From NCBI GenBank assembly GCA_013112545.1, contig JABFGJ010000002.1, positions 1-64,000 of the forward strand: DNA of 64,000 bases, given 5' to 3'. The position numbers and the translations under genes were made by a program. This DNA comes from Bacteroidota bacterium. GTDB taxonomy: Bacteria; Bacteroidota; Bacteroidia; Flavobacteriales_E; Vicingaceae. The stretch's first letter is position 1. Every line of letters starts with the position of its first letter. The notes beneath the pieces were generated by a model. That model searched no databases. It saw only the letters and a list, made by a program, of their open reading frames with translations, and was not told the DNA's origin. Shown one piece after another: positions 1 to 64,000 of the stretch.

Positions 1-499
1 TTTTTTCCTTCCGAGTTTTTATCGCATTTCCCCATACAAAAGTGTAGCGTCCTGCGAATGATTCTATCTTCGTCCCATCTGTGAATACTTCTTTGAGTGT
101 CAGCAATCCCTCATCTGCTAACAACAATACTACTTGCCTAAAAACATCTTTGAAGGCAGACTTTAATTTTTTACTTCTAAAACGTGCCAATGTGTTATGG
201 TCAGCAATACTACGGTTCGATAGCCACATGTAGTTGATATTCTCTCGCATCGCTTTTTCAATTTTACGAGAGGAATAAATGTTGTCCATGTAAGCATAAA
301 CCATCACCTTCAATAACATTTTGGGGTGATAACTAGCAGCACCTTCTGAACTGTAAGAGTCCATCAAATTTTGTAAGTCTATTTGCTCAATGACTCCGTT
401 TACTATGCGAACAGGATGATCGGATGGTATTAATTCTTCAATTGAGGGTGGAAAAAGCCAATTCTGTTGTTGGTTGTAAGTCTTAAAATTGTGCGCCAT
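1..499 (-). mobile_element. IS1182-family transposase, N-terminal part (cut by window edge)
   Basis: The minus strand reads without a stop from an ATG at 499 to the left edge, giving about 166 residues. It opens MAHNFKTYNQQQ and contains HPVRIVNGVI, EGAASYHPKMLLKVMVYAYM and IADHNTLARFR. This matches the DUF772 N-terminal domain of IS1182/IS5-like DDE transposases. A first acidic segment, EVFTDGTKIES, is followed by AGRYTFVWGNA, which is typical of IS1182 elements in Bacteroidota. The catalytic C-terminal part and the left inverted repeat lie outside the window. I could not define the terminal repeat on the right (about 500-550) without the other end. Whether the copy is intact is unknown. Confidence 0.85.
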
Positions 500-566
500 A
501 ACTCTGATATTCAGCTATTAAATTACACAAAAAGAACTAAATATCAAACTTCTGAACATAAAAAAA

Positions 567-586
567 CCGCCTCAGTTAAGAGACGG
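567..586. terminator. Bidirectional Rho-independent terminator
   Basis: A 7-bp stem (567-573 with 580-586, one G-U pair) closes a 6-nt loop. A-rich sequence lies on the left (561-566) and T-rich sequence on the right (588-597), so it could stop transcription from either side. It lies just past the 3' end of the minus-strand lipoprotein gene ending at 620, which is its most likely client. It may also insulate the IS copy. Confidence 0.75.
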
Positions 587-619
587 CTTCTTTTATTTTA
601 ACTAATATAGAAGTGCGAC

Positions 620-1066
620 TTAATTTGAGACAATTAAGTTAGTGCCATCAAAATTTGTGTTGTACTCTTTTAATGGGAATGTTGCTGGAGGGTTACTCAC
701 AGAGCCATTGTTTAACAAAAAAGAAGAACCACAACACACATCAGATGCAGTGAAATTAGTTGCATCAACTGAAACTAGAGCACAAGTACTAGAAGGCTGA
801 AAGGTGCAATGTCGGTCATAAGCTTTTATTTCTTCATTACTCAATCGATACAATATAATTCCTCTAGAGCCACCATTTATATATTCCCAACCACCGATAT
901 TTTTTAATTGAATGTAATCAGGGTCATCTAAGTTTATTTGAAAATAAACTTCAACTAAAGGAATGTTGCCATTTCTATCGTCGTCTTTACAAGAAACAAA
1001 AGCATTTGTCATAAAGAAGATGATAAAAAAAAGAGATATTCCAGTTCTAAGTTTTATTTTCGTCAT
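620..1066 (-). CDS. Rieske-like lipoprotein lacking the His ligands
   Basis: A 148-aa protein with an N-terminal hydrophobic segment and a lipobox ending at Cys26 (AFVSC), so it is probably anchored in a membrane as a lipoprotein. The C-terminal half follows the Rieske layout: C87 and C95 stand for box I, C111-C112-G-S-S-F for box II, then the proline-rich NPPATFPLKEY that follows box II in true Rieske domains. Canonical Rieske boxes are CxHxGC and CPCHGS. Here both histidines are missing: position 89 is Phe, and the two Cys of box II are adjacent and followed directly by Gly. A [2Fe-2S] Rieske cluster is therefore unlikely; a disulfide-stabilised fold is more plausible. It is a single gene with a terminator at 567-586. 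Its function is unknown. Confidence 0.7.
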   Translation of the reverse strand: MTKIKLRTGISLFFIIFFMTNAFVSCKDDDRNGNIPLVEVYFQINLDDPDYIQLKNIGGWEYINGGSRGIILYRLSNEEIKAYDRHCTFQPSSTCALVSVDATNFTASDVCCGSSFLLNNGSVSNPPATFPLKEYNTNFDGTNLIVSN

Positions 1067-1099
1067 TTGTTTTCAAAATTACACTATTAAAAAAATAAA

Positions 1100-1399
1100 T
1101 TGAAAAAGAGATTTAGAGGCATCATATTTTTAACTTTTTGTGTCTTGAGTTTGACAGCATGCTCTCAATCTGGAAAACGAGTCCAAAAAACAGTGGACAA
1201 AAGACAAGAACAATTAGATAAGCAAGATGAGGAAAAGAAACAACAAGCAGAGAAAGAATTAGAAGAAAAAAAGAAACGACATTTTGAACTACAAACGAAA
1301 GAAGTTCAAAAAAGAATGAAAAAGACGCAGAAGAAATCAAAAAAATACAATGATAAAAAGAAAGAATTTTTTATAAAACGATGGTTCAGGAAAAGATAA
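1100..1399 (+). CDS. Small Lys/Glu-rich lipoprotein, function unknown
   Basis: A 99-aa protein starting at TTG (1100) with MKKRFRG, a hydrophobic stretch and a lipobox ending at Cys21 (LSLTAC). The mature part is almost entirely Lys, Glu, Gln and Arg with heptad-like spacing, predicting a single long charged helix or coiled coil ending in RWFRKR. No catalytic motif is visible. The gap to the divergent Rieske-like gene is only 33 bp, so the two promoters must be tight or overlapping. A hairpin terminator follows at 1433. Small basic coiled-coil lipoproteins of this kind are common in Bacteroidota, but I cannot assign a role. Confidence 0.65.
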   Translation: MKKRFRGIIFLTFCVLSLTACSQSGKRVQKTVDKRQEQLDKQDEEKKQQAEKELEEKKKRHFELQTKEVQKRMKKTQKKSKKYNDKKKEFFIKRWFRKR

Positions 1400-1432
1400 A
1401 TAAATGAAAAAGAAACGATTAAATATAAGTGC

Positions 1433-1463
1433 AATAACATTTTGTTAAAGAATGTTATTTTTT
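1433..1463 (+). terminator. Rho-independent terminator
   Basis: A 9-bp perfect stem (1433-1441 with 1451-1459) encloses a 9-nt loop and runs into a T tract at about 1458-1464. It separates the small lipoprotein gene from the receptor gene downstream. Confidence 0.75.
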
Positions 1464-1471
1464 TCATTTAG

Positions 1472-1499
1472 TTGTATATCTTTACCCTCCTGTAGTTTG
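1472..1499 (+). promoter_or_regulatory. Probable Bacteroidota sigma-A promoter for the receptor cluster
   Basis: TTG at 1472-1474 is followed after 18 nt by TAGTTTG (1493-1499), close to the -33 TTG / -7 TAnnTTTG pattern of Bacteroidota primary promoters. It sits directly after the terminator at 1433-1463 and about 30 nt before the receptor ATG at 1530. One base of the -7 spacer is missing relative to the consensus. Confidence 0.45.
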
Positions 1500-1529
1500 T
1501 ATAAAGAACGATAACATAAAACATTTATT

Positions 1530-4500
1530 ATGCTAAAAAAGTTACTATTAACGCTAGTCGTAGCGGTAGGATGTATATTCTCAATTTCTGCTCAATCTGG
1601 AGCAGGTACTATAAAAGGGACAGTATTAGATGACAACACTGGTGAGACAGTGCCGTTTGCAAACGTTCAATTGAAAAAAGGCTCTGATTTAATTATTGGG
1701 ACAACCACTGATTTTGACGGAAAATATACATTAAAGCCAATACCACCCGGACAATATGATGTTTTGGTTTCTTATGTAGGGTTTTCTACTGCCAAAACAA
1801 CTGGAGTTATTGTAAATTCTGATAGGATAACTGATTTGAATTTTAAACTAGTTAAAGGGGTAAAAATAGACGAAGTGGTTGTTCGAGGTTTTACTAAACC
1901 ACTATTTGAAAAAGATCAAACAACAGTTGGAACTACAGTAACTCGAGAAGAGCTCCAAAACATGGCCGTAAGAACACCTTCGGACATTGCTAAGACTGCA
2001 GGAAATGGTACTTTTTCGAGAGATGATGGCTCTGGCGATATCAACTCAAGAGGTAGTAGAACTGGAAATAGCATCACCTTTGTAGATGGGGTTAAAATTA
2101 TTGGTTCAACCAATTTGCCTCCTAGTGCAATCGAAGAGGTTTCTGTTAAAAGTGGTGGTCTGTCAGCACAATATGGAGATGTTACAGGTGCTGTTACTTC
2201 TATTACAACTAGAGGAGCATTTAAAGAGTATTTTGGAGGAGTAGATTATTTAACTTCAGGTTTTAAAGTTTCTGATGACAAAGTAGTTGGATTAGATAAA
2301 TACGGTTACAATGCGATAGATGTTAGTGCAGGTGGACCAATTTTAACTAAAAAAGATGAAAAAGGAGAAATTGTTGATGCACCTTTAGGTTTTTTGCTTA
2401 CTGCACAATATAGTAACATCATTAATCCAAGACCATCCGCAGCTCAACTATACAAAGTAAAAGATGATGTTCAAGATTTAATTGAACGCGACCCGCTTTT
2501 TACAGATGGTATAAATCCTGGAGTGTTTAAAAGAGCAGAATTCTTAACAGCTAACGATTTTGAGAAAATTGATTTTCAACGAAATGTGAAAAGCCAAAAT
2601 ATCGTTTTAAACGGGAAGATAGATATAAAGCTAAATGATTTTAGCGGATTGGCTGTTGGAGGAACTTTTAATAGGTCATTAGCAAATAGAGATGTGAGAA
2701 GTAATCTTGGTGTGTTTCAATTGTATAACTATGACAATAATCCATTAACCACAAGTCAGGACATAAGAGCATATGTAAGATATACTCAACGTTTCGAAAA
2801 TGCAGAATTAGAAGAAGGACAGGAAGATAACTCCTTGGTTAAAAATGCGTTTTTCTCGATCCAAGCGGATTTCTCTAGAAGAAATGTAACTACTGAGGAC
2901 GAAAGACATGGCGATGACTTTTTTAAATACGGTTATGTAGGGAAATTTGATGCGGTAACTGAACCAACTTTTGCATATAATGATAACAACCGTAAAGGGG
3001 TCGGCCTAGATGACGGGAATTATTATATTGGGGAATTTTTAACTGCCTTTAACTCTCCTATCGCATATAATTACACTCCAGGTAATGTTAATCCTATTTT
3101 GTCAAATTATACGAGCAGTTATTATCAATTCCAAGATCAATTTCCATTTGCATATGTAACTAGAGAAATGGTTGAAGGATTTGGAGGGCTTGTGAATGGT
3201 AGTGAAATCCCAAACAATGTATATAATTTGTGGAGTGCACCAGGTACTCCTTATGATTCATATTCTAAAACAGAAAGAGATCAGTATAGGTTAACTGGTA
3301 GAGGTTCTGCAGATATTGGAGACCATGCAATTATGTTGGGTTTTGAATATGAACAACGCGTTGAAAGATCATACAGCTTAGCTCCAATGGATTTATGGCA
3401 GTTGGGTAGAGGTACTGTAAATAGTCACATCCTAGAAATTGATTCGAATAATTATAGTATTACACAATCAGGAAGTTATCCAAAGGTTACTTTTGAAAGA
3501 CGATATGCTGGAGATGCTAATAGAACAGCTTTTGCATACAACATGAGACAAGCACTTGGCTTACCAACAGGAGGTACCGATTTTGTCGATTTTGATTCTT
3601 ACGATATTGACTTATATAAAATCGATTACTTTGCAGCTGATCAGCTAATTAATCCTTTAAATGGAGTGGGACTTCTTTACAGAGGATACGATTACTTGGG
3701 TAATAAGCAAACTTCAAATCCATCTTTAGATGATTTCTTTAATGAAGTGGATGATTTAGGTTTCAGAACTAGACCAATTGCGCCATATCAACCAATTTAT
3801 ATTTCTGGTTATATTGAGGATAAATTTGCTTATGAAGATTTAATTTTTAGATTGGGTGTGCGTCTAGATAGATTTGATGCTAATCAGCCTGTTTTGAAAG
3901 ATTCATATTCATTTTTTGAAACTCAGAATGCAGGATATGCAAAAAGTCAAGGAGCTGATGTTCCAGGTAACATAGGCAGTAACTATGTGGTTTATGTGTC
4001 AGATATTGACAATCCGGAGGCTGATAATATCGTAGGATATAGAGACCCTGAAACAAATGTATTCTATAATCAAAAAGGGGAAGAGTTAAACAATCCCTCT
4101 TCACTAGAAGGATCTGGAGGAATTTCACCATGGTTGAAAAATCCTGGAAAAAATACCCCAACTGTAGATATTAATTCGTCTTCATTTAAAGACTATGAGC
4201 CTCAATACATTTTTATGCCTAGAGTATCATTTTCATTTCCTATTTCTGATGAAGCTACCTTTTTTGCAAATTATGACATCTTAACTCAAAGGCCAACGGA
4301 TAATATTGCATTAGAGCCAATCGATATCATTTATGTAAAAAATCATAACCGTGTCATTAACAATCCAGAGTTGAAACCTACTAAAACCATCAGTTATGAA
4401 TTAGGTTTTAAACAAAAGCTTACTAATAGTTCTGCTTTAACTCTATCTTCATTCTATAGAGAGCAAAGAGATGAAATTCAAGTTATTAAATTGGTGGGTG

Positions 4501-5297
4501 CTTATCCAGTTGATTATTTAACCTATGGAAATCAAGATTTTGGAACAACTAAAGGTTTTATAATAAACTACGATTTACGAAGAACGAATAATATTAGCCT
4601 TAGAATTAACTATACTTTGCAATTTGCCGAAGGAACAGGGTCAGGATCATTAAGTTCATTAAACTTGGTTAACTCTGGACAACCTAATTTAAGAACAATT
4701 TTCCCTTATAGCTTTGACCAAAGACACCAGATAACTACCACTTTTGATTATCGATATGCTAGCGGAACTAGATATAATGGTCCTAAAGTGAATGGAAAAA
4801 ATATTTTAGAAAACGCAGGTTTAAATATTGTTTTCTTAGCAGGTTCTGGAACACCCTATACTGCTAGAAAATTTCCATCCAACAATGAAAACATAGGTGG
4901 AGCGTCAACCGCACAACCTGTAATTGGTGATGTACATGGGTCTAGACTTCCTTGGACTTTGAGAATGGATGCTAGAATTGATAAAACTTTCCAATTAAAA
5001 TGGGGTGATGACACAGAAGAAAATCAAAAGCAATGGAAAAGTGGAAAAAAATCATCAACACTTAATGTATATGTTCAAATCTTAAATGTACTGAACAAAC
5101 AAAACATACAAAATGTATATGCCTACACTGGAAATGCTGATGATGATGGTTATTTGTCTTCTGCCTTATTTCAAGATCAGATAAGACAAAAATTTAGCGA
5201 AGAGTCTTTTAGAACTCAATATGCTATGAAGTTACAAAATATGTATAACTACGAATTACCAAGAAGAATAAGATTGGGACTTCAATTAAACTTTTAA
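1530..5297 (+). CDS. TonB-dependent outer-membrane receptor with CarboxypepD_reg-like domain
   Basis: A 1255-aa protein. Residues 1-21 form a signal peptide ending in SISAQ. Residues about 27-115 form a carboxypeptidase-regulatory-like domain (GTVLDDNTGETVPFANVQL, DFDGKYTLKPIPPGQYDVLV). A plug domain follows at about 130-235 (NSRGSRTGNSITFVDGVKI, AIEEVSVKSGGLSAQYGD). The rest is a large barrel ending in the aromatic C-terminus LGLQLNF expected of BAM substrates. The N-terminal domain plus plug is the architecture of SusC-like and other Bacteroidota receptors that import ligands using TonB. No SusD gene is adjacent. Instead, a T9SS cargo and a PorV-like gene follow in the same direction, 21 bp and 11 bp apart, suggesting one transcription unit. 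The substrate cannot be inferred. Confidence 0.9.
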   Translation: MLKKLLLTLVVAVGCIFSISAQSGAGTIKGTVLDDNTGETVPFANVQLKKGSDLIIGTTTDFDGKYTLKPIPPGQYDVLVSYVGFSTAKTTGVIVNSDRITDLNFKLVKGVKIDEVVVRGFTKPLFEKDQTTVGTTVTREELQNMAVRTPSDIAKTAGNGTFSRDDGSGDINSRGSRTGNSITFVDGVKIIGSTNLPPSAIEEVSVKSGGLSAQYGDVTGAVTSITTRGAFKEYFGGVDYLTSGFKVSDDKVVGLDKYGYNAIDVSAGGPILTKKDEKGEIVDAPLGFLLTAQYSNIINPRPSAAQLYKVKDDVQDLIERDPLFTDGINPGVFKRAEFLTANDFEKIDFQRNVKSQNIVLNGKIDIKLNDFSGLAVGGTFNRSLANRDVRSNLGVFQLYNYDNNPLTTSQDIRAYVRYTQRFENAELEEGQEDNSLVKNAFFSIQADFSRRNVTTEDERHGDDFFKYGYVGKFDAVTEPTFAYNDNNRKGVGLDDGNYYIGEFLTAFNSPIAYNYTPGNVNPILSNYTSSYYQFQDQFPFAYVTREMVEGFGGLVNGSEIPNNVYNLWSAPGTPYDSYSKTERDQYRLTGRGSADIGDHAIMLGFEYEQRVERSYSLAPMDLWQLGRGTVNSHILEIDSNNYSITQSGSYPKVTFERRYAGDANRTAFAYNMRQALGLPTGGTDFVDFDSYDIDLYKIDYFAADQLINPLNGVGLLYRGYDYLGNKQTSNPSLDDFFNEVDDLGFRTRPIAPYQPIYISGYIEDKFAYEDLIFRLGVRLDRFDANQPVLKDSYSFFETQNAGYAKSQGADVPGNIGSNYVVYVSDIDNPEADNIVGYRDPETNVFYNQKGEELNNPSSLEGSGGISPWLKNPGKNTPTVDINSSSFKDYEPQYIFMPRVSFSFPISDEATFFANYDILTQRPTDNIALEPIDIIYVKNHNRVINNPELKPTKTISYELGFKQKLTNSSALTLSSFYREQRDEIQVIKLVGAYPVDYLTYGNQDFGTTKGFIINYDLRRTNNISLRINYTLQFAEGTGSGSLSSLNLVNSGQPNLRTIFPYSFDQRHQITTTFDYRYASGTRYNGPKVNGKNILENAGLNIVFLAGSGTPYTARKFPSNNENIGGASTAQPVIGDVHGSRLPWTLRMDARIDKTFQLKWGDDTEENQKQWKSGKKSSTLNVYVQILNVLNKQNIQNVYAYTGNADDDGYLSSALFQDQIRQKFSEESFRTQYAMKLQNMYNYELPRRIRLGLQLNF

Positions 5298-5318
5298 TAA
5301 TTGATAAATCGATTAGAT

Positions 5319-8300
5319 ATGAAACTAGTTAAAAAAATAATCATACTTACACTTTTATTGTCTAGCTCAAGCATACTTTTTGCAAAAGGGCCAGAAATTA
5401 AAAAGGATGATTCAAAGAAACAAAACGATAATGTGTCAATTATTGCTGGGTGTTCACCTGCAAATAAAATTGTTTACTTGGAGTTTAACAATGTAAGAAC
5501 AAGGATTGAAAGTGGTGGTTTATGGTGGCAAGACAGACCAAACCGTGCACCAGACTATGAAGTTCCTAAGAAATCAAATTCATTTGCTATATATGCAGGT
5601 GGTTTATGGATGGCTGGAACTGACATTAATGGACAACTTAAAGCAGCAGTTACTAAATTTAGCCCTGGAGATTATTGGACAGGACCACTAGATGTAATCG
5701 GCACAGCAGAAATTAGTGATGCGACTTGCCGAGAATACGATCGTTTCTTCGAAATAAGTAAATCAGATGTATTAGAATTTTTAAAATACAGAAGAGCTCT
5801 TGAAGAGGACAATGTTGAAGAGAAATTCCCAAATGGATACAGTGTACCACTTGCAATTAAAGATTGGCCAGGGAATGGTAAAACGGAGTCTCCTTATTTT
5901 CAAGCACCTAAATTAGCTCCTTATGTAGATGTTAATAATGATAACTATTACGACTATGAAGATGGAGATTACCCTTATTATGATGTAGAAGGAAAAGATG
6001 ACTGTAGAAAGCCTAGAATCAATAGAAGCGAAAGCGCTACAAGACCTTTATTTGGGGACAAAACTTATTGGTGGATTTTTAACGATAAAGGAAACCTCCA
6101 TACTGCAAGTAATGCCCCATCTATCGGAATGGAAATACATGCTCAAGCATTTGCGTTTGCAACAAATGATGCGATCAATGACATGACATTTTATAATTTC
6201 GAATTAATCAATCGTTCTACATTTACATTAACAGATACCTACTTTGCAAGTTACGTTGACCCTGATTTGGGTTATGCTGCTGACGACTTTGTTGGATGCG
6301 ATGTAGGTAGAGGATTAGGATATTGCTATAATGGTGATGATGATGATGAAGATAATGGAGGTAGAAACGGATATGGTTCTACACCTGCAGCTATAGGTAT
6401 TGACTTTTTTGAAGGGCCATATCAAGATGCTGATGGAATAAATAATAACATCGGAATTGGAATAGGAGAAGCCTTAAACGGATTGGGCTACAATGATCTT
6501 AAAGACACTTTAAAAGATACCATTGTTGACAATGAGCGATATGGGATGAGAAGATTCGTCTATTATAATATAGGTGGCGGGCAAAATGGTGACCCTACTT
6601 TAGCAATACATTATTACAACTACATGCGCGGTATTTGGCAAAATGGCCAAAAGATGCAACATGGTGGTGATGGATTAAACACTGCTGGTGTAGAAGGGAT
6701 TCCTACGGCCTTCATGTTCCCAGGTAAAAGTGACCCATTGCATTGGGGAACTACAATTGATGGAGTAACAACTGTACCAACAAATTTAAACTGGACTGAG
6801 GATAATCCTGGAAACGGTCAAGCTCCGAATGCTAAAGGAGATAGAAGATTCTTGCAATCTGCAGGGCCTTTTACACTTGAACCAGGTAACGTAAACGATA
6901 TTACAGTAGGAGTTGTTTTTGCTCAAGCAGAAGCAGGCGGAAGATTAGCTTCTGTTAATAAATTAATTGCAGCTGACGATAAAGCTCAAGCTTTGTTTGA
7001 CAATTGCTTTAAAGTATTAGAAGGACCAGATGCTCCAGATCTCACTATTCAAGAATTAGATAAAGAATTAATTTTATATATTTCTAATGGGGAGCTTTCT
7101 AATAATTACAATGAAGAATACGAAGAAGAAGACCCTAACATTGTTACACCTGACACCGTTGAAAAAATAATAGGAAGGAAATATGATAATAAATATCGAT
7201 TCCAAGGGTATCAGATTTTTCAAGTAAAAGCAAAAGATGTATCTGTTTCACAATTAAATGATCTTTCTTTGGCGAGATTAGCATTCCAATGTGATATTGC
7301 TGATGGTGTTAAAACACTTATAAACTATACTTTTGATGATGGATTAGCCTCTAATGTAGCTGAAAAAATGGTTACAGGAAGCGATGTTGGTATTTCTCAC
7401 AGTTTTAGAGTAACAGAAGATTTATTTGCTACAGGGCTTAAAGAACTAGTAAATTATAAAACCTATTATTATATAGCCATTGCATACGGCTACAATAACT
7501 TTAAGAACTATAAACAAGGTACTGCTCCTGACTTAGACAACCCATTAGCTGCTGCTTTTGATGGTCAAAAAGAGCCTTACAAAGCAAGTAGAAAAAATTC
7601 TACAGGTGGAGCTATCTCTTCTGTTGCAGCTATTCCACATAGTACTGCTGCTGAAAGCAAAGGAACTATTATCAATTCTACTTATGGTGACCTAGTTGGA
7701 ATTACTCGCCATCAAGGTGTTGGAAATGGAAATCAAGTGATTAAGCTAACTGATGGAACAATTAACAACCTAATGGAGGAAAAGGCTTGGGAAGACAAGA
7801 ATGTTTTTCCAGAAAGACTAGAATATAAACTAGGTTATGGGCCATTATCTGTAAAAGTAGTCGATCCTTTAAGTGTGGTAGATGGTAGTTTTGTATTTAA
7901 GATGTTAGATGAAAACATCAACAATAAACCAGTTGTAACAGATACTGCTGAATGGCTATTATATCGTGTTTTAAACGGCGGAAATGATACTGTTTATTCT
8001 GAAAGACCGATTACTACGAGAAATGAGCAAATTTTAGTGGACTGGGGATTATCTATTTTGGTTGATCAAGCGAAATTACCTGGCGGTGTAGTTAATGGTG
8101 TACCTAGGGCGATTAACAATGGTTATTTAGGATCTTCGATTGAATATGCAGACCCAACAAAACCTTGGTTCTCAGGAATTAATGATCAAGATGGAGCCTT
8201 TCCTGAAAACTGGATTTTATCTGGTACAACTGCTAATGGTTCACAAGCTGCATATGATGACCGTCAGAATAATGGTGAATTTTTTGACCCAAATTCTAAT

Positions 8301-9539
8301 TATGAAAATATTTTAGGAGGTATAATGGCTCCTTATAATCTTGTCGGTTACGGGACTGGTTCAACAGCTTTAGGGACTTTGGTTAATAAACCTGGATATA
8401 ACCAATCTACTTCTAAAGACTCTAAATTAGAATTCTTGAACTCTGTTACTGTTATATTAACTAAAGATAAATCTAAGTGGACAAGATGCCCAGTTTTAGA
8501 GATGCAAGAATTAACTGATAGAGCAATTAAAGGAGATCCTAAATATTCAATTCGCTCTATGGGGTCAATTGATAAAGATGGTAACCAGTGGGAGCCAGGA
8601 ATGCCTGTTGATTTAACAAATCCAGAAAGTGCTAGTTATATTGATTCTATGGGTATGGGTTGGTTCCCAGGCTATGCAATTAATGTAGAAACTGGTGAGC
8701 GAATGAACATGGCTTATGGAGAAGATAGTTGGTATGGAGTTGATAATGGTGCGGATATGATCTGGAATCCAACCTCAAGAATTACTTCGGGTGTAATTGG
8801 TGCTACCAATAGAGTTTGGGGAGGTAAACATGTAGTTTACATTTTTAGAAAAAGTTTAAAGGCTGAAGGTTTGCCAAACAATGTAGGAAACTTCACTTTT
8901 GATATGAACGAATATGATGGTGCTAAAAGATTGGTTAAAATGATGAGATCTAATTTAACTAAACCTTTTGCATGGAGATCTTGTAGTTGGGTTATTATGC
9001 CAGTTTTAGCACCTGGACAAGAACTGTTGGCTACAGATGTAAGAATAGATGTGAATGTAGCCAGACCATTTGATATTGCGTACACAGATCTTTATGACAC
9101 TACTAGAATTGGCTCTAGTATCTCAGTTGATTCTTCATTGCACAATAGTGGCAGACCTGTTTTCACTTTCGAAACAAGAGGGTTTGCTGTTGAAAAAGGA
9201 AATACTTCTGCGCTTCAAAAAGAGATTGAACGTATAAATGTTGTTCCTAATCCTTATTATGCAATCTCTGAGTATGAGCAGTCAGCAGTTGACAACTTGA
9301 TTAAGATAATTAATTTACCTCAAGATTGTGAAATTAAAATTTACAATATGGGAGGCACATTGATACGGAAATTTAAAAAATCAGACCCAGCAAATTATTT
9401 AGATTGGGATTTGAAAAATCAAGTAGGCATTCCAATATCAAGTGGTGTATATATAATTCATATTAATGTGCCCGATGCGGGTGAGAAAATATTAAAATGG
9501 TTTGGTGTAATGAGACCAGTTGATTTAAATACCTTCTAA
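5319..9539 (+). CDS. Large T9SS-secreted surface protein (type A sorting domain)
   Basis: A 1406-aa protein from the ATG at 5319. An in-frame TTG at 5301 would add six residues before a good signal peptide (MKLVKKIIILTLLLSSSS, ending near LFAKG), so the ATG is preferred. Most of the length has no motif I recognise. It has aromatic and Asp/Asn-rich stretches such as DVNNDNYYDYEDGDYPYYD near residue 210, which looks like a calcium-binding loop, and a DDDDED run near residue 340. The last ~100 residues (NVVPNPYYA, IKIYNMGGTLIRKF, ISSGVYIIHINV) match the T9SS type A C-terminal sorting domain. It should therefore cross the outer membrane by T9SS and be anchored or released. It lies between a TonB receptor and a PorV-type gene and may be their partner. 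Confidence 0.8.
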   Translation: MKLVKKIIILTLLLSSSSILFAKGPEIKKDDSKKQNDNVSIIAGCSPANKIVYLEFNNVRTRIESGGLWWQDRPNRAPDYEVPKKSNSFAIYAGGLWMAGTDINGQLKAAVTKFSPGDYWTGPLDVIGTAEISDATCREYDRFFEISKSDVLEFLKYRRALEEDNVEEKFPNGYSVPLAIKDWPGNGKTESPYFQAPKLAPYVDVNNDNYYDYEDGDYPYYDVEGKDDCRKPRINRSESATRPLFGDKTYWWIFNDKGNLHTASNAPSIGMEIHAQAFAFATNDAINDMTFYNFELINRSTFTLTDTYFASYVDPDLGYAADDFVGCDVGRGLGYCYNGDDDDEDNGGRNGYGSTPAAIGIDFFEGPYQDADGINNNIGIGIGEALNGLGYNDLKDTLKDTIVDNERYGMRRFVYYNIGGGQNGDPTLAIHYYNYMRGIWQNGQKMQHGGDGLNTAGVEGIPTAFMFPGKSDPLHWGTTIDGVTTVPTNLNWTEDNPGNGQAPNAKGDRRFLQSAGPFTLEPGNVNDITVGVVFAQAEAGGRLASVNKLIAADDKAQALFDNCFKVLEGPDAPDLTIQELDKELILYISNGELSNNYNEEYEEEDPNIVTPDTVEKIIGRKYDNKYRFQGYQIFQVKAKDVSVSQLNDLSLARLAFQCDIADGVKTLINYTFDDGLASNVAEKMVTGSDVGISHSFRVTEDLFATGLKELVNYKTYYYIAIAYGYNNFKNYKQGTAPDLDNPLAAAFDGQKEPYKASRKNSTGGAISSVAAIPHSTAAESKGTIINSTYGDLVGITRHQGVGNGNQVIKLTDGTINNLMEEKAWEDKNVFPERLEYKLGYGPLSVKVVDPLSVVDGSFVFKMLDENINNKPVVTDTAEWLLYRVLNGGNDTVYSERPITTRNEQILVDWGLSILVDQAKLPGGVVNGVPRAINNGYLGSSIEYADPTKPWFSGINDQDGAFPENWILSGTTANGSQAAYDDRQNNGEFFDPNSNYENILGGIMAPYNLVGYGTGSTALGTLVNKPGYNQSTSKDSKLEFLNSVTVILTKDKSKWTRCPVLEMQELTDRAIKGDPKYSIRSMGSIDKDGNQWEPGMPVDLTNPESASYIDSMGMGWFPGYAINVETGERMNMAYGEDSWYGVDNGADMIWNPTSRITSGVIGATNRVWGGKHVVYIFRKSLKAEGLPNNVGNFTFDMNEYDGAKRLVKMMRSNLTKPFAWRSCSWVIMPVLAPGQELLATDVRIDVNVARPFDIAYTDLYDTTRIGSSISVDSSLHNSGRPVFTFETRGFAVEKGNTSALQKEIERINVVPNPYYAISEYEQSAVDNLIKIINLPQDCEIKIYNMGGTLIRKFKKSDPANYLDWDLKNQVGIPISSGVYIIHINVPDAGEKILKWFGVMRPVDLNTF

Positions 9540-9550
9540 AAAAGAAATTG

Positions 9551-10621
9551 ATGAAAAAGTATAAAATAGGAGTAGTCGTTGCATTTTTATTAACAGGAGT
9601 AACGGTTTTTGCAGGAAATGAAGACAGAGCTGGAGAAGCAGGTGCTTCAGAATTGCTAATTAACCCTTGGGGAAGAAGTTCTGGCTGGGGTGGTGCAAAT
9701 ACCGCTAGTGTAACTGGTGTAGAAGCAATGAACTTAAATGTTGCTGGTTTAGCATATACCAACAACACAGAAATTAATTTTACCAATACAAGTTGGCTAG
9801 GTGGATCTGATATTAGTATAAATGCATTTGGTTTTGCCAAAAAAATGGGTGAATCAGGTGGTGTATTAGGTTTATCAATTATGTCAATGAGTTTTGGTGA
9901 ATTAGATATTACTACAGTTGAAAATCCTGATGGTGGTTTAGGAACTTTTAAGCCTAACTATCTAAACATTGGCGCTGCATATTCTAAAAACTTTTCCAAT
10001 ACAATTAGTGGTGGATTGGTTGTAAAACTTATAACTGAGTCTATCTCTAACGCTTCTGCAAGCGGTTTTGCTTTAGATGCAGGGGTAAATTATGTTACTG
10101 GAGACAATGATCGATTAAAATTTGGAATCGCTTTGAGAAATGTAGGCCCTACAGTAAATTATTCTGGAAATGGATTGTCAACTCGTATGAATGTTCAAAA
10201 CTCAGAAAAAGAATTGACAGTAAGTCAACGTTCTAATGATTTTGAGTTACCTTCTTTAGTAAATATTGGCTTGTCTTACGACTTTTATTTAATGGTTGAT
10301 TCTACCGAGTCTGAAACGCCTTCAGAGCATAGGTTAACAGCAGCAGCTAATTTTACATCTAACTCTTTTACAAGTGATCAGTTGAGAATTGGAGCAGAAT
10401 ATGCTTTTAGAGAAATGTTTATGCTTAGAGCAGGATATATTTTAGAAGACAATGTTTCCGATGAAGAATTAACCCGAACAACTTCTACTGGCCCTACTTT
10501 TGGTGCCACCATTGAAGTGCCATTTGGCAAGTCTGGAACTAAATTAGGAATTGATTACTCTTACAGAGTTACAAGAACATTTGGCGGTACAAATGCTGTC
10601 GGTCTTAAGCTAAGTTTCTAA
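9551..10621 (+). CDS. PorV/PorQ-family outer-membrane barrel
   Basis: A 356-aa protein from the ATG at 9551 (an in-frame TTG at 9548 is less likely). It has a signal peptide ending near TVFAGNEDRAG. The segment AGASELLINPWGRSSGWGGA then ATASVTGVEAMNLNVAGLAY-type sequence is the hallmark start of PorV/PorQ (FadL-like) proteins. Alternating hydrophobic strands run to a C-terminal LKLSF. PorV shuttles cargo from the T9SS translocon to the surface attachment complex, and paralogs accompany individual cargo genes. Its place 11 bp after a T9SS cargo gene suggests a dedicated shuttle or a structural partner. A clear terminator follows at 10648. Confidence 0.8.
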   Translation: MKKYKIGVVVAFLLTGVTVFAGNEDRAGEAGASELLINPWGRSSGWGGANTASVTGVEAMNLNVAGLAYTNNTEINFTNTSWLGGSDISINAFGFAKKMGESGGVLGLSIMSMSFGELDITTVENPDGGLGTFKPNYLNIGAAYSKNFSNTISGGLVVKLITESISNASASGFALDAGVNYVTGDNDRLKFGIALRNVGPTVNYSGNGLSTRMNVQNSEKELTVSQRSNDFELPSLVNIGLSYDFYLMVDSTESETPSEHRLTAAANFTSNSFTSDQLRIGAEYAFREMFMLRAGYILEDNVSDEELTRTTSTGPTFGATIEVPFGKSGTKLGIDYSYRVTRTFGGTNAVGLKLSF

Positions 10622-10647
10622 AACAAATAAATTTACATAATTTTGTA

Positions 10648-10679
10648 AAAGAGAATCTCAGAGATGGGATTCTCTTTTT
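10648..10679 (+). terminator. Rho-independent terminator
   Basis: The inverted repeat GAGAATC (10651-10657) / GATTCTC (10668-10674) is extended by three A-T pairs into a T tract at 10675-10679. It closes the receptor/cargo/PorV transcription unit 27 bp after its last stop codon. Confidence 0.85.
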
Positions 10680-10701
10680 GAATTTATAGAAGGATATAGA
10701 T

Positions 10702-11175
10702 ATGTCAAAGATTAGTTATTTCACAGAAGAGGGTTTTCAAAAAATAATTGGTGAATTAAAACACCTTAAAACGGTTGAAAGACCTTCAATCTCTGCTCAA
10801 ATTGCTGAAGCTAGAGATAAAGGAGATTTGTCTGAAAATGCTGAATACGATGCAGCAAAAGAAGCACAAGGTTTATTAGAAATGAAAATTTCTAAATTAG
10901 AAACATTAGTGGCAAATGCACGCGTTGTTGACGAGTCAGAATTGGATAATTCAAAAGTTTTAATTTTATCGAAGGTTACAATTAAAAATATAGCCAATTC
11001 ATCTGAAATGGAATATACGATAGTTTCTGAGAAAGAGGCTAATATGAAAGAAAAGAAAATATCGATTAATTCTCCAATTGCCAAAGGTTTGTTGGGTAAG
11101 AAAGTAGGTGACGTTGCAGAGGTTCAAGTGCCTTCAGGCATCATGAAATTCGAGATTGTAAACATTAGCAGATAA
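10702..11175 (+). CDS. greA: Transcription elongation factor GreA
   Basis: A 157-aa protein of normal GreA length. The N-terminal coiled coil carries the acidic tip GDLSENAEYDAAKEAQ (about residues 40-55), whose Asp and Glu coordinate the Mg ion used to stimulate RNA cleavage in backtracked RNA polymerase. The C-terminal FKBP-like domain includes ISINSPIAKGLLGKKVGDV. The stop codon overlaps the start of the HIT gene by one base (TAATG), so the two are translationally coupled. Confidence 0.97.
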   Translation: MSKISYFTEEGFQKIIGELKHLKTVERPSISAQIAEARDKGDLSENAEYDAAKEAQGLLEMKISKLETLVANARVVDESELDNSKVLILSKVTIKNIANSSEMEYTIVSEKEANMKEKKISINSPIAKGLLGKKVGDVAEVQVPSGIMKFEIVNISR

Positions 11176-11561
11176 TGGGAACTATTTTTTCAAAGATAAT
11201 TGCAGGTGAATTACCTTGTCATAAAATTGATGAGAATGAGCATTTTTTAGCTTTTCTTGATATCAGTCCACTTGCAAAAGGACATACGCTTGTGATACCT
11301 AAAAAAGAAACAGATTACATTTTTGATATAGCTGATCAGGAATATGCAGATCTTTGGGTTTTCGCCAAAAAAGTTGCTAAAAAGATTAAAGCCAACATAG
11401 AGTGTACTCGAATTGGAGTTGCTGTAATTGGTTTAGAAGTAGCTCATGCACATATTCATTTAGTGCCAATTAATCGTGTTTCGGATATTGACTTTTCAAG
11501 AGAAAAGCTCCAATTGACAAATGATGATTTAGCCGAAATTGCTAAAAGAATAAACGCCTAA
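11175..11561 (+). CDS. HIT-family nucleotide-binding protein
   Basis: A 128-aa protein with the histidine triad H91-A-H93-I-H95 followed by LVPIN. The N-terminal FSKIIAGELPCHKIDENEHF is typical of the Hint/HinT branch. These enzymes hydrolyse AMP-lysine-type phosphoramidates or dinucleoside polyphosphates; the physiological substrate is usually unclear. It overlaps greA by one base. The stop codon at 11561 abuts the 3' end of the convergent ruvC gene with no spacer. Confidence 0.92.
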   Translation: MGTIFSKIIAGELPCHKIDENEHFLAFLDISPLAKGHTLVIPKKETDYIFDIADQEYADLWVFAKKVAKKIKANIECTRIGVAVIGLEVAHAHIHLVPINRVSDIDFSREKLQLTNDDLAEIAKRINA

Positions 11562-12128
11562 CTATACCTTTCTATCGGGATTGTTTTTGAGAAATGAGTC
11601 CCAACCAGAATAAGATTTCTGACCTTTAATCGCACTTCCTTGAAAATGATGGCAAACAGCTACTGCTAGACCATCAGTTGCATCATGATACTTTGGCGTA
11701 TCTTCAAAATGAACTATTGCTTTTAGCATTGCACCCACTTGTTCTTTTGAAGCAGCTCCTTTGCCAGTAATTGCTTTTTTAATTTTTTTGGGAAGATATT
11801 CACAAACTGGAACTTCTCGAACTAATGCTGCTGCCATCGAAACTCCTTGAGCTCTACCAAGCTTTAACATGGATTGTACATTTTTCCCATAAAAGGGAGC
11901 TTCTATTGCAAAATCATCCACTTTATATTCATCGATTAGAAATAAGGTTTTTTCAAAAATCTTTTTTAATCGAATAGAGTGGTCTCCAAGTTTAGTTAAA
12001 TGAATTGCACCCATCGCTATTAAAGAAATTTCTCGTTTCTTTACGGCAATTATGCCATAACCCATTATATTCGTACCAGGATCTATTCCTAATATGATTT
12101 TATCCGCTTGTGCTATTTTATTATCCAT
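11562..12128 (-). CDS. ruvC: Crossover junction endodeoxyribonuclease RuvC
   Basis: The 188-aa product from ATG 12128 cleaves Holliday junctions as part of RuvABC. Catalytic acids are visible: D16 in GIDPGT, E76 in IEAPFYGKN, and the pair in HDATDGLAVA near residues 149-152. The frame is open back to 12194, but the extra residues (a hydrophobic stretch ending LLIYIVLPYS) have no place in RuvC, so 12128 is preferred. It is exactly head-to-head with the flippase-like gene on the plus strand and abuts the HIT gene at its 3' end. No promoter fits between the two start codons, so its promoter must lie inside the neighbouring coding sequence. Confidence 0.95.
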   Translation of the reverse strand: MDNKIAQADKIILGIDPGTNIMGYGIIAVKKREISLIAMGAIHLTKLGDHSIRLKKIFEKTLFLIDEYKVDDFAIEAPFYGKNVQSMLKLGRAQGVSMAAALVREVPVCEYLPKKIKKAITGKGAASKEQVGAMLKAIVHFEDTPKYHDATDGLAVAVCHHFQGSAIKGQKSYSGWDSFLKNNPDRKV

Positions 12129-13087
12129 TGAATAAGGCAAAACTATATAAATTAATAAACAGTACGCTAAGTATTTTTTTCGCATTGCTTGCAATGTATT
12201 ATTTATATTACCTTGTTGAAAACAGAGGACTTGAATTTGGGTTTCTTAGTGACAAAATAATTTCTTCATGGGTTCTTTTGGTTTTTGCAATTTGCTTAAT
12301 GCCAATAAATTGGATATTGGAAACTATAAAATGGAGAAATTTAGTAATTGAAGTTCAGCGCATCGATTTTTTAGAAGCTATACAATCTGTTTTAGCAGGT
12401 ATTTTACTAAGCCTTTTGACTCCAAATAGAATTGGAGAGCTTGGAGGAAAGCTGATTTATATTAAAAAAGAGAATCGAACAACCGTATTGTACTTAAATA
12501 CCGTTAGTTCAATTTCACAATTGTTAATAACCTGTATTATCGGAATTTGGGCAGTTTTTGTAATTCGAGATTTCATACAATTTAAAATAATCTTCAATGA
12601 TTACTTATTATTTGGAGTTATCCTTATAACTACAATGCTTTTAATATTTACTTATTTTTTTTCCAATCGATTGTCAAAGATTGTATCTTACTTTTCCAAA
12701 AAGAAAACAAGTACTTTCATTAGAATAAATAGCAAACAAAGGCTCCAATTATTCAGCTATAGCATGTTAAGGTATCTTGTGTTTTGTATTCAATTTTTTA
12801 TACTCGTTCAAATATTTGAACCTAGTATTACTTTTAGTGAATCAAGTCTGTTAATCGCATTAATATTTTTCTTTACTGCTTTAATACCAACTGGTTGGAT
12901 TTCTGATTTGCCAGTGCGAACTTCCATTGCATTTTTTATCTTTGAATTGTTGGGCTATAATGGAACATACGGTTTGGCTTCATCTTTTTTACTTTGGCTT
13001 GTTAATTTGCTAATTCCAGCACTATTTAGTCTTTTTTTATTGCGAAAAGTTAATTGGATGGGCATTATAAAATCTAATAGAGAATGA
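12128..13087 (+). CDS. Polytopic membrane protein, lysylphosphatidylglycerol synthase TM/flippase-like
   Basis: About 319 aa from TTG 12128; GTG 12110 would add six residues and overlap ruvC. It contains roughly eight hydrophobic segments. The motif SVLAGILLSLLTPNRIGELG (about residues 95-115) is the conserved core of the lysylphosphatidylglycerol synthase TM / UPF0104 family, whose members flip or modify lipids or glycolipids. The soluble synthase domain of MprF is absent. It overlaps the next gene, a GT2 glycosyltransferase, by 4 bp (ATGA), so the two probably act together on a membrane glycolipid. That role is inference from adjacency. Confidence 0.75.
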   Translation: MNKAKLYKLINSTLSIFFALLAMYYLYYLVENRGLEFGFLSDKIISSWVLLVFAICLMPINWILETIKWRNLVIEVQRIDFLEAIQSVLAGILLSLLTPNRIGELGGKLIYIKKENRTTVLYLNTVSSISQLLITCIIGIWAVFVIRDFIQFKIIFNDYLLFGVILITTMLLIFTYFFSNRLSKIVSYFSKKKTSTFIRINSKQRLQLFSYSMLRYLVFCIQFFILVQIFEPSITFSESSLLIALIFFFTALIPTGWISDLPVRTSIAFFIFELLGYNGTYGLASSFLLWLVNLLIPALFSLFLLRKVNWMGIIKSNRE

Positions 13088-14190
13088 TTTTGCTCTTTGT
13101 GCTTATCGCTTTTTTTTATGGAGTCTTAATTGCATCTTTTATTTGGGGTAATCTTCGAATGAAAAGCCCACGTAGTCATTCAGCATTAACAACAAGTGTT
13201 TCAGTTGTTATTCCTTTTCGAAATGAAGAAGGGGTCATTGAGAAACTTGCTAAAGCGCTCTTAAACCAAGATTTTCCGAAATCACTTGTTGAGTTTGTTT
13301 TTGTAAACGATCATTCAACTGACGGGGGTAAAGAAAAGTTGATAGCTTGTTTAATGGATTCAAAATTAAAATATTCGATTTTAGAATTAACTGCAGAAAC
13401 TGGAAAAAAGGCAGCATTAAATAGGGGTATTCTTCAAGCAACAGGAGAATTAATCATAACAACAGATGCAGATTGCTGGATGAATCCACTATGGTTAAGC
13501 AGTATGGTTGCTCAATTCGAAACTAATAAAGCAGACTTTATAGTTGGGCCTGTTGTATTGGAATCAAATCATAGTTTAAAAGCTAATTTATTACAAACAG
13601 AATTTGCAGCTTTAATTGCTAGTACCTCAGGTGCAATAGGCATTAATAAAGCATTTATATGTAACGGAGCGAATTTGGCATTTAAAAAAGCACTTTATAT
13701 TGAGATAGAGCCATACCAATCGAATTCGAATCTTGCATCTGGAGATGATGTGTTTTTTCTCCATAAGGCAAAAGCTATGAATAAAAAAATTGTATTTGCA
13801 AACCACGAAGAAGCAATCGTCAAAACAGAAATGGAAACAAACTTCAATAAATTTATAAACCAACGTGTTCGATGGGCTGCGAAAAGTAAACAGTATAAAG
13901 ACAGCGATACAATTGCCTTTGGATTAATTATTTCATTCATGAACTTATGTGTTTTAACAAGCTTATTACTAACAGCTTTCAACAAACTAGCATTTTCATT
14001 TTTGATAGGTTTGCTAGTTTTTAAATTTATCCTTGACTATCTATTATTGCTGTCAGCTAAGTCCTGGATGAGCACAAAGAGTACCTTTAAAAATGCCTTG
14101 TTGTTATCTTTCATTTATCCAATATACGCTGTTGGAATTGCTTTATTATCTTTGGGTTTTAAACCCCAGTGGAAAGGCAGAAAAATTTAA
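13084..14190 (+). CDS. Membrane-anchored family 2 glycosyltransferase
   Basis: A 368-aa protein with an N-terminal hydrophobic helix, a GT-A domain and about three C-terminal TM helices. Visible motifs are VSVVIPFRNEEG (start of GT2), FVNDHSTDG, TTDADCW (the DxD-type metal site), the acceptor-side GDDVFF, and INQRVRWAAKS (the QxxRW motif of processive or membrane GT2 enzymes). It overlaps the preceding flippase-like gene by 4 bp. The sugar and acceptor cannot be told; hopanoid/carotenoid or polysaccharide glycosylation are options. Confidence 0.88.
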   Translation: MILLFVLIAFFYGVLIASFIWGNLRMKSPRSHSALTTSVSVVIPFRNEEGVIEKLAKALLNQDFPKSLVEFVFVNDHSTDGGKEKLIACLMDSKLKYSILELTAETGKKAALNRGILQATGELIITTDADCWMNPLWLSSMVAQFETNKADFIVGPVVLESNHSLKANLLQTEFAALIASTSGAIGINKAFICNGANLAFKKALYIEIEPYQSNSNLASGDDVFFLHKAKAMNKKIVFANHEEAIVKTEMETNFNKFINQRVRWAAKSKQYKDSDTIAFGLIISFMNLCVLTSLLLTAFNKLAFSFLIGLLVFKFILDYLLLLSAKSWMSTKSTFKNALLLSFIYPIYAVGIALLSLGFKPQWKGRKI

Positions 14191-14194
14191 CTGA

Positions 14195-15313
14195 TTGAGC
14201 AAAGCAAAGTCAAAAAATCTATCACCAAGTCAAATTGCTTGGAGAAAATTAATCTCAAATAAGCTAAGTTTATTTGGCTTAATTGTCATTATTAGTTTTT
14301 TATTGGTGGCGATTCTAGGTCCCACCATTCGTCCTGACACTAGTCCTAAAGCAAACAGTCAATATATAGAGTTAGCGAGAAAACCTCCTGGCTTTTCTGT
14401 AAAGATGCTGAAAGTAAAGAATACTTCTGAAGTTGGGTTTTTTAAGGCTTGGATTTATGGATTTGACCCACAATACAAAAGCATCCCAATTTTCTCTAAG
14501 CAAATTGTAGATGAAGTAATTCGAGCAGAAAAATATACAGGAAACACACCCAATGATGGAGAGGTGATTGAAATACCCATACATGACTTGTATGGATCAA
14601 CAATTGAAAAGTCAATATACAAGAAATACTTTTGGTTAGGAACAGACCGTTATGGGCGAGATATGCTTAGTCGATTAATGGCGGGCACATGGATATCTTT
14701 TACAGTTGGCTTTATTTCAATATTAATTTCATTGGTGATAGGCATTAGCTTAGGTGCAGCTGCAGGATTTTATCGAGGCAAATTTGATGACTTTGTGATG
14801 TGGTTTATCAATGTGGTTTGGTCTATACCTACACTATTATTGGTAATAGCAATTACACTTGCTTTAGGTAAAGGCTTTTGGCAAGTTTTTGTAGCAGTTG
14901 GTTTAACCATGTGGGTAGAGGTAGCTCGGGTGGTCCGAGGTCAGGTTATAGGAATTCGAGAAATGGAATACATAGAAGCTGGCAAAGCTCTGGGTTTTAA
15001 AGATTTTCGAATCATTTCTAAGCACATTATTCCAAATATAACTGGGCCAGTAATTGTGATTTCTGCTGCTAATTTTGCCGCAGCCATACTTATCGAAGCA
15101 GGTTTAAGTTTTTTAGGATTAGGCGCTCAACCACCTCAAGCTACATGGGGAAAAATGATTAGTGAACATAAAGGATATATCATAACTGGGGATGCTTATT
15201 TGGCAATTTTTCCAGGGATTGCGATATTTTTACTTGTATTATCATTTGTCTTATTGGGGAATGGACTTAGAGACGCTTTTGACACTGAGGGAGCTAAAAA
15301 CGTTAACATATAG
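14195..15313 (+). CDS. ABC transporter permease, DppC/OppC type (orphan)
   Basis: A 372-aa protein that appears to begin at TTG 14195, four bases after the GT2 stop. It has an N-terminal OppC_N helix (LSLFGLIVIISFLLVAILG), then an insertion of about 100 residues, then the BPD_transp_1 core. The EAA loop is recognisable (YIEAGKALGFKDFRIISKHIIPN), as is the C-terminal AGLSFLGLGAQPPQATWGKMI of peptide/nickel permeases. The partner DppB permease, ATPases and binding protein are not nearby, so it must pair with subunits encoded elsewhere. The long insertion between TM1 and TM2 is larger than in E. coli DppC. Confidence 0.9.
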   Translation: MSKAKSKNLSPSQIAWRKLISNKLSLFGLIVIISFLLVAILGPTIRPDTSPKANSQYIELARKPPGFSVKMLKVKNTSEVGFFKAWIYGFDPQYKSIPIFSKQIVDEVIRAEKYTGNTPNDGEVIEIPIHDLYGSTIEKSIYKKYFWLGTDRYGRDMLSRLMAGTWISFTVGFISILISLVIGISLGAAAGFYRGKFDDFVMWFINVVWSIPTLLLVIAITLALGKGFWQVFVAVGLTMWVEVARVVRGQVIGIREMEYIEAGKALGFKDFRIISKHIIPNITGPVIVISAANFAAAILIEAGLSFLGLGAQPPQATWGKMISEHKGYIITGDAYLAIFPGIAIFLLVLSFVLLGNGLRDAFDTEGAKNVNI

Positions 15314-15454
15314 AACGTAGAGTTTTACTATTCATACTTCAGTATTATTTTAATAATTACTTGGTATATATTGATTGACAAACCTTAGTGCAGATGCTTT
15401 AATTTTATTGACTTTGCGGCAAGTATTTTAATTCCAAAAAACGCTTTATTTCCT

Positions 15455-15462
15455 TAGCTTTG
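15455..15462 (+). promoter_or_regulatory. -7 box (TAGCTTTG) of M1 peptidase promoter
   Basis: An exact TAnnTTTG match lies 17 nt before the ATG at 15479, predicting a leader of about 10 nt. No clear -33 TTG is present at the usual distance. The downstream flank CTTTGCGGCAA at 15458 is repeated at 15412, so two tandem start regions are possible. The rest of the 165-bp intergenic region holds nothing else I recognise. Confidence 0.5.
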
Positions 15463-15478
15463 CGGCAAAATTTACAAA

Positions 15479-17398
15479 ATGATAAAACAGTTTATATTGG
15501 TGTCAATTGCAGCTTTAACTATGTCGGCATGCAATAATCCAAAGGAAATTAAAGAAGAGAATCAAAAAGAGGAATTGAGCATGAAAGAGGAAATGGAACT
15601 AAACTTAGTTTATTCAGACCATCATAGTTTTGCAAAGCCCGACGAAGCAGTTGTAAAACACTTAAATTGGGTGGCCACTGTTGATTTTGATAAAAAAATA
15701 ATCGCTGCTACTGCAAACTATGATATAGAAAACATTAGGGGAGTAAATGAAATACATTTAGATAGTAGAAATTTGAAAATTTCAAAAATTACTAGAAATG
15801 ATTTTGAGGGAGATTTGGAGTTTGAAAGCAAAGAGCATGGGGAAGATCTTGGTACCGAGTTGATTATTCCAATAACTGCAAAAACTACAGCAATTTCGAT
15901 TACATACGAAACAACAAAAGGAGCAGATGCATTACAATTTTTGAATCCTGTACAAACTGCTGGAAAAAAACATCCTTTCTTATTTACTCAATCGCAAGCA
16001 ATTTTAGCGAGAACTTGGCTGCCTTGTCAAGACAGCCCCGGAATTCGGTTTACTTATGAAGCTAAGGTAACCGTACCTCAAGGTATGTTAGCATTGATGA
16101 GTGCTTCAAATCCAACAGAAATTAACGAAACAGGAGTTTATAATTTTGTAATGGATCAGCCAGTTCCTTCATATTTAATGGCTTTGTCTGTAGGTAATAT
16201 AGCCTATCGGAAATTAGGTCCTATTACAGGAGTTTATGCTGAGCCAGAAGTAATTGAAGCTGCAGCATATGAATTTGCTGACATGCAACACATGGTTGAT
16301 ACTGCTGAAGCGCTTTACGGTAAATATCGTTGGGGAAAATATGACGTGATAGTACTTCCTCCTAGCTTTCCTTTTGGAGGAATGGAAAACCCTAGACTAA
16401 CTTTTGCAACACCGACAATTATCGCTGGAGATCGTTCATTAACAGCGCTTATCGCACATGAGTTAGCTCATTCTTGGTCAGGTAATTTGGTAACAAATGC
16501 TAGTTGGGAAGATATTTGGTTGAATGAAGGTTTCACAGTTTATTTTGAAAATAGAATTATGGAAGAAATCTTTGGAAAAGATTTTGCCAATATGTTGGCT
16601 CTATTGTCATATCAAGATTTACAAGATGAAATAGCTTGGTTAAATAGTGAAGGTAGAGAAGCAGACACTCGGTTAAGAGTTGATTTAGAAGGAAGAAATC
16701 CTGATGATGGATTAACAGGTATTCCTTATGATAAAGGGTTTTATTTCTTAAAATTAATTGAAGAAACTGTCGGTCGCGAAAAGTTTGATGCATTTTTGAA
16801 CGAGTATTTTCAAACCTTTGCCTTCAAGGTTATGACAACTGATGCATTCTTATTTTATTTAGATCAAAAACTTTTAAATGAAAATCCATCATGGGTTGAT
16901 GCAATTCGCCCTAAAGACTGGATTTTTGGAATGGGATTACCTGATAATTGCCCCATAATAAAATCTGATAAGTTTGAAAAAGTTGAAGCTCAGTTTACTT
17001 TGTGGAAAGAAGGTAAAAATGCAAGTGAACTGGAGGTGAAAGCATGGATGACTCCTGAGTGGATGCACTTTGTAAGAATGTTGCCAGATACCATGACTGA
17101 AAAACAAATGGCTGGATTAGATAAAGCATTTGGTTTTACTGAAATTGGAAACTCTGAAATTCAAGCCGCTTGGTTCGAAAAAGTAATACCAAACAATTAT
17201 AAGGTTGCTAATCAGGCAACTGAAGAGTTCTTAATACGTGTAGGTAGAAGAAAATTTTTAACTCCAATTTATAAAGCTATCGTCAAATCAAATGACGGCA
17301 TAGAAAGAGCAAATAAAATATATGCCAAAGCAAGGCCAAATTATCATGCTGTTTCAATCGCTACGCTTGATGACTTGCTTTCATGGAAAGCAGAATAA
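15479..17398 (+). CDS. M1-family zinc aminopeptidase lipoprotein (leukotriene A4 hydrolase-like)
   Basis: A 639-aa protein with a lipobox ending at Cys18 (TMSAC), then a charged linker. The exopeptidase motif GGMENP lies near residue 300. The zinc site HELAHSW is near residues 326-332, with the third ligand Glu in WLNEGFTVYFE. The C-terminal helical domain is of the LTA4-hydrolase type (KDWIFGMGLPDN), which separates it from the longer ERAP/PepN branch. It is probably exposed in the periplasm or on the outer membrane, trimming N-terminal residues from peptides. trmB follows 7 bp downstream, so both may be on one transcript. Confidence 0.93.
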   Translation: MIKQFILVSIAALTMSACNNPKEIKEENQKEELSMKEEMELNLVYSDHHSFAKPDEAVVKHLNWVATVDFDKKIIAATANYDIENIRGVNEIHLDSRNLKISKITRNDFEGDLEFESKEHGEDLGTELIIPITAKTTAISITYETTKGADALQFLNPVQTAGKKHPFLFTQSQAILARTWLPCQDSPGIRFTYEAKVTVPQGMLALMSASNPTEINETGVYNFVMDQPVPSYLMALSVGNIAYRKLGPITGVYAEPEVIEAAAYEFADMQHMVDTAEALYGKYRWGKYDVIVLPPSFPFGGMENPRLTFATPTIIAGDRSLTALIAHELAHSWSGNLVTNASWEDIWLNEGFTVYFENRIMEEIFGKDFANMLALLSYQDLQDEIAWLNSEGREADTRLRVDLEGRNPDDGLTGIPYDKGFYFLKLIEETVGREKFDAFLNEYFQTFAFKVMTTDAFLFYLDQKLLNENPSWVDAIRPKDWIFGMGLPDNCPIIKSDKFEKVEAQFTLWKEGKNASELEVKAWMTPEWMHFVRMLPDTMTEKQMAGLDKAFGFTEIGNSEIQAAWFEKVIPNNYKVANQATEEFLIRVGRRKFLTPIYKAIVKSNDGIERANKIYAKARPNYHAVSIATLDDLLSWKAE

Positions 17399-17405
17399 AG
17401 AATAA

Positions 17406-18101
17406 ATGGCAGGGAAAAGAAAATTAGAACACTTTGCGGAAATGAGAACTTTTCCACATGTGTTTGAGCCTACTTTAGAGGAAGTTTTTAGACAACCTTA
17501 TAAGTTGATTGGAAACTGGAGAAAAACTGTTTTTAAGAACGACAATCCTATTGTATTAGAATTAGGATGTGGCAAAGGAGAATATGCTGTTGGTATGGCT
17601 AGAAAATTCCCCAATAAGAATTTTATCGGAATAGATATTAAGGGTGCTAGGATGTGGAGAGGAGCAAAAACTTCTTTAGAAGAAGGTTTGACGAATGTTG
17701 CATTTTTAAGAACACGAATTGAGTTTATAGATTCTTGCTTTGGAGCCGATGAAGTGGATGAAATATGGATTACATTTCCAGATCCACAAAAGAAAGATAG
17801 AAGAGAGAAAAAGAGACTGACAGGGCCATTGTTTATCAACAGGTATCGGCAGTTTTTAAAGAGAGAAGGCATTGTTCATTTGAAAACAGACAGCGATTTC
17901 TTTTATGAATACTCTTTAAACGAGGCCAAACTCAATGGCTATCCAATTTTGGAACAAACGAATAATTTGTATGCAGAGAAAATCGAGGATTTTGATATAG
18001 ATACGCAAGAGATTCTTTCTATAAAAACACATTACGAAGGTATCTTTACTGAAAAAGGTCACAAGATCCATTATCTAAAATTTAGGCTACATCATGACTA
18101 A
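17406..18101 (+). CDS. trmB: tRNA (guanine-N7-)-methyltransferase
   Basis: A 231-aa protein with the SAM-binding motif ELGCGKGEYAVGMA (about residues 50-63). The TrmB signature appears as ITFPDPQKKDRREKKRL, where PDPxxK and the basic stretch position G46 of tRNA. The C-terminal HLKTDSDFFYEYSL is also typical of the family. Its 3' end overlaps the alkyltransferase-like gene by 8 bp. Confidence 0.95.
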   Translation: MAGKRKLEHFAEMRTFPHVFEPTLEEVFRQPYKLIGNWRKTVFKNDNPIVLELGCGKGEYAVGMARKFPNKNFIGIDIKGARMWRGAKTSLEEGLTNVAFLRTRIEFIDSCFGADEVDEIWITFPDPQKKDRREKKRLTGPLFINRYRQFLKREGIVHLKTDSDFFYEYSLNEAKLNGYPILEQTNNLYAEKIEDFDIDTQEILSIKTHYEGIFTEKGHKIHYLKFRLHHD

Positions 18102-18450
18102 AACCATTAAACTTTCAGAAAAGAATAAAGATTTTTTTGAGATGGTTTATCAAGTTGTTCGGTTAATTCCAGCAGGAAGAGTTAGCTCTTACGGAGCTGT
18201 TGCAAAGTATTTAGGTGCAGCAAGAGGCGCAAGAATGGTTGGTTGGGCTATGAATGCTTCGCATGCTCAAGCAGAATATGTGCCAGCCCACAGAGTTGTT
18301 AATCGTTTGGGCATGTTAAGTGGTAAAGCTCATTTTCCAAGTGAAAGTCCAATGCAAAAAAGCTTAGAGGCTGAGGGAATAGAAGTAATAGACGACCAAG
18401 TGCAAGATTTTAAGCGGCTTTTTTGGGATCCAAGTATAGAAGTTTCTTAG
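18094..18450 (+). CDS. Alkyltransferase-like protein (ATL), MGMT family without catalytic Cys
   Basis: A 118-aa single-domain protein of the MGMT DNA-binding fold. The recognition segment IPAGRVSSYGAVAKYLG and the arginine-finger region ARMVGWAMN (R47) are present. The active-site motif PCHR of O6-alkylguanine methyltransferases is PAHR here, with Ala65 in place of the alkyl-accepting Cys. In characterised ATL proteins this change leaves a protein that binds and flips O6-alkylguanine and hands the lesion to nucleotide excision repair. It overlaps trmB by 8 bp. Confidence 0.88.
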   Translation: MTKTIKLSEKNKDFFEMVYQVVRLIPAGRVSSYGAVAKYLGAARGARMVGWAMNASHAQAEYVPAHRVVNRLGMLSGKAHFPSESPMQKSLEAEGIEVIDDQVQDFKRLFWDPSIEVS

Positions 18451-18556
18451 CTAAGTGTTTTGCATTAAAAAGAAAAACAACACATAGATTTATTCTGGGG
18501 AATAAATGAGCGATATAAAACTAAATTGAGAGATACAAGGCTTAATTTTACAAACT

Positions 18557-19624
18557 ATGGAAGTAACATTTGAAAAAGTTCAAGAAGCTTTATCTTTTGT
18601 GATAGAGCCCGATTTAAAGAAAGATATTATTAGTTTAAATTTAGTTTCTAACATTGAGTTCCAAGATGGGACAATTCGTTTTGATTTAAAGATATCTAAC
18701 CCTGCGATGCACAATAGAAAGCGGATGGAAGAAGCATGTGAGCATCATTTAAAGCGGGTAATTGGGCAGAGTATAAAAGTAGAGGCAAATGTAAGTGCAA
18801 TGCCAAAAGCACATGAGCGAGCACCAGAGCATCGAACCATGTTGCCTAATTTAAAACACATTATCGCAATAGCCTCTGGTAAAGGTGGGGTTGGAAAGTC
18901 AACTGTTGCTGCAAATTTTGCTGCTGGTTTAGCGCAAAAAGGATATAAAGTGGGTTTAGTAGATGCTGATATTTATGGGCCATCGGTGCCTGCAATGTTT
19001 GATGTAAGTAAAGAAAAGCCAAGTACAGAAACAATAGATGGTAAAGAATATATAAAACCAGTTGAAAACTACGGGGTTAAAATGCTTTCTATTGGATTCT
19101 TTTCTACACCCGACCAAGCGGTAGTTTGGAGAGGGCCTATGGCTACAAAGGCATTGACTCAACTTTTTGGCGATGCAAATTGGGGAGAATTAGACTTTAT
19201 GATAGTTGACTTACCTCCGGGAACTGGAGATGTACATTTAACTCTAGTGCAACAGATTCCTTTAAGTGGTGCTGTTGTAGTTAGTACTCCGCAAGAGATA
19301 GCTTTGGTTGATGTTCGAAAAGCTTTGGGTATGTTTAGCTTGCCTCAAATTAACGTTCCAGTCTTGGGTTTGGTTGAAAATATGGCATATTTTACACCTG
19401 AAGAATTACCCAATAATAAATACTACATATTTGGGGAAGGAGGAGCAAAAGATTTAGCAGAGCGAATGAGTATAAACTATTTAGGAGAGATACCATTGGT
19501 GCAAAGCATTCGTGAAGCTGGAGATGTTGGAAGGCCAGCTGTATTACAAGGAGATTCTCTCCAAGCAAAAGCATTTAATCAGGTTATTGACAATACTTTA
19601 AAAGCTTTAAATATTAAAGTCTAA
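18557..19624 (+). CDS. Mrp/ApbC/NBP35-type iron-sulfur carrier ATPase
   Basis: A 355-aa protein with an N-terminal MIP18 (DUF59) domain (about residues 1-95) and a ParA/MinD-like ATPase. The deviant Walker A is ASGKGGVGKST (about residues 107-117). DADIYGPSVPAMFD and DLPPGTGDVHLTLVQ are signature Mrp motifs. It carries and transfers Fe-S clusters in the cytosol. The C-terminal CxxC of canonical Mrp is not evident: the usual site reads VENMAYFTPEE. The next gene encodes a NifU C-terminal scaffold, which supports an Fe-S role. A near-consensus -7 box (TAATTTTA, 18543-18550) lies 6 nt before the ATG. Confidence 0.92.
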   Translation: MEVTFEKVQEALSFVIEPDLKKDIISLNLVSNIEFQDGTIRFDLKISNPAMHNRKRMEEACEHHLKRVIGQSIKVEANVSAMPKAHERAPEHRTMLPNLKHIIAIASGKGGVGKSTVAANFAAGLAQKGYKVGLVDADIYGPSVPAMFDVSKEKPSTETIDGKEYIKPVENYGVKMLSIGFFSTPDQAVVWRGPMATKALTQLFGDANWGELDFMIVDLPPGTGDVHLTLVQQIPLSGAVVVSTPQEIALVDVRKALGMFSLPQINVPVLGLVENMAYFTPEELPNNKYYIFGEGGAKDLAERMSINYLGEIPLVQSIREAGDVGRPAVLQGDSLQAKAFNQVIDNTLKALNIKV

Positions 19625-19678
19625 TGTTTTCAGCACAAACAAAAGTGGAAAATAAGGGTTAACATTGTAAAAGATTCT

Positions 19679-19921
19679 ATGGAAGTTTTAAATAAAGAAG
19701 AATTAACATCAAAGATTGAAGAAGCCATTCAACAATTGAGGCCGTTTTTAGAGGCTGATGGAGGTGATATTCAATTGGTTGATGTTGTAGATAATGTCGC
19801 AAGAGTTAAATTGCTTGGGGCTTGCAAATCTTGCAATATGTCAGCTATGACATTAAAAGCTGGTGTAGAAGAATCAATCAAAAGAGTTGCTCCACAGATT
19901 AAGAGTGTGGTAGCAATATAA
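19679..19921 (+). CDS. NifU C-terminal domain Fe-S scaffold protein
   Basis: An 80-aa stand-alone NifU C-terminal domain. FLEADGGDIQLVDV and GACKSC (C49 and C52, the CxxC that binds a shared cluster) followed by SAMTLKAGVE are diagnostic. It lies 54 bp after the Mrp-type carrier, fitting a scaffold-to-carrier pair. It ends 7 bp before the convergent minus-strand gene, with no terminator visible between them. Confidence 0.93.
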   Translation: MEVLNKEELTSKIEEAIQQLRPFLEADGGDIQLVDVVDNVARVKLLGACKSCNMSAMTLKAGVEESIKRVAPQIKSVVAI

Positions 19922-19928
19922 TGAGAAC

Positions 19929-21395
19929 TTAAAAGCTAAGTACGCCGTATCTCGTTTTGGAATTGAATCCATAGTTTAGAATCACATTTTCATCAACAAT
20001 AAATGACTTATCCGGTTTTAGATAACCATCATAATCTTTATTCTTTATAAACAGCTTTCTAACCAAACTGCCTTCAGCACTAATTTTAGCATGGAATGTA
20101 TATACGTCTGAATCACCAAATTTTGACATAAACTTTGCATCTGCTGCTTGAAGAATATCGATGTTCTTTTCGGTGTCATTATAAAACAGATTTAAATCTC
20201 CGTCCTTAATTATAGCTACATATCCAAAGCCGTCTAAAATATTGTAATTATTCGTTTTTTGTCCTTTAGGGATGATTGATTCGTACTTTATATTTAGTGA
20301 AGAGTCAAATTTGAGCACAACTAATTCACCATAATATATTTGATTCGCTCTTTCTGCAATAACAAATCCACCCCTATCTCGATCTGTTACTATTTGCAAT
20401 TCAAATTTTCCGTTAAAATCGATTGATCCATCTTTTTTTATTTTGTAGCCAAGTTTATTGAAAAACTCCCTGTTATAAGGGTATGCTACAAGCTTATCTA
20501 TGTCAAATGTTGTTGTATTTAGTTTTCCGATAAAAAACCCATTATAAACGGATTTTTTTCCTGTAATTGGAGAATACATACCTGAGAAATAGGTTTGTCC
20601 ATCGGATGAAGATTCTAATGAAATCTCTTGTAGAGAGTAATCCCCAAAGGTTAGTTCGTCTTTTTCAACTACATTATTTCCATCAGTAATAAATATAAAT
20701 TTATTTGTTCTCAATTCTGTTCCTTCGCTTCTCTTTTTAAAAGATAAAATACTCGTAATTCTCCCTTTGTTGTCAATTGTGAATGTTGGAACAGAGTATG
20801 TAGTTTTCGTAGTTTTTGTGTCAACCTCCTGCGTTATTAATGTAGGTTCGTCATGGGTAGAAAGGTTATACCTAATGTAGGTTAGTTTAATTGTTGAGGA
20901 TTTAGTAAACGTTGAAAAAGCAAGAATTCCCATGAATTTTTTATTCTTTGAAATACACGCGATACTGCTTCCTTGATTGTTGTCAATGAAGGCTGTTGCA
21001 ATTTCTTTACCATAAACTATATTTCCATTTAAGTCTAATAAACTTAAATTGAAAATGATTGATTTTTCAGAAAGACTAGTCTTTGTGTGAACAATAACTA
21101 ATTTCTCTTCTACATAAAACTCTTTTGTTACTGATCCAGGCGGTAAGTCAATTTCAAGCTTTTTAGAAGATACCAATGAGAAATTCTCATCAAATTTATC
21201 TAAATAAAGGCTGCCTCCTCCGTAAGTTGCAACATCTCTTCTTGTTGAATAATAATTGTTTCCTATTTTTGATAGTTCTTCATAAGACCCTTTGTTTTTA
21301 TTGATTTTATTAACTGGACCCCAAGCAATTTTTTGAGAGTAAATGTTTGTTGTAAAAAAGAGAGCGACTATTAGTAAAAAGGTTAGTTTCTTCAT
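19929..21395 (-). CDS. Secreted protein of unknown function, possible beta-propeller-like fold
   Basis: A 488-aa protein from ATG 21395. The frame extends upstream to 21497, but those 34 residues overlap rodA and precede a good signal peptide (MKKLTFLLIVALFFTTNIYS), so 21395 is used. The mature protein is rich in short beta-like segments (SGMYSPITGKKSVYNGFFIG, RGGFVIAERANQIYYGELVV) with the spacing of repeated blades, but I do not recognise a named family. There is no lipobox and no T9SS sorting domain. It lies 35 bp downstream of rodA on the same strand, so it may be read through from the cell-shape operon. Confidence 0.6.
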   Translation of the reverse strand: MKKLTFLLIVALFFTTNIYSQKIAWGPVNKINKNKGSYEELSKIGNNYYSTRRDVATYGGGSLYLDKFDENFSLVSSKKLEIDLPPGSVTKEFYVEEKLVIVHTKTSLSEKSIIFNLSLLDLNGNIVYGKEIATAFIDNNQGSSIACISKNKKFMGILAFSTFTKSSTIKLTYIRYNLSTHDEPTLITQEVDTKTTKTTYSVPTFTIDNKGRITSILSFKKRSEGTELRTNKFIFITDGNNVVEKDELTFGDYSLQEISLESSSDGQTYFSGMYSPITGKKSVYNGFFIGKLNTTTFDIDKLVAYPYNREFFNKLGYKIKKDGSIDFNGKFELQIVTDRDRGGFVIAERANQIYYGELVVLKFDSSLNIKYESIIPKGQKTNNYNILDGFGYVAIIKDGDLNLFYNDTEKNIDILQAADAKFMSKFGDSDVYTFHAKISAEGSLVRKLFIKNKDYDGYLKPDKSFIVDENVILNYGFNSKTRYGVLSF

Positions 21396-21430
21396 TTTAT
21401 TATTTTTTGGTTTACAAGGATAAAGAAACT

Positions 21431-22732
21431 TTATAACACATCCAAGCGATCGGCATCCATACGGATAAAGACAAAAAGTAGAATAGTAAAGCCCCACAAA
21501 GAGGAACCTCCATAACTAAAAAAGGGCAGTGGAATTCCAATAACCGGAACTAGCCCAATGGTCATTCCGATGTTTATGGTAAAATGAAAAAAGAGTATGG
21601 ATGCGACTCCATAACCATATATTCTTGCAAAGCTAGAACGTTGCCTGGAGCAGAGAAATAAAATTCGCAAAAGCAAGGTCATAAATAAGGCAATAACGAC
21701 AATACTGCCTAAAAATCCCCATTCTTCACCAATGGTGCAGAAAATGAAATCTGTACTTTGTTCGGGTACAAAGTCATACTTTGTTTGAGTGCCTTGTAAG
21801 AATCCTTTTCCAGAAAAACCGCCCGAACCAATTGCAATTAAAGATTGATTAACATTATAACCTGCGCCTTTTGGATCAGATTCCAAGCCGAGCATTACAT
21901 TTATTCGCTTAGATTGGTGTGGACTTAAAACATCTGTAAATACATAATCAACGCTTTTTATTAAACCAATACTGGCAATGAAAATAACTGAAAGAAGGAG
22001 GATTATTTTTTTCTTTTTTCGATTAAAATAATAAATAGCAGCGAGAATTAATGCTAATACAAGCACTAGCATTAGGTTACCGCCTATTTCAATCTCAAAA
22101 GGTAGATGATATACTTCATTTTGGAAAACCAAGGTGATTACGAACAGAAAAGCAGTAACCAAGCCAATTACAAGAAAACTACCCGATAAGCCTTCGCGAT
22201 AAAGCACAAAGACAAATGCAGCATAAACAAGTGCGGAGCCAGTATCGTTTTGGAGCAGAATAAGTATAGCTGGTAATCCAATAATAAATATTGCAATTAG
22301 TTTAGTTTTTAAGTCAGACATTTTGATGTTTAATGTACTTAAAAACTTTGCAAGAGCTAGATTGGTAGCAAATTTTGCAAATTCTGAAGGTTGAATTTTG
22401 AATCCGCCTACTTCAAACCAAGAAGTGGCCCCCTTAGTTTCTGTCCCAATTACGATAACTATAATGAGCAGTAAAATTATAATGCCATAGATGAAATATC
22501 CAAAGGTGGCAAAAAACCGTTCATCGATTAATAAAATAATTGTAGCTATAGCGGTTGCAGTTCCAATCCATATAAGCTGCTTGCCATAGCTTTGAGTGGT
22601 GTCGAAAATACTTTTAAATTCTTCGTTGTAAACAGCAGCATAAATGTTGAGCCAACCTGCAATTATGAGGATGAAATAGATGGAAACTAGCATCCAATCA
22701 ATGTTGTCTATTAGTTTTCTATTCCCCCGCAT
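21431..22732 (-). CDS. rodA: Rod-shape SEDS peptidoglycan glycosyltransferase RodA
   Basis: A 433-aa SEDS protein with about ten membrane segments. Typical motifs are GGFKIQPSEFAKFATNLALAK, LLQNDTGSALVYAAFVFVLY, GFLQGTQTKYDFVPEQSTDF (the large periplasmic loop with the catalytic Asp region) and GIPLPFFSYGGSS. It polymerises lipid II together with PBP2. The start overlaps the end of the PBP2 gene by 14 bp, so the pair is coupled. Confidence 0.95.
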   Translation of the reverse strand: MRGNRKLIDNIDWMLVSIYFILIIAGWLNIYAAVYNEEFKSIFDTTQSYGKQLIWIGTATAIATIILLIDERFFATFGYFIYGIIILLLIIVIVIGTETKGATSWFEVGGFKIQPSEFAKFATNLALAKFLSTLNIKMSDLKTKLIAIFIIGLPAILILLQNDTGSALVYAAFVFVLYREGLSGSFLVIGLVTAFLFVITLVFQNEVYHLPFEIEIGGNLMLVLVLALILAAIYYFNRKKKKIILLLSVIFIASIGLIKSVDYVFTDVLSPHQSKRINVMLGLESDPKGAGYNVNQSLIAIGSGGFSGKGFLQGTQTKYDFVPEQSTDFIFCTIGEEWGFLGSIVVIALFMTLLLRILFLCSRQRSSFARIYGYGVASILFFHFTINIGMTIGLVPVIGIPLPFFSYGGSSLWGFTILLFVFIRMDADRLDVL

Positions 22733-24560
22733 TTCCTATAGGTTTTTGAACTTTACCAATTAAATTACCCTCAAGCATTCTTTTTTCAATAAGCGGCCGA
22801 GTAATGGTGTCTCTTAAATACTTTTCTATCATCAAGCCAGCTATTGGAGCAGCCCACCTGGAACCCCAATAGCCGTTTTCTACATAAACAGAAATGGCAA
22901 TTTTTGGGTCGTCTTTTGGTGCAAACGCTATAAAAGTTGAATGATCTTGACCGTGTGGATTTTGAACTGTTCCGGTTTTTCCACAAACCTGTATAGAATC
23001 AATTTTTGCACTGGTTCCTGTTCCTTTCTGAACCACCTGAAACATGGCTTCAACAACTTCATCAAAATACTTTTCTTCAATCCCTGTTTCGTGCTTTAGC
23101 ACAAAAGAATCAAGTTTTTGTATGGGTTGATTGTCTATCATTTTTGCAACATGAGGTGTAAGATAATAACCTCTATTGGCAATTGTGGCCACCATGTTTG
23201 CCATTTGCATGGGAGTAAATCCAAGCTCTCCTTGGCCAATTGCAAGTGATAATATGGTAGAAGAACTCCACCTTCCTTTTTGGTAATATCGGTCATAATA
23301 ATCAGTGTTGGGCACAAAACCTGACAATTCGTTTGGCAAGTCTAATCCAGTTTTTTTGCCTAATCCAAAACTCATCACATAATTCCTCCAAGTTAAATAG
23401 CCTTGTTCAGCAGTTGGAAATTTGTCGATTATATTTTTAAAAACATTGCAGTAATATGCGTTGCAAGAAGTTTGAATTGAATATTCTAAATTTACTGGAG
23501 ATGAATGTGCATGGCAACCCATTTTTCGTCCGCCAAAACTGAAACCACGATTACAAGAATACAAGGTATTAGGACTTAGGGTTTTTAACTGCAAACCAAT
23601 AAGCGCATTTATACTTTTAAAAGTAGAGCCTGGCGGATACTTTGCCATTAATGCTCGGTTAAACAATGGGTTTAGAGTGTCTTTTGAAAGTAAATTGTAG
23701 TTCTTTGAGCGAGCTCTTCCAACCAATAAATTGGGGTCATAAGTGGGCATAGTGACCAATGCTAGCACTTCCCCAGTTTTTGGATCTATTGCTACAATAC
23801 TGCCTTTTTTATTTTGCATTAGTTCTTCGCCGTATCGTTGCAGTTTAGCACTTATACTTAATTGAATACTACTTCCAGAAATAGCCGTAGTGTCATAAAT
23901 GCCATTCATAAAGCTGCCTTTCTCTCTATTAAACACATCCACCATAACTATTTTTAAACCTCTTTTGCCTCGTAATTCTGTTTCGTATTGCTTTTCTATT
24001 CCGCTGATGCCTATATGGTCACCAGATTTATAATAAGCATTTTCAGCAATCATCTTTTGGTTTGCTTCGCCTACATAACCCAAGAGATGCGCAGCAGTTT
24101 TTTGAGGATAACTTCTCAAGGTTCTAGTTTGAACAAAAAATCCAGGATAATTAAATAGCTGTTCTTGAATTTTGGCGTAAGATTTTGATGAAATCTCTTT
24201 TTCAAAAATGGAGGATTTATAATATGAATACTGTTTGGCTTTGTTGAGCTTTTCGATAAATTGAGCCTTATCTATTTCAATTAAACTACAAAAAGCTAGC
24301 GTGTCAAAATCTTCTTTTACTTGCTTTGGAGTAACCATTAAATCATAAGCAGCTTCGTTGAATACGAGTAACTCCCCATTTCTATCGTAAACCAAACCCC
24401 GTGCAGGATATTTTACAACATGCCTTAAAACATTGTTGTTTGCATCGCTTTTGTAATGATTGTCAATTACTTGTACGTAGAATAGGCGAATTGAAAAGAT
24501 GATGCCAACGCTTAAAAAAATAATTCCAATGATATATTTTCTAGATTCTAAGTGTTTCAT
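22719..24560 (-). CDS. mrdA: Penicillin-binding protein 2 (peptidoglycan transpeptidase)
   Basis: A 613-aa class B PBP. It has one N-terminal TM helix, a pedestal/dimerisation domain (PARGLVYDRNGELLVFNEAAYD) and a transpeptidase domain. The three active-site motifs are visible: STFK in KYPPGSTFKS, SCN in IQTSCNAYYCN, and KTG in VCGKTGTVQNPHG. It crosslinks lateral wall peptidoglycan with RodA in the elongasome. Its ATG shares a base with the mreD stop, and its 3' end overlaps rodA by 14 bp. Confidence 0.95.
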   Translation of the reverse strand: MKHLESRKYIIGIIFLSVGIIFSIRLFYVQVIDNHYKSDANNNVLRHVVKYPARGLVYDRNGELLVFNEAAYDLMVTPKQVKEDFDTLAFCSLIEIDKAQFIEKLNKAKQYSYYKSSIFEKEISSKSYAKIQEQLFNYPGFFVQTRTLRSYPQKTAAHLLGYVGEANQKMIAENAYYKSGDHIGISGIEKQYETELRGKRGLKIVMVDVFNREKGSFMNGIYDTTAISGSSIQLSISAKLQRYGEELMQNKKGSIVAIDPKTGEVLALVTMPTYDPNLLVGRARSKNYNLLSKDTLNPLFNRALMAKYPPGSTFKSINALIGLQLKTLSPNTLYSCNRGFSFGGRKMGCHAHSSPVNLEYSIQTSCNAYYCNVFKNIIDKFPTAEQGYLTWRNYVMSFGLGKKTGLDLPNELSGFVPNTDYYDRYYQKGRWSSSTILSLAIGQGELGFTPMQMANMVATIANRGYYLTPHVAKMIDNQPIQKLDSFVLKHETGIEEKYFDEVVEAMFQVVQKGTGTSAKIDSIQVCGKTGTVQNPHGQDHSTFIAFAPKDDPKIAISVYVENGYWGSRWAAPIAGLMIEKYLRDTITRPLIEKRMLEGNLIGKVQKPIGNAGE

Positions 24561-25075
24561 TATCTAGCCTCAGAATTGTATTTAAATAGTTGTGTGATAC
24601 CTATTAAAAGCAAGGTAAAAAAAGTGCTTGCCAAAATCCTGCCTAGCGTGCTAAAAAAGTCAGAAAATCGAAACACTTCAACAAAGAATAAAAAAGTATG
24701 GTGTAATAAAGTTAAAATGGCAGCATAGCTAATAAACCAAATAAATCCAAAATCTTGATAACCGGGTTGTTGATTTGCTTCATAACCATCTCTAGGAGCA
24801 AGGATATTGAGAACATAGGGTCTGCAAAAGGCTATAAATAAACAGGCAGATGCATGCATTCCCAACGTGTTTGAAAAAACATCGACACTAATTCCAACGA
24901 AAAAACTAAGACTTAGCAACAACCATTTGGGAGTGCTAATTGGCAACCAAAGGATGAAAATGATGTATAAAAATGGGTTTATAAACCCTGAAAATTGAAT
25001 ATTATTCAATAGAATAACTTGAACTAAAATCAGTATTATCAGCTGGATAGGATATGCTAAGTAGTTTTTAATCAT
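24560..25075 (-). CDS. mreD: Rod-shape-determining membrane protein MreD
   Basis: A 171-aa protein with about five TM segments and little sequence conservation. Identification rests on size, hydrophobicity, LPISTPKWLLLSLSFFVGIS plus the MreD-like stretch VFSNTLGMHASACLFIAFCRP, and its place between mreC and mrdA. It overlaps mreC by 8 bp and shares one base with mrdA. Confidence 0.9.
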   Translation of the reverse strand: MIKNYLAYPIQLIILILVQVILLNNIQFSGFINPFLYIIFILWLPISTPKWLLLSLSFFVGISVDVFSNTLGMHASACLFIAFCRPYVLNILAPRDGYEANQQPGYQDFGFIWFISYAAILTLLHHTFLFFVEVFRFSDFFSTLGRILASTFFTLLLIGITQLFKYNSEAR

Positions 25076-25904
25076 ATTCTTGTATGGTTTTAAGCTCTAA
25101 ACTATCTTGTTCATTCTTGTATTTGTTTTTTACAACATATACTTGGTTTATGTTTTTAAAATCATTGCTGTAGCTAACTTGTATTTGGTAAAAATTTTCA
25201 CCTTCAGGTTTATTGAAATCTTTAATAATCCCCACGATTAAGTTTTCTGGAAAGGTTGATGAATATCCACTTGTTATGACAGTATCGCCTATTTCAATTT
25301 TTACATGATTTGGAATATCCAATAAGTTGCCTGTTTGATAGTCTTTACCGTCCCACTGTAGAGAACCAAAATAATTGGTGTTTTGCAATTTACAACTGAC
25401 TTTTGTTCGGCTATGCAATAGCGATAAAACACTTGCATAATGGTCTGATACATTTTTAATGATACCAACGACTCCATTGGGGCTTATTACTCCCATTCCT
25501 ACCTCTAAGCCATTGTGGCTGCCTTTATCTAAAGTGATGTAATTGTTTTGTTTGTTGGTCGAATTGTTTATCACTTTGGCTTTTGCAAAATGATATTGCA
25601 GTTGATATAAAGTGTCTTGTATATAAATATTTTCTCCAAAAATTTGATGAAAAGATTCAATTTGCATTTCCCTTAACCTTCTGTTTTCTTCACTTAAACT
25701 TTCATTTATTTCTTTGAGGTTTAAGTATTCAGAAAAGTTAGCATATTTCTTATACAGTCCACCGCTAACTGCGTTTGTTGAATTTAAAAATGCAGCTTGT
25801 TGAAAATGATTATTACGAAAAAGTAAGTAAAATGCAATGACCTCGAAAAATAGGAAGAGGAAGAAGAAAGAATACCTATCTATGAATCGAATTAAATTTC
25901 GCAT
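25068..25904 (-). CDS. mreC: Rod-shape-determining protein MreC
   Basis: A 278-aa protein with one N-terminal TM helix (FFFLFLFFEVIAFYLLF), a coiled coil (about residues 55-85, LNLKEINESLSEENRRLREM) and the MreC beta domain (NGVVGIIKNVSDHYASVLSL, GDTVITSGYSSTFPENLIVG). MreC activates PBP2 from the periplasm. It lies 16 bp after mreB. Confidence 0.95.
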   Translation of the reverse strand: MRNLIRFIDRYSFFFLFLFFEVIAFYLLFRNNHFQQAAFLNSTNAVSGGLYKKYANFSEYLNLKEINESLSEENRRLREMQIESFHQIFGENIYIQDTLYQLQYHFAKAKVINNSTNKQNNYITLDKGSHNGLEVGMGVISPNGVVGIIKNVSDHYASVLSLLHSRTKVSCKLQNTNYFGSLQWDGKDYQTGNLLDIPNHVKIEIGDTVITSGYSSTFPENLIVGIIKDFNKPEGENFYQIQVSYSNDFKNINQVYVVKNKYKNEQDSLELKTIQEYD

Positions 25905-25920
25905 TAATACATACTCCTAT

Positions 25921-26943
25921 CTATTTGATTAAGAAATGAAGTTTCGCTGAATTCTTAAGCGCAATACCTGTTCCTCTGGCTACTGCTCTTAAAGGATCTT
26001 CAGCAACATGAACTGGTAGTTTTGTTTTTAAGGAAATTCGTTTATCTAAACTCCGCAGCAAAGAACCTCCACCGGCAAGATACAAACCTGTTCGATAGAT
26101 ATCGGCTGAAAGTTCAGGAGGAGTCATTTCCAAAGCATTTAAAACAGCAGCTTCAATTTTTGTAATGGATTTGTCTAATGCATGAGCAATTTCGGTATAA
26201 GAAACCTTAATTTCTTTTGGAGTTCCAGTCATTAAATCACGTCCTTGAACGGCATAATCATCGGGTGGATTATCCAACTCTGGCAAAGCAGAGCCAACTT
26301 CAATTTTAATTCGTTCGGCTGAACGCTCGCCAATGAGAAGGTTATGTTGACGACGCATATAATCAACTATATCATTTGTAAAATCGTCACCAGCTACACG
26401 AATAGATTTATCACACACAATTCCACCCAAAGCAATCACGGCAATTTCAGAAGTTCCACCTCCGATATCAATAATCATGTTGCCCATCGGTTCTAAAACA
26501 TCAATGCCTATTCCGATAGCCGCTGCCATAGGTTCGTGAATTAAATACACCTCTTTGCCACCTGCATGCTCTGCCGAATCTTTTACTGCTCTTTTCTCTA
26601 CTTCAGTAATACCAGAAGGAATACAAATAACCATTTTTAAAGAAGGAGTAAACCATCGTTTCTTTTGGTTAATCATTTTAATCATGCCTCGAATCATAAA
26701 TTCAGCAGCTTGAAAATCAGCAATTACTCCATCTTTTAAGGGCCTAACTGTTTTTATATTCTCGTGGGTTTTACCGTGCATTTGCATGGCTTTTTTACCA
26801 ACTGCAATTACTTTTCCAGTAGATCTATCAATAGCGACTATAGAAGGTTCGTCAACCACTACTTTGTCGTTGTGTATTATTAGCGTGTTTGCCGTTCCTA
26901 AATCAATTGCGATTTCTTGTGTAAAAAAATCAAATAAGCCCAT
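25921..26943 (-). CDS. mreB: Rod-shape actin homolog MreB
   Basis: A 340-aa protein of standard MreB length. Actin-fold motifs are clear: IDLGTANTLI (phosphate 1), MIDIGGGTSEIAVIALGG (phosphate 2) and GLYLAGGGSLLRSLDKRI (adenosine). It forms membrane filaments that orient the RodA/PBP2 elongation machinery. It lies 12 bp after purH and probably shares its transcript. Confidence 0.97.
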   Translation of the reverse strand: MGLFDFFTQEIAIDLGTANTLIIHNDKVVVDEPSIVAIDRSTGKVIAVGKKAMQMHGKTHENIKTVRPLKDGVIADFQAAEFMIRGMIKMINQKKRWFTPSLKMVICIPSGITEVEKRAVKDSAEHAGGKEVYLIHEPMAAAIGIGIDVLEPMGNMIIDIGGGTSEIAVIALGGIVCDKSIRVAGDDFTNDIVDYMRRQHNLLIGERSAERIKIEVGSALPELDNPPDDYAVQGRDLMTGTPKEIKVSYTEIAHALDKSITKIEAAVLNALEMTPPELSADIYRTGLYLAGGGSLLRSLDKRISLKTKLPVHVAEDPLRAVARGTGIALKNSAKLHFLIK

Positions 26944-26955
26944 TTTTTTTATTTC

Positions 26956-28488
26956 TTAATGTTTAAAATGACGAACTCCAGTGAATACCATAGCAACGTC
27001 GTTTTCGTTGCAGTAATCGATTGAAAGCTGATCTTTAATCGAGCCTCCAGGTTGTATTACTGCTTTTATTCCTTCCTTATCGGCAACTTCAACACAATCT
27101 GGAAAAGGGAAGAAAGCGTCGGAGGCCATTACTGCACCGTTTAAATCAAAATTAAAATGTTTGGCTTTTGCAATGGCTTGTTGCAAAGCATCTACTCGAG
27201 AGGTTTGACCTGTGCCACTGGCTAATAATTGCCTGTTTTTAACCAAAACTATTGCATTTGATTTTGTGTGTTTAACAAGTTTTGCTGCAAAAAATAAATC
27301 TTCTTTTTCCTCTTCGCTCACTTTTTTATTGGTTACTGTAGTAAAGGATTCCTTTTTTTCAATACAAATATCCTTATCTTGAACTAAATAGCCATTTAAA
27401 GCTGTTCTTATTTGAGCCTTACACGTGTTTACTGCATGTTGCTTGAGGATAATTCTATTCTTTTTGCTTTGTAACAATTCAAGGGCTTCGGCATCATAAT
27501 CAGGTGCTATAACTACTTCACAAAACAATTCATTTATTTTTTCGGCAGTTGCCATATTGATTATTCTATTGCAAATCAAAATGCCACCAAATGCAGAAAC
27601 AGGATCTCCTGCTAGAGCTGCTTCATAGGCTTCTACTAAGGTATCACGACTTGCAAAACCGCAGGCATTGTTGTGCTTCAAAATGGCGAAAGTTGGTCCA
27701 CCAAGTTGAAAATCTGTCATTAAGTTTACTGCAGCATCTATATCTAGCAAGTTGTTATACGAAAGTGCTTTGCCATGCAACTGAGTAAACATTTTATTTA
27801 AATCACCTAAAAAAGCTCCTTCTTGATGTGGGTTTTCTCCATACCTTAAAGGGTGAGAAATGCGTTCACTAATTTTTAAAACCTCTTTGGAATCCTCATC
27901 ACAGAAATAATTAAAAATAGCTGTATCGTAATGCGATGAAATATCAAACGCTTTTTTTGCAAATTCTTTACGAACTAGCAGGCTTGTAGTGCCTTCTGAT
28001 TTAGTTATAATGGTTAATAAATCCTGATATTGCTCTCTGGATGAAATTATAAGAACATCATGAAAGTTTTTTGCTGCAGCACGTATTAAGGAAATTCCGC
28101 CGATATCAATTTTTTCAATAATGTCTTGCTCAGATGCTCTGCTGGCAACTGTTTCCTCAAAGGGATACAAATCGACAATAACCAAGTCCAATTCAGGAAT
28201 ATCAAATTCTTTTAACTGGGCTAAATCTTGTGTATTGTCTCTTCTGCTTAATATTCCGCCAAAGATTTTTGGGTGCAAAGTTTTAACTCGACCACCTAAA
28301 ATGGAAGGGTATGATGTTAAGTTTTCAACAGCATGAACTGGTATATTTAATTCTTCTAAAAAAGTTTGTGTTCCGCCAGTTGAATATATTTCGACTCCTA
28401 GGGCATGTAATTTTTCTGCAAGCGGCGCTAATCCATCTTTGTAATAGACTGATATTAAGGCTTTTTTAATTCTTTTTGTATGGGGCAT
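26956..28488 (-). CDS. purH: Bifunctional AICAR transformylase / IMP cyclohydrolase
   Basis: About 510 aa from ATG 28488. The frame is open eight codons further to 28512 but MPHTKRIKKALISVYYK is the usual start region. The N-terminal MGS-like IMP cyclohydrolase has STGGTQTFLEE and GGRVKTLHPKIFGGIL. The C-terminal AICAR transformylase has YGENPHQEG, ILKHNNACGFA (the catalytic Lys-His pair) and DAFFPFPDCVE. It catalyses the last two steps of IMP synthesis. It is the first gene of the unit that continues with mreBCD-mrdA-rodA, an order common in Bacteroidota. Confidence 0.96.
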   Translation of the reverse strand: MPHTKRIKKALISVYYKDGLAPLAEKLHALGVEIYSTGGTQTFLEELNIPVHAVENLTSYPSILGGRVKTLHPKIFGGILSRRDNTQDLAQLKEFDIPELDLVIVDLYPFEETVASRASEQDIIEKIDIGGISLIRAAAKNFHDVLIISSREQYQDLLTIITKSEGTTSLLVRKEFAKKAFDISSHYDTAIFNYFCDEDSKEVLKISERISHPLRYGENPHQEGAFLGDLNKMFTQLHGKALSYNNLLDIDAAVNLMTDFQLGGPTFAILKHNNACGFASRDTLVEAYEAALAGDPVSAFGGILICNRIINMATAEKINELFCEVVIAPDYDAEALELLQSKKNRIILKQHAVNTCKAQIRTALNGYLVQDKDICIEKKESFTTVTNKKVSEEEKEDLFFAAKLVKHTKSNAIVLVKNRQLLASGTGQTSRVDALQQAIAKAKHFNFDLNGAVMASDAFFPFPDCVEVADKEGIKAVIQPGGSIKDQLSIDYCNENDVAMVFTGVRHFKH

Positions 28489-28517
28489 GAAACGTTTTCG
28501 ATTTATACACAATGTTA

Positions 28518-28540
28518 CAAATATTAGCTCCGTATTCCAA
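28518..28540 (-). promoter_or_regulatory. Possible promoter of the purH-mre operon
   Basis: Read on the minus strand, TTG (28540-28538) is followed after 14 nt by TATTTG (28523-28518), a degenerate version of the Bacteroidota -33/-7 pattern, about 30 nt before the purH ATG. The rest of the 175-bp divergent gap also holds a 7-bp-stem hairpin at 28609-28628 (GTTTGAA/TTCAAAC) of unknown use. Confidence 0.35.
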
Positions 28541-28663
28541 CGTAAAATCAGGAAGTTTTGAACGAAAATGTACTAAAATGGATAGGAGGCTGTACTCATG
28601 TTTTAATGGTTTGAAACATCGTTCAAACAAGCTTATTTTTAAGGGCTTAAAAAACAGATTTAA

Positions 28664-29908
28664 ATGTTGCTATTTCGCCTCATAAAAGAGAGTTTATTTT
28701 TTGCACTTGATTCGTTAATTGTCAATAAACTGAGAACGATCTTATCATTGCTGGGAATTACCATTGGCATTTTTGCAATGATTTCAGTTTTTACATTAGT
28801 GGATTCGCTTGAGAATAACATCAAAAGCAGCATTCAAGGCTTAGGCGATAACGTAGTTTATGTACAAAAGTGGCCTTGGAGTTTTGATGCGGCTCAACCT
28901 TGGTGGGATTATATTAGAAGACCAATGCCCAAGCCTGAAGAGTATAAAATGGTTAAAAAGCTGTCTCAAACTGCAGAATCTGTCGCTATGATTTTAAGTG
29001 GAAGTGCTACTTTAAAATATGAAAGCAATTCGATAGAGCGCTCTCAGTTTATAGCCGGAACACATGAATACAATGAAATTTGGGATTTAAAAATTGTGCA
29101 AGGACGCTATATGACTGAGCTAGAATCTCAGGCGGGAAGACCAGTAACTGTTATTGGCGCAGACATTGCCGAAAATCTCTTTGCTGGATTAGACCCAATT
29201 GGAAAGCGGTTTAAGTTTAAAGGTAGAAAACTTGAAGTAATCGGAGTTCTTGAAAAAGAAGGAGAAAGCATGTTGGGAAAATCCAATGATAAGAATATAT
29301 TTATTCCACTGAGTTTTGCTCGAAATATTTTCGATATCAAAAGCGAATCGATGGGAGCTACCATAATGGCCAAAGCAAAACCAAATGTTAGCAATGAACA
29401 ACTAATTGATGAATTAACTGGGATTATGCGTTCTTTAAGAAAACTAAAACCAAAAGAACAAGATAATTTCGCCCTGAATCAACTGAGTTTGCTGTCTCAA
29501 GGTTTTGAACAATTGTTTTCTGTGGTTGGGATTGCCGGCGGCGTAATTGGAATCTTTTCGATAATTGTTGGTGGCTTTAGTATTGCCAACATCATGTTTG
29601 TTTCAGTAAAAGAAAGAACAAGTTTAATTGGGATTCAAAAATCATTAGGAGCTAAAAATTACTTTATCTTATTGCAATTTTTATTTGAGTCTATTTTCTT
29701 GTGTTTGTTGGGCGGGACAGTAGGTCTGTTTATCATCTTTTTGGGCACCTTGCTATTTAAATACGGACTGGATTTTGACGTTACCCTTGGTTTCAACAAC
29801 ATTCTATTGGGATTGGGAATTTCAGTTTCCATTGGAATTATCTCGGGAATTATTCCTGCATACTCCGCTAGTCGTTTAGACCCTGTTGAGGCAATACGAG
29901 CAAATTAA
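28664..29908 (+). CDS. MacB/FtsX-type ABC transporter permease (orphan)
   Basis: A 414-aa protein. TM1 with the conserved NKLRTILSLLGITIGIFAMIS lead is followed by a MacB_PCD periplasmic domain (about residues 45-260; TVIGADIAENLF, GKRFKFKGRKLEVIGVLEK). The C-terminal FtsX domain has three TM helices, including IANIMFVSVKERTSLIGIQKSLGAK, and ends PAYSASRLDPVEAIRAN. Such permeases act with a MacB/LolD-type ATPase and a membrane-fusion protein in export or mechanotransmission. Neither partner is adjacent, so it must assemble with subunits from elsewhere. Confidence 0.92.
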   Translation: MLLFRLIKESLFFALDSLIVNKLRTILSLLGITIGIFAMISVFTLVDSLENNIKSSIQGLGDNVVYVQKWPWSFDAAQPWWDYIRRPMPKPEEYKMVKKLSQTAESVAMILSGSATLKYESNSIERSQFIAGTHEYNEIWDLKIVQGRYMTELESQAGRPVTVIGADIAENLFAGLDPIGKRFKFKGRKLEVIGVLEKEGESMLGKSNDKNIFIPLSFARNIFDIKSESMGATIMAKAKPNVSNEQLIDELTGIMRSLRKLKPKEQDNFALNQLSLLSQGFEQLFSVVGIAGGVIGIFSIIVGGFSIANIMFVSVKERTSLIGIQKSLGAKNYFILLQFLFESIFLCLLGGTVGLFIIFLGTLLFKYGLDFDVTLGFNNILLGLGISVSIGIISGIIPAYSASRLDPVEAIRAN

Positions 29909-30009
29909 TAGTGGAGCCCTAAAGCTTTAAAACCACTAGAATTACGTAATTTTCTTTTTTGATATACGGCCAGTATATTTATTTTATTCAAACATAAAAC
30001 ATTCAACAT

Positions 30010-31092
30010 ATGAATGATAACCTCTACAGTGTAATACGTTCCAGTGGAAGTTTTATACCACCTAAGAAGGTAAAAAATGAGGATTTTCTAAAAAATCAAT
30101 TTTATGATTTGGATGGAAATGAATTTGAGAGAGACAATCAGGAAATTATAAAGAAGTTTTTTGAAATTACAACCATTTCAGAAAGACGATATGCTGATGA
30201 GGATTTGGTGACTTCAGATATTGCTTATTTGGCGGCTAAAGATGCTTTAAAATCTGCAGGAATTGACAAAGAAGAATTGAGCTATATTATTGTTGCACAT
30301 AATTTTGGAGACGTAAAAGCAGATAATAAAAGAAGTGACATGGTTCCTACTTTAGCTGCAAGGGTAAAATATTTATTGAAAATAGAAAACCCAAACACCA
30401 TTGCTTATGATTTGCCTTTTGGCTGCCCTGGCTGGTTGCAAGCAATAATTCAAGCCAATTATTACATCAAATCAGGAGATGCAAAACATGTTTTGGTTAT
30501 TGGTGCAGAAATTCTTTCGAGAGTAAGCGACCCTCACGATAGAGATAGCATGATATATGCCGATGGAGCTGGAGCAGTACTGCTCTCGGCGCAAGAAAGT
30601 AAAACACCCATAGGCATACTCGGACATAAAAGTAGATCAGATACATTTATTTATTCCAAAATGCTTTACATGGGTAAATCCTTTAAACCTACAAAAGAGA
30701 AAGGCAAGGAGATATTCTTAAAAATGAATGGGGGAAAATTATATCGATATGCACTAGAAACTGTTCCTTCTGCCATTAAGGATTGTTTAGAAGAATGTAA
30801 TGTTTCTATAAAGGATGTAAAAAAAATACTGATACATCAAGCGAATGGCAAAATGGATGATGCCATTTTAAAAAGGTTATTTGGTTTGTACAACATCAAA
30901 AAAATTCCTGACGGCATAATGCCCATGACGATAGACAAACTAGGAAATAGCTCTGTAGCAACCTTGCCAACTTTGCTCGATTTGATTCTCAAAAAAAGAC
31001 TAGACCAACATGAGATTAACAAAGGAGACTATATCGTATTTGCTTCAGTAGGAGCAGGAATGAACATCAATGCCGTGGTTTATCGTTTTTAG
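30010..31092 (+). CDS. 3-oxoacyl-ACP synthase III (FabH-like)
   Basis: A 360-aa thiolase-fold condensing enzyme. The Cys-His-Asn triad is visible: Cys in DLPFGCPGWLQAI, His in ILIHQANGKMDD, Asn in GNSSVATLPTLLDLI. It is longer than typical FabH (about 320-335 aa), with an N-terminal insert around DGNEFERDNQEIIKKFFEI. No ACP or other fatty-acid gene is next to it, so it may be a KAS III paralog for a specialised acyl substrate rather than the housekeeping FabH. A REP-like repeat unit starts about 80 bp downstream. Confidence 0.88.
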   Translation: MNDNLYSVIRSSGSFIPPKKVKNEDFLKNQFYDLDGNEFERDNQEIIKKFFEITTISERRYADEDLVTSDIAYLAAKDALKSAGIDKEELSYIIVAHNFGDVKADNKRSDMVPTLAARVKYLLKIENPNTIAYDLPFGCPGWLQAIIQANYYIKSGDAKHVLVIGAEILSRVSDPHDRDSMIYADGAGAVLLSAQESKTPIGILGHKSRSDTFIYSKMLYMGKSFKPTKEKGKEIFLKMNGGKLYRYALETVPSAIKDCLEECNVSIKDVKKILIHQANGKMDDAILKRLFGLYNIKKIPDGIMPMTIDKLGNSSVATLPTLLDLILKKRLDQHEINKGDYIVFASVGAGMNINAVVYRF

Positions 31093-31170
31093 GATTGGTT
31101 TTTTTAAACTTAAATATTAGAGAGTTAAAAAATAGCTTTTCAATTTTGTATAGTTTCATTTTTAATGAAC

Positions 31171-31286
31171 TTAATCTCGAAGAGATTAAAGATTTATAAA
31201 GAAGAAGAATACCAGAAGAGTACGACCCCTTCGGGGTCGCAGATTGAATTAGTTTTAAATTATAAATGTGTGATACCTTCGGCATC
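31171..31286 (+). repeat. Isolated REP-type unit on the 3' side of the RAYT gene
   Basis: This segment carries the same three hairpins as the large array to the right. They are TTAATCTC-GAA-GAGATTAA (31171-31189), CGACCCC-TTC-GGGGTCG (31223-31239) and a GATACC/GGCATC hairpin (31272-31286). The linker between hairpins two and three matches the unit at 32157-32220 rather than the others. It shows that the RAYT gene sits between two repeat blocks. The full gap 31093-31323 holds nothing else. Confidence 0.85.
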
Positions 31287-31323
31287 ATGAACATTTATAT
31301 ATCATCATTAGCTATTCATATAG

Positions 31324-31782
31324 CTATTCTAGAAAATCGAAAAGATACTCTTCTTTATAATCTATATTCATTTTATGTAGCATTTCTATGTACTCCTCCT
31401 TAAACGTTTTCTTGCGATGATGCTCTTTTTGGTTCATCACGTATTTTGCAACTCGATCAATATGAGAATGACTATATGAGAAAACTCCATAACCTTCTTG
31501 CCATTGAAACTTATATGGAGTAAGATGATTTTCTTTTATAAAAATACTACTTGACTTTTTAATTTCTCTTACTAAATCGGAGATACAACAGCTTGGTTTT
31601 AAGCCAATAAAAATATGAATGTGGTTGCTTACACCATTAATAGCAATCATTTTTTGTCCCTTAGATTGAACGATTCCAGTAATATATTGAAATAATCTAT
31701 CTTCCCATTCGGTTTTTATTAAAGCTTGTCTGTTTTTGACAGCGAATATCACTTGAATATAAAGTTGGGAATAAGTACTCAT
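31324..31782 (-). mobile_element. REP-associated tyrosine transposase (RAYT, IS200/Y1 family)
   Basis: A 152-aa Y1_Tnp protein. The metal-binding HUH-type motif is H54-I-H56 in NGVSNHIHIFIGL, and the nucleophile is Y114 in AKYVMNQKEHH with Q118. This is the HUH single-strand transposase fold that processes hairpin DNA. It is full length with no frameshift. It has no tnpB partner and is flanked by REP-like hairpins (31171-31286 and from 31850), which is the arrangement of RAYT genes domesticated to act on REP sequences. The start at 31782 has only a short spacer to the array. Confidence 0.9.
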
Positions 31783-31849
31783 GTTAGGATTCTATTGATT
31801 GAATTCGAGATGGTTAAAATTACTAAACTATTTGTTTCATAGGATTGTA

Positions 31850-33263
31850 TCTAGTTGAGATTACTAGGTTTAAAAAAGTAAATGTCAGAAGAGTACGACC
31901 CCTTCGGGGTCGCAGATTTCTCTAGTGTTTGTATATAAATGTGTGATGCCTTCGGCATCTGCTCCACACTACTATAATTTTGGCAGATACAATCAGTTTC
32001 AGCAATTGATATAGTAAAGCTTTCGTTGCAATTCCTATAATGATGATATTTTAGTTGTTACGTTAGACTTGAGAATTTCGAAGTATTCAGTGGCCTAAAA
32101 TAGTATTATCTCGAAGAGATTAAAGATTTATAAAGAAGGTAAATACCAGAAGAGTACGACCCCATCGGGGTCGCAGATTGAATTAGTTTTAAATTATAAA
32201 TGTGTGATACCTTCGGCATCTGCTCCACACTACTATAATTTTGGCAGATATAATCGGTTTCAGCAATTGATATAGTAAAGCTTTCATTTCAATTCCTTTA
32301 ATGATGATATTTTATTTTTTCGTTTGTCTTGAGAATTTCGAAGTATTCTGTGGCTTAAAATAGTATTATCTCGAAGAGATTAAAGATTTATAAAGAAGGT
32401 AAATACCAGAAGAGTACGACCCCATCGGGGTCGCAGATTTCTCTAGTGTTTGTTTATAAATGTGTGATGCCTTCGGCATCTGTTTCACATTACTATAATT
32501 TTGGCAGATACAATCAGTTTCAGCAATTGATAGAGTAAAGCTTTCGTTGCAATTCCTATAATGATGATATTTTAGTTGTTACGTTAGACTTGAGAATTTC
32601 GAAGTATTCAGTGGCCTAAAATAGTATTATCTCGAAGAGATTAAAGATTTATAAAGAAAGTAAATGTCAGAAGAGTACGACCCCTTCGGGGTCGCAGATT
32701 TCTCTTGTGTTTGTTTATAAATGTGTGATGCCTTCGGCATCTGTTTCACATTACTATAATTTTGGCAGATACAATCAGTTTCAGCAATTGATATAGTAAA
32801 GCTTTCGTTGCAATTCCTATAATGATGATATTTTAGTTGTTACGTTAGTCTTGAGAATTTCGAAGTATTCAGTAGCCTAAAATAGTATTATCTCGAAGAG
32901 ATTAAAGATTTATAAAGAAAGTAAATACCAGAAGAGTACGCCCCCTTCGGGGTCGCAGATTTCTCTAGTGTTTGTTTATAAATGTGTGATGCCTTCGGCA
33001 TCTGTTTCACATTACTATAATTTTGGCAGATACAATCAGTTTCAGCAATTGATATAGTAAAGCTTTCGTTGCAATTCCTATAATGATGATATTTTAGTTG
33101 TTTCGTTAGTCTTGAGAATTTCGAGGTGTTCTGTGGCCTAAAATAGTATTATCTCGAAGAGATTAAAGATTTATAAAGAAAGTAAATGTCAGAAGAGTAC
33201 GACCCCTTCGGGGTCGCAGATTTCTCTAGTGTTTGTTTATAAATGTGTGATGCCTTCGGCATC
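31850..33263. repeat. Tandem REP array, six units of about 261 bp with three hairpins each
   Basis: The GC-rich hairpin CGACCCC-TTC-GGGGTCG recurs at 31896, 32157, 32417, 32678, 32939 and 33200, i.e. spacings of 261, 260, 261, 261 and 261. A second hairpin (GATGCC-TTC-GGCATC or GATACC) follows about 49 nt later in each unit (31945, 32206, 32466, 32727, 32988, 33249). A third (TCTC-GAA-GAGA) precedes each from the second unit onward (e.g. 32108). Loops are TTC/GAA, except units at 32157 and 32417 which have ATC. The copy at 32939 has a broken pair. The rest of each unit is nearly identical. The array ends 32 bp before the mfd stop. The 1513-bp gap 31783-33295 holds no plausible gene. Confidence 0.92.
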
Positions 33264-33295
33264 TGCTACAAAGCATTAAGAGTAACTTTAATTAT

Positions 33296-36200
33296 TCAAT
33301 AAACCCTCTCTTTCTCTAGCACTCCACCCAATAATTCGATGGCTTGCACAATACTTCTCACATGCTCGTAAACCAAAGATAAACGGCCATTTCTTTCTTT
33401 CAACTTACAGCGAGTGGGGTTCATTTGCACATAAGTCAGCACTTTGGTAAATATGGCCGATTGATAATATGGAGAGTCTTGATTGGACACAAAATAGCAA
33501 ATCAATTTTTGCTGTTTTAAAACTACTTTTTCAAGTCCTATGTCTTTAGCAATCCACCGCAGTTTTATTGCGCGTATCATTTCTTGAGTAGCTGGAGGTA
33601 TCGGCCCGAACCGGTCAATTAATTGATTTTCGAATTGGTCTAATTCTGATTCTTTTTCTAAGCCGTCGAGTTCTTTATACAAGTGAATACGCTCTGCTAT
33701 ATTGCTTACATAATCATCAGGAATTAGTATTTCTAAGTCAGTTTCTATCAGGCAATCTTGTACAAATGCGCCTTCCAGCTCGTCGTACATGTCTTTAAAT
33801 TCAGTTTCTTTTAATTCTTGTATCGCTTCATTTAATATTTTCTGATACATATCAAAACCAATTTCAGAAATAAATCCGCTCTGCTCGGCACCCAACAAAT
33901 TGCCAGCACCACGTATATCCAAATCTTTCATGGCAATTTGGAAACCACTGCCTAAATCAGAAAATTGTTCAATGGCTTGTAATCGCTTTCGAGCTTCTGA
34001 AGATAGCGAAACCATTGGCGGAGCTAGTAAATAGCAAAATGCTTTTTTGTTTGATCGGCCAACTCTTCCGCGCATTTGATGTAAATCGCTAAGCCCAAAA
34101 TTATTGGCATTGTTGATTATTATGGTGTTGGCATTGGGAATATCTAAGCCGCTTTCTATAATTGTAGTTGCTACAAGCACGTCATACTCTCCATTGATAA
34201 AGGCCATCATGCGCTCTTCCAATTCTTCGCCTTTCATTTGTCCGTGACCAATTAGAACCCTAGCTTCTGGCACTAAGCGTGCAATCATGCCTGCAACTTC
34301 TTGTATATTTTGAACCCGATTGTTGATGAAAAAAACCTGTCCTCCTCTTGCTATTTCGTAGGAAATAACATCGCGAATCAGCTCTTCATTAAATGTATGT
34401 ACTTCCGTAAGAATTGGTTGCCTGTTTGGTGGAGGGGTGTTAATTACCGATAAATCTCTAGCTTGCATTAACGAAAACTGCAAGGTTCTGGGTATTGGAG
34501 TGGCTGTTAAGGTTAAGGTGTCCACATCAACTTTTAAGGTTTTTAATTTGTCTTTTACACCCACTCCAAACTTCTGTTCTTCATCGATAATTAATAAGCC
34601 CAAATCTTTGAATTTGACATCTTTACCAACAATTCTATGAGTGCCAATGAGGATGTCAACTTTACCTTCTGCTAAATTTTTTAAAGTTTCTGTTTGTTGT
34701 TTTCTCGTTTTAAAACGATTGATATAATCTACTTTAGCGGGAAAATCTTTTAACCTGCTTTTGAAAGTTTGATAATGCTGCCAAGCCAAAATAGTGGTTG
34801 GCACCAAAATGGCCACTTGCTTGTTGTCGGCAACTGCTTTAAATGCAGCGCGAACTGCAATTTCTGTTTTGCCAAAACCTACATCACCACAAATCAATCG
34901 ATCCATGGGTGTTTCTGATTCTAAATCGGCTTTTACATCTTGGGTAGCTTTGAATTGGTCGGGAGTGTCTTCATATAAAAAAGAAGCTTCCAATTCGTTT
35001 TGCATATAAGTATCTGGCGAAAAGGCAAAACCTTTTTTGGTTTTACGTTCTGCATAAAGCTTAATCAAATCAAAAGCAATTTGCTTGACTTGCGTTTTGG
35101 TTTTTTGTTTTAATTTTTTCCATGTATCTGAACCCAGTCTGTCGATTTTGGGCGGAGTGCCATCTTTACTTACGAATTTTGAAATTCGATGCAAAGAGTG
35201 AATGCTGATGTATAGAATGTCGTTGTTATTGTATAAAATTCGGATGGCTTCTTGTTGTTTGCCATCCACGGTTATTTTTTCTAATCCAGAAAATTTGCCA
35301 ACCCCATGATCAATGTGTGTAATAAAATCACCAGGCACTAAGTTGTTTAGTTCTTTTAGTGTGATGGCTTGGTCTTTCTGCTTGAAACTCTCTTTTAATC
35401 TAAAGCGATGATATCTGTCAAAGATTTGATGATCGGTATAAATAGCAACACCTTGACTTTTATCGATAAAACCTTCATGCAATGAAAGGAGCAAGGTTTC
35501 CATTTGAATTTCTTTGCCAATGTCTTCAAATATGCTGTAAAGTCTTTCGATTTGTTTAGCGTTGTTGGCGATTATTATATTTTGAATTCCCGATTCTGTA
35601 TTGTCATTTAGGTTTTGACTGAGTAATTCAAAGTTTTTATTAAAAACAGGCTGAGGATTAGTATTAAAAGAAATGCTAAAATCCTCTTTAAAGTAAAATT
35701 GTTGACCAAACTCAATGGTGTTGAGGTGTAAAGAAGATTGGATAAACACTTCTTTAGAAATAAATTGCTGAGCAGGAGCTAAATGATTAAGAGGAGAATT
35801 TAGTTTTTCAAACGAATCCAGCGCAGATTGATAAGATTTCGCAACTTGATCTCTGCAAATGTTAAAGTCTTTAAACCAAAAGATGGTATTCTTCGGCATA
35901 AAGTCCAAAATGGGAACTCTTTTTTCATTGGTAATTCTACGCTGAATATTAGGAAGTATAGCTATGTGACTTAACTTTTTAACGGAAAGCTGTGTCGCAG
36001 GATCAAAAAGCCGAATGGATTCTATTTCATCGCCAAAAAACTCAATGCGATAAGGGTTTTCATTGGCAAATGAATAAATATCTATGATGCCACCTCGAAC
36101 GGCAAATTGACCTGGGTCGCCAACAAAATCAACCCGCTCAAAGCCATAATCATTAAGAGTCTCAACTAAAAATTCGATGCTTAACTTATCGTCTTGGTGG

Positions 36201-36634
36201 ACTTCTAAGGTGTGTTGCAATAAGTCTTTTTCGGTCACTACAAACTCACTCAAAGCATCAGGATAAGAAACTATAAAATAATGCTGTTCTTTAGCACTTA
36301 CTTTATTTAAAACCTCTGCTCTCAGTTGTATGTTGGCATTATCTGTCTTTTCAATTTCATAAGCCCTGCGATAAGATGCGGGATAAAACAAAGCTCTTTC
36401 GCCCACCAAGGATTCTAAATCATTTAAAAAATAAGCGGCCTCTTCTTTATCGGGCAAAATGATAAATTGATGGACAGGAAGGCTTTTCGAAAGTCCATAA
36501 GCGATAAACGAGCCAACACTTCCAGCTATATTCTTTATATGAACATGAGAAAGTGTAGATTTCCTGAATTGGTTCGCAATGGAAATAATGCGTTGATCTT
36601 GTGTGTATTTTTCTTTTAATTCAGGAAGTTTCAT
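33296..36634 (-). CDS. mfd: Transcription-repair coupling factor Mfd
   Basis: A 1112-aa protein with UvrB-homology N-terminal domains (GERALFYPASYRRAYEIEKT, FAVRGGIIDIYSFANENPYR). It has the RNA-polymerase-interacting CarD-like domain (FITHIDHGVGKFSGLEKITV), a RecG-like helicase with Walker A GDVGFGKTEIA near residue 583 and DEEQ in LLIIDEEQKFG, the helicase C half (MRGRVGRSNKKAFCYL) and a TRCF C-terminal domain. It removes stalled RNA polymerase and recruits UvrA. It is slightly shorter than E. coli Mfd. A consensus -7 box lies 8 nt upstream of the ATG, and the 3' end runs into the REP array. Confidence 0.97.
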   Translation of the reverse strand: MKLPELKEKYTQDQRIISIANQFRKSTLSHVHIKNIAGSVGSFIAYGLSKSLPVHQFIILPDKEEAAYFLNDLESLVGERALFYPASYRRAYEIEKTDNANIQLRAEVLNKVSAKEQHYFIVSYPDALSEFVVTEKDLLQHTLEVHQDDKLSIEFLVETLNDYGFERVDFVGDPGQFAVRGGIIDIYSFANENPYRIEFFGDEIESIRLFDPATQLSVKKLSHIAILPNIQRRITNEKRVPILDFMPKNTIFWFKDFNICRDQVAKSYQSALDSFEKLNSPLNHLAPAQQFISKEVFIQSSLHLNTIEFGQQFYFKEDFSISFNTNPQPVFNKNFELLSQNLNDNTESGIQNIIIANNAKQIERLYSIFEDIGKEIQMETLLLSLHEGFIDKSQGVAIYTDHQIFDRYHRFRLKESFKQKDQAITLKELNNLVPGDFITHIDHGVGKFSGLEKITVDGKQQEAIRILYNNNDILYISIHSLHRISKFVSKDGTPPKIDRLGSDTWKKLKQKTKTQVKQIAFDLIKLYAERKTKKGFAFSPDTYMQNELEASFLYEDTPDQFKATQDVKADLESETPMDRLICGDVGFGKTEIAVRAAFKAVADNKQVAILVPTTILAWQHYQTFKSRLKDFPAKVDYINRFKTRKQQTETLKNLAEGKVDILIGTHRIVGKDVKFKDLGLLIIDEEQKFGVGVKDKLKTLKVDVDTLTLTATPIPRTLQFSLMQARDLSVINTPPPNRQPILTEVHTFNEELIRDVISYEIARGGQVFFINNRVQNIQEVAGMIARLVPEARVLIGHGQMKGEELEERMMAFINGEYDVLVATTIIESGLDIPNANTIIINNANNFGLSDLHQMRGRVGRSNKKAFCYLLAPPMVSLSSEARKRLQAIEQFSDLGSGFQIAMKDLDIRGAGNLLGAEQSGFISEIGFDMYQKILNEAIQELKETEFKDMYDELEGAFVQDCLIETDLEILIPDDYVSNIAERIHLYKELDGLEKESELDQFENQLIDRFGPIPPATQEMIRAIKLRWIAKDIGLEKVVLKQQKLICYFVSNQDSPYYQSAIFTKVLTYVQMNPTRCKLKERNGRLSLVYEHVRSIVQAIELLGGVLEKERVY

Positions 36635-36641
36635 GAAGCTG

Positions 36642-36649
36642 CAAAAGTA
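36642..36649 (-). promoter_or_regulatory. -7 box (TACTTTTG) of mfd
   Basis: Read on the minus strand, an exact TAnnTTTG match ends 7 nt before the mfd ATG. If used, transcription would begin within a few bases of the start codon, giving a nearly leaderless mRNA. No distinct -33 element was identified. Confidence 0.4.
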
Positions 36650-36683
36650 GTTTAAAAATGAAGTTTATGTGCAATCATTTTCA

Positions 36684-38429
36684 CTATATACAAATTTGTT
36701 CCCAAGCTTGTTTAGCCTTTGTATGATTTAAAGTCATGGCTTTTTTCAACTTGATACATGCTGCTTGTTTTTGTCCTTGGGTGTTTAATATCATGCCGAA
36801 CAAAAAGTAGGCTTGTCCATAAGTAGGGTCAAGTTTTATAGCTGTTTCTAAATCCTTTGTTGCTAGTTCTATTTTTCCAATTTGCGCATAAGCAAAAGCA
36901 CGATTAGTATATACATCAGCACTTTTAGCCAACTTTATACTCGCTGTATAATCTGCAATGGCACTGTTTAAATCTTTGGCTTTTACCAATTCATTGGCTC
37001 GATTGAAATAAGCATCAGCATGCGGTCTTAATTTTAAAGCTTGATTAAAATCTCGCATCGCTTCATCTGATTTTTCGAGTTGAGCATAAAGTGAACCTCT
37101 ATTCGAAAAAGCATCGGCATAATAGGGTTTTTCTCGTATGGCGATATTAAAATGATTGAGTGCTTTTTGCGCTTTACCGGCTTGCATATAATAGGAGCCT
37201 AAATTGTTGTGGGCTTGCGCTACCTTTGGGTTTTTAGATAATACGTCCAGCCAAATGGTTTCGTCATTTTGCCAGATTTTGCTGCGTTCGAAACTTAAAA
37301 ATGCGAAGGCTAGAGGCACTAGCAGCAGTAAAATTTTAACTTTTTTATCCTGAACTTTATTCAAGAAAAACCCGAGAATAATCAATAAACCTAGCATCGG
37401 TAAATAAATGTACCGGTCGGTAGTTATTTGATTTCCTACAGGAATAAGTTGCAGCACAAGTGCAATTCCGATAAGGTAAAACAAAACCCCAAACTGAATA
37501 ACTTGATGAATCTTGTATTTCCAGCAAACAAAAGCAAAGGCTATTAAAAGTAAAGGGCTTAAATAATAAGTGATTGGCAATAGTCCTTCGCTGATTTCGG
37601 GATAAGCATAAAAAGCTGAAAGTTGATAAGGAAAAATAAACTTGATAGGGTAAAATAAGATGGAATGACAGATTAAGAAAAATCGATCAATTAAGTCAAA
37701 GCTAATGGATAGGTCTGATAGATGACCTGCGGATTCTCTGCTGTTGAGGGTAATTAATCCAAAAATAAGGGAAACAAGCAAAAGCGGAATTTTTTGAATG
37801 ATGCTTTTCCAAGTTCTGTTTTGAAAGAAAAACCAGTCTGTTGCAATTAAAAGCACTGGAAATACAATAGCTGCTGATTTGGCAAAGCAAGCTAATGTAA
37901 ACAAGATAAAACAGCTAATGTATGTGTACTTATTTTTTGATTCAAAAAATTGAAGGTATTGCAAGAATGCCATTAAAAAGAAAGCGGTAAAGCAGAGATT
38001 GCTAAAAGCTGATACCCAAGCTACAGATTCAACTTGCATGGGGTGAAGCGCAAAAATAGCCGCTGCAAAAAATGCGCTAAAATCCTTAAAGTTTAATTTC
38101 TTAAAAATAGAATATACGAGTAGAATATTAATGCAGTGAAATAGAAAACTGAGCAGGTGAAAGGCAGTTGGGTTTAATCCAAAAAGGGCAAAAGTAAAAG
38201 CATAAAACAAGGTGCTAATTGGTTGATACATGCCAACGCTTGTGCTTTTAAAAATGTCGATTAACTGATTTATGTTAAGTTGTTTGATGTTTGGGTTATG
38301 AACAACTTGTACTTGGTCGTCTAGATGAGTAAATGCATTGGTGAAGCTAGAGAGATAAACGAAAAAGGCAATTAACAGTAATCCTAAAAGAGCATAATTT
38401 CGCTTATTTTTAGCAGCGCTTAAACCCAT
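36684..38429 (-). CDS. Membrane protein with GT-C-like N-terminus and TPR C-terminus
   Basis: A 581-aa protein. About ten hydrophobic segments fill residues 1-380. They carry an early acidic pair (FTHLDDQVQVVHNPNI) as in GT-C glycosyltransferases, and the segment YQPISTLFYAFTFALFGLNP seen in bacterial TMTC-like proteins. The last 180 residues are about five TPR repeats (AQAHNNLGSYYMQAGKAQKA, ADAFSNRGSLYAQLEKSDEA). It may use a lipid-linked sugar to modify periplasmic proteins, by analogy with eukaryotic TMTC mannosyltransferases; this is inference. It starts one base after the stop of the TPR histidine kinase. Confidence 0.75.
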   Translation of the reverse strand: MGLSAAKNKRNYALLGLLLIAFFVYLSSFTNAFTHLDDQVQVVHNPNIKQLNINQLIDIFKSTSVGMYQPISTLFYAFTFALFGLNPTAFHLLSFLFHCINILLVYSIFKKLNFKDFSAFFAAAIFALHPMQVESVAWVSAFSNLCFTAFFLMAFLQYLQFFESKNKYTYISCFILFTLACFAKSAAIVFPVLLIATDWFFFQNRTWKSIIQKIPLLLVSLIFGLITLNSRESAGHLSDLSISFDLIDRFFLICHSILFYPIKFIFPYQLSAFYAYPEISEGLLPITYYLSPLLLIAFAFVCWKYKIHQVIQFGVLFYLIGIALVLQLIPVGNQITTDRYIYLPMLGLLIILGFFLNKVQDKKVKILLLLVPLAFAFLSFERSKIWQNDETIWLDVLSKNPKVAQAHNNLGSYYMQAGKAQKALNHFNIAIREKPYYADAFSNRGSLYAQLEKSDEAMRDFNQALKLRPHADAYFNRANELVKAKDLNSAIADYTASIKLAKSADVYTNRAFAYAQIGKIELATKDLETAIKLDPTYGQAYFLFGMILNTQGQKQAACIKLKKAMTLNHTKAKQAWEQICI

Positions 38430-38430
38430 T

Positions 38431-40473
38431 TTAACTTAGCATTTGATAATTCTTATGCTTCCATTGAAAAGTGAAACTAAGACCGTTTTCGTTATAAACT
38501 TTCATTTTAGCTTCTAATTGTTCGGCTAAAGTATAGATTAGCAAAAATCCAAATGAGTCTTGATTATCGGGTTGTATTTCTTCTGAAAGTCCAATGCCAT
38601 TATCTGAAATTTTTAAAGTGATTTTTGCATCATGCTCTGACATTTCAATTTTTATTTCCCCTTTTCGGTCATTCGGAAAGGCATGTTTTATTGCATTGGT
38701 TATCACTTCATTGATTAAAAGCCCGCATGGAATAGACTCGTCTATAGATAATTTTACATCGTCAACATCCATGCGTAAATGAATTTTATTTTCATCTACT
38801 TGATAGGTGTGGATTAGTTGTGGAATAAGGTTTTGCACATAGGTGCTAAAGCTTGTAATGTCGTCTGTATCCCTTTTATACAAAGATTCATGAATCAAAG
38901 CCATAGAATTAATTCTTGCGCGACTTTCTTCAATTATTTCATTGAGCCTTGGGTCGGTAACGTATTGATTTTGTATGCTCAGCATGCTTGAAATGACTTG
39001 CAAATTATTTTTTACCCGGTGATGAATTTCTTTTAATAGTGATTTTTTGACTTGCAAATCACTTTCAATCACTTTTTGGTTTTCAACTAATTTAGAGTTA
39101 AGCTTTTTATTTCTTTGATTGATAATAGAAGCTAAAAACAGAGAGCCAATCAGCAAAGCTCCAAATACAATTAAGCCAACAATAAGTTGTTTCTGGTTTT
39201 TTATTTCCTTGGCAATTAATTGTTCTCTTTGTTTAGAAATTCTTAACTCATCTTTAAAACGGTCTAATTTGTTGCCTTCGTCTCTTGCTATCTCATTGAT
39301 TTTTTTATCTTCTATCCTCAAGCTGTCCTGAAATAATAGGTGACGATGAAAATAATGAGCGCTTTTTTCAAATTCATTTCTTTCATAGAGTCGGTTGGCA
39401 ATAAACAATGAAGCTTCTGACTCAATTTCTATATCTGGAATGGTGTCCATAATGAACAAGCATTGCTTGCCGTACCAGATGCTTGAATCAACTTCATTTA
39501 ATTTGAATTTAACTTTCGCTAATTCAAGCAGTCCAGCCGCTTTGCCAATTTCATAATTGATATCTGTGTCAATCTGCAAGCCCTTTCTTAAATAATAAAG
39601 TGCGCTATCTATTTGATTTAATCCAGAGTAACTAACACCTAGATTATGATAAAGCTGACCGATTGTAATCTTTCGATCACTTTTAATAATTTCTGGCAAG
39701 GCATCATAAAAAAGAATGTTTGCCGTGTCGTATTTTTTTTGTTCTAAATAAACGAGACCTATATTGGTTTGACAAATGGCAGAACCTAAACTGTCATTAA
39801 AACCTAAAAACTCTCGTTGAGCCAACTTATAATTGTAAACCGATTCTTTATAGTGTTCGATAAAGAAATAAGTTATTCCAATTTGTAAATAGGAAAAAGC
39901 CAAATGATATTTTGAGCCCGTTTCTTTAAACTGATTGGCCGCATCAAAAATTGTCTCTACAGACTTTAAATAGTCACCAGTAGCATATTCAATTGCTCCT
40001 TTTTTTAGCAATAACTCACCTTTTCGATCCAAGTTTTGCATGGCTTCATACAATTCAAGTGAGCTCATTGTGTTTTGAAGCGCCTTATCAAAATTGGTTT
40101 CGTTCAAGTAAATTTCAGCAAGAGCATCATAATAGTATGCTATGCTGCTAGTGTCTTTTCTTTGTTTTGCTATTTCTAGCACCCCATTTACTTCTTTTAT
40201 TAATTCGCTAACAGAAAAATAGTTATAGAAGAAATGTAGTTTCTGATCTGCAAGGTTTTGAAAAATGGAATCGTTAAATTCACTAATGTTTAAAATCAAT
40301 TTATTTAATTGCTGCCTTGCTGTTGAAGTATCTGATTCAACTAATTGTTTTGTTTTTTCAAGAATAGAAGTGTTATAAGATAAGGTGCTGTCTAAATTAA
40401 GTAAATTGCCTTGAGCTGTAGAAAACGATAAGTTCGCAAAAAATATAAAAAGTACGATTAGTAGCTTAGGCAT
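38431..40473 (-). CDS. TPR-containing sensor histidine kinase (HisKA_2 type)
   Basis: A 680-aa protein with a signal peptide (FFANLSFSTAQG) and about seven periplasmic TPR repeats (residues 50-380; QLYHNLGVSYSGLNQIDSAL). A TM helix follows (about residues 413-435, LIVGLIVFGALLIGSLFLAS). The kinase core has the H-box KEIHHRVKNNLQVISSML near residue 483 and an HATPase with NEVITNAIKHAFP and ISDNGIGL. HisKA_2 kinases commonly signal in general stress or light pathways. No response regulator is adjacent, so its partner is elsewhere. It is translationally coupled to the TPR membrane protein gene. Confidence 0.92.
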   Translation of the reverse strand: MPKLLIVLFIFFANLSFSTAQGNLLNLDSTLSYNTSILEKTKQLVESDTSTARQQLNKLILNISEFNDSIFQNLADQKLHFFYNYFSVSELIKEVNGVLEIAKQRKDTSSIAYYYDALAEIYLNETNFDKALQNTMSSLELYEAMQNLDRKGELLLKKGAIEYATGDYLKSVETIFDAANQFKETGSKYHLAFSYLQIGITYFFIEHYKESVYNYKLAQREFLGFNDSLGSAICQTNIGLVYLEQKKYDTANILFYDALPEIIKSDRKITIGQLYHNLGVSYSGLNQIDSALYYLRKGLQIDTDINYEIGKAAGLLELAKVKFKLNEVDSSIWYGKQCLFIMDTIPDIEIESEASLFIANRLYERNEFEKSAHYFHRHLLFQDSLRIEDKKINEIARDEGNKLDRFKDELRISKQREQLIAKEIKNQKQLIVGLIVFGALLIGSLFLASIINQRNKKLNSKLVENQKVIESDLQVKKSLLKEIHHRVKNNLQVISSMLSIQNQYVTDPRLNEIIEESRARINSMALIHESLYKRDTDDITSFSTYVQNLIPQLIHTYQVDENKIHLRMDVDDVKLSIDESIPCGLLINEVITNAIKHAFPNDRKGEIKIEMSEHDAKITLKISDNGIGLSEEIQPDNQDSFGFLLIYTLAEQLEAKMKVYNENGLSFTFQWKHKNYQMLS

Positions 40474-40506
40474 AAGGTGTATTTACTTTGACTAAATGTA
40501 AGGAAA

Positions 40507-41499
40507 TTATAAAGACAAATACTTTTTAACCATATTTTTTGAACCTAGGATTGTAGGAACTCGTTGATGAAGCTCTGTTGGTTCAATTTCTAAAATCCTT
40601 GTATCACCTGTAGTTGCAATTCCTCCAGCTTGTTCTAAAATAAAGGCCATGGGATTACTTTCGTACAACAATCTCAGTTTTCCATGAGGTGCTTTGCTCG
40701 TTGCTGGGTATAAAAATATGCCACCTTTAATTAAGTTTCGGTGTATATCAGCAACCATAGAAGCTATGTATCTCGCCGAGTAAGGTCTGTTTGTTGCCGC
40801 ATCTTCTTCTTTGCAATAAGCAATATAATCTTTTACTTGCTGATCGCAATACACCATATTGCCTTCATTTATTGAGTATATTTTTCCATCTTCCGGCACT
40901 TTTACATTGGGATGCGACAAACAAAATTCTCCAATAGAAGGATCTAAAGTAAAACCATTAACTCCATTGCCTGTTGTGTAAACTAGCATGGTTGATGAGC
41001 CATAAACCACATAACCAGCTGCAACTTGTTTTTCGCCTTTTTGTAAAAAATCTGCCTCAGTGGCCAATTGTCCAACTTCAGATTTTCTTCTGTATATGCT
41101 GAAAATTGTTCCAATAGAAACATTTACATCGATGTTAGATGAACCATCTAAAGGATCAAAGGTGACAACGTATTTGCCATTTCTTGAAAACTCTGAATCA
41201 AAAGCAACAAAATCATCATTTTCCTCAGATGCGATTCCACAAGCTTCGCCACCATTTTTTAAAGCAGAAATAAATTGCTGATCGGCAAAAACATCAAGTT
41301 TTTGCTGTGTTTCTCCTTGTATGTTTTCATTTTCTGTTGCGCCTAAGATATTTGCCAAGCCTGCTTTATTGACCTCTCGGTTTACAATTTTTGTCGCAAT
41401 TACAATATCATTTAGCAAACGAGTTAATTCTCCTGTGGCATATTTAAAATCATCTTGTTTTTCAATGATAAACTCGCTTAACGTTTTTACTCCTCTCAT
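40507..41499 (-). CDS. fbp: Class I fructose-1,6-bisphosphatase
   Basis: About 330 aa from ATG 41499 ([15 protein letters not shown]). The frame is open to 41583, but the extra 28 residues look non-coding. Active-site motifs are [20 protein letters not shown], the metal site [20 protein letters not shown], and the substrate-side [18 protein letters not shown]. It hydrolyses fructose 1,6-bisphosphate to fructose 6-phosphate in gluconeogenesis. It is divergent from the GNAT gene. Confidence 0.96.
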
Positions 41500-41594
41500 G
41501 GTGGCTAGATATTGAATTTTTTTAGTTTGCAAATATCGGAAACTCAATTCATCTCTAAAATAGCATTTCAATAAAATACTCAATAGGCTTTTTA

Positions 41595-41602
41595 TACTTT
41601 TG
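41595..41602 (+). promoter_or_regulatory. -7 box (TACTTTTG) of the GNAT gene
   Basis: An exact TAnnTTTG match ends 15 nt before the ATG at 41618, predicting a leader of about 9 nt. It lies in the fbp/GNAT divergent gap. No good -33 TTG was found at the usual distance. Confidence 0.4.
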
Positions 41603-41617
41603 TCAAAAAACTAAGGG

Positions 41618-42088
41618 ATGTCGTTTTTAATTAGAAAAGGAAGAAAAGAAGATTGCCAAGCCGTGTTAGAACTCATAAAAGAACTAGCCATTTTTGAGCG
41701 AGCAGAAAAGGAGATGGTTCTCAGCCTAGAAGAATTACAAGAAGATGGTTTTGGAAAACATCCAATTTATGAGATGTTTGTAGCTGAGCTTCACGACAAA
41801 GTGCTTGGGGTGGCTTTGTATTATGAAAAGTATTCAACATGGAAAGGGCGTTGTATTTATTTAGAGGATTTAATTGTGACTGAAAAACACAGAGGAATTG
41901 GAGCTGGTAAAGCATTGTTTGAAGCCGTTATTCAAGAAGCAAAGCAGAGAAATAGCGGAAGAATGGAGTGGCAAGTATTAGATTGGAACCAAAGTGCCAT
42001 TGATTTTTATAAAAAATACGAAGCAGAATTAGATGGAGAATGGATTAACGGAAAATTTAGAAGAGAACAATTGCAAAAGTTTAGCTAA
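41618..42088 (+). CDS. GNAT N-acetyltransferase (diamine/thialysine acetyltransferase-like)
   Basis: A 156-aa GNAT protein. The acetyl-CoA-binding motif A is LEDLIVTEKHRGIGAGKALF, with the pyrophosphate loop HRGIGAGK. The C-terminal WQVLDWNQSAIDFYKKY and NGKFRREQL are shared with spermidine/thialysine acetyltransferases (SAT1/SAT2-like). An amine substrate is likely, but the exact one is unknown. One base separates it from the aspartate kinase ATG. Confidence 0.88.
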   Translation: MSFLIRKGRKEDCQAVLELIKELAIFERAEKEMVLSLEELQEDGFGKHPIYEMFVAELHDKVLGVALYYEKYSTWKGRCIYLEDLIVTEKHRGIGAGKALFEAVIQEAKQRNSGRMEWQVLDWNQSAIDFYKKYEAELDGEWINGKFRREQLQKFS

Positions 42089-42089
42089 C

Positions 42090-43358
42090 ATGAAGGTATT
42101 TAAATTTGGGGGAGCATCGGTGAAAGATGCAGCAGCAATAAAAAATATTGCCGCTATTATTAAAACATTTGGCGATGATTCTTTAGTGATTGTAATTTCG
42201 GCCATGGGAAAAACGACCAATGCACTAGAAAAGGTGGTTCATGCTTTTTATTATAAAACAGGTGAAGCCGAAACGCTTTTAAATGAGGTAAAGAAATTCC
42301 ATTTTCAGATTTTAGATGAATTGTTTGATTCTAAAACTCATCCGATTTATCAAGAATTACACAACACCTTTGTGGAAATTGAATGGCAAATTGAAGATGA
42401 ACCTGTTGGGAAATTTGATTTTGAATATGACCAAATGGTTGGAATTGGTGAAATGCTTTCAACGAAAATTGTAAGTGCATACCTCAATGAAGTTTCTTGT
42501 CAAAACAAATGGTTTGACGTTAGAGGTTTAATTCGAACCGACAATACCTACCGAAATGCTAAAGTTGACTGGACTGTTAGCACGGAGCAAATACAAGGAG
42601 AGTTAGCTAGTTTCTTAAATGCTAAAAAAGGGAGTATTGCTATAACCCAGGGTTTTGTGGGTTCAAGTTCAGAAAACTTTACCACCACTTTAGGGCGTGA
42701 AGGTTCAGATTTTACAGCTGCAATTCTGGCAAACATTTTAGATGCAGAAGAAATTACGATTTGGAAAGATGTGGAAGGCATGTTAAATGCCGATCCCAAG
42801 TATTTCGACAAAACCATTAAGCTAAACAATATCTCATACTTAGAAGCGGTAGAATTGGCTTATTTCGGTGCATCGGTAATACATCCAAAAACGATAAAAC
42901 CCTTGCAAAATAAGGGAATTCCCTTGCAGGTGAAATCTTTTTTAAACCCTGGAAATAAAGGCAGTTTAATCGACCAAAATTCAAGCGCCGATTCTTTAAT
43001 TCCATCTTATATTCACAAGCCGAATCAAATTTTGATTTCGATTGCAGCAAGAGATTACTCCTTTATCACGGAAGATAATTTAAGTGCCATTTATGCCACA
43101 TTTTCTAAGCATGGAGTTTCGATAAACATCATGCAGAATTCGGCCATTAGTTTTTCCGTTTGTGTGGATAATGAAATTCCTAAAATAAATGGACTGATAG
43201 CTGAATTGCAAAGCGATTACAAAGTAACCTATAACACCGATCTACAACTGCTTACGGTAAGGCATTATACCGAAGAAATCATCGAAGAGTTGATTGCAGG
43301 TAAAACCATTTTCTTAGAACAAAAAAGTAGGAGTACCGCAAGGTTTGTGGTGAAATAA
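42090..43358 (+). CDS. Monofunctional aspartate kinase
   Basis: About 422 aa from ATG 42090; the frame is open upstream to 42033 but that overlaps the GNAT gene, and MKVFKFGGASVKD is the family start. Kinase motifs are KFGGASV (Ser-for-Thr variant of KFGGTSV), TLGREGSDFTAA and IWKDVEGMLNADPK. The C-terminus carries an ACT domain (AIYATFSKHGVSINIMQNSA) for allosteric control by an amino acid. It catalyses the first step of Lys/Met/Thr and diaminopimelate synthesis. No homoserine dehydrogenase domain is fused. Confidence 0.94.
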   Translation: MKVFKFGGASVKDAAAIKNIAAIIKTFGDDSLVIVISAMGKTTNALEKVVHAFYYKTGEAETLLNEVKKFHFQILDELFDSKTHPIYQELHNTFVEIEWQIEDEPVGKFDFEYDQMVGIGEMLSTKIVSAYLNEVSCQNKWFDVRGLIRTDNTYRNAKVDWTVSTEQIQGELASFLNAKKGSIAITQGFVGSSSENFTTTLGREGSDFTAAILANILDAEEITIWKDVEGMLNADPKYFDKTIKLNNISYLEAVELAYFGASVIHPKTIKPLQNKGIPLQVKSFLNPGNKGSLIDQNSSADSLIPSYIHKPNQILISIAARDYSFITEDNLSAIYATFSKHGVSINIMQNSAISFSVCVDNEIPKINGLIAELQSDYKVTYNTDLQLLTVRHYTEEIIEELIAGKTIFLEQKSRSTARFVVK

Positions 43359-43391
43359 GTTGGGTAAGGCAATAATATAAAAACATTTTCA

Positions 43392-43985
43392 TTGAAACTA
43401 ACTTCATATATAGAGTCTCTTATTTTGACTTTGGATGCAATTCCTGAAGAGAGAAAGGAACGCCTGAAACTGCTTTTTCAATACATCAAATTAAAACGAG
43501 AAAAAAACGAAGCAATACTGTTAAATTTTGTTTGTACTCACAATTCAAGAAGAAGTCAATTGGCGCAAATATGGGCTCAAACTGCCGCTGATTATTATGG
43601 AATAGATTGCAAAACATTTTCTAGCGGAGTAGAAGTCACTTCTTTTAATGCAAGAGCAGTAAATGCAATTGAAACGGTTGGATTTAAAACCATAAAAGGA
43701 AAAGGAGAGAACCCAGTTTATACCATCGACAATGGATTTCAATCGATGTCTTGTTTTTCGAAATTGATTGATGATAAAACAAACCCTCAATCTAATTTTG
43801 CTGCAATAATGACTTGCTCGCATGCAGATGAAAACTGCCCAGTAGTGTTGGGTATGGAAAAACGAATTGCCTTAAATTACGAAGACCCAGGAGTATATGA
43901 CGGAACAGCTTTGGAAGAAAAAATGTATCTAGAACGCTCTGAACAAATAGCAAGAGAAATGTTTTATCTTTTTTCTAAAATCTAA
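43392..43985 (+). CDS. Low-molecular-weight phosphatase / ArsC-type arsenate reductase-like protein
   Basis: A 197-aa protein that appears to start at TTG 43392. The P-loop is FVCTHNSRRSQLAQ (CX5R), and the C-terminal EDPGVYDG carries the general-acid Asp of the LMW-PTPase fold. About 40 extra N-terminal residues precede the P-loop. Thioredoxin-type ArsC uses extra Cys; C147-like cysteines are present (MTCSHADENCPVV) and could serve that role. The ACR3 exporter gene lies 15 bp downstream, so an arsenate-reducing role is well supported. Confidence 0.85.
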   Translation: MKLTSYIESLILTLDAIPEERKERLKLLFQYIKLKREKNEAILLNFVCTHNSRRSQLAQIWAQTAADYYGIDCKTFSSGVEVTSFNARAVNAIETVGFKTIKGKGENPVYTIDNGFQSMSCFSKLIDDKTNPQSNFAAIMTCSHADENCPVVLGMEKRIALNYEDPGVYDGTALEEKMYLERSEQIAREMFYLFSKI

Positions 43986-44000
43986 AAGAATACATTGACT

Positions 44001-45029
44001 ATGAAGAAACTCAATTTTTTCGATAAAAACCTAACTCTATGGATTTTCCTTGCTATGGCAGTTGGGGTTTCCTTAGGGAAATTTGCTCCTAAACTTCCAG
44101 AGTTTATCAATTCGCTTGGTTCAAATTCTACCAATTGGCCAATCGCCATCGGTTTGATTTTAATGATGTATCCACCGCTAGCCAAGGTAAATTATAAGCT
44201 TTTACCACAAGTCTTTAAAAACGTAAAAGTGCTGTCCATTTCATTAATTCTTAATTGGGTTATCGGTCCAGTTTTGATGTTTATTTTGGCTTTGCTTTTT
44301 TTACAAGATTATCTCGAATACATGGTCGGCTTAATTCTTATTGGTTTAGCACGCTGCATTGCCATGGTGTTAGTTTGGAACGATTTAGCTGAAGGCAGTC
44401 CCGAGTATGGGGCTGGTTTGGTTGCGTTGAATAGTATTTTTCAAGTCTTTGCTTATTCGTTTTATGCTTGGTTATTCATTACCGTTTTGCCTCCCTTTTT
44501 TGGCTTCGAAGGGGCTGTTATCGATATTCCAATTTCTACCATTGCCGAAAGTGTTGCCATTTATTTGGGTATTCCGTTTTTAGCTGGCGTTTTTAGCCGC
44601 TTTTTCATGGTGAAACTAAAAAGTGAAACCTGGTATTCAGAAAAGTTTATTCCTGCTGTATCACCGCTTACTCCCATTGCTTTATTGTTTACCATCATCG
44701 TTATGTTTTCACTCAAAGGCGAGCAAATAACCCAATTGCCTTATGATATCTTTTTAATTGCCATACCTTTGATTATATATTTCGTTTTCATGTTTTTAAT
44801 AGGCTTCTTTTTTAGCAAAAAAATGGGAGCTAGCTATGATAAAAATATGTCGATTTCTTTCACAGCAGCTGGCAATAACTTTGAATTAGCCATTGCCGTT
44901 GCCATCGCTGTCTTTGGTTTAAATTCGGGGCAAGCATTTGTTGGTGTAGTTGGTCCACTGATAGAAGTTCCCGCATTAATTTTATTGGTTCGGGTGGCTT
45001 TTTGGTTGAAAGGCAAGTATTATCATTGA
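44001..45029 (+). CDS. ACR3-family arsenite efflux transporter
   Basis: About 342 aa from ATG 44001; TTG 43995 is a weaker alternative. Ten hydrophobic segments are expected. The ACR3 signature is visible as [21 protein letters not shown], whose Cys is essential in characterised ACR3 proteins, and as [24 protein letters not shown] in the eighth to ninth helices. It exports arsenite made by the preceding ArsC-like enzyme. No ArsR repressor or other ars gene is adjacent. Confidence 0.93.
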
Positions 45030-45163
45030 GCTGATTGAATTTAAAAAACATAAAGTCATTTAGAATTACTTAATTTGGACTAGAAAATGGATAAAATGCA
45101 ATAAGTTTTTTCATAAGCTAGCGAGAATTTAAACATGACAAACTGATAGTAGCCATTTTATTG

Positions 45164-45195
45164 AGTCATTAGACTTTTCAAAAACTCTAATGACT
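45164..45195. other. Perfect 10-bp stem hairpin of unknown role
   Basis: AGTCATTAGA (45164-45173) pairs with TCTAATGACT (45186-45195) around a 12-nt loop. No T tract follows, so it is not a standard terminator. It lies between ACR3 and the repeat array and could stabilise the 3' end of the ars mRNA. Nothing else is recognised in 45030-45275. Confidence 0.5.
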
Positions 45196-45275
45196 GTTGG
45201 TAATCAAGTCTTGTTCTTAACATTTGGGGTATTAATTATTCAAAGGCTGAATCAAAGTGGTTTAAACAATTAATA

Positions 45276-45334
45276 ACCGCAAAGTCACAAAGCTCGCAAA
45301 GAAGAACCCTCTGCGTTCTTAGCGTCTCTGCGGT
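45276..45334 (+). repeat. Imperfect inverted repeat, copy 1
   Basis: A 59-bp imperfect palindrome from ACCGCAAAG to GCGGT. The left arm has three GCAAAG-type steps; the right arm matches it as CTCTGCG..TTAGCG..CTCTGCGGT. An A tract follows and then the ATG of a truncated GxxExxY copy. Similar sequences often accompany GxxExxY genes in other genomes. Confidence 0.8.
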
Positions 45335-45348
45335 AAAAAAAATAAGCC

Positions 45349-45530
45349 ATGACAGAAAACGAAATATCCAAGAAGATTATAGGAGCAGCTATTGAAGTAC
45401 ATAAACAATTAGAACCTGGCTTATTAAAGTTTTATGAAATTTGTTCGGCTAATGAATTAAAGACAAGGTGCTTATCCACTCCAGTAACATAAATGTAATA
45501 GACGAGGTAAAGATTAGCAAACAATTAATA
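45349..45530 (+). pseudogene. Internally deleted GxxExxY copy 1
   Basis: It starts [20 protein letters not shown] like the intact gene at 46116 and stops after 47 codons at 45492. The sequence after the shift reads in another frame as a relative of the intact protein's C-terminal tail (NVIDEV.K). About 200 bp of the middle is therefore missing. The LLESSYE motif has become LLKFYE, losing the defining Glu. Confidence 0.8.
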
Positions 45531-45589
45531 ACCGCAAAGTCGCAAAGCTGGCAAAGATGAACCCTCTGCGTTCTTAGCGTCTCTGCGGT
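45531..45589 (+). repeat. Imperfect inverted repeat, copy 2
   Basis: The same 59-bp element as at 45276, with a few substitutions (CTGGCAAAGATGAA in the centre of the left arm). It lies 255 bp after copy 1. Confidence 0.8.
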
Positions 45590-45603
45590 AAAAAAAATAA
45601 GTC

Positions 45604-45785
45604 ATGACAGGAAACGAAATATCCAAGAAAATTATAGGAGCAGCTAATGAAGTACTTAAACAATTAGGGCCTGGCTTATTAAAGTTTTATGAAATTTGTT
45701 CGGCTAATAAATTAAAAACAAGGTGCTTATCCACTCCAGTAACATAAATGTAATAGACGAGGTAAAGATTAGCAAACAATTAATA
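45604..45785 (+). pseudogene. Internally deleted GxxExxY copy 2
   Basis: It shares the internal deletion, the LLKFYE change and the stop position of copy 1 (stop at 45745-45747). It differs by substitutions such as MTGNE for MTENE. It is 255 bp from copy 1, fitting tandem duplication of a 254-bp unit. Confidence 0.8.
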
Positions 45786-45844
45786 ACCGCAAAGTCACAA
45801 AGCTCGCAAAGAAGAACCCTCTGCGTTCTTAGCGTCTCTGCGGT
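45786..45844 (+). repeat. Imperfect inverted repeat, copy 3
   Basis: The same 59-bp element, identical to copy 1 in both arms as far as I can see by eye. Confidence 0.8.
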
Positions 45845-45857
45845 AAAAAAATAAGCC

Positions 45858-46042
45858 ATGACAGAAAACGAAATATCCAAGAAAATTATAGGAGCAGCTA
45901 ATGAAGTACTTAAACAATTAGGGCCTGGCTTATTAGAAAGCAGCTATGAAATTTGTTTGGCTAATAAATTAAAAACAAGGTGCTTATCCACTCTAGTAAC
46001 ATAAATGTAATAGACGAGGTAAAGATTAACAAACAATTAATA
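45858..46042 (+). pseudogene. Internally deleted GxxExxY copy 3
   Basis: It has the same internal deletion as copies 1 and 2 but keeps the intact [11 protein letters not shown] segment, so it is closest to the full gene. The stop is at 46002-46004. The shifted-frame tail reads [15 protein letters not shown], comparable to the intact gene's [15 protein letters not shown]. It appears to be the ancestral form of the deleted unit. Confidence 0.8.
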
Positions 46043-46101
46043 ATCGCAAAGTCGCAAAGCTCGCAAAGAAGAACCCTCTGCGTTCTTAGCGTCTCTGCGG
46101 T
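46043..46101 (+). repeat. Imperfect inverted repeat, copy 4
   Basis: The same element, directly upstream of the intact GxxExxY gene (ATG at 46116); the first bases read ATCGC instead of ACCGC. Confidence 0.8.
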
Positions 46102-46115
46102 AAAAAAAATAAGTC

Positions 46116-46493
46116 ATGACAGAAAACGAAATATCCAAGAAAATTATAGGAGCAGCTATTGAAGTACATAAACAATTAGGGCCTGGCTTATTAGAAAGCA
46201 GCTATGAAATTTGTTTGGCATACGAATTAATACAGCAGGGTTTAAACATTCAAACTCAGGTTGTATTGCCAGTTGTTTATAAAGAAGTGAAGTTAGAAGC
46301 AGGCTATAGAATTGATATTCTTGTAGAAAACAAAGTCATTATAGAATTGAAAGCTGTTGATGCTCTTGCCGATATTCACACAGCGCAACTCTTAACTTAT
46401 TTGAAACTTAAAGACTTAAAACTCGGCATACTCATCAATTTTAATAATGTAAAAGTAATTGACGGTGTGAAACGGATAGTAAACAATTTATAA
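46116..46493 (+). CDS. GxxExxY protein (PD-(D/E)XK nuclease-like)
   Basis: The intact 125-aa gene. The family motif is G24-L-L-E27-S-S-Y30. D67 in YRIDILVEN and E77-L-K79 in VIIELKAVD fit the PD-(D/E)XK catalytic pattern. The function of the family is not established. A GIL-like C-terminal strand ([20 protein letters not shown]) is typical. It is preceded by copy 4 of the inverted repeat and followed by a remnant copy at 46494, so the gene and its flanks look like one insertion unit. Confidence 0.9.
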
Positions 46494-46544
46494 AGCAAAG
46501 TTTGCAAATATGAACCCTCTGTATTCTTAGCGTCTCTGCGATAA
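46494..46544 (+). repeat. Degenerate inverted-repeat remnant 3' of the GxxExxY gene
   Basis: The segment AGCAAAGTTTGCAAATATGAACCC.. and ..CTTAGCGTCTCTGCG matches the 59-bp element, with its first step lost. It marks the right border of the repeat region. Confidence 0.7.
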
Positions 46545-46580
46545 AAAGCATAAAATCGCCTTAACAACTTTATTGCTATT

Positions 46581-46613
46581 TTTGAAATTGAGCTTTATTC
46601 TCACATAAATTTG
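46581..46613 (+). promoter_or_regulatory. Bacteroidota sigma-A promoter for the small protein and PIF1 gene
   Basis: TTTG (46581-46584) is followed after 21 nt by an exact -7 TAAATTTG (46606-46613). This is the best -33/-7 match in the window. Transcription would start near 46620, leaving a leader of about 85 nt before the ATG at 46705. Confidence 0.6.
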
Positions 46614-46704
46614 CCATTCCCATGGTTTAATTTTAGAGAGTTCAATTCACTTGTCATAAGAACAAAAAAAGCAACCTTGTTTTTAAACTGAAACAGAAAT
46701 TAAC

Positions 46705-46941
46705 ATGAGTCGGAAAATTAAATTGATTTGGGATTTTTATGGAGATGATGCCAAACACATTGCAGAACATCACGTCGTGCATTTAAAAGAGTTTGCCATG
46801 AACAAGAATTTTAATTTTTTTGCAGCAGACTTCGAAAATATAAATGAAAATCAGTGGATAGCTTTTCTTGTTGTGGAAGAAGAAAATATGATAGCAGTGA
46901 GAGATCGACTAAAACCACACCGAGGACAATTGACAGACTAA
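46705..46941 (+). CDS. Small conserved protein of unknown function
   Basis: A 78-aa soluble protein with HIAEHHVVHLKEFA and a hydrophobic strand AFLVVEEENMIAV, ending in DRLKPHRGQLTD. I recognise it only as a Bacteroidota-type hypothetical. It is followed 9 bp later by the PIF1-like helicase, so the two are probably one transcription unit. No metal or catalytic site is convincing, although the HH pair could bind metal. Confidence 0.7.
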   Translation: MSRKIKLIWDFYGDDAKHIAEHHVVHLKEFAMNKNFNFFAADFENINENQWIAFLVVEEENMIAVRDRLKPHRGQLTD

Positions 46942-46950
46942 ACTAAAAAA

Positions 46951-48639
46951 ATGAAACAAGAAAAAGCACTAGCAATCTTAAAGTCGGGCAGAAATGTTTT
47001 TTTAACTGGTTCGGCGGGAGCTGGAAAAACCTTCGTGTTAAATCAATACATCGACTATTTAAAAGAGCGAAAAATCGCTGTTGCAGTAACAGCTTCGACA
47101 GGCATTGCAGCCACACATATGAACGGAATGACAATTCATTCATGGGCGGGCATTGGCATAAAAGAAAGCTTGACTAGAGCGCAATTGGTCAGCATGAAAA
47201 CCAAAAAATACTTAGCCAAGCACCTGGAGGCAGTGAAAGTCTTAATTATTGATGAAATTTCGATGCTCCACCAAAATCAGCTGGCTCTGGTGAATCAAGT
47301 TTTGCAGTTTTTTAAGGAAAACAGTTTGCCTTTTGGCGGAATTCAACTTGTATTAAGTGGTGATTTTTTTCAACTACCACCCATTGGAAAATCTGGAGAA
47401 AGAAGTAAAGATAAATTTGCTTTTATGAGTCCAGTTTGGGTGCAAGCAAATTTGAATGTATGTTACTTGACAGAACAATTTCGCCAAACAGACGATGAGC
47501 TTAATCGAATATTAAATGAAATAAGAACAGGATTTATAAGCGAACAAAGCCTACGATTGTTGGAGAATGCATCTAGTCAATCTTTTCAAAAAGACATAGA
47601 ACCAACTAAACTTTATACCCACAATTTAGATGTAGATGCCATAAATCTGGAACATTTAAAATCGATATCGGGTAAAAAACGATATTTTGAAGCCAGCACA
47701 AAAGGCAATGAAAAACTAGTTGAAACCTTGAATAATTCTGTTTTAGCTCCAGAGAATTTAGAATTAAAGATAGGAGCAAAAGTGATGTTTGTAAAAAATA
47801 ATCTAGAGAAAGGCTATGTCAATGGTTCATTAGGTACAGTCTTGGGCTTTACGGACGATGGCTTTCCTTCGGTGAAATTATTGAATGGGAAAACCATAAA
47901 AGTAGAAGAAGAAAACTGGTCAATAATTGATGATCATGGGAAAACTTTGGCGAGTTACAATCAAATACCATTGCGACTGGCTTGGGCTATTACAGTGCAC
48001 AAAAGCCAGGGCATGACATTGGAAGCCGCAGAAATAGATTTGTCTAAAACATTTGAAACAGGACAGGGCTATGTAGCGCTTTCTCGATTAAAGAAATTAG
48101 AAAACTTGCGTTTGCTCGGTTTAAATACTATGGCCTTAAAAGTGGACTCCTTAGCTCATAAAGCGGATAAAAGGTTTAAAGAATTGGCTACAATTATTGA
48201 TGAGGAATTATCGGCAGAAGAACTGTTAAAAGAAGCTCCCTTGTTTGTCAAAAAATGTGACGGAATAAGCGATTTAAAAGAGCTTAAAAAACACAAAGCC
48301 AAGCTAAGAGAGAAAAAAATAAAAGGCAGCTCAGCCCGTATTTCTACTTACGAGATTTCGTATGGATACTTAAAACAAAACATGCCTCTAGCTGAAATAG
48401 CAGAAAAACGAGGTATGGCGCTTAGTACCATCTCAGGACACTTGATTAAAGTAAAAAAAGATCATCCTGAAGCAAACCTTAGCTTTTATAAACCCAAATC
48501 TTCAATATTAAAGAAAGTTGAAGCAGCTCATAAAAAAGTTAGAACCGAAGATGGAGTTAGTATTAAGGCCATGTATGAATATTTGAAAGGGAAAGTCACT
48601 TATGAAGACATTCATTTATCTTTAGCATTTATAATTTAA
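46951..48639 (+). CDS. PIF1-like DNA helicase with C-terminal HTH domain
   Basis: A 562-aa SF1B helicase. Walker A is GSAGAGKT (residues 20-27), followed by ASTGIAATHMNG and the DEIS Walker B in LIIDEISMLH. GDFFQLPPIG (motif III), LTEQFRQ (motif IV) and the C-terminal TVHKSQGMTLEAAEID and YVALSRLKKLENL are also present. The last ~130 residues (ISYGYLKQNMPLAEIAEKRG, STISGHLIKV) form a helicase-type HTH domain. PIF1 relatives unwind G-quadruplexes and forked DNA. Confidence 0.93.
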   Translation: MKQEKALAILKSGRNVFLTGSAGAGKTFVLNQYIDYLKERKIAVAVTASTGIAATHMNGMTIHSWAGIGIKESLTRAQLVSMKTKKYLAKHLEAVKVLIIDEISMLHQNQLALVNQVLQFFKENSLPFGGIQLVLSGDFFQLPPIGKSGERSKDKFAFMSPVWVQANLNVCYLTEQFRQTDDELNRILNEIRTGFISEQSLRLLENASSQSFQKDIEPTKLYTHNLDVDAINLEHLKSISGKKRYFEASTKGNEKLVETLNNSVLAPENLELKIGAKVMFVKNNLEKGYVNGSLGTVLGFTDDGFPSVKLLNGKTIKVEEENWSIIDDHGKTLASYNQIPLRLAWAITVHKSQGMTLEAAEIDLSKTFETGQGYVALSRLKKLENLRLLGLNTMALKVDSLAHKADKRFKELATIIDEELSAEELLKEAPLFVKKCDGISDLKELKKHKAKLREKKIKGSSARISTYEISYGYLKQNMPLAEIAEKRGMALSTISGHLIKVKKDHPEANLSFYKPKSSILKKVEAAHKKVRTEDGVSIKAMYEYLKGKVTYEDIHLSLAFII

Positions 48640-48644
48640 ATTTA

Positions 48645-50003
48645 ATGGGGTCTAAATTCTTGCAACAGAAGTATTTATTATTCAGTCTACTTTTTTTAGC
48701 TGCCTTATTTTTAAGGCTTTTTAGCCTAGAAAGCAACGGACTTTGGATAGATGAAATCTGGTCCATTCAAACCTCTAGTCAACACAATACAGTTTCAGAA
48801 ATTATTGCACTTTGCCTAAACGATACCCATCCTCCCTTTTTCGACATTCTTTTACATTACCTGATGGTTTTAACCAATGATGCCGAGTTTACAGGAAGGT
48901 ATTTAGCTTTGTTTTTCGGAATGTTAGGGATTTTATTAACGCATTATTATGCTCTTAAAATAGTTAAGAATGAAAAGTTAGCCTTGTTTGCCATGGCCAT
49001 AGTTTCGTTCAATTATTTTCATTTGACCTACTCTTTTGAGGGGCGATTTTACACCTTGATTTTTTTATTTTCATTAATTGCAATAGGCGAGTTATACCTC
49101 TTTATAATTAGTCAACAAAAAAACCATTTAGTTAAGTTTTGGCTGTTTAATGTTTTGTTTTTATACACTCATTATTACGGTGGAATATTGCTTATTGTGC
49201 TTGCAATTATTGTGCTAGCTCTAGTAATTTTTAAGCAAATAAGCAGAAGAAATTTTTGGCAAATAGCATTTGCTTGTTTTATGGTCTTTGTTTGTTTTTT
49301 GCCTTGGTTTCCACAAATGATTGCCAAAGAAGGCATGACTAGTTGGATGTCAAAACCAAGTTTTGGTGATTTTTTCAACTATTTCTACTTGTATTCTGGA
49401 AAAAACCCCATTGAGTTTGCATTTCTGTTTTTGCCATTGGTGTTGGCTTTTAAGCAGTTTAAAGTCAATAAGATTTTGTTTGCTTTCTTGTATGGAACTA
49501 TCTTTCTAGGTTTTTTTATACCTTTTGTGATTTCACAATTTAGCACTCCTTTACTACACAACCGTTATACTTTTATTTACTTGCCAAGTATCTTTTTATT
49601 GGCAGCCATTTTTTGGTTTGAAACAAAAATCATAAGCACAAGAATGAAACAAATCGCTTATGGCATTACTTTATTCGCCATCGTTGGGAATTTATTTTTC
49701 ATTCGTGATAATTTTTATTCTGGAAATAAAGACCAATGGAAAGAAATAAGCCTTTTTCTGAAATCTCAAGAGCAATTACCTGTAATAACCGAGCATGAAC
49801 GTTACCTTAATTACTATTTAGCAAAAAATGACTTAGATTTAGCAAAAAATATAGCATTTGTTAATTCGGAAATAAAAACCCCCTTTTGGTTTGTTGCAGC
49901 TCCTTACGATCAAAGGTTATTAATGAGTGAAGGTTTTTTAGAGACTTTAAACACAAAAGAATACCCAGGCGGATTTACATTATATAAAGTGAAAAAGAAG
50001 TAA
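48645..50003 (+). CDS. GT39/GT-C-type membrane glycosyltransferase
   Basis: A 452-aa protein with about ten TM helices. The first loop contains ESNGLWIDEIWSIQTSS, the acidic motif of ArnT/PMT-like GT-C enzymes that use polyprenyl-phosphate sugars. DTHPPFFDILLHYLM then SFEGRFYTLIFLFSL follow the usual order. It starts 5 bp after the helicase gene. The acceptor is unknown. Confidence 0.85.
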   Translation: MGSKFLQQKYLLFSLLFLAALFLRLFSLESNGLWIDEIWSIQTSSQHNTVSEIIALCLNDTHPPFFDILLHYLMVLTNDAEFTGRYLALFFGMLGILLTHYYALKIVKNEKLALFAMAIVSFNYFHLTYSFEGRFYTLIFLFSLIAIGELYLFIISQQKNHLVKFWLFNVLFLYTHYYGGILLIVLAIIVLALVIFKQISRRNFWQIAFACFMVFVCFLPWFPQMIAKEGMTSWMSKPSFGDFFNYFYLYSGKNPIEFAFLFLPLVLAFKQFKVNKILFAFLYGTIFLGFFIPFVISQFSTPLLHNRYTFIYLPSIFLLAAIFWFETKIISTRMKQIAYGITLFAIVGNLFFIRDNFYSGNKDQWKEISLFLKSQEQLPVITEHERYLNYYLAKNDLDLAKNIAFVNSEIKTPFWFVAAPYDQRLLMSEGFLETLNTKEYPGGFTLYKVKKK

Positions 50004-50021
50004 AAAAATAGAAAAATTCAA

Positions 50022-52232
50022 TTGAAAAACATTCTCAAAAAACAAAAATCTGCACGTCTTGGAACTTTTGGAGGAGTGTTTACTCCATCCATTTTAACAA
50101 TCCTTGGAGTTATCATGTACCTCCGTTTTGGGTGGGTTGTAGGTAATGTTGGACTTACTGGAACGCTCATAATTGTTACCCTCGCTACCAGCATTACATT
50201 TTTGACCAGCCTTTCCATCGCTTCAATTGCTACAGATCAAAAAGTTAAAACAGGAGGAGCTTATTATATGATTAGCCGATCTTTGGGAATTGAATCAGGA
50301 GGAGCAATTGGAATCTCTCTTTATTTTGCTCAAGCTTTTTCTATCGCACTATACACTATTGGTTTTGCAGAAAGTATAGTCCAAGTTTTTCCAGCTGCTA
50401 GCGAAAAAATAGTTGGATTAATTACGGCGGTGCTAATCACTATAGTTGCAATTACGTCAGCTAAAACAGCCATAAAAGCTCAGTATGTCATCATGGTTGG
50501 CATAGCTTTATCCTTAATTTCTTTATTTTTTGGCAGTCCACTTGAAACTTTTGACCCTAATCAGACTCCTATTGTTCCAGAAAATAGTGTAGGTTTTTGG
50601 ACAGTTTTTGCTGTTTTTTTCCCAGCAGTTACCGGTATCATGGCTGGGGTTAATATGTCAGGAGATTTAAAAAACCCCAATCGTTCAATTCCTAGAGGAA
50701 CCTTTGCTGCAATTGCCGTTGGTTACGTAATTTATATGATTGTTCCTGTAATTATTTTTAACCGAGCTGATACAATCAACTTAATTGAGGACCCCATGAT
50801 ATTGCGCCGCATTTCTTTCTGGGGTGATGCGATTTTAATAGGTGTTTGGGGAGCAACTTTGTCTAGTGCATTGGGTAGCGTTTTAGGAGCTCCACGAGTA
50901 CTTCAGGCTTTAGCTAGAGATGGAATCTTGCCTAAGATCTTGAAGTGGACTGGTAAAGGCTCAGGAAGTGATGATTCACCCAGACTTGGGACGCTCTTTA
51001 CTTTAGCTATAGTATTAATATCAATTTGGTTAGGGGATTTAAATTTAATCGCACCTGTGTTAACCATGTTTTTTCTGACAACTTATAGTGTTTTAAACAT
51101 TGCCGCAGGCTCAGAACAATTTTTAAAAAGTCCCTCTTTTCGACCAAAATTTAAAGTACACTGGATTTTTTCATTGGTAGGAGCAATTTCTTGTATTGGG
51201 GTTATGTTTTTAATCAATTCTGGAGCAACCTTTATTGCATTAGTTTTTGTAGCGCTTATCTTTATTTGGTTAAAGGGTAGGGGTTTGCAAACTTCATTTG
51301 GTAATATTAGCCGCGGTATTCGCATGGCAATTATAAAATCTAGTTTAATGAAAATATCGGAAGAGCAAGATGCTAAAACATGGCGACCAAACCCTTTGGT
51401 TTTAGTTGGTTCACCTAAAAAGAGGTGGCATTTAATTGAGTTTGCCGATGCTTTAACACATAAACGAGGAATATTAAGTGTAGTGAGTATTATTCCTAAA
51501 GGTAGCGTAGCATATAGCAAGCTTGCTCAAATGAAAAAGCACATTCAAATTTATTTGAAAAAACAAGGGGTAGAGTGTTTGGTGAAAGTTATTCCAGCAG
51601 AAAACCCTTATGTTGGCGTTACACATGTAGCTGAATCATATGGATTAGGCGCACTTCAGCCAAACACCATCATTATCGGAGAAAGTCAAACAGATGGCTC
51701 TCAAGAAGATTATTGTGAAATGATTCGTCGTTTTTATGAGTTGAACCGCAATGTTTTAATTGTTCATAAAGCAAATAAAGGGATAACTTTTGGCAAAAAA
51801 AGAAGAATTGATATTTGGTGGGGTGGGCTAAAAGGCAATGGAGGACTAATGATGATTCTTGCTCATCTAGTGAATGATAGCATCGAATGGCGCTTGGCAA
51901 CAGTACATATAAAAATGGTAATTAATGATAAAAATGCTATAGATAGCACCAGATTGAACATGGCGAAAATGTTAGAAGAAATTAGAATAAAAGCCAAAAT
52001 AGATATCATTCCTATGGAAAATAGAAAGTTTGACGAAATTTTAGTCCAACATTCATCTGATGCAGATTTAGTCTTTTTAGGTTTGGCAAAACCAGACAAA
52101 GATTTCCTAAAATACTACGATTCTGTACAAGAAAGAATTAAAGAATTACCAACAACAATTTTAGCTTTAGCCTCTCAGAATGTATCATTTGGTGAAATAT
52201 TAATTAAAAAAGAAATGAATTCAGATGCTTAA
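50022..52232 (+). CDS. SLC12-like cation-chloride cotransporter
   Basis: A 736-aa protein starting at TTG 50022. Twelve TM helices (about residues 20-430) begin with LGTFGGVFTPSILTILGVIMYLR-like sequence and TGGAYYMISRSLG, the APC-superfamily pattern of the Na-K-Cl/K-Cl (CCC) branch. A soluble C-terminal domain of about 270 residues follows (LVLVGSPKKRWHLIEFADAL, VFLGLAKPDKDFLKYYDSVQ), as in eukaryotic SLC12 proteins. An amino-acid permease is less likely because of the C-terminal domain. Confidence 0.85.
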   Translation: MKNILKKQKSARLGTFGGVFTPSILTILGVIMYLRFGWVVGNVGLTGTLIIVTLATSITFLTSLSIASIATDQKVKTGGAYYMISRSLGIESGGAIGISLYFAQAFSIALYTIGFAESIVQVFPAASEKIVGLITAVLITIVAITSAKTAIKAQYVIMVGIALSLISLFFGSPLETFDPNQTPIVPENSVGFWTVFAVFFPAVTGIMAGVNMSGDLKNPNRSIPRGTFAAIAVGYVIYMIVPVIIFNRADTINLIEDPMILRRISFWGDAILIGVWGATLSSALGSVLGAPRVLQALARDGILPKILKWTGKGSGSDDSPRLGTLFTLAIVLISIWLGDLNLIAPVLTMFFLTTYSVLNIAAGSEQFLKSPSFRPKFKVHWIFSLVGAISCIGVMFLINSGATFIALVFVALIFIWLKGRGLQTSFGNISRGIRMAIIKSSLMKISEEQDAKTWRPNPLVLVGSPKKRWHLIEFADALTHKRGILSVVSIIPKGSVAYSKLAQMKKHIQIYLKKQGVECLVKVIPAENPYVGVTHVAESYGLGALQPNTIIIGESQTDGSQEDYCEMIRRFYELNRNVLIVHKANKGITFGKKRRIDIWWGGLKGNGGLMMILAHLVNDSIEWRLATVHIKMVINDKNAIDSTRLNMAKMLEEIRIKAKIDIIPMENRKFDEILVQHSSDADLVFLGLAKPDKDFLKYYDSVQERIKELPTTILALASQNVSFGEILIKKEMNSDA

Positions 52233-52242
52233 GCTTAATAAA

Positions 52243-52282
52243 TTGACAGTATATTTGTCTTAATATTGTCAATATATCCGTC
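52243..52282 (+). promoter_or_regulatory. Repeated operator-like sequence with -7 box upstream of the XRE/S24 gene
   Basis: TTGACA (52243-52248) and TGTCAA (52267-52272) form an inverted repeat. ATTGACAGTATATTTGTC and ATTGTCAATATATCCGTC (52242 and 52265) form a direct repeat with a 23-bp shift. TATATTTG (52250-52257) is an exact -7 box inside it. This is the layout of an autoregulated repressor operator; the binding itself is inference. Confidence 0.5.
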
Positions 52283-53092
52283 ATGATGCATTTTGGAAAC
52301 AACATAAAATTACTACGCAAAAGAAGAAGAATTTCTCAAGAAGATTTATCTGCTGAGCTTAACATTAAAAGAAGTTCATTAAGTGGATATGAATTGGGCA
52401 ATTCGGAGCCCAACTTTGAAACACTATTGCGATTCTCAATGTTTTTTAAAGTATCAATTGATAAATTATTGAAACTTAATTTAAGACAGGTTTCTGAGGT
52501 CTATTTAGCTCAACTAGAACAAGGTGTAGATATTGATATTACTGGTGGAAAGCTCCGTGTGCTAGCCACCACAGTAAATTCAGAAAATGTTGAAAATATA
52601 GAGTTGGTCCATGTAAAAGCAAAAGCAGGTTACACTACCGGATATGGTGATCCTGACTTTATAAAGGTTTTGCCCACTTTTCATTTGCCTTTTTTAGATC
52701 GAAACAAAAAATTTAGAACATTCCAAATTAGCGGTGATTCTATGCCTCCTGTTTCTGATAAATCATGGGTTACCGGTGAATATGTTCAAAACTGGCGAAC
52801 ACTTAAAGATGGTTATCCATATATTGTTGTTACTGAAGACGAAGGTGTTGTTTTTAAGTTAGTTTACGACCAATTAGACAAAAACCAAACCTTGTTATTA
52901 TGCTCAACTAATCCCATGTATGAACCTTATGAAATTAACATAAATGAGGTTCATGAAATTTGGAAATTTGTGAATTTTATTAGCAGTGAATTGCCCGAGC
53001 CTAACTTGTCGAGAGACAAATTGAATAGCTCTTTATTGAACATGCAGAAAGAAATTAGGGAGATAAAAAACACACTCAGAACTGACAATTAA
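52283..53092 (+). CDS. XRE-type transcriptional regulator with S24/LexA-like C-terminal domain
   Basis: A 269-aa protein (a second ATG at 52286 is equally possible). Residues 1-65 are an HTH_3 domain (ISQEDLSAELNIKRSSLSGY, YELGNSEPNFETLLRF). The second half carries the S24 fold (FRTFQISGDSMPPVSDKSWV, YIVVTEDEGVVFKLV). The S/K dyad of self-cleaving LexA/CI proteins is suggested by GDSMPP and FKLV. It ends in a coiled-coil-like helix. The next gene, the giant M6 protease, starts 95 bp away and could be a target. Confidence 0.85.
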   Translation: MMHFGNNIKLLRKRRRISQEDLSAELNIKRSSLSGYELGNSEPNFETLLRFSMFFKVSIDKLLKLNLRQVSEVYLAQLEQGVDIDITGGKLRVLATTVNSENVENIELVHVKAKAGYTTGYGDPDFIKVLPTFHLPFLDRNKKFRTFQISGDSMPPVSDKSWVTGEYVQNWRTLKDGYPYIVVTEDEGVVFKLVYDQLDKNQTLLLCSTNPMYEPYEININEVHEIWKFVNFISSELPEPNLSRDKLNSSLLNMQKEIREIKNTLRTDN

Positions 53093-53145
53093 TAAAATAG
53101 ATAGTAAGAATCTACAAAACTGTAAACAATTAACAAACCAATTCT

Positions 53146-53171
53146 TATCTTTATGCGTCTATATTTAGACG
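53146..53171 (+). promoter_or_regulatory. -7-like box and palindrome upstream of the giant M6 gene
   Basis: TATCTTTA (53146-53153) is one base off the TAnnTTTG consensus. The palindrome CGTCTA-TATT-TAGACG (53156-53171) lies just past it, 17 nt before the ATG at 53188. A palindrome at the transcription start suggests a repressor site or a stem in the leader. Its relation to the upstream XRE operator is not obvious by sequence. Confidence 0.4.
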
Positions 53172-53187
53172 TCATAAATTGATAAAG

Positions 53188-56100
53188 ATGAAGATTATTT
53201 CTAGTTTGCTCCTATGTGGGGTGCTTTCCCTTGGGTTTATACAATTTCAAGAATCTGATGGTTCTGAAAAAACCAAGGCAACAACAATAAAATCAGACAT
53301 TCCTGCCCCTTCCAATTGCAAGGCTTCACCCTATGTAACTGACATTATTCAAGCTGATGGAAGCACAATTTCCATTATCGGAAAAGGGAACATGAATAAT
53401 TCTTGGACAGAAACAAGCGATGGCTATACTATTCTTGAAGTCAATGGAATTTACGAATATGCCCAAAAAGTAAACGGAAACTTACAGGCAACTGGAGTAA
53501 AAGCAAACAATTTAAATCAACGTTCAAGTTCAGAACTAAATTTTGTCAGCACGCTTCAAAAATCATTGAAACCAAAAATAAATCCCTTAAAAAGCTCAAT
53601 ATTAAATCAAGTTAATGCTCAATTGGGAAACAAAACTTTTCCCACAACAGGTAGTATTCGTGTGCTTGCATTATTAATTGATTATCCAGATTTGCAAAAC
53701 ACCTACACTAAAGCCAACTTCGATAGTTTGCTTTCTGGACTCAATTACAGAAATGGCGATGGTAGTTTCAAAACATATTATGAAACAGCATCTGGCGGTC
53801 AATTGACTGTTACTGTTGATGTAATGGGGTGGTACACCGCTGCAAATGGCTATTTGTTTTACGGAAGAGATAGTGGCTCAAGTCGAGCAGCAAATTTAGT
53901 GAGAGAAGCTGTGGATGCTGCTGAACTTGCTGGAGCAAATTTTGCAAATTATGACAATGATAATGATGGTAGTGTTGATGGGATTTTAGCTATTCATGCT
54001 GGGCCAGGTGCTGAGCAAGGGTCTCGAACACAATACATTTGGTCGCATCGTTGGGTTTTAAATGGTGGAAGTTCTGGAGCAGTAACCTACGATGGTAAGT
54101 TTATTAATGACTACATGATTAATCCAGAAACGAGAACATCTGGAGCCAATTCTAATCAAGTTGGAATAGGAGTTTTTGTTCATGAATTTGGACACAATTT
54201 GGGCTTGCCCGACCTCTATGACACTGACCCTAGTAATGGAGATTCCGAAGGTATTGGAAACTGGTGTGTTATGGCTGGTGGAAGCTGGCTCGGAGGAGAA
54301 CATCGACCAATTAACTTTTCAGCATGGTGTAGAATTGAAAATGGATGGGAAACTCCACAATTCCTGACCATAGGAAATAGCTTAACGGACACATTAGATG
54401 CCAGTAGCACTCAGCAAAACGAAATTAGAAGAATAAATACTGGTGTTGCTTCAGAATATTTTTTACTTGAAAATCGTCAAAAAACTGGTTTAGATTTAGA
54501 ATTGCCAGGTTCAGGTATGGCCGTTTGGCACATCAATACCATTAAAACCAATGGGTTTGGTAATGGAGTCAATGCTGATGAAGACTTAAAAGGTGTAGAT
54601 TTAGAAGAAGCCGATGGAAACAATGATTTAGACCATGAAGTTAATCGTGGTGATGCTGGTGACTTATTTCCTGGATCTTCAAATAATACAACTTTCGACG
54701 ATAATTCTAATCCCAATGCTCGAAATTATTCTTTGGCTTCTACTAATATTCAACTGAGAAACATTCAAGAAAAAACAGGGCAGATTATTTATGATTTTGG
54801 GCCACAATTGGCAACTCCATCGTGTAGCGGAGGAACAGTTTTAATGGCTGGCTCAGGTACTTTTAATGATGGAAGTAACGCCACCACAAATTATTCTAAT
54901 GATTTGAATTGTTCTTGGTTGATTCAACCAACTGGCGTTGCATCTATAAGCTTAAATTTTACTCGATTCGATGTGGATAATTTTTTAGACCGAGTTGCTG
55001 TATATGATGGGACTAGCTTTTCGGCTCCCTTAATTGGTACATATACTGGAACAACAATTCCACCAACAATTACTTCAACTGGAGGGGCTTTATATATCGA
55101 GTTTACAACAAACCCAAGTATTACAGCATTAGGATGGGAAGCGACCTACACTAGCACAGGTTTAGGTTGTGCCGGAGCCACTACAAATTTAACTGCTCCC
55201 TCTGGAAATTTCTCAGATGGTTCTGGAGCTGCAAATTATGCTAACAATACAAGTTGTTCGTGGTTAATTCAACCATCCGGAGTATCAAGCATAACATTTG
55301 GTTTAACGAGTTTAGCAACTGAAATTAATAATGATCGAATTCGAATTTATGATGGAATCGATAATACTGCTCCACAGATTGCCTCATATTCAGGTACAAA
55401 TCATTTAAATACAACTACCTCGTCTGGTGGGTCAATGTTTGTCGAATTTACAACTAATGCTACTGTAGTTGATGCTGGTTGGGATGCATATTATACTAGT
55501 TCAGTATCAGGTGCCGGTTGTAGTGGATCAACAACGTTAACAGCAACATCTGGATCATTTTCTGATGGTAGTGGCGTAAACAATTACGATAACAATCAAT
55601 TTTGCTCTTGGCTAATTCAGCCACCTTCTGGGGTGATAACTTTAAATTTTACAGCATTTGATACCGAAGCTAATTTTGATAGAGTCATAGTATTTGACGG
55701 AGTTGACAATACAGCACCACAAATTGGAAATTTTAGTGGAAGCACAATTCCTGCAGCTTTAATTTCCTCTTCAAATGCCATGTACATTGAATTTAGAACC
55801 AATGGTAGCGTAGTCAATCAAGGTTGGGATGCTAATTATACGGCAGGTAGTCCACCTAGTACTTGTTCAGGAAATACTAATTTATCTGCTAATACAGGTA
55901 CATTCGATGATGGAAGTGGTGTTAATGTAAATTATTCTAACAACTTAAACTGTAGTTGGGCAATTAGTATCCCTACTGCAAGTGTTATGTCGATTGCATT
56001 TGATTCTATAGCTATTGCTGCTGGCGATACAGTGTTTATTTATGACGGTTCAAATGCTACGGCTCCACTTTTGGGAAAATACTCTGGTTATACTATCCCT

Positions 56101-59100
56101 GCATTTCTTTTAACAAGCACAAACAATGCTTATGTAGAATTCAAGTCAAATGCAAATACGAATGATGAAGGCTGGCAAATAACTTATACAGGAGTAAACG
56201 GCTGTAGTGGAACAACTAATTTAAATGCAGTTTCTGGTACTTTTTCTGACGGAACTCAACCTGGTCAACAATATTTTAACAATAGCAATTGCCAATGGTT
56301 AATTCAACCTCCTGGTGCTAACTTTATTACGCTGGATTTTAATCGTTTTGACACAGAACAGAATTTCGATTTTGTAGAGGTTTACGACGGAGCAACAACA
56401 GCAAGCACATCTTTAGGTCGATTCGATGGTAACACCATTCCACCTTCAATTATTTCCTCAAGTGGTAGCTTATTAGTTGTTTTTACGAGTGATATTTCCT
56501 TAGCTGGTTTGGGCTGGGAAGCTAGGTATAATTCAAGTACTACTAAATGTTTACAAAATAGACTCTATACATCAAATAACGGCTCATTTAGCGATGGTAG
56601 CGGAGCCCTGCATTATGATAATAACTCGAATTGTAGTTGGTTAATTCAACCAGCCTTAGCAACAAACATTACCTTAACTTTTAGTGCTTTTGATACGGAG
56701 TCAGCTAATGATGTTGTAAATATTTATGATGGAATAGATAATACAGGAACTTTAGTTGCATCCTATTCAGGAAGTACAATTCCAGCAGCGGCATCAGTTA
56801 ATGGAACAAACAAAAGCATGTTTGTAGAGTTTATTACCAATGGTTCTATCACCGCTCAAGGGTGGGATGCTAGTTATACTTCTACGAGTGCTGTCACTTG
56901 TAGCGGTGTTACTAATTTAACTGCTGCATCCGCTTCTTTTTCAGATGGAAGTGGTACAGGAGTTTATGATAATAACTTGAATTGTGGCTGGTTAATTCAA
57001 CCAACTGGTGGGGCAGCAGTAATTACTTTAACCATGAATACCATGGCCTTAGCAGACTTTAACGACCGAGTAAGAGTATATGATGGTGTGAATAATTCTG
57101 CCAACTTAATTGGTAATTTCTTTTTTAATAATACAGGTAATCCTGTAAGCGCATATAGCGGAAGTATGTTTGTTGAATTTACAACAAATGCAACTGGACA
57201 AGGTCAAGGTTGGGATGCAACCTATACTAGCTCAAATACCTATTGTACACCATTAACTGTATTTACCAATAACAATGGAAACTTCACCGATGGTTCGCCA
57301 TTAAGTAGTAATTATTTAGATAATACTGACTGTCAATGGTTGATTCAGCCAACTGCAACCAACATTGCTGTTCGCATCACATTCTTTCAATTTAATACAG
57401 AGGCTGGATTTGATACGGTTACGGTTTATGATGGAACAACAACTGCTGACCCTATATTAGGTACTTTTTCAGGAAGCCTTGGTTCTATTCCTGCAATCAC
57501 TTCAAGTGGAGGAGATATGCTTGTTACTTTTAAAACAGATGGAAACACTACTGGTACAGGTTGGAGAGCTTTTTATTCCACTCAGACTATTCCTAATTGT
57601 GTAGGCTTAACAACCTTAAATGCAGCAACTGGTACTTTCGATGATGGTAGTTTGGCTACCGCAAACTATATAGAAAATAGTAATTGTCAATGGCTAATTC
57701 AACCAACTGGAGCAAGCCTTGTATCTTTGACATTCAATCGGTTTTCAACACAAGCAGGAAGTGATTTTGTACGTGTATATGATGGGTCGAATAATTCCGC
57801 ACCTTTAATTGGTAGCTACTCAGGAAACGCTCTTCCTCCATCCATAAGCTCAACTGGGTCAAGCTTATTTGTAGAATTTACGACTAACGGATTTAACAAC
57901 CAAACTGGATGGGAAGCAACTTATAATTCAAGTAGCGCGCAATGTTTTACTAACTTAACACTGACTTCACATACAGACACTATTGAGGATGGAAGTAAGT
58001 CATTGAATTATCAGAATAATTTAAATTGTAGTTGGCTTATACAACCAAATACTGCTATAGACATAACCTTAACTTTCTTAGATTTTAATGTAAATAATTT
58101 AGGTGATACATTAATTATTTATGATGGATCAAATGCTTCTGCTCCAGTCCTTGCGAAATATACCGGCAACTCTTTACCAGCAGCAATTACATCAACTGGT
58201 AATTCAATGTTTGTAGAATTTAATACAGATGGCTCTACAGTTGACCAAGGCTGGAAGGCAGTTTATACCATTACATCAAGTTTATCTTGTGTAGGAACCA
58301 CTAATTTAACTGCGCCAAGCGGAACATTTTCAGATGGAAGTGGCACAGCAGTCTATGATAATAATTTAGCTTGTGGATGGTTAATTCAACCACCTGGAAA
58401 TCCTGCCGTTATCGTCTTAAATATGACAAGCATGAACTTGGCGAATTTTGGAGACCGAGTAAGAGTATATGATGGCGTTGATAATTCAGGAACTATTGTT
58501 GGTAGTTTTTTTGGAAGTAATATAGGAAATCCAGTTTCAGCTTATTCTGGCAGTATGTTTGTCGAGTTTATAACGGATGGTATTCAACAAGGCCAAGGAT
58601 GGGATGCTAACTATAGTTCTTCATTCACTTATTGTGCTCCAAGTACAACTTTCACTGCAAACAATGGTAATTTCACTGATGGCTCACCTAATGGAACCAA
58701 TTATTTGAACAATACAAGTTGTGAATGGCTTATTCAGCCAGCCGCAACAAATGTTGCAGTAAGCTTAAGATTCTTTCAGTTTAATACAGAGGCAGGTGCT
58801 GATACAGTTACCGTTTATGATGGGGTTAACTCAAGTGCTCCGATACTTGCAACTTATTCTGGAAACCTGGGAACTACAACTCAAATTGTATCTAGCGGAG
58901 GCTCTATGTTTGTTACTTTTAAATCGGATGCAAGCACCACAGCGTCAGGATGGAGAGCAATTTACAATACACAAACGATTCCCTTCTGCTCTGGAACTAC
59001 CAATTTAACTGCTGCAAGTGGCACTTTTTCAGATGGTAGCGCAAATGGAGTTAATTATGTGCAAAATAGCAATTGCGAATGGTTGATACAGCCTGCTGGA

Positions 59101-61812
59101 GGTGCAGTGTCAATTGATTTAAACTTTAATTATTTTAATACCGAAGCAAATTTTGATTTTGTTACGGTTTATAATGGCAGCACAGTTGCAGCACCTGTTT
59201 TGGGTACTTTTTCTGGAACTACAATTCCTGGGACTATAACTGCAACTGGAGGAAGTATGCTAGTTGTATTTACAAGTGATCAAGCACAGCAAGCAAATGG
59301 TTGGGAAGCAAGTTATACTTCTAGTAATGTGATATTCCTTGATGCAGTGCAAGATACCATAACTATAAATGCGGGTGCAGGTAGCACAGGAAGTATTAGT
59401 GTAAACTCAAACTCCAATTGGAGCACAAGTGATAATGCTACTTGGTTAATTGTTTCACCTCTAAATGGTTCGCATAATCAATCCATAATCGCATTGGCCA
59501 TACAACCAAATATTGGCCCTAAGAGATATGCTAAAGCTTATATAAATGCTCAAACTGGAATTCAAAAAGATTCAGTAGTGATAGTGCAAAGAGCTTCTGG
59601 TAATTTCTTAAGTGCTAATCCTGATACTTTATATTTTGCTGCTAATCCAAGCGCATCGCAAAATGCTACTATCGTTTCTAGTGTTAGCTGGAATTTAACT
59701 CCTTCGCAATCTTGGATAACTAGCATACCTAATTCAGGAAATAACAATGGTTCAAGTGCTGTATCTGTTAGCCAAAATACTAATACAGCAATTAGGATTG
59801 GTCATATTGTAGTTTCTGGTAACCTAGGTGTAGCAAATGACACTATTTTTGTGAAACAAGATGCTGCACCAGTTCAGCCTCCAAGTTTATCTGTAAGTCC
59901 TAGTAATTTAAGTTTGAATCAAGCTAATGGCAGCTCAGGAATGTTTACAGTTAACTCTACTGTTCAATGGCAAACAAGCTCAGGCGCGACTTGGTTAACT
60001 GTTTTAAATCCTGCCAACACCTTTGATACTAACACAGTAATGATATCTGCTAATTCTGCAAATGCTTCCCCAAATCCAAGATCTAGCTTTGTTGCGGTTC
60101 AAGACATAGCAGGAACTCTATTTGATACAGTTTTTGTTAGTCAATTGGGATTAAACCCAAGCTTAGATGCCAATCCAGACACGGTTTACTTAGGAGCTAC
60201 TGCAGGTAGTGTTGGAAACGCCAACATTACTTCAAATCAAAATTGGAATTTAACAATTCCTGTTACATGGGTAAATGCAAACTTGAGTAATGGAACAGGC
60301 AATGCAGCATTAACATTTACTGCAAATGCTGACAATAATACTGGAGCTAATTTAATTTCTTACGCGGCAATAAGTGATGCTTCTAATTCATTATTCGACA
60401 CCATTTTCATTGTTCAAGACTTTATCAAAAGTACAGGTGGAGTTACTACTAATCCCGATACCATTCGATTAGCAGCCGCGATGGGTTCTAGCAATACATT
60501 TTCTGTCATTGCTTCAAGTGCTACATCTTGGACATCAACTCCTGATGCTTCATGGATTAACCTAAGTTCAACCAATGGAACGGGTTCTAAAACGATTACT
60601 GTGACAGCTAATTCAGCAAATCTTAACACAACTGAAAGAATGACTTTTATTGTTACTTCAGATGCTAGTTTGCCAATACCTGATACTGTTTTTGTGATTC
60701 AAGAAGGCACGATTCTTAACTTTTCTGTTAGCCCTAATAATTTAAGTTTGAATTTTAATAGTGGTAGTAATGGACAAGTAAATGTTAGCTCGACCGTTAA
60801 TTGGACAATTTCTAATCCAGTTACTTGGTTGACACTCAGCACAAGTAGTGGGTCAAATAATGGTGTTGTAACTATAACAGCAAATTCGGATAATTTAAGC
60901 GGAATCAATCGAACTGCAAATCTTTCTTTTGATGCAGCAGGTTTACCTAGTCAATTAGTAACAGTAACACAAGTTGATGGTTCTGGCCCTAATTTTAGTT
61001 TGTCTGTTGATACTGTTTTTGTTGGAAATCCACAAGGAAGCACTGCTACTTTTTCAGTTTTATCTAACATACAAGGCTGGACTTTAAGTGAAAATACACC
61101 TTGGCTATTGGTGAACCCAATTAGTGGTAATAATGTTGGGTTAATTACTGTTTTAGCGGCAAGTAGAAATAACTACGGAACGCCAAGAACGGCAATTATT
61201 CGCTCTACGGCTCCAGGCTTCCCTAATGACTCTGTGGTTGTTATCCAAAAGGAAACAACGCCACTATTCCAGGTTGCACCAAAAAATGTATTACTTGGTG
61301 TGAATAAGAATGATCAAGCTACTTTCAACATAAGCTCTAACTTGATAAACTGGGTGCTGACTGAAAATGCTTCTTGGATGGATGTTTCTACTACTATAGG
61401 AGGATTTACTCAAACAGTTGTGATTACTGCTACAGATACAAACAATACTGGTAATGTTAGATTGGACAGCATAGTTGTTTCTTCGCCTCCTTTAGTGCCA
61501 CAAACTGTATATGTTACGCAAGATACGATTAGAGGAATAGGCATTGAAACCTATGATTTAACAACTAACTTGAGCGTTTATCCGAATCCAAATACTGGGT
61601 CATTCTATATTCAATCAGAAGGAAATAAAGAATTGAAAGATGCGAATATTCAAGTGTTTGATATGTTGGGCAAAATGATAAAGTTTAATGTAAATGCAAT
61701 TGACAACCATAAAGTTAAACTGGAATTAAACACTCAATCAGAAGGAATTTATTTCGTCCAATTTATCCTTGGAAATGAACGGGTAACTCGAAAAATTACG
61801 CTAGTCAATTAG
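53188..61812 (+). CDS. Giant T9SS-secreted M6 metalloprotease with 13 CUB and 8 BACON domains
   Basis: A 2874-aa protein from ATG 53188 (a TTG at 53179 would add three residues). Signal peptide about 1-19. The M6 (immune inhibitor A-like) protease domain ends near residue 540; the zinc motif is H332-E-F-G-H336 with NLGLPD after it. Thirteen CUB domains of about 115 residues follow (about residues 546-2046). Each starts with a Cys near SG or TTNL, carries FSDGS and NC.WLIQP, and ends GW.A.Y. Eight BACON domains then run to about residue 2785 (SVSPNNLSLN, TWLT, VTQ). The C-terminus (LSVYPNPNTGSFYIQ, GIYFVQFI, TRKITLVN) is a T9SS type A sorting domain. It is probably secreted to the cell surface and degrades protein while binding glycan-rich substrates; the substrate is unknown. 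Confidence 0.92.
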   Translation: MKIISSLLLCGVLSLGFIQFQESDGSEKTKATTIKSDIPAPSNCKASPYVTDIIQADGSTISIIGKGNMNNSWTETSDGYTILEVNGIYEYAQKVNGNLQATGVKANNLNQRSSSELNFVSTLQKSLKPKINPLKSSILNQVNAQLGNKTFPTTGSIRVLALLIDYPDLQNTYTKANFDSLLSGLNYRNGDGSFKTYYETASGGQLTVTVDVMGWYTAANGYLFYGRDSGSSRAANLVREAVDAAELAGANFANYDNDNDGSVDGILAIHAGPGAEQGSRTQYIWSHRWVLNGGSSGAVTYDGKFINDYMINPETRTSGANSNQVGIGVFVHEFGHNLGLPDLYDTDPSNGDSEGIGNWCVMAGGSWLGGEHRPINFSAWCRIENGWETPQFLTIGNSLTDTLDASSTQQNEIRRINTGVASEYFLLENRQKTGLDLELPGSGMAVWHINTIKTNGFGNGVNADEDLKGVDLEEADGNNDLDHEVNRGDAGDLFPGSSNNTTFDDNSNPNARNYSLASTNIQLRNIQEKTGQIIYDFGPQLATPSCSGGTVLMAGSGTFNDGSNATTNYSNDLNCSWLIQPTGVASISLNFTRFDVDNFLDRVAVYDGTSFSAPLIGTYTGTTIPPTITSTGGALYIEFTTNPSITALGWEATYTSTGLGCAGATTNLTAPSGNFSDGSGAANYANNTSCSWLIQPSGVSSITFGLTSLATEINNDRIRIYDGIDNTAPQIASYSGTNHLNTTTSSGGSMFVEFTTNATVVDAGWDAYYTSSVSGAGCSGSTTLTATSGSFSDGSGVNNYDNNQFCSWLIQPPSGVITLNFTAFDTEANFDRVIVFDGVDNTAPQIGNFSGSTIPAALISSSNAMYIEFRTNGSVVNQGWDANYTAGSPPSTCSGNTNLSANTGTFDDGSGVNVNYSNNLNCSWAISIPTASVMSIAFDSIAIAAGDTVFIYDGSNATAPLLGKYSGYTIPAFLLTSTNNAYVEFKSNANTNDEGWQITYTGVNGCSGTTNLNAVSGTFSDGTQPGQQYFNNSNCQWLIQPPGANFITLDFNRFDTEQNFDFVEVYDGATTASTSLGRFDGNTIPPSIISSSGSLLVVFTSDISLAGLGWEARYNSSTTKCLQNRLYTSNNGSFSDGSGALHYDNNSNCSWLIQPALATNITLTFSAFDTESANDVVNIYDGIDNTGTLVASYSGSTIPAAASVNGTNKSMFVEFITNGSITAQGWDASYTSTSAVTCSGVTNLTAASASFSDGSGTGVYDNNLNCGWLIQPTGGAAVITLTMNTMALADFNDRVRVYDGVNNSANLIGNFFFNNTGNPVSAYSGSMFVEFTTNATGQGQGWDATYTSSNTYCTPLTVFTNNNGNFTDGSPLSSNYLDNTDCQWLIQPTATNIAVRITFFQFNTEAGFDTVTVYDGTTTADPILGTFSGSLGSIPAITSSGGDMLVTFKTDGNTTGTGWRAFYSTQTIPNCVGLTTLNAATGTFDDGSLATANYIENSNCQWLIQPTGASLVSLTFNRFSTQAGSDFVRVYDGSNNSAPLIGSYSGNALPPSISSTGSSLFVEFTTNGFNNQTGWEATYNSSSAQCFTNLTLTSHTDTIEDGSKSLNYQNNLNCSWLIQPNTAIDITLTFLDFNVNNLGDTLIIYDGSNASAPVLAKYTGNSLPAAITSTGNSMFVEFNTDGSTVDQGWKAVYTITSSLSCVGTTNLTAPSGTFSDGSGTAVYDNNLACGWLIQPPGNPAVIVLNMTSMNLANFGDRVRVYDGVDNSGTIVGSFFGSNIGNPVSAYSGSMFVEFITDGIQQGQGWDANYSSSFTYCAPSTTFTANNGNFTDGSPNGTNYLNNTSCEWLIQPAATNVAVSLRFFQFNTEAGADTVTVYDGVNSSAPILATYSGNLGTTTQIVSSGGSMFVTFKSDASTTASGWRAIYNTQTIPFCSGTTNLTAASGTFSDGSANGVNYVQNSNCEWLIQPAGGAVSIDLNFNYFNTEANFDFVTVYNGSTVAAPVLGTFSGTTIPGTITATGGSMLVVFTSDQAQQANGWEASYTSSNVIFLDAVQDTITINAGAGSTGSISVNSNSNWSTSDNATWLIVSPLNGSHNQSIIALAIQPNIGPKRYAKAYINAQTGIQKDSVVIVQRASGNFLSANPDTLYFAANPSASQNATIVSSVSWNLTPSQSWITSIPNSGNNNGSSAVSVSQNTNTAIRIGHIVVSGNLGVANDTIFVKQDAAPVQPPSLSVSPSNLSLNQANGSSGMFTVNSTVQWQTSSGATWLTVLNPANTFDTNTVMISANSANASPNPRSSFVAVQDIAGTLFDTVFVSQLGLNPSLDANPDTVYLGATAGSVGNANITSNQNWNLTIPVTWVNANLSNGTGNAALTFTANADNNTGANLISYAAISDASNSLFDTIFIVQDFIKSTGGVTTNPDTIRLAAAMGSSNTFSVIASSATSWTSTPDASWINLSSTNGTGSKTITVTANSANLNTTERMTFIVTSDASLPIPDTVFVIQEGTILNFSVSPNNLSLNFNSGSNGQVNVSSTVNWTISNPVTWLTLSTSSGSNNGVVTITANSDNLSGINRTANLSFDAAGLPSQLVTVTQVDGSGPNFSLSVDTVFVGNPQGSTATFSVLSNIQGWTLSENTPWLLVNPISGNNVGLITVLAASRNNYGTPRTAIIRSTAPGFPNDSVVVIQKETTPLFQVAPKNVLLGVNKNDQATFNISSNLINWVLTENASWMDVSTTIGGFTQTVVITATDTNNTGNVRLDSIVVSSPPLVPQTVYVTQDTIRGIGIETYDLTTNLSVYPNPNTGSFYIQSEGNKELKDANIQVFDMLGKMIKFNVNAIDNHKVKLELNTQSEGIYFVQFILGNERVTRKITLVN

Positions 61813-61838
61813 GAATAGATTAATAAACAAAAAAAACA

Positions 61839-61860
61839 GGGCGATAAGAAATTATCGCCC
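61839..61860. terminator. Strong bidirectional terminator
   Basis: A 9-bp perfect stem (GGGCGATAA, 61839-61847, with TTATCGCCC, 61852-61860) around a GAAA tetraloop. An A tract lies on the left (61828-61836) and T-rich bases on the right, so it can end both the giant protease gene and the convergent barrel gene. Confidence 0.92.
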
Positions 61861-61880
61861 TCTTACTTTACTATTAAACC

Positions 61881-63224
61881 CTACCAAGGAGATGAACTCC
61901 ATTTTGCTTTAGAAGCGGACGGCCTTTTTCTACAATCAGCGCTGTTTTGAATTGGAATATTCAATGAAAAATACAAGTCAACTGCATTGATGTCTTTAGT
62001 TCTAATGAAAGGACTTAGATGATCTGTTCCAATGGCCAAATAGCCCAATCTGAGGTATAAGCCCATTTGTGGAGCCGTATAGTTTGACAGTGATAAAGGA
62101 ATTGATGCAGTAAACCAACGACTTTCGAATCGTGGAGAAATTGCAAATACATTTGATCGTTCAACTCCCAAGCTAGTAGCAAGACTAATTTTTTGAACAA
62201 TAATAGCATTCAGATAAACATAGTCGCGAAGCCTATAGTCGGCCTGCAATGAAAGTGCTGTTGGCAGAATAGCTGTAAAATTTGATTCATTGATTTCATT
62301 AGCTTTAGCTATTCCTTTTTCTATGTCACCAACCTCTAGACTATCAGATAAATTAGCATTTTGTGAATTTTCTTTAAATCGTATATAGCCCACATCTAAA
62401 AGTGAAACCCCAATTTTATAATGGTATTCAGGTGCTTTACAACCTACTTTTCTGGAATGTGCATAGTAATTGTCAACATTGTTTTTTATTAGCATTTTTT
62501 TATAAACAAAACCGGAGTTTAAACTCCAACCACTTCCAGCATTCATTGCAACATCAGAATACGAATATTCACCTTGCAAGTTTTTGAGCGTTCCGCTTCC
62601 TCTTCTAACTTCAATTTCTGCATTGTCAATAATCATATTGGTTTGATGAATTCCAACTAAACGATTCAGACTTAAAGCTGTGCTCATCATTCGAGTACCT
62701 TTACTATAAACGATTCTACCATAACTTACTCCTATTTCTGCCCAAGTCATGCTTTTAATTCGCCCATTATTAATTTGGTAAGTACCATCAGCAGCGCTAT
62801 CAACTCCTTGATTTGCTATGATTTGACCCATAGCTCCTGGTAGGTTATTTAAATTGGCATAAGACCGGAGTGCAGTGTGAAAGCCAAAACCATTTTTTCC
62901 GGAAGCAATTGAAAATGAAGGACCGAGAACTTCTAAGGACATAAACCCTTTGCTGTCTTTATTAGGCGAATCATAGGCAATGGGAAAGTCGGTACTTTTT
63001 GGACCTAATCTTGAGTTGGCGATATGCATAAAATTATTGCGAATGGATGCATGAAAACCCATTACATTAACCGATAGCCAAGGTTTTTGATCGAGTATGG
63101 AGGCGGGATTGTTAGAAACGTGATATACTGGTAAGTAATTATCTGTCGTAAGACCTATCTTTTCCTGAGCAAAAGCATTTAAAGAGAAGCCCAATAATAA
63201 ACAGATATAAGCGATATACTTCAA
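61881..63224 (-). CDS. Outer-membrane beta-barrel-like protein (DUF5723-like)
   Basis: A 447-aa protein with a signal peptide ending near LNAFAQEKIG. The N-terminal YHVSNNPASILDQKPWLSVN (NPAS motif then a strand) is like DUF5723 and related FadL-type barrels of Bacteroidota. Alternating amphipathic strands continue (WFTASIPLSLSNYTAPQMGL, YLRLGYLAIGTDHLSPFI). The final ~20 residues (CRKRPSASKAKWSSSPW) are polar and lack the usual aromatic C-terminus, so the last strand is probably the preceding DLYFSLNIPI. Role unknown. Confidence 0.7.
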   Translation of the reverse strand: MKYIAYICLLLGFSLNAFAQEKIGLTTDNYLPVYHVSNNPASILDQKPWLSVNVMGFHASIRNNFMHIANSRLGPKSTDFPIAYDSPNKDSKGFMSLEVLGPSFSIASGKNGFGFHTALRSYANLNNLPGAMGQIIANQGVDSAADGTYQINNGRIKSMTWAEIGVSYGRIVYSKGTRMMSTALSLNRLVGIHQTNMIIDNAEIEVRRGSGTLKNLQGEYSYSDVAMNAGSGWSLNSGFVYKKMLIKNNVDNYYAHSRKVGCKAPEYHYKIGVSLLDVGYIRFKENSQNANLSDSLEVGDIEKGIAKANEINESNFTAILPTALSLQADYRLRDYVYLNAIIVQKISLATSLGVERSNVFAISPRFESRWFTASIPLSLSNYTAPQMGLYLRLGYLAIGTDHLSPFIRTKDINAVDLYFSLNIPIQNSADCRKRPSASKAKWSSSPW

Positions 63225-63338
63225 GACATAAATGTATAAAACAATAAATGATATCTTACTGTTTTTGATTTAAGATAAAAGTAAAGAATAAAAATTTCGT
63301 TTATAAATAATAGTTGCCAATCAGTTTTTTAATCCACC

Positions 63339-64000
63339 CTAATTCTCCGGGTCACTTGCTCTCAAATCCTTCAATACTAGTTGCAAAGTCACATTTCCAT
63401 TCCATTCGTTTTCTTCTATAGTAAAAATAATATCAAAGGGGATTCCGCTGCGTATCATTTCAAAATGTTGACTCATGTTGAATCCAATTGCTGGAAATGC
63501 AACCATGCGATTTGAACGATGATAAATGTCTAGCTTTAGGTGGTTTGTTCCAACGATTCTAGAGTTTCCACGATCATTTACTCCTTTGCATATAAATACA
63601 GGTTTCATGTTTGCAGGACCAAAAGGCGCAAATTGTTTCAATACTGCGTAAAACTTCTTGTTGATTTCTGTTAAGGCAATTTCACTATCAATTTCTATTT
63701 CGGGACTTAGTAAATCCTTCGGAATCGTGGAGGCAACAACTTCTTCAAATTTTTTCTGAAAAGCGGGAATATTTTCTATGGGCATGGTCATTCCAGCAGC
63801 GTATTTATGGCCGCCAAACTGAGTTAATAAATCGCTGCATTGCTCAATAGCTTCGTAAATACTAAAGCCTTTTACAGAACGAGCAGATCCGGCTGCTTTA
63901 CCATTACTTTCAGTTAAAATTATCGTTGGTCTATAATAACTTTCGATACAGCGAGAGGCTACTATACCGATTACTCCTTTATGCCAATCTGCTTTATACA
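63339..64000 (-). CDS. recJ: Single-stranded-DNA exonuclease RecJ, C-terminal part (cut by window edge)
   Basis: The reading frame is open from the right edge to the stop at 63339, about 220 residues. WHKGVIGIVASRCIES at the edge and FGGHKYAAGMTMP (DHHA1 motif, the substrate-binding GGHxxAAG) identify RecJ. The C-terminal OB-fold region continues with KQFAPFGPANMKPVFIC. It degrades single-stranded DNA 5' to 3' in repair. An internal ATG at 63791 is not the real start; the N-terminal DHH domain lies outside the window. Confidence 0.95.
   Translation of the reverse strand, partial: YKADWHKGVIGIVASRCIESYYRPTIILTESNGKAAGSARSVKGFSIYEAIEQCSDLLTQFGGHKYAAGMTMPIENIPAFQKKFEEVVASTIPKDLLSPEIEIDSEIALTEINKKFYAVLKQFAPFGPANMKPVFICKGVNDRGNSRIVGTNHLKLDIYHRSNRMVAFPAIGFNMSQHFEMIRSGIPFDIIFTIEENEWNGNVTLQLVLKDLRASDPEN

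Follow-up and report, generated by a model that had tools for sequence, protein, structure and literature searches.

A giant M6 metalloprotease with CUB and BACON arrays, accompanied by an XRE-S24 regulator, in one family of Flavobacteriales

The window analysed here comprises the first 64,000 nucleotides of contig JABFGJ010000002.1, from a 3.27-Mb genome of a Bacteroidota bacterium, and carries at 53188-61812 (+) an open reading frame (ORF) of 2874 amino acids in which an M6 metalloprotease domain is followed by 13 CUB domains, 8 BACON domains and the tail of a type IX secretion system (T9SS) substrate (Table 1). This composition had been proposed in an initial annotation from the DNA letters and their translations, and Pfam and NCBIfam profiles as well as a division of the protein by hand agree with it. 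A TTG codon at 53179 is a possible alternative start, while the ATG at 53188 gives the 2874-aa product with an N-terminus beginning MK, as in the relatives. The region ahead of the M6 domain, modelled from residue 30 on, is a putative signal peptide and pro-region; judged by eye, the N-terminus shows no obvious signal-peptidase site. Directly upstream on the same strand, across a gap of 95 nt, lies the gene for a regulator with an XRE helix-turn-helix and an S24 domain. A hairpin search 3' of the protease gene returned two hits, one per strand and both the same hairpin, against a shuffle mean of 0.3. Directly after the protease gene, the opposite strand encodes a DUF5723 protein (61881-63224), of which no homologue was seen in the compared neighbour stretches of relatives.

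Table 1. Features of the protease locus, in coordinates of the window
Feature	Position	Strand	Basis
GAC-N9-GTC inverted repeat ahead of the regulator gene, candidate autoregulatory site	52245..52259	+	13/13 loci; putative function
XRE helix-turn-helix and S24 (LexA/CI-type) regulator, 269 aa	52283..53092	+	HTH_3 and Peptidase_S24
Conserved intergenic element TATCTTTATGCGTCTA, promoter-like	53146..53161	+	CGTCT part in 13/13; putative function
Inverted repeat CGTCT-N6-AGACG, candidate operator	53156..53171	+	read from sequence
N-terminal region, putative signal peptide and pro-region, aa 1-161	53188..53670	+	location ahead of M6
M6 metalloprotease domain, TIGR03296, aa 162-448	53671..54531	+	profile score, model, InhA2 fold match
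Zinc site HEFGHNLGLPDLYD, aa 332-345	54181..54222	+	invariant H, E, H, G, D
CUB 1	54820..55158	+	Pfam individually and family-built HMM
CUB 2	55165..55503	+	Pfam individually and family-built HMM
CUB 3	55516..55845	+	73-77% identical to CUBs in four g12 genomes
CUB 4	55861..56193	+	Pfam individually and family-built HMM
CUB 5	56200..56538	+	Pfam individually and family-built HMM
CUB 6	56542..56886	+	Pfam individually and family-built HMM
CUB 7	56896..57234	+	69-70% to CUB 11
CUB 8	57241..57585	+	67-68% to CUB 12
CUB 9	57595..57933	+	Pfam individually and family-built HMM
CUB 10	57940..58275	+	Pfam individually and family-built HMM
CUB 11	58285..58623	+	Pfam individually and family-built HMM
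CUB 12	58630..58974	+	Pfam individually and family-built HMM
CUB 13	58984..59325	+	Pfam and HMM; modelled fold Z 19.1 to TSG-6 CUB_C
BACON 1	59335..59601	+	Pfam scan and repeat alignment
BACON 2	59602..59880	+	Pfam scan and repeat alignment
BACON 3	59881..60156	+	repeat alignment
BACON 4	60157..60435	+	repeat alignment
BACON 5	60436..60717	+	Pfam scan and repeat alignment
BACON 6	60718..60990	+	best Pfam stretch; repeat alignment
BACON 7	60991..61263	+	repeat alignment
BACON 8	61264..61527	+	repeat alignment
T9SS type A sorting domain, aa 2797-2870	61576..61797	+	TIGR04183
Terminator-like hairpin 3' of the protease gene	61838..61861		scores on both strands

Over the whole protein, Pfam returned CUB at E 6.8e-233, Peptidase_M6 at 1.7e-26, BACON at 1.1e-19, BACON_2 at 5.8e-14 and Por_Secre_tail at 7e-14, and at a permissive E of up to 1 it delimited 13 CUB, 5 BACON and 7 BACON_2 stretches. 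The M6 domain scores 93.6 bits with PF05547 (cut-off 22) and 214.4 with the TIGR03296 M6dom profile (cut-off 110.8), and its model (pLDDT 88.7) fits InhA2 (PDB 4yu5) with an E of 4.7e-22 and a TM of 0.59 by query length. The M6 zinc motif HExxHxxGxxD is present as HEFGHNLGLPD, and its H, E, H, G and D are invariant in alignments of 13 and of 41 rows. The tail reaches 43 bits with TIGR04183, against a cut-off of 23, and SprA, the T9SS component that was searched for, is present in the same genome at 2628 bits; the type A tail and SprA together support export by the T9SS.

Scored singly, all 13 CUB repeats exceed the Pfam cut-off (PF00431), and in the hand division each holds two cysteines 28-29 residues apart. 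The second cysteine pair, a feature of the four-cysteine animal-type CUB subtype, is absent, there being two cysteines per CUB in 13/13. CUB 13, the only CUB modelled, matches TSG-6 CUB_C (2wno) with a Z of 19.1 and 1.6 A over 114 residues and cubilin with a Z of 18.6 (cubilin and PCPE-1 spanning 18.6-18.8), so that structure prediction, a route the initial annotation had suggested, bears out the CUB assignment. Other beta-sandwich families, considered as an alternative identity for the repeats, are ruled out by the Pfam scores and by the fold of CUB 13. At the positions expected for the Glu-Asp-Asp calcium site of CUBs, aligned to PDB chains, Asp55 is found in 136/136 CUBs of the arrays and Glu51 in 71/136, and the third site is Asp in 54 and Asn in 82; within the window protein, 7/13 CUBs keep the Glu and 7/13 have Asn where animal CUBs have Asp. 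The residue evidence for calcium binding is mixed.

The BACON domains also exceed their cut-offs over the whole protein (70.5 against 25 bits for PF13004 and 52.2 against 25 bits for PF19190), while singly four of the eight repeats reach an E of 0.001 or better and three lie above the PF13004 cut-off. The hand division gives eight repeats of 88-94 aa. The local HMM that counts eight was built from those same eight repeats, and support for the full number independent of it comes from their mutual alignment; in addition, each of the eight has its best match in the array of another genome, at 42-68% identity. The BACON models are all-strand domains; the list of structure matches covers mainly residues 1-116 (CUB) and barely the BACONs, and the sole match of the BACON run among PDB sequences, 3zmr, is weak (E 0.062).

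A search for the architecture showed that the order M6-CUB-BACON recurs in relatives, with 13 loci of a single Flavobacteriales family, which we infer to be Vicingaceae, carrying an M6 domain followed by 2-16 CUBs. BACONs come after the CUBs in 12 of these 13 array loci, the thirteenth (G002) ending at a contig edge inside the CUB run; the locus of G030 is truncated by its contig at both ends. Pfam CUB counts agree in 10 of the 11 relatives scanned, and in L056 they are 9 against 10, including one partial domain. At E 0.001, Pfam delimits no more than 1-4 BACON or BACON_2 stretches per protein in the ten uncut relatives, so the BACON counts given for relatives come from a family-built profile. 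Members of the Vicingaceae have been described from seawater, marine biofilm and freshwater, with possible gliding and a usually aerobic chemoorganotrophy (PMC7214798).

Among the M6 ORFs examined outside this family, none has a CUB array. In a survey of 395 Bacteroidia genomes, M6 domains above the cut-off were found in at least 28 and CUB domains in at least 252, both lower bounds with up to 6 M6 and 11 CUB candidates per genome among the matches listed. The label 'animal-like', in keeping with the earlier remark that CUB domains are best known from animal proteins, is thus misleading, since CUB is ordinary in Bacteroidia; two further CUB proteins are encoded in the same genome. Among 114 M6 ORFs or fragments in the stretches L062-L170, which take in 24 of the 33 over-cut-off M6 places outside the family and include one duplicate (L064 and L145 being one contig), only the family members L062 and L063 have CUB arrays, and L159 is the sole further M6 ORF with a CUB, a single one. 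No BACON was found among the other M6 ORFs of these stretches with the family-built profile, where remote CUBs or BACONs could escape profiles built from this family, and Pfam, run on 10 other M6-type proteins, likewise detected a CUB in L159 alone and a BACON in none. By Pfam, six of the longest other M6 proteins have tails of RCC1, fn3, Ig-like, PKD, LRR or beta-helix type, and the M6 paralogue in the same genome (L044) has PKD and Ig-like domains and neither CUB nor BACON. One long M6 protein of 2363 aa, from a Nitrospirae MAG (L080:9890-16978), combines RCC1 repeats with 12 MopE metal-binding motifs and has no CUB array. No M6-CUB protein was found in the published literature searched, by titles and abstracts. 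The earlier statement that few enzymes join these domains thus stands outside the family, for the M6 ORFs examined, but gives way inside it to 13 loci. We conclude that the architecture is real, family-wide and new, and that its component parts are known.

The regulator gene is a constant neighbour of the array genes, lying upstream of the M6-CUB gene in all 12 array loci with visible upstream DNA (that of G030 is not visible). Its product matches HTH_3 (E 5.7e-14) and Peptidase_S24 (25.5 bits, cut-off 23.3), and its AG, Ser and Lys positions, those of the predicted S24 cleavage site and the Ser-Lys dyad, are invariant in 13/13 orthologues. A search of the same genome and 60 relatives located close orthologues (at least 77% identity) in 13 genomes, each of them one of the family's 37; in every case the next gene downstream encodes an M6 protein, the contig of G036 ending inside the M6 domain. 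The other 24 family genomes are G030 and 23 in which no M6 above the cut-off was found, and their best regulator matches reach 43% or lower. Since neither such an M6 nor a close regulator was found in those 23 of 37, several of them incomplete, members of the family can do without the pair.

Two conserved DNA elements accompany this gene pair. An inverted GAC..GTC repeat precedes the regulator in 13/13 orthologues (per-locus shuffle frequency 0.001-0.019), and an intergenic block ending in CGTCT precedes the protease in 13/13 loci (0.015-0.070), with shuffles that keep base composition only and with counts that are not independent, because the loci are related. The latter block resembles the Bacteroidota -7 element TAnnTTTG. 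In the overlapping CGTCT-N6-AGACG repeat the left arm is kept in 13/13 and the right arm varies among relatives. The 16-base intergenic element occurs exactly once in its own genome, and two more places at two mismatches are no more than a reversed-pattern control gave. A third gene in genomes of genus g12 was considered as a further carrier of the CGTCT element, which is absent there in 3/3; terminator-like hairpins were seen by eye before this third gene in L047 and L053.

Judged from this conserved arrangement, the adjacent XRE-S24 regulator probably controls expression of the protease. That it is instead a bystander kept by synteny is possible but doubtful: neighbours co-inherit, the distances between regulators and between M6 domains correlate over 12 loci (r 0.909) as they would under simple linkage, and several loci share further neighbours; yet the next gene outward changes, being a transporter family (window 50022-52232) in 5 of 11 visible loci and two other families in 3 each, while the regulator stays in 12/12 and the M6 gene lies directly downstream in 13/13 family genomes with a close regulator. 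Also on the side of a bystander stands a second, CUB-bearing M6 gene of G011 (L058:1-2154), which has one CUB followed by other sequence and ends at the contig edge; no regulator was found in its approximately 1.27 kb of visible upstream DNA. The idea that this regulator class partners giant secreted proteins generally is ruled out, as homologues outside the family (37-62% identity) have no M6, CUB or BACON nearby, and none of these domains was tagged in the 13 stretches outside the family or in the 6 around in-family paralogues or weak homologues. In three other families, homologues of 46-51% identity are adjoined on the opposite strand by an IMS (DinB-type) polymerase, whereas in the window's family the close orthologue adjoins the giant protease and not a polymerase. 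Of the 9 neighbours scanned, 3 are such Y-family polymerases; 6 of the 9 are on the opposite strand, one of those 6 in-family. The protease-linked regulator may have been recruited from an SOS-like setting beside Y-family polymerases.

For the protein itself, a long multidomain surface protease, as first envisaged, remains the best reading, and we consider it fairly probable that it is a T9SS-secreted M6 protease in which the CUB array serves recognition and the BACON run forms a stalk, with the XRE-S24 regulator probably in control. The protein would be exported by Sec and then by the type IX system, and the C-terminal type A domain would most likely hold it at, or release it from, the cell surface. 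The BACON run adjoining this domain would act as a stalk, the CUB run beyond it as a recognition array, possibly calcium-stabilised in part, that holds its substrate, a protein or glycoprotein, and the outermost domain, M6, would cut what is held. If the protein is anchored by its tail, the order outward from the cell would be BACON, CUB and M6. T9SS-tailed M6-PKD proteins occur in other Bacteroidota, so that neither the catalytic nor the export end is new in kind.

Conservation follows the same division. Mean identity to the window protein over the relatives is 70% for M6, 57% for CUB and 46% for BACON (the last over 10 of 11 relatives, leaving out G002, whose gene ends at a contig edge), an order as expected for enzyme, recogniser and spacer. 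CUB identity is higher than BACON identity in 9 of 10 comparisons, the reverse holding in G005, with its 2 CUBs (47.4 against 48.1%), and this gap is biased because the best match is drawn from more CUBs than BACONs in most relatives. CUBs 3, 8 and 12 share 68-77% with CUBs of four g12 genomes, near or above the value for M6 (63-70%). For the BACON domains, a role as spacer is more likely than one as glycan binder. The initial annotation had described BACON as known from gut glycan systems, which is a dated view, as a published analysis argues for a spacer and assigns only 38% of BACON domains to polysaccharide utilization loci (PMC11216935); in the window protein, BACON is on average the least conserved part.

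A different emphasis, in which the protein is mainly an adhesin or matrix protein whose CUB-BACON chain makes cells stick to particles or to one another while the protease trims or releases the chain by self-processing, appears unlikely. The region before the first CUB does make up under one fifth of the protein, one particle-attached MAG belongs to the Vicingaceae (PMC10877868), and in three g12 genomes a neighbouring gene encodes 3 CUBs and 7-8 BACONs but no M6, so that a CUB-BACON chain does exist without a protease; against this, no other part is on average as well conserved as M6, whose zinc site is intact. The M6-less genes (L047:11508-14498, L050:12600-16184 and L053:1279-4614) are 60-67% alike in DNA; that of L050 has a T9SS tail by Pfam, and the L047 copy ends before its tail.

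The repeats of the arrays retain identities tied to their positions. Across the arrays, leaving out L058 and the three neighbouring g12 genes and dropping from 137 CUBs one partial CUB of G002 (<95 aa), 130/136 CUBs and 89/89 BACONs have their closest counterpart in a different protein. A young, uniform tandem repeat is ruled out, as Tandem Repeats Finder returned nothing and only 6/136 CUBs and 0/89 BACONs are closest to a repeat of their own protein. With a clustering cut-off of our own choosing, the CUB types form an ordered unit of four modules that recurs and is duplicated in several arrays, CUBs 7-8 and 11-12 of the window protein being such duplicates, and BACON order is largely colinear among arrays. 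Ordered identity alone cannot separate a binder from a spacer, because 89/89 BACONs behave alike, and an eight-BACON array with a stable repeat order is on record from crAssphage (PMC6949934). That the CUB run is a passive spacer like the BACONs, its length varying neutrally, nevertheless seems distinctly improbable: a copy number of 2 to 16, evident block duplications and the crAssphage precedent speak for it, but CUB is the better conserved in all comparisons except G005, with the best-match bias noted above, its types recur in the ordered four-module unit, and almost every CUB has its nearest repeat in another protein.

Exchange between species is suggested within the CUB array of one genus. 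The protease genes of G011 and G021, two genomes of genus g12 in which they lie on contigs of 245 and 372 kb, have an exact stretch of 497 nt in common, and over gene nt ~2530-5040 they are 85-100% identical per 150 columns, against 59-86% outside; this shows in a windowed comparison and is averaged out within long HSPs. Third-position identity in this CUB block of approximately 2.5 kb is 99.3% and 88.1% in two parts, against 46.0-57.7% outside, while the regulators of the two genomes are 83.1% and the neighbouring third genes 62.3% identical in DNA. Recombination between species is the simplest reading, because third-position identity of this kind is unexpected from protein selection alone, and the alignment thus suggests, on the strength of one genus, that CUB blocks recombine between species. 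An assembly artefact is possible, but 88% over 2 kb would be hard to obtain from one shared molecule. The genes concerned are the M6 genes of L050 (G011) and L053 (G021), together with that of L052 (G030), which shows a similar mosaic but on a contig of 6.4 kb; between the window gene and 12 other genes, no exact match of at least 40 nt was listed. Here we tentatively speculate that the middle CUB array might be a recombining specificity cassette within a surface protease under control of the regulator, in which the catalytic end and the stalk are kept, the targeting part is shuffled and species of the family exchange blocks of modules, as in phage tail fibres or modular adhesins.

Each part of the protein has known relatives. 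The InhA M6 metallopeptidases (PDB 4yu5/4yu6) belong to the same catalytic family and have the same overall fold, with the zinc motif and pro-region of that family; the structural match has 18-19% identity, and the InhA chain of 756 residues lacks the T9SS tail, 13 CUBs and 8 BACONs of the 2874-aa window protein. The T9SS-tailed M6-PKD proteases of L064, L144 and L155 likewise join M6 to Por_Secre_tail, and that of L064 is 49% identical to the window protein over the M6 region, but they are of approximately 800 aa and have PKD in place of CUB and BACON. Cubilin and PCPE-1, among the best PDB sequence matches, have tandem domains of the CUB fold and are comparable in architecture only, as the CUBs described here have one cysteine pair, a DGS..Y signature and a bacterial protease attached. 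BoGH5A (PDB 3zmr) and crAssphage share the BACON family, the latter with an ordered eight-unit array as in the window protein (PMC6949934); here, BACON lies C-terminal of the enzyme beside the T9SS tail and not N-terminal behind a lipoprotein anchor (PMC11216935).

In its architecture, the protein may be seen as the bacterial analogue of animal multi-CUB proteins, with repeats that are individually traceable. With a block that apparently moved between species, bacterial CUB binding and array swapping become testable domain by domain, and the accompanying regulator represents an entry point to the signal that switches such enzymes on. What lifts the protease above a curiosity is its pairing with the regulator, together with the CUB block that two species share.

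Other large proteins were noted in passing. The window encodes at 5301-9539 an ORF of 1412 aa with no Pfam match at E 0.001, directly preceded by a protein of 1255 aa that has CarboxypepD_reg and Plug domains. Elsewhere in the same genome (contig C4, L162:1651-8707), adjacent ORFs of 1180 and 1169 aa have one CUB each, the first being a thermolysin-type (M4) protease that also has PKD and a T9SS tail. In G043 (contig C69, L163), an open frame of 5569 aa encodes a CUB protein, with 12 CUBs within the 4286 aa scanned.
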